DNA of 26,820 nucleotides from a virus. The position numbers and the translations under genes are program-made. Positions 1 to 26,820 of this stretch are shown piece after piece (position 1 is the stretch's first letter; each line of letters opens with the position of its first letter). Under the pieces are notes generated by a model. It saw only the letters and a program-made list of their open reading frames with translations, did no database searches and had not been told where the DNA came from. The stretch is from positions 1 through 26,820 of the IMG/VR virus record IMGVR_UViG_3300028925_008888; one strand, 5' to 3'.

Positions 1-801
1 TACAAAAAGCACGGAGAGAACAGACCCGCGATTGGCTTTGCAGTAGATCGCATTCATGCCAAGACGATGCAAGAAGAATTTATTGCTAATGGCATCCCTG
101 CTGGCTACATCGACGCACACACTGAGATGGACGATCGTGAAGCCATTCGGAAGCAGTTTCACAATGGTGAGCTGCAAGTCGTCTGGTCAGTAGGTTGTCT
201 GACGACCGGAATTGATTGGGACGTTAGGTGCATTATTTTAGCCAGACCAACCAAGTCAGAATCCTTGTTTGTGCAGATGGTCGGACGGGGACTACGCACT
301 GCTCCTGGCAAAGACCATTGCCTCATTCTGGATCATTCAGACACGCATGAGCGTCTAGGCTTTGTCACCGACATACATCATTCAGAATTAAGCACGAACG
401 AGAAAAAAGAGGCATCGCAGCGAAAAGCCAAGACCGCTAAGACCTGCGCAGCGTGTGACTTTGTGAGAACGTCTGCAGTTTGTCCAAACTGCGGTCACGA
501 ATCTATACCCGTCAACATGACGAAATCCACTAACGGCGATTTGATCGAAATTACACGTAACGAAAAAGGCTATACAACTGAAGGGGTGTCAGAAATATGG
601 GGACAGTTGAAGTTTTACGCTCAGAAGAAGGGCTACAAAAACGGCTGGGTAAATCTAACCTGCAAGGAGATGACGGGATCAGTACCCAGCAACCAGAACA
701 CAATTCCGCTGAGTGCGCCAGCGGCGAAGGTAAAGGGGTTCATTCAACACAAGAACATCAAACGTGCGAAGGGTGCGAACTATCGGAAATCCAACGGGTG
801 A
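1..801 (+). CDS. Superfamily 2 DNA helicase, C-terminal part (5-prime truncated by window)
   Basis: The frame is open from the first base, so 267 residues of a longer protein are present; the Walker A/B domain lies outside the window. The visible part is a helicase C domain: a motif V-like LTTGIDWDV with ILARPTKS, then the motif VI arginine finger QMVGRGLRT (about residues 92-100 of the fragment). After it comes a four-cysteine zinc-ribbon (C149, C152, C161, C164; CAAC then CPNC). The C-terminal tail has a FYAQKKGYKNGW stretch of the kind seen in phage-encoded Res/DEAD-type helicases. By family it should be an ATP-driven duplex unwinding enzyme used in phage replication or recombination. It is the first visible gene of the rightward early operon, and its TGA overlaps the next start codon. 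The helicase class is clear; the exact pathway is not. Confidence 0.88.
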   Translation, partial: YKKHGENRPAIGFAVDRIHAKTMQEEFIANGIPAGYIDAHTEMDDREAIRKQFHNGELQVVWSVGCLTTGIDWDVRCIILARPTKSESLFVQMVGRGLRTAPGKDHCLILDHSDTHERLGFVTDIHHSELSTNEKKEASQRKAKTAKTCAACDFVRTSAVCPNCGHESIPVNMTKSTNGDLIEITRNEKGYTTEGVSEIWGQLKFYAQKKGYKNGWVNLTCKEMTGSVPSNQNTIPLSAPAAKVKGFIQHKNIKRAKGANYRKSNG

Positions 802-959
802 TGATGGCGCAGAGTCTTGACCGTAGCGCCATGAAGATTGCCGCATTGGAACAGCGAATTATTAAGTCTGAAGCAATGAGAAGACACGAAAAAAATCAAT
901 ATGTAGCGACCATGAAAAAGGCTAGGGCTGCGTTTAGGAATGTTCAAAATGCCAAATAA
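801..959 (+). CDS. Small hypothetical protein (52 aa)
   Basis: The start ATG shares its A with the helicase stop (TGATG), so translation is probably coupled; a second ATG follows directly at 804. The product is short and basic, with a heptad-like stretch AALEQRIIKSEAMRRHEK that may form a helix. No family is recognised. The reading frame stays open far upstream (to an ATG at 597) inside the helicase gene, and that upstream portion contains a CEGC motif. A longer product therefore cannot be excluded, although it would overlap the helicase by 200 bases. The gene ends inside the start region of the NinB-like gene. Confidence 0.5.
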   Translation: MMAQSLDRSAMKIAALEQRIIKSEAMRRHEKNQYVATMKKARAAFRNVQNAK

Positions 960-1452
960 GCCAGACATCTCACTTGGCGGCAAATTCAGCACAAAGGTGT
1001 TCAGTAAAGATGCTGTGACTGACGTAAAAAACTTGTTAGATCAGTGGGATTTTGGTGATTGTGGCGTTGAGATCGTTGTTAAGCCAATGACGAAAGACCA
1101 GGCTAGATCAGTCGGACAAAACAGACTGCAATACCAGTGGTACGGGGACTTAGAAAAACAAGGCGATCAGACCGCTCAAGAGTATCGAGCTTATTCAAAA
1201 GCATATTTTGGCATACCGATTCTACTGGCGGAAGACGAAGAGTTTCGAGATAGCTATACCAAAACTGTCAAACCGCTCTCTTACGAAGTCAAGATGGCGT
1301 TGATGCTTGAACCGATCGCATTGCCAATCACATCGAGAATGAATACAGACCAAATGAGCCGTTATTTAAATGCGATGAGTAAGCACTTTTCTGATCAAGG
1401 TTTTCGACTAACAAGTAAAGACGATTATATAGCCTGTAAGGGGGCATCGTGA
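949..1452 (+). CDS. NinB/Orf-like recombination mediator
   Basis: The product has about 167 residues. It has the layout of lambda NinB (Orf), which helps load recombinase onto SSB-coated single strands. A beta-type N-terminus ending in VEIVVKP is followed by a conserved-looking block with SVGQNRLQYQWYGDL (compare the DQNR block of NinB). Further on are ITSRMNTDQMSRYL and a helical C-terminus, as in family members that end near an S/T-S-R-M-x-T/V segment. The start at 949 is preferred because AGGA lies nine bases upstream. The in-frame ATG at 940 has that same AGGA almost touching it. The following NinG-like gene and the SSB and exonuclease elsewhere in the window support a recombination role. 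The assignment rests on motif resemblance, so it is moderate. Confidence 0.6.
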   Translation: MPNKPDISLGGKFSTKVFSKDAVTDVKNLLDQWDFGDCGVEIVVKPMTKDQARSVGQNRLQYQWYGDLEKQGDQTAQEYRAYSKAYFGIPILLAEDEEFRDSYTKTVKPLSYEVKMALMLEPIALPITSRMNTDQMSRYLNAMSKHFSDQGFRLTSKDDYIACKGAS

Positions 1453-1574
1453 ACAAACTTAGACAGTGGTGGTACATGAAAAGTGAGTCGATAAAGGTTC
1501 AACTGGCCTTGGCGATTACCTGGATGGGCTTTGTGTTTTTGGCTTATCTGTTTGCAGATTTAGTGATCGGATAA
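1449..1574 (+). CDS. Small single-pass membrane protein (41 aa)
   Basis: This is a GTG-start gene overlapping the NinB-like stop by four bases (GTGA). A very strong ribosome binding site (AAGGGGG, about five bases upstream) decides the start. The product begins with a basic, tryptophan-rich segment (NKLRQWWYMK). It continues as one hydrophobic helix from about residue 18 to 40 (LALAITWMGFVFLAYLF), which predicts an inner-membrane protein with a cytoplasmic N-terminus. No family is recognised. The tight coupling and strong SD suggest it is truly expressed. Confidence 0.6.
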   Translation: MNKLRQWWYMKSESIKVQLALAITWMGFVFLAYLFADLVIG

Positions 1575-1604
1575 ATCCAATTTATGTTTTTGCGGAGAGT
1601 GAAG

Positions 1605-2015
1605 ATGGCGAAGCGAATACCTCTTAAAGATAAACCAATCGGCAAGCTCAAAAGCATTTTAGATGCGGAGTTGTCGAAGTACGTCAGACAAAACTATTCA
1701 GCGGATGGCATCACGGTTGATTGCTATACCTGTGGAATCAACAAGCCCATCAAGGAAATGCATAACGGTCATTACATTCCTAGAACGCAAGCGCCGACAC
1801 GGTTCAGCGAATCAAATGTTAGACCTCAATGCCCAGGGTGCAATACATTTCGATCCGGTATGCCGCACGTATTTAGACGCAACCTTTGTCTTGAGATTGG
1901 CGATGACGCGGTTGAAATGATGGAAGAAGAATCACGTCAGAAATGGAAATGGGATCGCGTCTGGCTACTTGAGCAGATTTTCTACTATCGAGAGCAGCTA
2001 AAGGGCGCAGCATGA
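1605..2015 (+). CDS. ninG: NinG/Rap-like HNH recombination endonuclease
   Basis: The 136-residue product carries the NinG (Rap) signature: a CYTC knuckle, then the GHY motif in HNGHYIPR, then RFSESNVRPQCPGCN with a second CxxCN, followed by a helical tail (GDDAVEMMEEE). Lambda Rap is a structure-specific nuclease that cuts Holliday junctions and D-loops during Red recombination. This protein lacks the long charged N-terminal region of the lambda protein and is close to the minimal catalytic core. A start at 1605 (MAKRIP) is chosen because GGAG stands nine bases before it. The in-frame ATG at 1584 has no ribosome binding site. The gene sits in the nin-like part of the early operon, and its TGA overlaps the next ATG. 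Confidence 0.85.
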   Translation: MAKRIPLKDKPIGKLKSILDAELSKYVRQNYSADGITVDCYTCGINKPIKEMHNGHYIPRTQAPTRFSESNVRPQCPGCNTFRSGMPHVFRRNLCLEIGDDAVEMMEEESRQKWKWDRVWLLEQIFYYREQLKGAA

Positions 2016-2266
2016 CAGAAATAACACCACTTAACCCAGAGGGCCGAGACTTACTTATTCACGTTGAAGCTATCGCTGAAAAAGTTCGTCGGGGCGAAGT
2101 GGTTGGATTATTGTCAGTGCTAGTGATGGCTGATTCTGAAACCGTTGCAGAGGCGGCGGGACTTTTTTATAACGGTCATACAATGTTCGGTGCTTTAGGG
2201 AAACTGCAAATGGATATGTTAGAACTAGAAAATCCCACAAATTTTGAGGTAATAATTGATGAATGA
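2012..2266 (+). CDS. Hypothetical phage protein (84 aa)
   Basis: The start ATG overlaps the ninG stop (ATGA) and has AAAGGG six bases upstream. The product is acidic and apparently helical. It begins MTEITPLNPEGRDLLIHVEAI, has a hydrophobic VVGLLSVLVMA segment near residues 30-40 that is too short and charged at its edges to be a sure membrane helix, and ends acidic (EVIIDE). No domain is recognised. Its place in the nin-like cluster suggests an accessory early function. Confidence 0.65.
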   Translation: MTEITPLNPEGRDLLIHVEAIAEKVRRGEVVGLLSVLVMADSETVAEAAGLFYNGHTMFGALGKLQMDMLELENPTNFEVIIDE

Positions 2267-2302
2267 TTCACTAATGACCTACCGCTTTTAAAGGAAGATT
2301 AG

Positions 2303-3022
2303 ATGACTAGCCACTTGATGATTCCAGACACGCAAATACGACCAAATGTGAAACTTGACCATCTGCATTGGGCCAACAGCTTTATCAAGGATAAAAAGCC
2401 GGACAAGATTATTCTGATTGGTGACTGGTGGGATATGCCTTCTCTTTCGTATTGGACAAGTAAGCAGGAAGCCGAGGGAATGAGATACCGCGAGGATATA
2501 GAGTGCGGTATGGATGCGTTATCCATTCTGATGAAGGGCGTTAAGTCTAATGTCTATTTCACTGAAGGCAATCACGAAAAGAGGATTTGCCGCTACGTTG
2601 AACAATTCCCTGTACATGAAGGGAGTATGTCTATCAAAGACTGCAATGTAGAGAAATTCGGTATTAAGCGCATACCCTTTCTGAAGCCTATCTGTATTGA
2701 TGGCGTTTATTACTCTCATTATTTCCACCCCCCACATAATAATAAGAACGCGCATCCGTCAGCTAGAGCGTTACTCCAGCGAGAGCATCACAGTTGCTCG
2801 ATGGGGCATGTTCAGACCTTGGATACCGCTGTACAAACTAAGGCGAATGGTAAATATATCAGAGGGTTGATCGCTGGTTCGTTCTACCTCCACGACGAAG
2901 AGTACCGAAAGCCTATGGGGAACAATCACTGGCGAGGGATGATCTTCAAGGAAAACGTTAGGGCGGGTATGTACGACCTTCATGAACTTTCTGTCCACTC
3001 ATTGAAGCGAGATTATGGCTGA
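2303..3022 (+). CDS. Calcineurin-like metallophosphoesterase
   Basis: All five metal-binding blocks of the calcineurin-like superfamily can be read in the 239-residue product. They are D9-x-Q11 (IPDTQ), GDWWD (D41 to D44), GNHE (N90, H91), H139 in SHYF, and GHVQ (H169). These predict a two-metal phosphodiesterase or phosphatase. The DxQ in place of the usual DxH is common in phage members. The substrate cannot be read from the sequence; DNA end processing, nucleotide hydrolysis or protein phosphatase activity (as in the lambda nin-region phosphatase) are all possible. AAGGAAG just upstream fixes the start. The next small gene begins inside its last codons. The nin-like context mirrors lambda, where a phosphatase gene also sits near ninG. 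Confidence 0.85.
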   Translation: MTSHLMIPDTQIRPNVKLDHLHWANSFIKDKKPDKIILIGDWWDMPSLSYWTSKQEAEGMRYREDIECGMDALSILMKGVKSNVYFTEGNHEKRICRYVEQFPVHEGSMSIKDCNVEKFGIKRIPFLKPICIDGVYYSHYFHPPHNNKNAHPSARALLQREHHSCSMGHVQTLDTAVQTKANGKYIRGLIAGSFYLHDEEYRKPMGNNHWRGMIFKENVRAGMYDLHELSVHSLKRDYG

Positions 3023-3155
3023 TTTAATGGAAGATCGATTTGTTGTGACGACCCGGTCAGACGGTAGTTTTGAAATTAGACACGAAAACTCGATTTTTTT
3101 GACCAACGATATCAATGACATTGGCTTGATTATTAAGGAGGTGCTGGGTGGGTAA
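3015..3155 (+). CDS. Small hypothetical protein (46 aa)
   Basis: The ATG at 3015 overlaps the end of the phosphoesterase gene by eight bases. The product has alternating beta-like segments (RFVVTTRSDGSFEIRH, SIFLTNDI) and ends LIIKEVLGG. It is small, single-domain and of unknown function. No strong ribosome binding site is visible, so translation probably depends on coupling. The following gene starts within its last three codons, and that gene's strong SD (AAGGAGGTG) lies in this gene's tail. Confidence 0.45.
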   Translation: MADLMEDRFVVTTRSDGSFEIRHENSIFLTNDINDIGLIIKEVLGG

Positions 3156-3363
3156 TTCAGACCAGACGGCGCAACTATGGAGCGCCCACCTGGCAAACCA
3201 GGGGGTTATTTTTGACTTTAGCGCAAGAGACGTAACAGCAATGAATTTAATGCAAAAGTTTTCAGCGCTGAGTAAGTACCCAAATCACCACCCAAAACAT
3301 AAAGATTTATTAGATGATTTTAATGGCTACATAGATAATCAATGTGAGGAATGTAAAGAGTGA
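3148..3363 (+). CDS. Hypothetical phage protein (71 aa)
   Basis: A GTG start is fixed by the near-perfect ribosome binding site AAGGAGGTG, with about five bases of spacer. The product is helical and histidine-rich in the middle (YPNHHPKHK), and ends with a CEEC pair that could bind a metal (QCEECKE). The pattern of a short helical protein with a terminal CxxC is frequent among phage accessory proteins, but no family is recognised. It overlaps both neighbours, consistent with one polycistronic message. Confidence 0.6.
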   Translation: MGNSDQTAQLWSAHLANQGVIFDFSARDVTAMNLMQKFSALSKYPNHHPKHKDLLDDFNGYIDNQCEECKE

Positions 3364-3605
3364 TTTCAAACAGTTTCAGGAAAGATCGAACGATTCAGGA
3401 TGTACCATTGCTAACACAACAAGAATTAGATCGTCAGATAAAAAAGTACTTTGAAGCCGGTGGTACAGTCCAGGTGATAGCGATGGGTGCTGGTGAGGGC
3501 TATGAGCACCCATCGCTTCGTAATAACCGAGCGTATGCAGAACGGGGCCAAAAAGCGTCAGGCGGCAAGGCCAAGAACACAACACGAAGAGAGGTTGGTT
3601 ATTAG
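3360..3605 (+). CDS. Hypothetical phage protein (81 aa)
   Basis: The GTG start overlaps the previous stop by four bases (GTGA), with GAGG about ten bases upstream. The product begins with a helical DNA-binding-like segment (LTQQELDRQIKKYFEAGGTVQVIAMG). The stretch ELDRQIKKYFEAGG followed by a short strand is seen in small phage regulators. The C-terminus is basic and low in complexity (GGKAKNTTRREVGY). The function is unknown. Its stop shares a base with the next start. Confidence 0.6.
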   Translation: MISNSFRKDRTIQDVPLLTQQELDRQIKKYFEAGGTVQVIAMGAGEGYEHPSLRNNRAYAERGQKASGGKAKNTTRREVGY

Positions 3606-3769
3606 TGAGAAATCCTAACGAATTGCCAATCATCGACAGGGCTGAAGCTGCAAAAATCAAGGAAGGTAGAGCCGCGACAGGCATTCAATTTTTTGAATAC
3701 ATGAACCCGCAAAACAGTAACGACAAAAAAAGTTTAGGCTCTCATTGGCTGTCAATTAAGTGGAAATAG
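3605..3769 (+). CDS. Small hypothetical protein (54 aa)
   Basis: The GTG start shares a base with the preceding TAG stop. AGAGAGG lies about ten bases upstream. The product has mixed charge (IIDRAEAAKIKEGRAA at residues 9-24) and ends aromatic and basic (HWLSIKWK). No family is recognised. It closes the early operon: its stop codon directly abuts the first LexA box at 3770. Confidence 0.5.
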   Translation: MRNPNELPIIDRAEAAKIKEGRAATGIQFFEYMNPQNSNDKKSLGSHWLSIKWK

Positions 3770-3789
3770 TACTGTACATTAATACAGTA
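3770..3789. promoter_or_regulatory. LexA (SOS) box 1, upstream of lysis-Q operon
   Basis: TACTGTACATTAATACAGTA has a perfect TACTGT/ACAGTA inverted repeat around an AT-rich 8-base centre. It matches the gammaproteobacterial LexA consensus (TACTGT-N8-ACAGTA) at all twelve conserved positions. It sits 60 bases before the lysis cassette in the only real gap between the early and lysis genes. No convincing -35 is visible. TAATAC and TACAGT inside the box are possible -10 elements, which would let LexA block polymerase. The operator match is clear; binding is inferred. Confidence 0.8.
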
Positions 3790-3848
3790 GTCTGTTAGTC
3801 TGAGACGATGCGTAGTACGCGCAAAATTCACTAACCAGATATGAAGCT

Positions 3849-4319
3849 ATGGCAAAGAATTCTTCCTGGGGAGGTAACGAAAGACGGTCAGAAAGTGACT
3901 ACGACAGGCTATTTGAGCTGATCGAAAAAGGCAACAAAGAGTGCAAGCAAGGGCAAGAATCGATAAATCTCAAGCTTACTGAGACGAACACAAACATGGC
4001 TCATATTCAAGAGGGGTTTAGGGACTTAAAACATTTAGGTTCTGCGAATCAAATACTGTTAGCTAAACATGATGTGAGGATTGCCGAAGCCGAAGATGAC
4101 AACGCAAGTCAGTATAAAATGATCGGAGAGGATCGCAAAGTGTTGAACAGCTTGAAGATTAAACCTCAATCAAAACAGGCAAATCCGTTGGTTGAGGTAG
4201 TGACATCTAACAACTTTGTATATGTGCTGGGTTTGGCTGGATTTGCACTGATGCTGGTGGCGCTTGGTTTACTTACGTCTGATGAGATAAAGGCGATTGG
4301 TGAGCTGTCAGGGCAATGA
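3849..4319 (+). CDS. Coiled-coil protein with C-terminal membrane helix (lysis cassette)
   Basis: The 156-residue product has a charged, coiled-coil-like N-terminal two-thirds (YDRLFELIEKGNKECKQ onward, then NTNMAHIQEGFRDL). One hydrophobic helix follows near residues 123-143 (FVYVLGLAGFALMLVALG), then a short tail. The architecture resembles XhlA-type or antiholin-like proteins found beside phage holins, but no family can be named with certainty. It is first in a three-gene block with a DUF5675 protein and a three-helix holin, with four-base overlaps between them, so a role in lysis timing or membrane anchoring is likely. The start has only a weak ribosome binding site (GAAG very close). Confidence 0.7.
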   Translation: MAKNSSWGGNERRSESDYDRLFELIEKGNKECKQGQESINLKLTETNTNMAHIQEGFRDLKHLGSANQILLAKHDVRIAEAEDDNASQYKMIGEDRKVLNSLKIKPQSKQANPLVEVVTSNNFVYVLGLAGFALMLVALGLLTSDEIKAIGELSGQ

Positions 4320-4711
4320 TCGAGCTAACGCGCTTTTACTCGTGCAACGACAGGACGATAGGGAGACTTCAATATGAGGGGGCAACGTATTACACGATTG
4401 AGCGTCCTTGGCAAGACAATATCCCTTTTAAGAGTTGCGTTCCGACAGGCGAGTACGATCTGGTCAGGCACGATTCGCCCAGGTTTGGGCCGGACTGCTG
4501 GATGGTGTCAGGTGTTGATGATCGGAGCTACATTCTGTTTCATGTTGCTAATACTGAGCGCAACGTGGTGGGCTGCATTGGTCTTGGAATGGCTCTATAT
4601 CCAACTCTCACGGGTGTTTCACAAAGCCGAGTCGCAATGGGTGAATTTCACAAACAGACGCAGGGGCTAGCCACGGAGCGGCTTGTCATTACGGAGGACG
4701 TTATCAGGTGA
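4316..4711 (+). CDS. DUF5675 family protein, candidate lysis-cassette cell-wall enzyme
   Basis: The 131-residue product shows the DUF5675 pattern: an N-terminal ERPWQDN segment, then SCVPTGEYDL, then RSYILFHVANTERNVVGCIGLG. The last block pairs a histidine (H106 region) with an asparagine and a GCI cysteine. This looks like the H...GC(I/V) catalytic arrangement of YkuD-type L,D-transpeptidases. DUF5675 has no settled function to my knowledge, so enzymatic activity is inference. The gene lies between a membrane protein and a holin, exactly where an endolysin would sit, and no other lysozyme-like gene is visible in the window. The ATGA overlap with the preceding gene sets the start. Confidence 0.78.
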   Translation: MIELTRFYSCNDRTIGRLQYEGATYYTIERPWQDNIPFKSCVPTGEYDLVRHDSPRFGPDCWMVSGVDDRSYILFHVANTERNVVGCIGLGMALYPTLTGVSQSRVAMGEFHKQTQGLATERLVITEDVIR

Positions 4712-5085
4712 GTTTGTCTGCGGTGTTGAATCTAGGCGGTAAAGTGCTTGATAAGTTTGTCCAGGATAAGGACTTGGCGCAAAAGCTAAAATCAGAGATG
4801 ACACTGGCTGCGATCAATGGTGAGCTGAAAGAGCTAGAGGCTCAAGTGTCGATTATTACGACAGAGGCGCAGGGTAATTGGCTACAACGTAGCTGGCGAC
4901 CGCTAACGATGGTCTGGTTCAGTGTCTTGCTGGGTATGTATTGGTTCGGGTTCGCACCTGATTATTTGATTGACAACCCGCAGACTGTTGACCATCTCTT
5001 TGACCTGTTAAAGCTAGGCATCGGTGGTTATGTATTAGGTAGAAGTGTTGAGAAAACAGCCGAGGTTTATTCAAGGGGAAAGTGA
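4708..5085 (+). CDS. Holin, three-transmembrane (GTA-holin-like) family
   Basis: The 125-residue product has the layout of the 3TM holin family (GTA_holin_3TM). It has an N-terminal amphipathic helical region (KLKSEMTLAAINGELKELE), then the family hallmark NWLQRSWRPLTM. Two clear hydrophobic helices follow (about residues 67-85, VWFSVLLGMYWFGFAPD; and 103-114, LLKLGIGGYVLG), and the tail is charged. Holins accumulate in the inner membrane and open it at lysis time. The GTG start is within the end of the DUF5675 gene (four-base overlap). It is followed at once by the Q-like gene with a shared SD region (AAGGGGA in its last codons). Confidence 0.85.
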   Translation: MSLSAVLNLGGKVLDKFVQDKDLAQKLKSEMTLAAINGELKELEAQVSIITTEAQGNWLQRSWRPLTMVWFSVLLGMYWFGFAPDYLIDNPQTVDHLFDLLKLGIGGYVLGRSVEKTAEVYSRGK

Positions 5086-5475
5086 TTGGATTTGAAACCA
5101 GAATTAGAAATGTGGGGCGAACGTCAGTTATATAATATAGCGGATAGAACGAGATCACATCCGTTAGACGGAGATTTAGCGGTCGCTGTCGGTGGCAAAT
5201 CAACTAAAGCTACTACGATCCATGCAAGAGAAACCCCGCCGCCCCGTGAGACAAAAGTGCCTGAGCTTGGAGCACGTTTTGCAATTGATGGCGAGATGTC
5301 CCGGCTCAAGGAAGAGCATCCCCAAATATTTTCTCATTTCGAGGTGGAGTACAAGGAAGGTTGGGACAATGTATTGCGCCAGCTACAACGTGAACACGCA
5401 GATGCAATATTTCGGGGGCAAGAAATCATCAAGTCAAAACGTCGAGCAAATAATATGCAATTAATTGACAAATAA
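5086..5475 (+). CDS. Putative late antiterminator (Q-like), sigma-region-4-like C-terminus
   Basis: The 129-residue product starts at TTG, supported by AAGGGGA seven bases upstream; no ATG of comparable context exists. The N-terminus has LKPELEMWGERQ, similar to the (L)xxWGxW opening of Q-type antiterminators. The C-terminal half begins RFAIDGEMSRLKEEHP and continues EYKEGWDNVLRQLQ with a basic helical end. That follows the spacing of the helix-turn-helix, sigma-4-like domain of phage antitermination Q proteins, though a clean HTH glycine turn is not obvious. Position is the stronger clue: four bases after its stop comes a promoter, with a terminator about 75 bases beyond that promoter's -35, just as lambda Q abuts pR'-tR'. 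Without a profile search this remains a hypothesis. Confidence 0.45.
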   Translation: MDLKPELEMWGERQLYNIADRTRSHPLDGDLAVAVGGKSTKATTIHARETPPPRETKVPELGARFAIDGEMSRLKEEHPQIFSHFEVEYKEGWDNVLRQLQREHADAIFRGQEIIKSKRRANNMQLIDK

Positions 5476-5478
5476 AGC

Positions 5479-5507
5479 TTGACAAATATACTGTATAGAT
5501 ATACAGT
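5479..5507 (+). promoter_or_regulatory. Sigma-70 promoter for late genes
   Basis: A perfect -35 TTGACA (5479-5484) is followed by a 17-base spacer and TACAGT (5502-5507) as the -10 (four of six consensus positions). The start point would be near 5514. The -10 lies inside LexA box 2. The promoter faces the virion operon. Confidence 0.72.
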
Positions 5508-5508
5508 A
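5489..5508. promoter_or_regulatory. LexA (SOS) box 2, overlapping the late promoter
   Basis: TACTGTATAGATATACAGTA has all twelve conserved LexA positions and a TA-rich centre close to the E. coli consensus. It covers the spacer and the -10 of the promoter at 5479, the standard geometry for LexA repression by promoter occlusion. Two independent boxes of this quality 1.7 kb apart are very unlikely by chance in 27 kb. Confidence 0.88.
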
Positions 5509-5553
5509 ATTGAATCCTTCAAGCACTACGCCTAAAGGAAAGTAAAACTAACA

Positions 5554-5578
5554 AAGACCTGCTTTATTGCAGGTTTTT
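5554..5578 (+). terminator. Intrinsic terminator shortly after the late promoter (tR'-like)
   Basis: ACCTGC (5557-5562) pairs perfectly with GCAGGT (5569-5574) across a TTTATT loop. An upstream AA extends the stem, and a T5 run follows. It would end transcripts from the early/lysis operon. Because it also lies about 45 bases after the predicted late start point, it would stop late transcripts unless antiterminated. Confidence 0.8.
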
Positions 5579-5754
5579 ACGTTCACGGCAGAGAAAAGAC
5601 CTCCCTCTAAAGTCTCTGCCAGGGGGGGTGTAAAAGCCTCCCCAACCTACTCCTCGCCCCCCGACCAATATAATAAGAAGCGACCAACAGAGTCGAACTG
5701 CAAAAAAAGAGTCGGCGTGGGCAGGACTTATTTTACACAGCAAAGGACAACGAC
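5579..5754 (+). other. Structured non-coding leader before the virion operon
   Basis: No convincing gene lies between the terminator and 5755. Two adjacent hairpins are plain. GGCAGAGA (5587-5594) pairs with TCTCTGCC (5613-5620) over an 18-base loop. G7 (5622-5628) pairs with CCTCCCC (5637-5643) over an 8-base loop and could alternatively pair with the C6 run at 5657-5662. The segment could be a late-leader RNA element, part of the antitermination system, or a packaging (cos/pac) site, as it precedes the terminase genes. The sequence alone does not decide. Confidence 0.5.
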
Positions 5755-6075
5755 ATGCAGGTTATGCAACCTTTTCTTGCAGGCAGCAACCCAATTAATG
5801 CGTTCAACGAACTCGACGCGACGATCAAAAATAACACGGTTACTAGTGCAGAGAATATGGCTGTGCCGTCTGGTGCTAAAGTATGTCTGTTGATATCTGA
5901 CGCTGACGTTTGGTATAGCTGCGCTGGCACAGCCGCAGTCCCAACAGATGATTCCGGCTCAAGTAGTTATCTGCCGGCTGACACAGAAATAGGTTTGGCG
6001 GTTGAGACTGTGTCTGCAATAAATCTGATTTCTGTGTCTGGTACGGCGCACGTTGCAGGGCGTTTCTGGAGATGA
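5755..6075 (+). CDS. Small beta-rich virion-associated protein (106 aa)
   Basis: AAAGGA seven bases upstream supports the ATG. The product has many short strand-like segments rich in Ser, Thr, Ala and Val. Examples are SGAKVCLLISDADVWYSC and, at the end, INLISVSGTAHVAGRFWR. This resembles small phage head-decoration or head-fibre proteins, but no named family is recognised. It is the first gene of the late operon and overlaps the next gene by four bases (ATGA). A structural role is inferred from context. Confidence 0.6.
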   Translation: MQVMQPFLAGSNPINAFNELDATIKNNTVTSAENMAVPSGAKVCLLISDADVWYSCAGTAAVPTDDSGSSSYLPADTEIGLAVETVSAINLISVSGTAHVAGRFWR

Positions 6076-6383
6076 AACGAATCTTTGTCAACCCTTGGCG
6101 TAATGACACTGAACACAGGTCATTCTCTCAGAATGCTGGTAGCGACATCATTTATCGGGTTGATTTTAGCAAGTGTGCCAGCTCAAGAGGGACATCTGTT
6201 TCAAGTGTGGCCTGGACAGGTGACTCATCACTTACAATATCTGACAAGACAGTCACCAGTAATGTTGCAGACGGTACAGTCACCGGCACGAGTTCCTGTA
6301 GCGGAACAATAAAAGTCACCGCGACCTTTGCTGATGGTGACAAAGAAATACAGCGTCTAAGCATAGTGGTGGACGATAAATGA
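6072..6383 (+). CDS. Putative Ig-like beta-sandwich virion protein (103 aa)
   Basis: The ATGA overlap with the previous gene fixes the start. After a short N-terminus the sequence alternates strands and turns as in bacterial Ig-like domains. VAWTGDSSLTIS is followed by VTSNVADGTVTG, then GTIKVTATFADGDKEIQRLSIVV, which is the usual order of the last strands in Big-type repeats. Such domains often decorate capsids or tails and bind surfaces weakly. The pairing with the preceding small protein suggests the two act together on the virion. No family hit is claimed. Confidence 0.6.
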   Translation: MKRIFVNPWRNDTEHRSFSQNAGSDIIYRVDFSKCASSRGTSVSSVAWTGDSSLTISDKTVTSNVADGTVTGTSSCSGTIKVTATFADGDKEIQRLSIVVDDK

Positions 6384-6493
6384 GCAAAGGCACTCGACCA
6401 AGGAAGGTCAACAAATCCACTTATAAAAGCAATAAGACATCAAAGAGCAAGGGCAATGGCAGCGACACGCGCACAACTAAACCGCAAAGTTAG
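6380..6493 (+). CDS. Possible small basic protein (37 aa)
   Basis: The ATG overlaps the previous stop (ATGA). The frame runs 37 codons and reads into the terminase small-subunit gene. The product is strongly basic and Ser/Thr/Lys-rich (GTRPRKVNKSTYKSNKTS), like tiny nucleic-acid-binding proteins, but low complexity and the lack of a good ribosome binding site leave it doubtful. It fills the only gap between the beta-rich pair and terminase. Confidence 0.35.
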   Translation: MSKGTRPRKVNKSTYKSNKTSKSKGNGSDTRTTKPQS

Positions 6494-6752
6494 AAAAGAC
6501 GCGCTCAGAGAGCAGTTGCAAGCGCAGGGTCACGTTCAGCATGTCGTTGATATATTACATCTGCTTGGCGATCCAAACGCTGTTTTAGAGGAAGAGATGC
6601 TAGAACGCTACAAGGTGGTATTAAATGCCAAGTTTAAGCTAATTAGTAAGTATCTAGGTGATGATAAATCAATCGAAGTCACGGGAGATCCAGAGTCGCC
6701 ATTGTTGACAGGAATAGCCATTGAGTTCATTGGTAACAACACAGATACCTGA
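6456..6752 (+). CDS. Terminase small subunit (putative)
   Basis: The 98-residue product is mostly helical: MAATRAQLNRKVRKDALREQL, a second helix with HVQHVVDILHLL, and LEEEMLERYKVVLNAKFKLISKYLGD. It ends in a flexible tail before TerL. Small terminases recognise the packaging site and form a ring that feeds DNA to the large subunit. Identification rests on size, helix content, the KFKLISKYL...V.GDPE ending typical of these proteins, and the 32-base overlap with the large subunit. AAGGGC precedes the ATG. It is shorter than P22 gp3 (162 residues), so the recognition domain probably differs. Confidence 0.68.
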   Translation: MAATRAQLNRKVRKDALREQLQAQGHVQHVVDILHLLGDPNAVLEEEMLERYKVVLNAKFKLISKYLGDDKSIEVTGDPESPLLTGIAIEFIGNNTDT

Positions 6753-7971
6753 AGTCTTTCGGCCCCTGTTTGAGCCGCATCGGTACAAAGTTTATTGGGG
6801 TGGTCGAGGCGGCGCTAAATCCTGGGCCTTTGCAGATGCTTTGCTCATACAGGCTGCACAACGACCGCTGCGGATTCTCTGCGCTAGAGAGATGCAGAGA
6901 TCAATCAAGGACTCTGTTCACTCTTTGTTGAAGGATAGGATTAACGCATTAAGTCTGTCTGGTCATTATGAGGTATTGCAGAACGAGATAAGAGGCGGCA
7001 ACGGATCATCAATAATTTTTGCTGGCCTATGGTCAAATCCTGAGTCCTTGAAGTCTGTTGAAGGCGTTGACATCTGCTGGATCGAAGAGGCTAACACGGT
7101 CAGCGAGTCGAGTTGGTCAACACTGATCCCAACGATCCGAAAGAAAGGCTCAGAGATATGGGTAAGTTTTAACCCTAAGTTGAAGACTGATCCAGCCTAT
7201 CGACGCTTTGTCTTGAATCCACCTGAAGGCGCAGTTGTCAAGAAGGTCTCATGGCGTGATAACCCTTGGCTAACGGATGTGCTGATCTCTGAGATGGAAC
7301 ACTTGAAAACAAGCGATTACGATGAGTATCAACACGTATGGGAAGGCGAACTGAAGAATTTTGCTGACGGTGCTATTTATGCCAATCAGTTGAAGTCAGC
7401 TAGAGACCAGGGGCGTATTACGAAAGTGCCGATTGAGTCTGTGCCTGTCCATACGTTTTGGGATTTGGGAAGAAACGACTCCACAGCAATATGGTTTATG
7501 CAACGCATAGGCTTGCAGAATCGGTTCATTGATTACTATGAACATCGGTTAGTCGATCTTGATCACTACGCCAAAATCCTCAAGGACAAGGGTTACCTCT
7601 ATGGTGAGCATTACTTGCCACATGACGTTGAAGTCATTGTCCTAGGTGCAAGTAATCGATCCAGAAAGGTCATGTTAGAGGATATGGGCGTTTCACCGAT
7701 CGAAGTAGTGCCAAGAATAGCCAATTTGAACGAAGGCATCGAGGCAACCCGACAATCCTTTGCAAGCTGTTGGTTTGATGAGGATCGGTGTGAACAAGGC
7801 TTATCAGCATTAGCTAACTATCAGTATGTGTTCGACGAAAAGTTTGACACATTCCGACAAGTACCACTTCATAACTGGGCATCCAACGGTGCTGATGCGT
7901 TCAGACAGTTCGCGCAAGGCTTCACAGCAGACGATAAACATAAACCAATAGAATTCAAAACAGAATGGTAA
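6721..7971 (+). CDS. terL: Terminase large subunit (PBSX/Terminase_3 type)
   Basis: The 416-residue product has both enzyme domains. The N-terminal ATPase has Walker A GGRGGAKS (27-34), Walker B VDICWIEEA (116-124, glutamate pair as catalytic carboxylate) and coupling motif WVSFNP (147-152). The C-terminal RNase H-like nuclease shows FWDLGRNDSTA (D248), PHDVE (D302) and NGADAFRQ (D392). It is the motor that packages DNA into proheads and cuts concatemers. The start is TTG with AGGA seven bases upstream; no ATG lies before the Walker A region, so a rare start codon is forced. The gene overlaps the small subunit upstream and the portal downstream by seven bases. Confidence 0.95.
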   Translation: MSSLVTTQIPEVFRPLFEPHRYKVYWGGRGGAKSWAFADALLIQAAQRPLRILCAREMQRSIKDSVHSLLKDRINALSLSGHYEVLQNEIRGGNGSSIIFAGLWSNPESLKSVEGVDICWIEEANTVSESSWSTLIPTIRKKGSEIWVSFNPKLKTDPAYRRFVLNPPEGAVVKKVSWRDNPWLTDVLISEMEHLKTSDYDEYQHVWEGELKNFADGAIYANQLKSARDQGRITKVPIESVPVHTFWDLGRNDSTAIWFMQRIGLQNRFIDYYEHRLVDLDHYAKILKDKGYLYGEHYLPHDVEVIVLGASNRSRKVMLEDMGVSPIEVVPRIANLNEGIEATRQSFASCWFDEDRCEQGLSALANYQYVFDEKFDTFRQVPLHNWASNGADAFRQFAQGFTADDKHKPIEFKTEW

Positions 7972-9911
7972 GAAAGCCTAAGCAGCGAGATACGATTATT
8001 ACTGAAGCCCTTGAGCGATTTGATCGTTCTGAATCAGCCGAGCATCACAACCGTGAAATGTGGCTAGAAGACATGCGTTTTGTTCACGATGAAGATTCGC
8101 AATGGACTCAGGAATCGAAGGATAAACGTAAGGGCCGCCCATGTATGACCTTTGACAAGGTGTCGCAAGCGATTGACTCCATGATTGGTGATCAGCTTAT
8201 CAACTCGCCATCCATCAAAATACGTGGCTTTGAAGACGATGATGCCGACACGGCGGAGATATACACGGGCTTGATACGCTCAATTCTAAATAAGCAAGAA
8301 GCCGACAGAGCGCAGAAGACAGCCTATAAACACGCTGTAACAGGTGGTTTCGGGGTCATGCGAATCCTTAACGATTACGCCGATGATGAGTGTTTCGATC
8401 AAGACATCATGTTGAAGGCGGTTGAAAACCCATGTTCTGTTTACTGGGATGCAGATGCAAAGTTAGTGACGAAAGAGGACGGTATGTTCTTCTTTATTGT
8501 TGACGATATGCCAAAGGCCGAGTTTGAACGTGCTTACCCAAAAGCCTCCGTCACGCAATCAGACAAATTTTCAGGTGTGGGTGATAGCAGCCAATGGTTC
8601 GGCAAAGATAACATCCGAGTAGCAGAGTATTTTCGCAAAGTGCCAAAGAAGCGCACCATCTATCAATTGGCTGATGGTTCTGTTGTTGACGAACCGCCGG
8701 AACTCGATCCAATGGGTCAAGTTCCTGAATTTAGAGCAAGAGAAGTTGACGGATTCAAGATTGAGATATTCAAAATCACTGGCTCAGAAGTCCTGGAAGA
8801 AAGTGAATGGACGGGTAAGTATCTGCCGATTGTTCCGGTCTTTGGCAAGGTTATTAATATCAACGGTGAGTTCAAATATCGTGGAGCTGTCAGAAAAGCG
8901 AAAGACGCGCAGCGAACATACAACATGGAACGATCGAATTACATTGAGACAGTGGCGCTACAGCCTAAACAACCTTACTTAGTCACAGGTGCAATGCTCA
9001 AGGGCCATGAGAAGCAATGGTCAGAGATGAATACCTCTAATCGACCAGCTCTTACCTACAACTTAGATCAAGGCATGAGGCCCACAAGAGAATCGCCGCA
9101 GATGGCACCACAGGGCTTGCTAACGGGTCTACAGATATCCTCCGACGACATTAAGTCAGCGACAGGTAAATATGATGCTTCGCTAGGCGCACGATCCAAT
9201 GAAACGTCCGGTGTTGCCATACAAGCTCGAAAAGCTGAAGGCGATGTTGGGTCTTATGAATACATTGATGAGCTTGTTAGCGCCCTGGAATACGCCGGTC
9301 GCATCATGATAGATCTTATTCCAAAAATCTATGATACGCAGCGACAGATTCGTATTTTAGGCGATGACGATAGCGAAAAAGTCATGCAAATCAATAAAGC
9401 TAAACGTGACCTAATCACAGGTGAAATCGTTACTCAAAACGATCTAAGTCGCGGCAAGTATGACGTTGTGGTTGATACGGGTGCCTCATACGCAACTAAG
9501 CGCATCGAGACAGCATCTCAGTTAAGCGCGGTCATGGCTCAGAACCCACAATTAGGCATGCTTGGCGCTGACATGTGGGCTAAGTCGCTCGATTTGGTTG
9601 GTGCTGATGAGTTCATCAAGCGTGTTAGAGCAATGTTAATCAAGCAGGGTATTGCAAAACCGACAGAGGAAGAGCAAGCCGAGATGCCGCAGCCAAATCA
9701 GCAGCAAGTGCAGATGCAACAAGCTCACATGCAGTTAGAAATGGCAGCGAAAGAAGCCGATATCAAAGAAACTAACTCTAAAGCAGATCTAAATTCTGCT
9801 AAGGCGATGATGGAACAGGCTGAGATGAGCGTAATAGCCGGTGAACAAGCGCAATTAAAACAGCAGGTTCAGCAGTTAGCAGCAGCACTACAAAGCATGC
9901 AGCCTCTTTAA
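7965..9911 (+). CDS. Portal protein, P22 gp1-like
   Basis: The 648-residue product opens with the features of P22-type portals. These are an N-terminal helical wing with ERFDRSESAEHHNREMWLED, SQAIDSMIGDQLINSP and NKQEADRAQKTAYKHAVTGGF, followed by SSDDIKSATGKYDASLGARSNETSGVAIQ, the conserved NExSG stem-tunnel region. The C-terminal 80 residues are Gln/Ala/Met-rich helix (from about residue 560), resembling a short barrel or tail. P22 gp1 has 725 residues, so the barrel is shorter here. Twelve copies form the vertex through which DNA enters and leaves. A terminator follows the gene. Confidence 0.93.
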   Translation: MVRKPKQRDTIITEALERFDRSESAEHHNREMWLEDMRFVHDEDSQWTQESKDKRKGRPCMTFDKVSQAIDSMIGDQLINSPSIKIRGFEDDDADTAEIYTGLIRSILNKQEADRAQKTAYKHAVTGGFGVMRILNDYADDECFDQDIMLKAVENPCSVYWDADAKLVTKEDGMFFFIVDDMPKAEFERAYPKASVTQSDKFSGVGDSSQWFGKDNIRVAEYFRKVPKKRTIYQLADGSVVDEPPELDPMGQVPEFRAREVDGFKIEIFKITGSEVLEESEWTGKYLPIVPVFGKVININGEFKYRGAVRKAKDAQRTYNMERSNYIETVALQPKQPYLVTGAMLKGHEKQWSEMNTSNRPALTYNLDQGMRPTRESPQMAPQGLLTGLQISSDDIKSATGKYDASLGARSNETSGVAIQARKAEGDVGSYEYIDELVSALEYAGRIMIDLIPKIYDTQRQIRILGDDDSEKVMQINKAKRDLITGEIVTQNDLSRGKYDVVVDTGASYATKRIETASQLSAVMAQNPQLGMLGADMWAKSLDLVGADEFIKRVRAMLIKQGIAKPTEEEQAEMPQPNQQQVQMQQAHMQLEMAAKEADIKETNSKADLNSAKAMMEQAEMSVIAGEQAQLKQQVQQLAAALQSMQPL

Positions 9912-9943
9912 CTCGTTCAATAAACGCATTTAAGTAAAACCCT

Positions 9944-9967
9944 AAGCCGCTTAATTGCGGTTTTTTT
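9944..9967 (+). terminator. Intrinsic terminator between portal and scaffold genes
   Basis: GCCGC (9946-9950) pairs with GCGGT (9957-9961) over a TTAATT loop, with AA upstream facing a T7 run. It stands inside the virion operon and may attenuate upstream terminase/portal message relative to scaffold and coat, or mark a separate downstream transcription unit. The stem is short, so efficiency may be partial. Confidence 0.7.
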
Positions 9968-9974
9968 ATGCCTA

Positions 9975-9992
9975 CTCGTTGGCTCTAACGAG
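9975..9992 (+). promoter_or_regulatory. Hairpin in the scaffold gene leader
   Basis: CTCGTT (9975-9980) pairs perfectly with AACGAG (9987-9992) over a six-base loop, ten bases before the scaffold SD (GGAG, 10003-10006). It could protect the 5-prime end of the scaffold-coat message or tune translation. No promoter is evident between this hairpin and the terminator. Confidence 0.4.
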
Positions 9993-10016
9993 GAACAATC
10001 GTGGAGAACGATACTC

Positions 10017-10865
10017 ATGTCAGATGAAGAAGCAACCGAAGTAGTGGTTGAGGATACTCCTGTATCTACGGAAGGTGGATCAGCCGTTGAAGAGATCACA
10101 CAAGAAGCCAATGCTGAACAGGCAGAGGTATCCGATGAACCGCAAGCGGAATCGGACGGTGAAGATACTACCGAGGATAAAGAGGTCAAACGCAACTCTG
10201 TCCAGAAACGTATTAAACAACTCACATCGCAAAAACGTGAGATGACTGAAAAGCTGGATGCACAAGAACGTATGCTTCAGCAATTCAGGACACAGAACAC
10301 TAACGAGGCACCAATATCACGGCCTAATTTAGAGCAGTTCGATTATGACGAACAACGCTTTAATGCTGCTGTGGATGAATACAATCAGAAGAGTACGCAA
10401 CGCACTATTCACCAAGCGTTAGCCGAGCAACAACGGTTTCAGACAGAAGCAGTACGTCAGGAATCGAATCGGTTAGCGGTTGAGCAGTTCTCAGAGAAAT
10501 CTAATGAATTTGCAATTGAGCATGCTGACTATTTTGAAAAGGTTCAGTCTCCGAATTTCGTCGCGGCGTTTAAGTCTGCTCCGGTGTTGCAAAAAGCAGC
10601 ACTTCAGACAGACAACGCCCCAGCGGTACTGTATCACCTAGCTCAAAACCCTGATTTAGCCCAAGAACTCCGAATGTCAGACGAGTTCACAGCAGCAATG
10701 CAAATAGGCCGTATTTCGGAAAAGCTAGGTTCTCCCGTTCTTGCAAAAACAAACTCAAATGCGCCCACCCCCATTAGGCCCGTAGGCAATACCGCATCGG
10801 TCAATAAAGACCCTAGCGATATGTCACCGGACGAATATGCGCGGCACAGGGGCTATAAAAAATAG
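10017..10865 (+). CDS. Scaffolding protein, P22 gp8-like
   Basis: The 282-residue product, immediately before the coat gene, matches scaffolds in build. It has a very acidic disordered N-terminus (about residues 1-58) and a long helical, Gln/Glu-rich middle (SVQKRIKQLTSQKREM onward, with a coiled-coil pattern). It ends in a short basic C-terminus (YARHRGYKK), corresponding to the helix-turn-helix by which P22 scaffold binds coat. Scaffolds direct prohead assembly and then leave. P22 gp8 has 303 residues. GGAG ten bases upstream fixes the start. Function is inferred from position, length and charge pattern. Confidence 0.85.
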   Translation: MSDEEATEVVVEDTPVSTEGGSAVEEITQEANAEQAEVSDEPQAESDGEDTTEDKEVKRNSVQKRIKQLTSQKREMTEKLDAQERMLQQFRTQNTNEAPISRPNLEQFDYDEQRFNAAVDEYNQKSTQRTIHQALAEQQRFQTEAVRQESNRLAVEQFSEKSNEFAIEHADYFEKVQSPNFVAAFKSAPVLQKAALQTDNAPAVLYHLAQNPDLAQELRMSDEFTAAMQIGRISEKLGSPVLAKTNSNAPTPIRPVGNTASVNKDPSDMSPDEYARHRGYKK

Positions 10866-10884
10866 TTAACAGGAATCCAAAACA

Positions 10885-12078
10885 ATGAGTAATACAATAC
10901 TAACCCCTTCGGTTATTACAAAAGAAGCACTTGCAATACTGCACCAGAAGCTGAACTTCATCGGCAACATCACCACTGAATATGATGATCGTTATGCGAA
11001 AGAAGGCGGCAAGATTGGTAACGATCTGAAGATTCGCCAGCCAAACGAATTTACCGTTCGTTCAGGCGCTGCACTGTCGGCGCAAGACGTTACAGAACAA
11101 GCCGTGACAATGACGGTAGACACGCAAAAAGGAGTCGATATCAATTTTAGCTCAGAAGAGCTAACGCTTCATATTGACGAGTTCAAAGATCGTTATATTG
11201 AACCAGCAATGTCTGTACTGGCTGCCACAATGGAATCAGACGCTTTGACGATGGTCAAAGACGTTTATAACTTTCACGATGGTGTCGGTGCGGGTATGAG
11301 CCTTTCAAATGCTAACTATGGTCGTAAACTTCTGGCGGATAGTTTAGCTCCAACGGGTATGCGATCAATGCTGCATAACACTCAAGGTGTTGTTGATTTT
11401 GTCTCTGATACTAAGGGCAACTTTAACGATCAGTCTGCAATTGCTAAACAATACCGCGAAGGTGCGCTAGGCCGTATCGCTGGCTTTGATCACTTTGAAA
11501 ACACGCTTGTTCCTGGTCACACCACGGGTACAGCAGTTGAAGGTGATACTTCGTACAACATCAACGGCGCGTCTCAGTCTGGGTCAGCAATAACGGTTGA
11601 TGGTGGCTCTACTACCTTCCTCAAAGGCGATATCATTAGCATCGCTGGCGTGTTTCGTGTTCACCCAGAAACTAAGGTGTCTACAGGCGTTTTACAGCAG
11701 TTTGTCATTACTGCTAATTCAGGTACTTCAGCCACAAGTTTAGCTATCTCACCGGCTATATCAGCGGCTGGTGGACGACAAAACGTCAGTGCTGTACCGG
11801 CTGATAACGCAGCGGTTAACAAAGTTGGTGGCGGCGCGAATGCTACGTGGCAAGAAACGTTGGCATTTCAGAAAGGCGCGTTTGCATTCGGTTCAGTTGA
11901 CCTTATCAAGCCTGACGGTGTGCATTTCTGTGCTCGTGAGGTTATGGATGGTCTATCAATGCGGATCATTCGTGACTACACCATCTCTGACGACAAGTTC
12001 CCATGTCGTATTGATGTGATGTACGGCTTTAAAGCCATTCGGCCACAGCTTGCTGCTCGTATCGGAATCAATTCCTAA
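10885..12078 (+). CDS. Major capsid (coat) protein, P22 gp5-like
   Basis: The 397-residue product has the P22 coat arrangement. The N-terminal arm with LTPSVITKEALAILHQKLNF is followed by the HK97 fold. A beta-rich insertion around residues 220-300 (VDGGSTTFLKGDIISIAGV and on to ISPAISAAGG) corresponds to the P22 I-domain. The C-terminal part ends SDDKFPCRIDVMYGFKAIRPQLAARI, a typical P22-coat ending. P22 gp5 has 430 residues. It forms the T=7 shell, which predicts a genome near 40 kb. AGGA stands about ten bases before the ATG. The stop is one base before the next start. Confidence 0.94.
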   Translation: MSNTILTPSVITKEALAILHQKLNFIGNITTEYDDRYAKEGGKIGNDLKIRQPNEFTVRSGAALSAQDVTEQAVTMTVDTQKGVDINFSSEELTLHIDEFKDRYIEPAMSVLAATMESDALTMVKDVYNFHDGVGAGMSLSNANYGRKLLADSLAPTGMRSMLHNTQGVVDFVSDTKGNFNDQSAIAKQYREGALGRIAGFDHFENTLVPGHTTGTAVEGDTSYNINGASQSGSAITVDGGSTTFLKGDIISIAGVFRVHPETKVSTGVLQQFVITANSGTSATSLAISPAISAAGGRQNVSAVPADNAAVNKVGGGANATWQETLAFQKGAFAFGSVDLIKPDGVHFCAREVMDGLSMRIIRDYTISDDKFPCRIDVMYGFKAIRPQLAARIGINS

Positions 12079-12079
12079 T

Positions 12080-12478
12080 ATGGCAACGGCTCAAGACGTT
12101 ATTGACCGCGCAACTTCACTCTTACGGGTGAGGTCTGCGGGTGTCAGTTTTGTGACTGATGATTCTTCAATGAATGGTGAGATATTCGCCATTCTTCAGA
12201 ATCTAATTGCTGAGTGGGCGGAGAGTGGAACGTTATCCATTCCCGCTCCTTCAGCGGCTACTGCAACGCTCGATGTCAGTGACGGTACGATTCGCGGGTT
12301 AGCTTATGGCCTTGCGATTGATGCTGCCTCTGCTTTCGGGCGTTCAGTAACACCAGAAGTTGTGATGGTTGCCTCAGAAACAAAAGACCAATTAGAGGCA
12401 AACAACGCAATCGAAATTTCAATCACGCATGAGCCTTTTTTAACCAGCTCATCGCGTTATAACGTGAACAGCGACTGA
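12080..12478 (+). CDS. Head-completion / tail accessory factor, P22 gp4-like
   Basis: The 132-residue product has the order and features of P22 gp4. MATAQDVIDRATSLLRV is followed by SMNGEIFAILQNLIAEWAE, where the alternating helices bind below the portal, and then a connecting segment with IRGLAYGLAIDAASAFG. It is shorter than gp4 (166 residues), whose C-terminal extension carries muralytic activity. The start at 12080 is used because it lies one base past the coat stop; an upstream in-frame ATG would run into the coat gene. gp4 is the first factor added after packaging. Confidence 0.9.
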   Translation: MATAQDVIDRATSLLRVRSAGVSFVTDDSSMNGEIFAILQNLIAEWAESGTLSIPAPSAATATLDVSDGTIRGLAYGLAIDAASAFGRSVTPEVVMVASETKDQLEANNAIEISITHEPFLTSSSRYNVNSD

Positions 12479-13878
12479 TGATTACACCTTTACCGCTTGA
12501 CACTAACTATCAGTCAACCCGTCTGCCGTCTGAATCACAGACGACCCTGAACTTGTTCCCTCACACAGGAAACGGATATAGACCATTCCCTGGGTTAAAG
12601 GTGTTCTCGCGATTTAACGCGCAGATTGAGGCGCTGGATGCGGCAGATGGCGGCTTGAATGCGGCTGATGGAACGCTTTTTACGGCGTATATAGCGGGTG
12701 GCAATGATCGCGGTCAAGCGTTAATGAGAGATGCGCTCTACGTGGTATCTGGGCCATCGTTGTTCAAAGTTGAGTCAGCGGGTAGCGGCTCATTCATTGG
12801 CGTAATAGAGGGGACAGTTCCTGTCACGATGGCGACCAATGGCACTCAGCTCATCATTGCTGCGGGTACTTACAAATATGTTTATACACTTGCTAATGGT
12901 CTTCAGGCAATTACTGATAGTGATTTAGATGATGCATATACCGTAGCCTATTTAGACTCACGCTTTATTTATGATCAGCCAGACGGTGAATTTGTCGCCT
13001 CTGACTTAAACGATGGAACGTCGATTGATCCGTTATATTTTGCGGAAGCCGAAGCCTTTCCAGACAATATATTAGCTGTTTATCCACTAAATCAGTTGAT
13101 TTACATGCTAGGTGAGACATCAACAGAGGTCTGGTATACATCCGGTGTTGGTGTGCCTCCATTAGATCGCCAGGCAGTGCTAGAGCATGGGCTAATGAGT
13201 CGGTATGCAGTGGACTCAATAGACGACAGTTTATATTTTGTTGACCATCACAGAAGGCCGGCAGTGGTCGAAGGCGCTCAATACTCTCCGCTGATTCTAT
13301 CAGGCTCGATGGCGGCTACTTGGGATGGATATCCCGAATCAGCAATGGACACAGTGAGGGTTGCTTGTTACTCGCACGAGCTTGAGAATTTCATTGATTT
13401 CATTTTTCCAAAAGTTGACAAGGTTTGGACATTTCACGAGCCTTCACGACAATGGTTTGAAAAAAGTCTTACTACATCCTCTGCGATTAGAGCGTTCGGA
13501 ACGACTCTGCTGGCTGGCACTAAGAACGCGACGATGTACGAGCTTGATGGCTTTGTAAATGATGAAGCTGTCGTTGAGCGTACAAAAGACACGGGCCTGA
13601 TTAACGCCGAAACATTTGGTGCTCCTGGTCGATCCATGACACTCAACAGCTTATACATTGCGTATGACGCGCCAAGTGAAGTAACGGTACATGTCTATTT
13701 CTCTAAAGACCTGATTGAATTTAAAAATCCGCGCACATTTACCTTATCGGGAAATGGCAGAAAAAAACTTACTTCCTTTGGCATGTTCAATGAAGGAATT
13801 ATCAGAATCGTAACTTACGCAACGACAAAACTTGATATTTTAAGTGTGTCGGCTGACGTTGAATTTTTGGATGAATAA
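12478..13878 (+). CDS. Packaged-DNA stabilisation protein, P22 gp10-like
   Basis: The 466-residue product nearly equals P22 gp10 (472). The N-terminus (PLPLDTNYQSTRLPSESQTT, LNLFPHTGNGYRPFPGLKVF) and the repeated beta-propeller-like strands (e.g. RGQALMRDALYVVSGPSLFKV, YMLGETSTEVWYTSG, DDSLYFVDHHRRPAVVEG) are characteristic. The C-terminus is a beta-sandwich-like segment. gp10 plugs the tail hub beneath gp4 and holds packaged DNA in. The ATG overlaps the gp4-like stop by one base (TGATG). Confidence 0.9.
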   Translation: MITPLPLDTNYQSTRLPSESQTTLNLFPHTGNGYRPFPGLKVFSRFNAQIEALDAADGGLNAADGTLFTAYIAGGNDRGQALMRDALYVVSGPSLFKVESAGSGSFIGVIEGTVPVTMATNGTQLIIAAGTYKYVYTLANGLQAITDSDLDDAYTVAYLDSRFIYDQPDGEFVASDLNDGTSIDPLYFAEAEAFPDNILAVYPLNQLIYMLGETSTEVWYTSGVGVPPLDRQAVLEHGLMSRYAVDSIDDSLYFVDHHRRPAVVEGAQYSPLILSGSMAATWDGYPESAMDTVRVACYSHELENFIDFIFPKVDKVWTFHEPSRQWFEKSLTTSSAIRAFGTTLLAGTKNATMYELDGFVNDEAVVERTKDTGLINAETFGAPGRSMTLNSLYIAYDAPSEVTVHVYFSKDLIEFKNPRTFTLSGNGRKKLTSFGMFNEGIIRIVTYATTKLDILSVSADVEFLDE

Positions 13879-13882
13879 ATAA

Positions 13883-16800
13883 ATGACAACTACACTTTCG
13901 CAAACAGGTAGTGAAATCCAGGTTGATTTGAATGCTGTCGAGGATGGCAATATAGGCTTAACCTCGATCACTGATCTATCAGACACCACAGTAACAGCAG
14001 CCAAAAAATCGGGCTATCATTCACTGCAAGCATCATCCTCAAACGCGCCATCATCGGATAGATCGGTCATTATTTCAGCGGTGCGAAATACCGCTGCGTC
14101 AGGACAATTACGATACGGTCAGGTGGTGTTAACAGAATCTAACAAGCTTTTTTTCAACACAGACGATGGCGGAGTGCTTGGTACTTGGCGGGAGGCGGTA
14201 AGCACGGCGGGAGGTCAAACACTCACGAACAAGACAATTACGGGCGGCGCGTTAAACATCAATACAATCTCTGAGCAGTCGTCGGCCTCTGGCGTAACGA
14301 TTGACAGTGTTTTGTTAAAGGATAATACCGTATTGGCTGGCACGCTAACAGTTGGTGCTGGCTCAATCACGGACAGCTCTGGCGCGATAAACTTCGGTAA
14401 TGAAAATTTAAGCACGACAGGAGCGTTAGCAGGCGGAGCACTAGCGATCAGTGGGAATGTAGATGTAGGCGGGATCATAGAATTTGACGCTATATCAGGC
14501 ACCGGCGCAGTAACGATAACGGATATTGTTGATGAAGATAACATGGCTAGTGACAGCCCCACAAAACTAGCAACTCAACAATCTATTAAAGCCTATGTAG
14601 ACGCGCAAGTAGATACTGCTGATACTCTTTCGGAAGTTCTTGCCCTTGGTAATACCACTGGCGGGACGGACATCGCCACAACCACAACTGACAAGGTCCA
14701 ATTCCGAGATTCGGCCATATATATTCATAGCTCGACGGACGGACAGCTCGATATAGTAAGTGATGGAGAAGTACAGATTGCAAGCAATGTCGATCTTAAT
14801 GGTAATTTGGATGTCAGCGGCACTGCATTAGTTACAGGCGTTCTAACCACAACAGCTACGCAAGTAGCAACGGGTGGAATTACAAGTGGTTCAAATATTG
14901 TTTCAGACACAGACAGCACAGACGATCTTGGTACAACCAGTGTTCGTTGGGCTAACTTGTTTGTTGATGGTATTACTGCAACTGATCAAATAACAGCTAC
15001 TGGATTTACAGGAACACTAGACGGTATTCTTGGATCTGGTGCCGCTGCTGCTGCAACTGTAACAACCCTTGATACAAGTGGTGCAGTTAACTTAAATCTT
15101 GTTACTGACTCAAGTAGCTCAACTTCAGGTGCTTTGATTGTTGACGGTGGTGTTGGTATAGCTAAAAAGTTGTACGTTGGCACAGACCTAGACGTAGATG
15201 GCACTGCAAACCTAGACATTGTTGATATTGATGGCGCCGTGAACATGGCGACCACTGCACTGGTCACAGGTGTTTTAACCACGACAGCGACACAGGTAGC
15301 AACGGGTGGAATCACCAGTGGCGCAGACATTATTAGTGATACAGACAGTACAGATAGCCTGGGGTCTACGGCGGTCAGATGGCTAAAGGGTTGGTTCGAT
15401 ACGTTAACAGCAGGAACGCTGACGATTGGTTCAGGCAGTGTCACAGATAGTTCTGGCGCCATTAGTTTTGGCAATGAAAACCTTACTACTACAGGAACAG
15501 CCACAGCCGCTAGTTTAGCACTTGCTACAGGCGCGACTGTCACAGGGGTTGATAACGGCACCCTCGGTACAAGTGCTACGCTGTTAGCGACACAAGGGGC
15601 GATTAAAACCTACGTTGATGCTCAAGTAGACACTGCGGACACGTTGGCAGAAGTTCTCGCCCTCGGAAATACTACTGGCGGCACAGACCTCGCTGTATCC
15701 GCAGGCGATGACATTACGTTTACAGACTCAAGCAAGGCCATCTTCGGCGCTGGTAGCGACCTACAGATTTACCATGATGGTAGTAACAGTTGGGTCAGCG
15801 ACCAAGGCACTGGTCAGTTAATTTTAGAATCTGGCGGTGCTGGCGTTTACATCCAAAAAGGCGCGTCGGAAACGATGGCAAACTTTATCGCTGACGGTGC
15901 AGTTTCGCTTTACCATAATAATGTAAAGAAAATTGAAACCACCGCCCTTGGAATTTCGGTAGCAGGTGCAGCTACTTTTAATGCAGGTGCAGTCTTTAAC
16001 GAAAGCAGTATAGACTCTGACTTCCGCGTTGAATCAAACGGCAACGCTAACATGCTGTTTGTGGACGGTGGGAGTGACCACGTAAACATTGGTACGGCTT
16101 CCGATTATGGCGGTATGTTTAATGTAAATGGCAAAATGGTAGTTAAGGCTCTTGATGGCGCGTTAGCAAATGATTTTATCGCGACATTTCAGAACGGAGA
16201 AGAAACCAATTCTCAAAGTTTTGGAGTTTCTATTGCCGCAGCGTCTACTGGCAGTGATATTGCTTTAAATGTAGTTGACCATGATGCTAGTAATGTTTTG
16301 CTAAGAGTATTTGGAAACGGTGCAACCACCATTGGCGGTAGTGTGACCGCTACGGGAGCAACATTAAGTGGAGATTTAAACCTTGATGTTGCGGCATCTC
16401 CGTCTATAGTCTTGGTTGGTGGGGATGGTAACTCCAAAAATATCTTCTTTAAAAAGCAAACTGGTGATACTGAAGAAGCTAGAATAAAAGTATTGTCTAA
16501 TAATATGATCCTCGACGTTAAAGGAGAAATACATCTTGATGCTGATGATGGCGTTATTCGTGTGCAGGACGCCGCTGGCGATATAGGTATGTTCCAGATG
16601 ACGAATAGTGATTTTATTATTCGCTCAATGGTTTCTGATAAAGACATAATTTTTAAAGGTCTGGATGGTTCTAGTGTCATCAGCGCCTTAACTTTGGATA
16701 TGAGCGATTTCGGGAGCGCGGCATTTAATGCGGCTGTTGATGTTGGTACCACTCTGACAGCACAAAAGCTCGTATTAACAAATGGTGTTGCTGGTCAGGG

Positions 16801-17257
16801 TAACGCAAATCTGAAATTTTCTAACTCTGCTGATGCGATCACGCCCGCAAATAGTTCAGGTTCAAACAACGACAACGCTATAGATTTAGGCGCAAGCTCT
16901 GCTCGTTTTGACGACATCTATGCCACAAACGCCACTATCCAGACATCTGACCGAAACGAGAAGCAAGACATTGCAGAGCTTTCTGACGCAGAGCAACGTG
17001 TAGCCGTAGCTTGTAAAGGCTTACTGCGTAAGTTCCGCTGGAAATCTTCAGTAGCAGAAAAAGGTGACAAAGCTCGTACACACTTTGGAATCATAGCCCA
17101 AGACTTAGAGGCTGCATTTGTTGCTGAAGGCTTAGACGCAAGTGACTACGCAATGTTTATAAACACCGCGTGGACTGACGAAGAAACTAGCGAAGAAAAG
17201 ATTAGGATGGGTGTTCGCTACAGTGAGCTACTCGCCTTCATAATTTCAGCAATTTAA
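13883..17257 (+). CDS. Tail fibre with C-terminal S74 intramolecular chaperone
   Basis: The 1124-residue product is a long beta-rich fibre. An N-terminal adaptor region (residues 1-110, ending LTNKTITGGALNINTI, the usual shaft start) leads into repeated shaft blocks. Repeats include TADTLxEVLALGNTTGGTD and TGVLTTTATQVATGGITSG. A receptor-facing part follows, and the last 105 residues are a peptidase S74 domain. That domain has the catalytic dyad S1022-x4-K1027 (TSDRNEK), then HFGIIAQDLEAAF and an RYSELLAFIISAI ending. Domains of this kind trimerise the fibre and then cut themselves off. The fibre replaces the P22 tailspike and lies where needle gp26 would be. The blocks are typical of marine phage fibres. 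Confidence 0.92.
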   Translation: MTTTLSQTGSEIQVDLNAVEDGNIGLTSITDLSDTTVTAAKKSGYHSLQASSSNAPSSDRSVIISAVRNTAASGQLRYGQVVLTESNKLFFNTDDGGVLGTWREAVSTAGGQTLTNKTITGGALNINTISEQSSASGVTIDSVLLKDNTVLAGTLTVGAGSITDSSGAINFGNENLSTTGALAGGALAISGNVDVGGIIEFDAISGTGAVTITDIVDEDNMASDSPTKLATQQSIKAYVDAQVDTADTLSEVLALGNTTGGTDIATTTTDKVQFRDSAIYIHSSTDGQLDIVSDGEVQIASNVDLNGNLDVSGTALVTGVLTTTATQVATGGITSGSNIVSDTDSTDDLGTTSVRWANLFVDGITATDQITATGFTGTLDGILGSGAAAAATVTTLDTSGAVNLNLVTDSSSSTSGALIVDGGVGIAKKLYVGTDLDVDGTANLDIVDIDGAVNMATTALVTGVLTTTATQVATGGITSGADIISDTDSTDSLGSTAVRWLKGWFDTLTAGTLTIGSGSVTDSSGAISFGNENLTTTGTATAASLALATGATVTGVDNGTLGTSATLLATQGAIKTYVDAQVDTADTLAEVLALGNTTGGTDLAVSAGDDITFTDSSKAIFGAGSDLQIYHDGSNSWVSDQGTGQLILESGGAGVYIQKGASETMANFIADGAVSLYHNNVKKIETTALGISVAGAATFNAGAVFNESSIDSDFRVESNGNANMLFVDGGSDHVNIGTASDYGGMFNVNGKMVVKALDGALANDFIATFQNGEETNSQSFGVSIAAASTGSDIALNVVDHDASNVLLRVFGNGATTIGGSVTATGATLSGDLNLDVAASPSIVLVGGDGNSKNIFFKKQTGDTEEARIKVLSNNMILDVKGEIHLDADDGVIRVQDAAGDIGMFQMTNSDFIIRSMVSDKDIIFKGLDGSSVISALTLDMSDFGSAAFNAAVDVGTTLTAQKLVLTNGVAGQGNANLKFSNSADAITPANSSGSNNDNAIDLGASSARFDDIYATNATIQTSDRNEKQDIAELSDAEQRVAVACKGLLRKFRWKSSVAEKGDKARTHFGIIAQDLEAAFVAEGLDASDYAMFINTAWTDEETSEEKIRMGVRYSELLAFIISAI
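14573..14671 (+). repeat. Fibre shaft repeat, block B (second copy 15590-15688)
   Basis: Both copies are 99 bases and in frame, encoding a TQxxIKxYVDAQVDTADTLxEV core and ending in an LGNTTGGTD stretch. Most base differences are at third codon positions, so this is an old duplication under protein selection. Block B precedes the C block in the first array and follows it in the second. Confidence 0.85.
14822..14950 (+). repeat. Fibre shaft repeat, block C (second copy 15255-15383)
   Basis: Two 129-base in-frame copies encode TALVTGVLTTTATQVATGG, then ITSG and a DSTDxLGxTxVRW end. Differences are mostly synonymous. Together with block B and a shorter ITDSSGAI/FGNENL block (near 14365 and 15440), they make the shaft a shuffled array. 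Such arrays are prone to recombination and length change. Confidence 0.85.
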
Positions 17258-17273
17258 CTAGGGCAATAAAATA

Positions 17274-17630
17274 ATGGCTATAAACACAACCTGGTCAGTG
17301 ACCGACATGACTCACGTGGATTCTGACGGTGGCGTGATTAAATCGTATTGGAATTGTGTCGCTTCGAGCGATGGAACCCCATCTTACACTGCCTCAGAAG
17401 GCGGCAAGCTACTTTGCACCTATGACGCATCCGCATCAGATTTTATTGGTTTTGCAGACCTGTCTCAAGCTGACGTTTTGGGATGGATTTGGACTAGCTT
17501 AATTGAAGGCGAAGAAACAGCAGCAGAAGCTAAAGCACGTATTGAAGCTAATCGTACTTCTAGAGTCCAGGGTCAGATTGATCGCGCAGCAACTCAAGCC
17601 ACGGGATTACCTTGGGCAACAACACCTTAA
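17274..17630 (+). CDS. DUF7936-like virion protein (118 aa)
   Basis: The product has the compact pattern of the DUF7936 family common in marine phages. It opens TTWSVTDMTHVDSDGGVIKS, with a single tryptophan strand (YWNC) and a central TASEGGKLLCTYDASASDF. The helical end has ADVLGWIWTSLIEGEETAAEAKA. It lies directly after the fibre gene in a run of small late genes, so it is probably a minor virion or tail-tip protein. Function is unknown in the family as far as I know. The start ATG has no strong SD (GGGCAATAAAATA region). Confidence 0.65.
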   Translation: MAINTTWSVTDMTHVDSDGGVIKSYWNCVASSDGTPSYTASEGGKLLCTYDASASDFIGFADLSQADVLGWIWTSLIEGEETAAEAKARIEANRTSRVQGQIDRAATQATGLPWATTP

Positions 17631-17659
17631 TAACTTACTAAATAAAAGGAATATTAATA

Positions 17660-17881
17660 ATGGCAAAAAACGAAAACAAAACCATTACTGTCAATGGTGT
17701 AGAACACAACATTGAAGACCTAACCGAGCAACAAATTGCAATGGTTAACCACATTGCTGATCTGGATAAGAAGCTAGGAAGCCTTGGCTTTAACATGGAT
17801 CAGCTAAAAGTAGGCCGCGAGGCTTTTGGCAATATGCTCCATGCTTCTCTTGCCGAAACAGACAATATCGAAGAGCAATAA
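17660..17881 (+). CDS. DUF6447-like small protein (73 aa)
   Basis: AAAGGA about ten bases upstream supports the ATG. The product has a short beta-hairpin start (KTITVNGVEHNIEDLTE) and then a single long amphipathic helix (QQIAMVNHIADLDKKLGSL). A second helix with VGREAFGNMLHASLAE follows. This is the plan of DUF6447, a small family found in late phage operons after fibre genes. It probably oligomerises by its coiled coil. No function is established to my knowledge. Confidence 0.65.
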   Translation: MAKNENKTITVNGVEHNIEDLTEQQIAMVNHIADLDKKLGSLGFNMDQLKVGREAFGNMLHASLAETDNIEEQ

Positions 17882-17892
17882 GGAAAATAAAA

Positions 17893-18054
17893 ATGGAATA
17901 TTTACAACAGCTTTACGTTGTCGCTACTTCGCTCGTGACTATTGCGAGTATTATTTGCAATTACACAGAGACCCCAAAAGATGATCAGTTTTTGGCTAGA
18001 ATTTACACTGTGCTAGAACGATTTGCTTTCCTCAAAAATAAAGCTAAGAGATAG
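17893..18054 (+). CDS. Small membrane protein (53 aa), late operon
   Basis: AAGGAA nine bases upstream and a 12-base gap from the previous stop support an ATG at 17893. The product has one hydrophobic helix (about residues 7-24, LYVVATSLVTIASIICNY). It is followed by a TPKDDQFLARIYTVLERFAF segment and a basic end (KNKAKR). Small phage membrane proteins with a helix followed by a TP-K-D-x...Y-x-V-x-E tail occur in many late operons, but no function is settled. It may be a lysis accessory or an exclusion protein. Confidence 0.65.
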   Translation: MEYLQQLYVVATSLVTIASIICNYTETPKDDQFLARIYTVLERFAFLKNKAKR

Positions 18055-18056
18055 GG

Positions 18057-18434
18057 ATGAAGCATCCAAATGCAATGCCTAGGCTGGCGCAAGCCGGATT
18101 TTACCAGTTTTTAAAAGAGCTGCTAGGCGAAGCATACAAAAGCTACTCGTTTTTTGACTCAAGGCAGACCGGGAATTATACATTCAGCGCGAGGGTGGGA
18201 CATGAGTTATGCAACTTCAATGGCACATCTGCACAGATAGCCTACCTCCCGGTTAACCCGATCCCTGGACAGACCTACACTGTTATTCGTGAAAATTCAG
18301 GCGCGGTGACGATTAACGGTAATTCAAAAACCATTAACGGCGCCTCAACGCTGTCGTTAGCAACAAAAGGAGACGCTTTTACTTTGATTTATTCGTCAGT
18401 TGGAGAGCATAAAATCATTGGGAAGGTGACATAA
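18057..18434 (+). CDS. Beta-rich minor virion protein (125 aa)
   Basis: The ATG follows the previous stop by two bases. A helical N-terminus (PRLAQAGFYQFLKELLGEAY) is followed by strand-turn repeats: INPIPGQTYTVI-like, SGAVTINGNSKTINGAS and TLIYSSVGEHKIIGKV. The last third resembles the C-terminal tips of phage fibre proteins (GDAFTLIYSS...HKIIG). It could be a short tip, tail-associated or head-fibre protein. The position just before the ejection genes fits a virion component. No family is recognised. Confidence 0.6.
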   Translation: MKHPNAMPRLAQAGFYQFLKELLGEAYKSYSFFDSRQTGNYTFSARVGHELCNFNGTSAQIAYLPVNPIPGQTYTVIRENSGAVTINGNSKTINGASTLSLATKGDAFTLIYSSVGEHKIIGKVT

Positions 18435-20783
18435 ATGGGGTTTTTGCAAGGTTTTACCCCTGGTTTCTTAGATGATTTTGATTTTACTGGTGGGCCTGTC
18501 CAAGATCCATACCAACCGCCTGCACCCCCTGTAAACAGTGGTGGGCCAATCTTTGATTTTATTGGCGAGCCTGTCGGACTGCCTCCAGGTTTTGGTGGGC
18601 CTGTCGGACTGCCTCCAGGTTTTTATGAGCCTGTCCTTCCTCCAGGGGTCAGCATCGATGGTGGCGTTGGCGACATCACCCAAGGTGGAGTCAGCGGAAA
18701 TGGCCCTGACGGTGCAACAGGAGGAAGCGGCGGCGTGGGTGGCGCACCAACTGGCGGCGGCAATGTGATTTACAATCCGGGGCCAGGCGTATCCGGCGTG
18801 TACGGCGATCCAGGAATTGGTACAGGCGGATTTGCACCTGTCATCGGTGTCCCTTTTGGTGGCGGCAATGACTTGGTTACTTTACCAGATGATTGGGAGG
18901 ATCGATTATTTGAGATCATTAACGGTGGTGGTATTGGTGGAATATTTGACTCTATTGGTGGCGGGCCAGGCCAAGTGCCAGTATTCGGCGGGCCTGTCCA
19001 ACCTCCATATCAACCACCAGTGGGTAGTGGCGGCAGTGGCGAGGGCGGTGCTGGTGGGCCTGAACAGCCGATACAAAACCCAGGGATTGATTTACAAAAT
19101 CCAATTGGTGAACAACCAGTAATAGACGAAGGCGGCGGCGAAGGCGGGCCTGTTTACTCTCCAGGCGGTAGTCAAGGTGGTGGCGGCGAAGGCGGTGCTG
19201 GTGGGCCAGACTTTAGTATGCCTCCAGGGTCTATATTCAACCAGACCCCTGGACAAGGCCCAATACAAGGCCCAATACAATACCCAAACCCACAGCCAAA
19301 TCCACAGACAGAACCAGACCCAGAACCAGAACCAGGGTCAGGGACTGATTTAGAAAACCCAATTGGTGAACAACCAGTAATAGACGAAGGAGATGACAGC
19401 GTGGACCAAGATTTACTTGATCGAATTTTACAGATAATAGGAGGTGGTAACGGCGAAGGTGAGGGCGTATTTGCGGAAGGAGGCACCGCAGCGAATATAA
19501 TGGATATTATCACTGATATTTTCAATGAAACAAACGTAGACACCGACATCGACAATACAGTAGACACCGACATTGACAATACAGTAGACACCGATGTTGA
19601 CAATACAGTAAACACCGACATTGACAACACTTCCCAAGGCGGCGCTGGCGGATCGTCAAATAGCAACTCCCAGGGCGGCGCTGGCGGAACCGGGGGAGCG
19701 GTTACCAGCACAACAGATGTTAATAACGACATCGACAACACATCTGCTGGCGGCGAAGGCGGTGCTGGTGGTGCTGGCGGCGTGGGCCAAGGCGGAACGT
19801 CAAATAGTACGTCTGAGGGCGGAAATGCTGAAGGTGGTGCTGGTGGCAATGCCCAGGGTGGAAATGCTCAAGGTGGCGTGGGTCAAGGTGGCGTAGGTCA
19901 GGGCGGAAGCAGCAGCTCCCAAGGCGGAACAGGTGGCGATTCCTCAAATACGCTAACAGAATTGCTGAGTAACGTGGGCAACACTGTTTTAAACACGGGC
20001 GTGTCTAATTACGTTTCGGATCAGCAATCTAAAGCCAACAAAGATGCGATTGCATATTCGCAAGGAATTTATGATAGCCAGGTTGATCGCCTAGAACCTT
20101 TCCGTCAGGTAGGCATTGACGCTATACCCGGCGCAACGGACGCACTGAATAACAAGCCAGAAGTGTTAGACCTGTTTGACGGTCAGCAAACGATTAACCC
20201 AAATACAGATGTGCAAGGGCCAACAGCGGGTCAGGTTGATGTAAACAAAATTGATGTGTTCGATAGAAATTCGGACGCGCTGAGATTTCTACAAGATGAG
20301 CAAATGCAAGCCGTGAATAATGGATTTGCATCGTCTGGAAAGCTCAATTCTGGTGGTCGCTACAAAGCTTTGCAAGATCGAGCTGCTAATGTTGCTTCGA
20401 CGTATGCAGGTCAAATGCAGGGTATAAACACCGCTCAAGATCGAGCAAACCTCTTATCAGATTCACAACGATTCGGGCAAGATGCAACGTCGAGCGGCTT
20501 TGATTTAAATCAAGCTCAAGGCAACATAGCCAATAATTTTGGCCTAAATAGCCAACTGTTTAACAACAATATGGCTGCAAACAATTTTTATCAGAATGCT
20601 AATAGCCAAGATTTCAACCAATTTTTGAACATGCTTCAGCTAGGTGGAAACGCGGCTGCGGGTCAAGGTCAAGGAATGACTAAAACTCAAGGCATCGGGG
20701 CGACTCTAACAGAAGATTTGGGCAATATTAAAACATCAGAAGCAAACAGTTATCTTAAAGGCATCAAAGGATTATTCTCATGA
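18435..20783 (+). CDS. Glycine-rich ejection protein (P22 gp7-like position)
   Basis: The 782-residue product has two very different parts. Residues 1 to about 505 are low-complexity: Pro/Gly-rich at the start (PVGLPPGF repeats), then Gly/Ala/Gln-rich (GGAGG, QGG), with an acidic VDTDIDNT array at 368-399. From about residue 510 it becomes an alpha-helical ejection-type sequence: DQQSKANKDAIAYSQGIYDSQ, then LEPFRQVGIDAIPGATDALNN, then Gln/Asn-rich helices. The LEPFRQVGxxA segment resembles the (Y/F)xxxGxxAL pattern of phage DNA-transfer proteins. Such proteins are packed in the head and leave with DNA to span the envelope. The 500-residue disordered tract is unusual. ATGA overlap links it to the next gene. 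Confidence 0.75.
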   Translation: MGFLQGFTPGFLDDFDFTGGPVQDPYQPPAPPVNSGGPIFDFIGEPVGLPPGFGGPVGLPPGFYEPVLPPGVSIDGGVGDITQGGVSGNGPDGATGGSGGVGGAPTGGGNVIYNPGPGVSGVYGDPGIGTGGFAPVIGVPFGGGNDLVTLPDDWEDRLFEIINGGGIGGIFDSIGGGPGQVPVFGGPVQPPYQPPVGSGGSGEGGAGGPEQPIQNPGIDLQNPIGEQPVIDEGGGEGGPVYSPGGSQGGGGEGGAGGPDFSMPPGSIFNQTPGQGPIQGPIQYPNPQPNPQTEPDPEPEPGSGTDLENPIGEQPVIDEGDDSVDQDLLDRILQIIGGGNGEGEGVFAEGGTAANIMDIITDIFNETNVDTDIDNTVDTDIDNTVDTDVDNTVNTDIDNTSQGGAGGSSNSNSQGGAGGTGGAVTSTTDVNNDIDNTSAGGEGGAGGAGGVGQGGTSNSTSEGGNAEGGAGGNAQGGNAQGGVGQGGVGQGGSSSSQGGTGGDSSNTLTELLSNVGNTVLNTGVSNYVSDQQSKANKDAIAYSQGIYDSQVDRLEPFRQVGIDAIPGATDALNNKPEVLDLFDGQQTINPNTDVQGPTAGQVDVNKIDVFDRNSDALRFLQDEQMQAVNNGFASSGKLNSGGRYKALQDRAANVASTYAGQMQGINTAQDRANLLSDSQRFGQDATSSGFDLNQAQGNIANNFGLNSQLFNNNMAANNFYQNANSQDFNQFLNMLQLGGNAAAGQGQGMTKTQGIGATLTEDLGNIKTSEANSYLKGIKGLFS
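19536..19631 (+). repeat. 24-bp minisatellite, four copies (VDTDIDNT)
   Basis: Four in-frame 24-base units encode VDTDIDNT, VDTDIDNT, VDTDVDNT, VNTDIDNT. Alternating Asp residues resemble calcium-binding or amyloid-like linkers. Base-level similarity is high, suggesting recent slippage expansion; the copy number may vary between isolates. Confidence 0.9.
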
Positions 20784-21781
20784 GCAGTGAATTATCACAA
20801 ATGATATTGGCGAATGGCTTTGACCTTAAACAAAACATTAAAGATCAGCGTAACGCCGATTCTAATGAACAGCTTGCACAGGTTCTCAAGCAAAGTCAGA
20901 TCAATCAGCGTGACGCGCAGGCAGACTACTACAACAAGCAGGCGCGTGGGCAAAGCCTTCAGAATACGAAACTTGCGACAGACATGTCGCGAGGGCCACA
21001 GAATACGTTTAAACAAGTGCAAGGCAACGATAACAACTTGTATCAAGTTGAGTTAAATTCGCAAGGCAATGTGGTGAACTCTACGCTTATACCGGGTATG
21101 GGTACTGCGCCTAAAAAGCCGCTGACTGCGCTACAAGAAAAGATGTCTCTTGCGTCAGGTATAGATTACGGCAACATGACGCAAGAGCAGAAAACAGAAG
21201 CCTACAAATTGGTAACCGGCCCAAAAGCACCAACCAAATTGCAAGAAATACAGCTTTCAAATGCACAAATAAAAAATAACGATCTTAGAAATCCGGCCCC
21301 AAAGCCGAATCTACAACAAACAGAGACGTTAAAAGCTAATACGAAGCGATTGAGTCAGTTAGGTAGTGATCAGGGCGAACGTTCTAACAACATATCTATA
21401 GCGAAAGATTTCCTAGACGGATTCCAGAATGAAGGGGCCAATAGCGGGACAACACGCACCGTGGCCTCGTTCCTGCCCGGTGTATTTACTGATCAAGGCG
21501 AATTCGATCAGAAGCTAGACGCATTCGCTGAGAAAGCCGCACGAGCTTCGTTGAAGGCGAATGGCGATGTCCGGCCCACTGATGCTGACGTTGATGGCGC
21601 TAAGGCTGCGTTGTTTGGTATTGGTAAGGATGAGCCTGTCAATATTGAATTGCTTGAAAACTTTATAAGTTCACAAGAGCTTCTTGATGATGAGTTTGCC
21701 GCATTAAAGGGAGCCGCAAAAGATAATTCAATAGGCGACTTTGTATATGGTGGCGTTGGCGGCTGGAGTATTGACCCATGA
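20780..21781 (+). CDS. Ejection/internal virion protein (gp20-like position)
   Basis: The 333-residue product is largely helical and polar, with Gln/Asn/Lys-rich N-terminal helices (NSNEQLAQVLKQSQINQRDAQ-like). Its C-terminus has a feature common in phage internal virion proteins: KLDAFAEKAARASLKANGDV, RPTDADVDGAKAALFGIG and EPVNIELLENFI. It starts by ATGA overlap with the glycine-rich protein and ends by overlap with the next. The three-gene order agrees with P22 genes 7-20-16, whose products form the ejectosome. Exact correspondence to gp20 is inferred from position. Confidence 0.72.
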   Translation: MSSELSQMILANGFDLKQNIKDQRNADSNEQLAQVLKQSQINQRDAQADYYNKQARGQSLQNTKLATDMSRGPQNTFKQVQGNDNNLYQVELNSQGNVVNSTLIPGMGTAPKKPLTALQEKMSLASGIDYGNMTQEQKTEAYKLVTGPKAPTKLQEIQLSNAQIKNNDLRNPAPKPNLQQTETLKANTKRLSQLGSDQGERSNNISIAKDFLDGFQNEGANSGTTRTVASFLPGVFTDQGEFDQKLDAFAEKAARASLKANGDVRPTDADVDGAKAALFGIGKDEPVNIELLENFISSQELLDDEFAALKGAAKDNSIGDFVYGGVGGWSIDP

Positions 21782-23631
21782 AAACAATAGTTAACACACC
21801 TGACGGCAAAAAGATCACAGTTAACCACCCTGATGGCGCGAACAAGCAACAAATCATCGCTTACGCCAAAAAGAACTATAAGCCCAAGCAGGAAGCAAAG
21901 CCCTCCTATGGCGAGGCCGCATTAACAATGGCAAGCGGTATCATTGCGGAGCCTATATCGGGTCTGGCGGGTCTTGGCACATCTTTAGTCGGCGGCGGCT
22001 TAGATGCGAGTGTAGATACTATTGCAAAGGTGAAAGACGCATTGACTTACCAGCCTCGCACAGAATCAGGTAAGGCAGGGTTGCAGAACATTGGTGAAAC
22101 GCTCAAGCCTGTCGGAGATTTCTTGCAAGGTGCTGAACGATTCCTTGGCGATAACACGCTTGAAGCGACCGGCAGCCCACTCCTGGCAACAGTGGCCCAC
22201 ACTATCCCCACAATAGCGTTAGAGGCGCTAGGGTTGGTTGGCATCAAAGGCGGCGCGAATGTTGTTAAGAATTTAGACTTGTCAAAGCCTTCAGTCGTTA
22301 AGCGGGTGATTGATGAGCAAATCAGTGCAACAGCGGGTAAGCCTCTTGTCGGCCTCGATGATGCGGGAAAGTTCACGCCTGAAGGTGTGGAGACTATTCG
22401 TATTGCTAATGGTGACGATGCAGCACTAGCGGCTGCTCGATTCAATTTGTTTAAAGAGAATGAAGTTCCCGCGAACAGATTTAACATCTCTCAATCCACA
22501 GATGATGCTGTGATTCAGCAATCTGGGCTAAAGAGGACAGGCCGTATATCTGAACAGGTGGCAGAACAAGACTCCCGACTAACAGAGATTGTTGATAACA
22601 AGGTCGAGTCTTTTGGCTCAAGCGCAAACGATCTGCCTGAGACGAACGCCAATATATTTGAATCTGTTGATAATGTCGTTAAGGCGCTGGATGATTCGAT
22701 AAATCAGGCTTATGTAACAGCTAGAGAGGGGGCGAGTGCGACTGCCGTTGTTAAGTTTGACGGCCTTATAGATACGCTCCGAAAGAACGTATCAAAGAAC
22801 TCTATTAGCAATGGCGTGATATCAGCGGTCAGGGGTGATCTTGAAAACTTAGGATTAATCAAAGGGCTTAAAAAGGTCGATGACACAGGTATGCGTGTTA
22901 CTGATGCTGAGAATGTAAGGCAGACGCTTAACAAGTACTTTGAAGGCGCTAACCCTCAAGCTAGGTCGGTTATTAGAGATTTAAAGGGCGCGCTTGATGA
23001 TGATGTGGCTAGGGCTGCGGGTGAAGATGTATTTCAAGGCGCTAGAGCCGCTAAGACTCGATATCACGATATTATTGAGAGAGCTAAACGGGATAAGCGC
23101 GACAAAACAAAAGGCTCATTCTTAGAGAGTGTCATTGATAACAAAATACCCGAAGACAAGATTGTGCCTCGGCTGCTAACGTCTAGGCTTGATGATTTCA
23201 AGTCGTTCAAAAGCTTCCTACTCAATGATGCAGGTCAAGCGGGCAAGCAGTCCTTTAAAGACATTCAGGCGCAAGTGTTGCGTGATGGGCTACAGTCAGC
23301 AACCAAGACTATGGGCAAGTCTGAGGGCGGCATTCCGGTGTTTAATAGTCGGTTGTTTGCCAATCACTTCAAGAATCTTAGAGCGTCTGGCAAGTTTAAA
23401 GAATTGTTCAACTCAGCAGAACAAAAGCTTATTGATGATATTATTGAAATGGGCAGTTTGCGTGTCCCTCAAAATATCGTACAACAAGGCAAGGGTGCGT
23501 CAGAGCTTGTTGTTTCTGAGGTAGCTAACAGAATTCCTGTGGCAAGAGGCGCTAAAGGTCTTTTTGACGCGATTCGTATTCCTCTACAAGAGAAGAGGGC
23601 ACTTGATGCTTTGGGGGCTGTACCCAGATAA
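21778..23631 (+). CDS. Large ejection/internal virion protein (gp16-like position)
   Basis: The 617-residue product begins with a small domain (MKTIVNTPDGKKITVNHPDG, then ANKQQIIAYAKKNY) seen at the N-terminus of several phage internal virion proteins. Then come hydrophobic Ala/Gly-rich segments (about residues 50-80, ALTMASGIIAEPISGLAGL; and 130-155, ATVAHTIPTIALEALGLVGI) that could insert in a membrane. A long helical charged region follows. gp16 of P22 has 609 residues and enters the cell with DNA. The last 80 bases overlap a leftward membrane-protein gene. Confidence 0.7.
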   Translation: MKTIVNTPDGKKITVNHPDGANKQQIIAYAKKNYKPKQEAKPSYGEAALTMASGIIAEPISGLAGLGTSLVGGGLDASVDTIAKVKDALTYQPRTESGKAGLQNIGETLKPVGDFLQGAERFLGDNTLEATGSPLLATVAHTIPTIALEALGLVGIKGGANVVKNLDLSKPSVVKRVIDEQISATAGKPLVGLDDAGKFTPEGVETIRIANGDDAALAAARFNLFKENEVPANRFNISQSTDDAVIQQSGLKRTGRISEQVAEQDSRLTEIVDNKVESFGSSANDLPETNANIFESVDNVVKALDDSINQAYVTAREGASATAVVKFDGLIDTLRKNVSKNSISNGVISAVRGDLENLGLIKGLKKVDDTGMRVTDAENVRQTLNKYFEGANPQARSVIRDLKGALDDDVARAAGEDVFQGARAAKTRYHDIIERAKRDKRDKTKGSFLESVIDNKIPEDKIVPRLLTSRLDDFKSFKSFLLNDAGQAGKQSFKDIQAQVLRDGLQSATKTMGKSEGGIPVFNSRLFANHFKNLRASGKFKELFNSAEQKLIDDIIEMGSLRVPQNIVQQGKGASELVVSEVANRIPVARGAKGLFDAIRIPLQEKRALDALGAVPR

Positions 23632-23842
23632 CTATGGGTTGTAAAAGTCTTAGCCAAGTATCATCGTAGACGGTAATGATTAAGCGCAACGCGATCCAGA
23701 ACCCGATAAACCCCGCCCATAACGGTGGCATGATATAAGCCAGTCCGTAAGACCAAACCAGAAAAACGATGCTGTACTTAATCATAGCGTACCAGACCTT
23801 AACCAGTCTCGGTGCGTTCCACTTGTTCAATAGATTTAACAT
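23552..23842 (-). CDS. Leftward membrane protein beside attP (possible moron)
   Basis: The 96-residue product has a hydrophobic core of two or more helices (about residues 19-60: MIKYSIVFLVWSYGLAYI, then PPLWAGFIGFWIALRLII). Its tail is soluble (PPKHQVPSSLVEEYESRQ). It is encoded against the virion genes and its 3-prime end overlaps the last ejection gene by 80 bases. AGAAGGGG lies about 12 bases before the ATG, a somewhat long spacing. Between virion genes and integrase is where lysogenic conversion or exclusion genes often sit, but no family is recognised. The hydrophobic pattern is too regular for a chance frame. Confidence 0.6.
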   Translation of the reverse strand: MLNLLNKWNAPRLVKVWYAMIKYSIVFLVWSYGLAYIMPPLWAGFIGFWIALRLIITVYDDTWLRLLQPIVIWVQPPKHQVPSSLVEEYESRQKDL

Positions 23843-23844
23843 AC

Positions 23845-23908
23845 TAATAACGCACCCCTTCTAATGTGAAAAAACGTAATAACGTACTCTTCTAACGTGC
23901 TAAAAACT
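23845..23908. repeat. Tandem imperfect 32-bp repeat upstream of the leftward membrane gene
   Basis: Units at 23845-23876 and 23877-23908 share TAATAACG and a C(T)TCTAAYGTG core, with a one-base gap and an A-rich end. Located just upstream of the membrane-protein start and on the attP flank, they may be operator or accessory integration sites. Nothing else is visible in 23909-23940. Confidence 0.6.
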
Positions 23909-23940
23909 GTAACAATATTTACTAAAAACCTGAAAGTTAC

Positions 23941-23957
23941 CGGGGAATATACAGTAC
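23941..23957 (+). repeat. Integrase arm-type site, left of core
   Basis: CGGGGAATATACAGTAC is repeated exactly at 24148-24164 on the other side of the tRNA core. Same-orientation repeats on both arms of attP are the usual arm-type binding sites of tyrosine integrases. This assignment is from position and repeat structure. Confidence 0.6.
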
Positions 23958-24029
23958 CCAAATCAGTGCTTTTTCACTGAAAGTATTCCACGAAATCGCC
24001 TAAAAGCCTTGGTACGCCTACATAGACCT

Positions 24030-24079
24030 CCGGATTGTGATTCCGGTGGTCGCGGGTTCAAGCCCCGTCGCTCACCCCA
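24030..24079 (+). other. attP core: 3-prime half of tRNA-His
   Basis: The segment reads as the anticodon arm (CCGGA-TTGTGAT-TCCGG, anticodon GTG at 24037-24039), variable loop, T arm (GCGGG-TTCAAGC-CCCGT) and acceptor strand CGCTCAC-C-CCA of tRNA-His. The D arm and 5-prime acceptor strand are absent: the upstream bases do not pair with CGCTCAC. Phages that integrate into tRNA genes carry just this half so that the host gene is restored. The neighbouring integrase agrees. If the sequence were from an integrated prophage, this would be the phage-side junction instead; a full gene would then be expected next to it. Confidence 0.9.
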
Positions 24080-24088
24080 CGTTATTAA

Positions 24089-24121
24089 AGGGCTGTAGGT
24101 GATGTGCAGCCTTCTATTTTT
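24089..24121 (+). terminator. Terminator after the tRNA-His half
   Basis: GGCTG (24091-24095) pairs with CAGCC (24107-24111), extended by an A-T and a G-T pair, with an 11-base loop and then TTCTATTTTT. It faces rightward, so once integration restores tRNA-His the phage would supply its terminator and insulate the leftward integrase gene from read-through. Confidence 0.65.
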
Positions 24122-24127
24122 CCCGAT

Positions 24128-24164
24128 GGGGAATATTCTGGGGAATACGGGGAATATACAGTAC
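24128..24164 (+). repeat. Cluster of three integrase arm-type sites
   Basis: GGGGAATA occurs at 24128, 24140 and 24149 (spacings of 12 and 9 bases). The third extends to the full 17-bp repeat shared with 23941. The cluster lies between the tRNA core and the integrase stop. Several arm sites close together are typical of the P-prime arm. Confidence 0.6.
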
Positions 24165-24166
24165 TT

Positions 24167-25156
24167 TTAGTGACTTGGTGACTCCGGTAATTCATGGTCA
24201 TAAACACCCAACATTCTCGCATCAGAGTGCATACTAAATTCTTGTTTCTTTGATCGTTCGGCCTCGGTTATCGCCTTAGCCCTGATTTCGTGAAAGGTAA
24301 ACTGTTGCGCTTTGGGTAATTTGTTCTTAGCTCTCCTAAAATTAGCCCTAAAGCCGCTACTGGTGTATCGCTGACCTTCGTGATTCCTTACTACCCAACC
24401 ACCGTGCGCTTGACCTGGAAGGGTTTTAGCTAACTCTAATGCCGCTCTCAATCGAGGCGATATCTTCTTGTAGTACTCGTTATCTGTTTTACCCTCCATA
24501 ATGTAAACACTTTCCCCGATATCATCCCATCTCAGCTTTAAAACATCCCCTTGGCGTATGCCTGTGCAGTAAGAAACCTCCATTGCGACATGCACGGGTG
24601 CGGTGACGGTTGCGAGTAGGGCGGTATAGTCCTTGTCCGATACATGACGCTTCTTTGCCCGTTGAGCGGCTTTCTGGCGCTGGTTGAGTCTTAATGGCAG
24701 TAGGTCTTTAGCGGGTGATACAGGCACGTATCCTAGCCTCTGAGCATTGCCAAACACGTTCTTGAACCATGTTAGCTCTAGATTAGCCCGTCTGATGGAC
24801 TTCTGCGATCTTGCTTGCATATACTTATGGATGTCAGATGGTGTGATAAAACTCGCATCCCAACCCTTAAACGCTTCAATGGGAATTTTGCTGCATTCTT
24901 TAATGTAGTCATTCTGAGTTCTGGGCTTCAGTGCTAAAAACCAATTACTCTCATAATAACGGTCTGCATAGTAGGACAGCGATGTACCGTCAACCTGTGT
25001 AACATTTTTCCATTCCGTCCAGACTTCATCAATGCTGGCGTTTTTGTGCGCGATGATTCTCGACTTACCATACTGCGGCTTAAACTGATAACTTCCTGAC
25101 GAACGGAGATAAACTCTAGGCGGCAAATTGACACTACCTTGTCTACGTCTACCCAT
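24167..25156 (-). CDS. int: Tyrosine-family phage integrase
   Basis: All catalytic blocks of the lambda-type integrase are legible; residues are numbered from an upstream in-frame ATG at 25165. They are R204 in SYCTGIRQGDVLKLRW, a lysine in the beta-hairpin (K226, EGKTDNE), H292-x-x-R295 in FTFHEIRAKA, and the nucleophile Y322 in MLGVYDHE. The N-terminal arm-binding domain starts MGRRRQGSVNLPPRVYL, a common opening for this class, so the start is placed at 25156. The protein integrates and excises the phage at the adjacent tRNA-His half-site. The excisionase-like gene overlaps its 5-prime end. The C-terminus is short after Tyr (DHELPESPSH). Confidence 0.95.
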   Translation of the reverse strand: MGRRRQGSVNLPPRVYLRSSGSYQFKPQYGKSRIIAHKNASIDEVWTEWKNVTQVDGTSLSYYADRYYESNWFLALKPRTQNDYIKECSKIPIEAFKGWDASFITPSDIHKYMQARSQKSIRRANLELTWFKNVFGNAQRLGYVPVSPAKDLLPLRLNQRQKAAQRAKKRHVSDKDYTALLATVTAPVHVAMEVSYCTGIRQGDVLKLRWDDIGESVYIMEGKTDNEYYKKISPRLRAALELAKTLPGQAHGGWVVRNHEGQRYTSSGFRANFRRAKNKLPKAQQFTFHEIRAKAITEAERSKKQEFSMHSDARMLGVYDHELPESPSH

Positions 25157-25364
25157 CGAAGGCATCCATGTTCATTGCCAACTGACTATGGGTCTTAGGT
25201 CGGCTCATGCAGGTAATAATCGCCTTTTCGTACATGATAAACTTGCCAGTTGTTTCTTCGAGGATTGGTGTTACACCGATCTGATCCATCCTTTTCTTCT
25301 GAAGAATGGGATCACTTGTTCGTAATGTAGCTGCTAACTCCTTGTCGGTCATCGGTTTGCTCAT
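25149..25364 (-). CDS. Excisionase-like small regulatory protein (putative)
   Basis: The 71-residue product lies immediately upstream of int and overlaps its start. The sequence MTDKELAATLRTSDPILQKK, then RMDQIGVTPILEETTGKFIMYEKA, has the plan of small DUF4224/excisionase-type proteins encoded before phage integrases: a short winged helix followed by a beta-wing with GK(F)xxY. Such proteins bind DNA to steer integrase towards excision. The evidence is position plus pattern; no clear HTH match is claimed. Start by ATGA overlap with the HNH gene. Confidence 0.55.
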   Translation of the reverse strand: MSKPMTDKELAATLRTSDPILQKKRMDQIGVTPILEETTGKFIMYEKAIITCMSRPKTHSQLAMNMDAFDG

Positions 25365-25846
25365 AGTTGTAGTTCCTTCAAAGCGTCTTTATATTGTTGA
25401 GCCGCTTCATCTACATGATCTATGGGGAAGCTTCCTAGATTTATGTTTTTTCCATCAACCCATATCGACGCTGTTAATTTGCCTGTGTTTTTATTAAAGC
25501 TTACGCCCAGGGGGTATTCTCCTCTGCCATCTGAATTATTAGTGCGCTGAGTAACCAGGCGTAAATTTGAAATACGATTATCGTCTTTGATCCCGTTTAT
25601 GTGACCAATAACCAGGCTTGAATCGATTGAGCCGTGATGCAGCAACCAGCCGATTCTATGTGATTTGTAACGAACGCCTCTGAAACCTACATCTCGGTTT
25701 CGATGGAACTTGCTTAAGCTGCCGGCTTCTGCGCCCATTTTCAATCTTCCGCGATTAGTTTTGTTGGTCAAAATCCCGGTCATCGGATCATAAATAAATA
25801 ATTCATTGAAATCTTCGTACAACATTTCATTACTGATAATTGGCAT
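25361..25846 (-). CDS. HNH homing endonuclease with AP2 domain
   Basis: The 161-residue product has a typical free-standing phage HNH enzyme layout. An N-terminal YDPMTGILTNKTNRG and a beta region (GVRYKSHRIGWLLHHG) are followed by the HNH core SLVIGHINGIKDDNRISNLR (H, N, and DNR). An AP2-like DNA-binding domain follows (LGVSFNKNTGKLTASIWVDG, then LGSFPIDHVDEAAQQYKDA). It cuts a site in uninvaded genomes and spreads by repair. AGAGGT seven bases upstream supports the ATG. It sits between SSB and the excisionase-like gene and is likely a late arrival in this operon, with four-base overlap to the next gene. Confidence 0.88.
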   Translation of the reverse strand: MPIISNEMLYEDFNELFIYDPMTGILTNKTNRGRLKMGAEAGSLSKFHRNRDVGFRGVRYKSHRIGWLLHHGSIDSSLVIGHINGIKDDNRISNLRLVTQRTNNSDGRGEYPLGVSFNKNTGKLTASIWVDGKNINLGSFPIDHVDEAAQQYKDALKELQL

Positions 25847-25891
25847 GATTTTTACCTCTGACTGACATTATTGCCCGTCCTGTACCGCCAA

Positions 25892-25909
25892 ACCCTCAAT
25901 TAAGAGGGT
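25892..25909. other. Perfect hairpin in the HNH-SSB gap
   Basis: ACCCTC and GAGGGT pair perfectly around AATTAA in the 137-base gap between SSB and HNH genes. There is no T-run on either strand, so it is not a standard terminator. It may stabilise RNA or be a footprint left by the homing-endonuclease insertion. Confidence 0.45.
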
Positions 25910-25983
25910 AAGGGGGCGCGTTTTGGCATAAGGTGCGCTACCCGTTGGAGTCCCAGCTCATTGCAAGCCAGGATATTGCCATT

Positions 25984-26376
25984 CTAAAAGGGGACATCTT
26001 CTTCAAACTTCTCCGGCTTTGGTGAATTGATACTCGATTGAGTTCCACTTTTTGAATCCAGCATCTGCATTTCTCGTCCGACGATTTCGGTCTTGTAATG
26101 CTTCTGCCCGTCTTTCTCCCAGTTGCTTGTTCTAAGCTGGCCTTCGACGTAAATTTTTGAACCTTTGACTAAGTATTGAGCCGAAATTTCAGCAAGGCGT
26201 TTAAAGAAAACGATATTGTGCCATTCTGTACGCTCCTGTTTATTGCCTGTAGCATCCTTCCAACTTTCAGATGTCGCCACACTGATGTTCGTCACAGCAT
26301 CTCCATTCGGTAGTGATCGGGTTTGGGGGTCATTACCTAGATTACCAACGACGATGACTTTATTTACTCCTGACAT
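25984..26376 (-). CDS. ssb: Single-stranded DNA-binding protein
   Basis: The 130-residue product is a short SSB. The OB-fold opens [20 protein letters not shown], followed by [28 protein letters not shown] and [21 protein letters not shown] brief linker leads to the acidic tip EEDVPF, which recruits repair and replication partners. It protects single strands for replication and for the exonuclease-based recombination system. The SD (TAGGAG) overlaps the stop codon of the upstream exonuclease gene, so the two are coupled. Host-length SSBs have longer linkers; this is the usual phage size. Confidence 0.95.
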
Positions 26377-26384
26377 TTGTGCTC

Positions 26385-26820
26385 CTAAAAAGTTAAATCA
26401 ATGTGTGCTTGTTCTACTCGATCGAGGAAGGCTTTAAGCTTTTCTCTGTCGGCTGCAAGTGTGTCCAGGTCTTCACGCAATACTGTTTTCACAAACAATG
26501 GGCGCTCATAGTTCCTATCGTCGTAGCTGACAAAGTGCCAAAACTTCACATCTGGCGACATGATGAAAGGTGCTTTTACTTGCGGCAGATACTCCACCGG
26601 TACTTCGTTTTTGATGATGTATTCGATGTGCTTTTTGCTGTCGGGGCATTTGATTTCAATACCACCGATAACAAGGGCACCATCCCAACAAACACCATCG
26701 GGCGAAATCCTAAACCGCTCAAGTTCGTCATCTTGAAGCATTCCCGTTTCGTGAAAATCAAGACCTAGAGCCTCCGCTGCAACCCTCCTAGCAATCGGCT
26801 CCATCTCGTTACCTCTCGCA
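26385..26820 (-). CDS. YqaJ-type viral exonuclease, N-terminus outside window
   Basis: The frame is open to the window end (145 residues seen), so the start lies beyond 26820. The sequence opens [19 protein letters not shown], the G-x-x-x-EP motif of the lambda-exonuclease/YqaJ fold. [22 protein letters not shown] follows and holds the D...E-x-K catalytic triad, and a helix-rich tail comes after. It is a 5-prime to 3-prime exonuclease of Red-type recombination, normally working with an annealing protein that would lie just outside the window. It overlaps SSB translationally by their shared stop/SD. Confidence 0.9.

Follow-up and report, generated by a model that had tools for sequence, protein, structure and literature searches.

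In the best-known temperate phages, the SOS response acts on the early switch, by repressor cleavage or through an antirepressor, and the late genes follow via Q; the late promoter pR' of lambda is not under LexA control. Direct control by LexA ties SOS to prophage induction in the case of tum of coliphage 186, the antirepressors of Salmonella prophages, and rstA of CTX-phi. Among open-licence papers, the only example we found of LexA acting on phage late promoters is GIL01, a tectivirus of Bacillus thuringiensis, in which host LexA represses the capsid and lysis promoter P3 at dinBox2 and dinBox3, two high-affinity boxes, and P3 additionally needs gp6, made from the LexA-controlled promoter P1; gp6 is a LexA homologue that acts at the -35, and gp7 is a LexA co-factor (PMC6182141). 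In the Bacillus prophage SP-beta, SOS boxes lie ahead of yolC/yolD, yopS/yopT, and yorB, among others, and the prophage is not induced by loss of LexA alone (PMC8270828). An earlier note on the DNA studied here had described LexA on the late promoter of a P22-like phage as unusual, which is right only in part, P3 of GIL01 being a precedent.

We analyzed a virus record of 26,820 bases (the whole of it termed the window) from a P22-like temperate phage, with family searches of its gene content. The plus strand encodes the end of a helicase, NinB, NinG, a metallophosphoesterase, and a lysis cassette (DUF5675 protein, holin), along with terminase, portal, scaffold, head protein, head closure, tail fibre, and ejection genes; integrase, HNH endonuclease, SSB, and YqaJ are on the minus strand. 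A search of Rfam gave zero matches. The relevant features are as follows.

3770..3789, unstranded: LexA box 1, TACTGTACATTAATACAGTA; perfect 12-base core; PWM 24.5 bits
3849..4319, plus: g3849, 156 aa, first gene after box 1; hydrophobic C-terminal stretch, read from the translation
4316..4711, plus: DUF5675 protein, candidate lysis-cassette member (PF18925, phrog_1501)
4708..5085, plus: holin (phrog_3427 lysis; PF11351 3-TM holin)
5086..5475, plus: g5086, probable diverged Q-like antiterminator (via phrog_79 matches of relatives; hhalign)
5465..5492, plus: promoter P-late-1, TTGACA 5465-5470, N16, TATACT 5487-5492; 11/12 sigma-70 match
5479..5507, plus: promoter P-late-2, TTGACA 5479-5484, N17, TACAGT 5502-5507; 10/12 match
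5489..5508, unstranded: LexA box 2, TACTGTATAGATATACAGTA; 19/20 to consensus; PWM 27.2 bits
5553..5578, plus: intrinsic-terminator-like hairpin and U tract at the position of lambda tR'; -13.8 kcal/mol
5755..6075, plus: first ORF of the late (virion) operon, without family match
6721..7971, plus: terminase large subunit (phrog_3717, phrog_2)
7965..13878, plus: portal, scaffold, major head protein, adaptor, head closure, in P22-like order
13883..23631, plus: tail fibre/spike and ejection-type genes
24028..24079, plus: attP core, the 3' part of tRNA-His from anticodon GTG to CCA (from the sequence)
24167..25165, minus: tyrosine integrase (PF00589, phrog_1)

Within a 782-aa ejection-type gene, ACAGTA occurs three times at 19557-19611 with a spacing of exactly 24 bases, probably as a short in-frame tandem repeat.

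Two LexA-type boxes

The earlier note had reported a consensus LexA box over the -10 of a late promoter, and the site was confirmed: box 2 at 5489-5508 differs from TACTGTATATATATACAGTA by one mismatch in 20 bases, and none of the shuffled sequences matched TACTGTATATATATACAGTA as well. It had overlooked, however, that this box is not alone, since a perfect box (box 1) precedes the lysis/Q operon. Both are perfect in the 12 core bases of the CTGT-N8-ACAG-type palindrome, the SOS box of gamma- and betaproteobacteria, and the two perfect TACTGT-N8-ACAGTA sites compare with 0.0011 expected per window (Markov-1). In order to score the boxes, a PWM was built from ten SOS sites of MG1655 (lexA x2, ssb, uvrA, recA, umuD, sulA, recN x2, and dinI). 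On this matrix, box 2 scored 27.2 bits and box 1 24.5 bits; the E. coli sites themselves scored 13.5-25.8 bits when left out one at a time, and box 2 outscores all ten. The third-best site of the window, at 26481 inside the YqaJ gene (13.9 bits), was put down to chance. Box 1 is two substitutions away from the E. coli sulA box and lies 59 bases before g3849, and the heads of both late transcription units are each occupied by one box.

Late promoters, terminator, and flanking genes

The promoter described previously (TTGACA, a 17-base spacer, and TACAGT) is present as P-late-2, with its -10 contained in the right arm of box 2, but a better one had been missed. P-late-1 is the sole sigma-70 match of at least 11/12 on either strand of the window; it starts within the final codons of g5086, and its -10 runs into the left arm of box 2. 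The -10 hexamers of both overlapping promoters are covered by box 2, so the GIL01 P3-type feature, a virion-operon promoter overlapped by a LexA-type operator, is present.

Between these promoters and the first virion gene, 60-80 nt past the promoter, the hairpin at 5553-5578 (z about -4.5 to -5 on folding) would end a short leader without an ORF, and the late leader as a whole is unusually structured (z -5.3). The locus also has the lambda-type feature of an intrinsic terminator soon after the promoter and ahead of the late genes. Read from the sequence, the order of Q-like gene, promoter, terminator, and virion operon is the Q-pR'-tR' plan of lambda, with the lysis genes upstream of the Q-like gene in this phage.

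g5086 is probably a diverged Q-like antiterminator. It gave no direct family match itself, but can be aligned at 15-28% identity with the gene that relatives have in the same place, before their late operon (hhalign against this gene family, prob 80, E 1.4e-5), and two of the relatives' genes match phrog_79, "anti-termination protein Q-like" (2.6e-6 and 0.007). A structure search with its AlphaFold model was dropped, the model being too poor (pLDDT 47). At the other end of this operon, the promoter scan of the window found no good sigma-70 match at box 1, the weak one there being TGGAAA-N16-TACAGT (8/12), and promoter action at this box is putative. Family searches with g3849 gave no significant match. 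No antirepressor family was matched by the genes first behind either box (g3849, DUF5675, and holin; the virion genes), and no GIL01-type LexA homologue (gp6) or co-factor (gp7) was found among the scanned ORFs, the early region being mostly outside the contigs.

Of the early control region, which is mostly missing from the contigs, some is provided by a second sibling contig, L124, which runs 2.5 kb beyond the right end of the window. It encodes a 180-aa putative regulator (L124:165-707, minus strand) adjoining the left early operon, with a probable helix-turn-helix N-terminus and coiled-coil C-terminus, no significant family match, and no sign of a LexA-like peptidase domain; a structure search with its AlphaFold model was dropped for poor model quality. 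No LexA box occurs near this gene. Upstream of the left early operon, two ACTATAGT palindromes, a motif unlike the boxes, flank a TTGACA (L124:1075-1106) and are candidate operators of the phage's own repressor. If the 180-aa protein were that repressor, it would not be cleavable through RecA and the use of LexA would be explained, although this is speculation.

Relatives, other phages, and the likely host

Only two contigs carry the boxes, the window and its sibling L004, which are 98% identical. Both boxes are unchanged in L004 (0 of 40 bases), with 0 changes in the 44-base promoter/box against 9 in the 246-base leader; at so small a divergence, these counts say nothing firm about selection on the boxes. 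Contigs with a 61-68% identical terminase, including a 31.9 kb record, show no such box, and many of them have a Q-like gene before the late operon. The conservation that the earlier note asked of close relatives sharing the gene order therefore extends to the sibling but not to these contigs, and on present evidence the boxes are lineage-specific. In two of the relatives, L008 and L010, the late genes are preceded by a TATAAG promoter and a strong terminator. No repeated palindromes were found in relatives at the two equivalent places, and other bacterial LexA motif types gave, by inspection, scattered matches with none recurring at the late promoter. In L007 and L016-L018, a conserved GTTAAC palindrome follows Q, but it was rejected as a repeated operator, as it occurs once per locus. 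A conserved element around GTCGTTAAC(C/T)(G/A)GTTAACGCAACT is found in L007:2302, L009:23, L015:2466, L016:2511, L017:1222, and L018:1104, in some relatives directly after the Q-like gene.

Wider searches returned little that is close. GTDB genomes contained no prophage copy of this phage (best terminase matches 52%, Methylobacterium), INPHARED phage records gave only short terminase matches (60-80%), and integrase, g5086, and g3849 each retrieved one contig as a close relative. The holin retrieved the sibling plus mostly unrelated phages, the nearest being L084, an otherwise different phage with the same DUF5675-holin pair (L084:905-1670; 49% and 75%) and no LexA box near it; this lysis pair may move between phages as a module. 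Another sibling contig (98-99% elsewhere) has at L075:2626 a 65% homologue of window gene g21778 between portal and scaffold, an order that differs from that of the window.

In order to see the company this motif keeps in other phages, IMG/VR was scanned with TACTGTA-N6-TACAGTA, which gave at least 120 stretches. Among the matches listed, umuD lies behind the motif in 14 of 120 and dinI in 6 of 120, and all 14 umuD-like and 6 dinI-like genes within 2.5 kb start at most 400 nt downstream of the box, indicating that the motif marks SOS genes in phages. With an upstream TTGACA added, 26 IMG/VR contigs match; several carry umuD or dinI downstream, and the box was followed by identifiable terminase and virion genes only in this phage's sibling (ORFs of the 26 judged by eye, partly annotated). 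A T7-like contig has the same perfect motif at L293:2916-2935, in a long ORF-free stretch about 570 bases upstream of leftward terminase genes; it was rejected as a second late-promoter case, a chance match being likely given the size of the scan.

The sequence beside the integrase, a 3' part of tRNA-His ending in C-CCA (24028-24079), is as expected of attP. Allowing up to 3 mismatches, it matched tRNA-His in 1 of 369 genomes of the class and in 1 of 391 genomes of the order containing Psychrobacter; in the family of the matching genome in the latter order, 9 of 121 genomes were within 2 mismatches, five of them within 1. The attP block has at most 1 mismatch in 50 to tRNA-His genes of this one gammaproteobacterial family, a member of which is the likely host, the attP match being the sole basis for this assignment. 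Repeats of GGGGAATA at 23942, 24128, 24140, and 24149 flank the attP core and resemble integrase arm-type sites. With the sequence GGGGAATATACAGTA, two of these repeats contain a LexA half-site.

All six examined genomes of this family encode LexA, 61-64% identical to that of E. coli. TACTGT-N8-ACAGTA occurs 1-6 times in each, including before recA, imuA, and dnaE2, and two of the six have CTGT-N8-ACAG upstream of lexA. One site in these genomes, TACTGTACATTTATACAGTA, is a single base away from box 1. The earlier identification of the motif as a LexA operator is thus upheld by its sequence, by its umuD and dinI company in phages, and by the recA, imuA, dnaE2, and lexA sites in the likely host family.

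Proposed regulation and comparison with known systems

We consider it probable that the Q/lysis operon and the late promoter are both targets of repression by host LexA, and that the late genes need SOS and Q together. In the lysogen, LexA at box 1 would block production of Q, and LexA at box 2 would block the late promoter itself. Cleavage of LexA driven by RecA would free both boxes and allow Q to be made, and Q would let polymerase from the late promoter pass the terminator into the virion genes. With box 1 before the lysis/Q operon and box 2 at the late promoter, LexA would act by two routes, feeding forward onto the same output. DNA damage itself would then probably help to switch on particle production. 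The earlier proposal that damage releases the late genes through LexA is retained insofar as a LexA-type operator sits on a real-looking virion promoter, but it had overlooked the terminator. Given a terminator behind the promoter and a Q-like gene ahead of it, removing LexA by itself would probably yield a short leader RNA, and Q would be required as well.

The same terminator is what recommends another, unlikely, reading, that host LexA binds the boxes while box 2 drives only a short SOS-induced leader RNA ending at 5553-5578, the virion genes being read mainly from further upstream and LexA tuning timing or making a small RNA. The strong hairpin and U tract so soon after the promoter, the ORF-free leader, and the weak tie of g5086 to Q fit this reading, but a promoter and terminator right behind a Q-like gene are the standard pR'-tR' layout, found also in L008 and L010. 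It is quite unlikely that the boxes are instead operators of a phage repressor or LexA homologue with LexA-like specificity, encoded in the unseen early region and serving immunity rather than direct SOS control. Phage repressors also bind palindromes, the GIL01 LexA homologue gp6 acts at its late promoter, and the early control region is largely absent from the contigs; the motif nevertheless coincides with the LexA motif of the likely host family, which has a site almost the same as box 1, while the putative regulator of L124 has no nearby box and the putative early operators are a different repeat. That the boxes are functionless chance palindromes is very improbable: their conservation stops at one near-identical sibling, but two sites were observed where about a thousandth of one was expected, both head late units, and one sits on the best promoter of the window.

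Returning to repression of both units by host LexA, a broader interpretation is possible, though held more tentatively: this tailed P22-like phage may have moved damage sensing to host LexA at the late step, possibly since RecA does not cleave its early repressor. By silencing the Q/lysis operon together with the Q-dependent late promoter, LexA would build a coherent feed-forward AND gate with SOS and Q as inputs. Particle production would then depend on SOS persisting, and the prophage would have a checkpoint against short-lived damage. It speaks against LexA repression of the late units that LexA would be present in a normal infection too: completing a lytic cycle would call for SOS induction, LexA titration, or leakiness, and how this is achieved in an undamaged cell would be a puzzle.

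Several known systems share parts of this arrangement. Like SP-beta, this temperate phage has more than one LexA-type box within its genome. In 186, the Salmonella prophages, and CTX-phi, LexA acts on an antirepressor or on early or replication genes, whereas the boxes described here are on late units. As in lambda, a Q-like gene directly precedes a strong promoter, after which come an intrinsic terminator and the late genes; unlike in lambda, a LexA box takes in both -10s, and the lysis genes are upstream of Q rather than downstream of pR'. With GIL01 P3 the phage shares a LexA-type operator within the virion promoter and, as proposed, a phage activator under LexA control, which would here, too, delay the SOS switch and give it two routes. 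GIL01, however, is a tectivirus whose Gram-positive host has another LexA motif (dinBoxes), and its activator is gp6, whereas this phage is P22-like, with an integrase, a gammaproteobacterial motif, and, as its likely activator, a Q-type antiterminator. If the proposal is right, the same late gate of LexA plus activator would have arisen in two phage groups that are unrelated, one with Gram-positive and the other with Gram-negative hosts. In summary, the regulatory logic is already known from GIL01, while the phage type, the LexA motif, the probable antitermination step, and the operon layout differ; what is new is the prediction of a tailed phage whose Q-type late promoter is gated by LexA.
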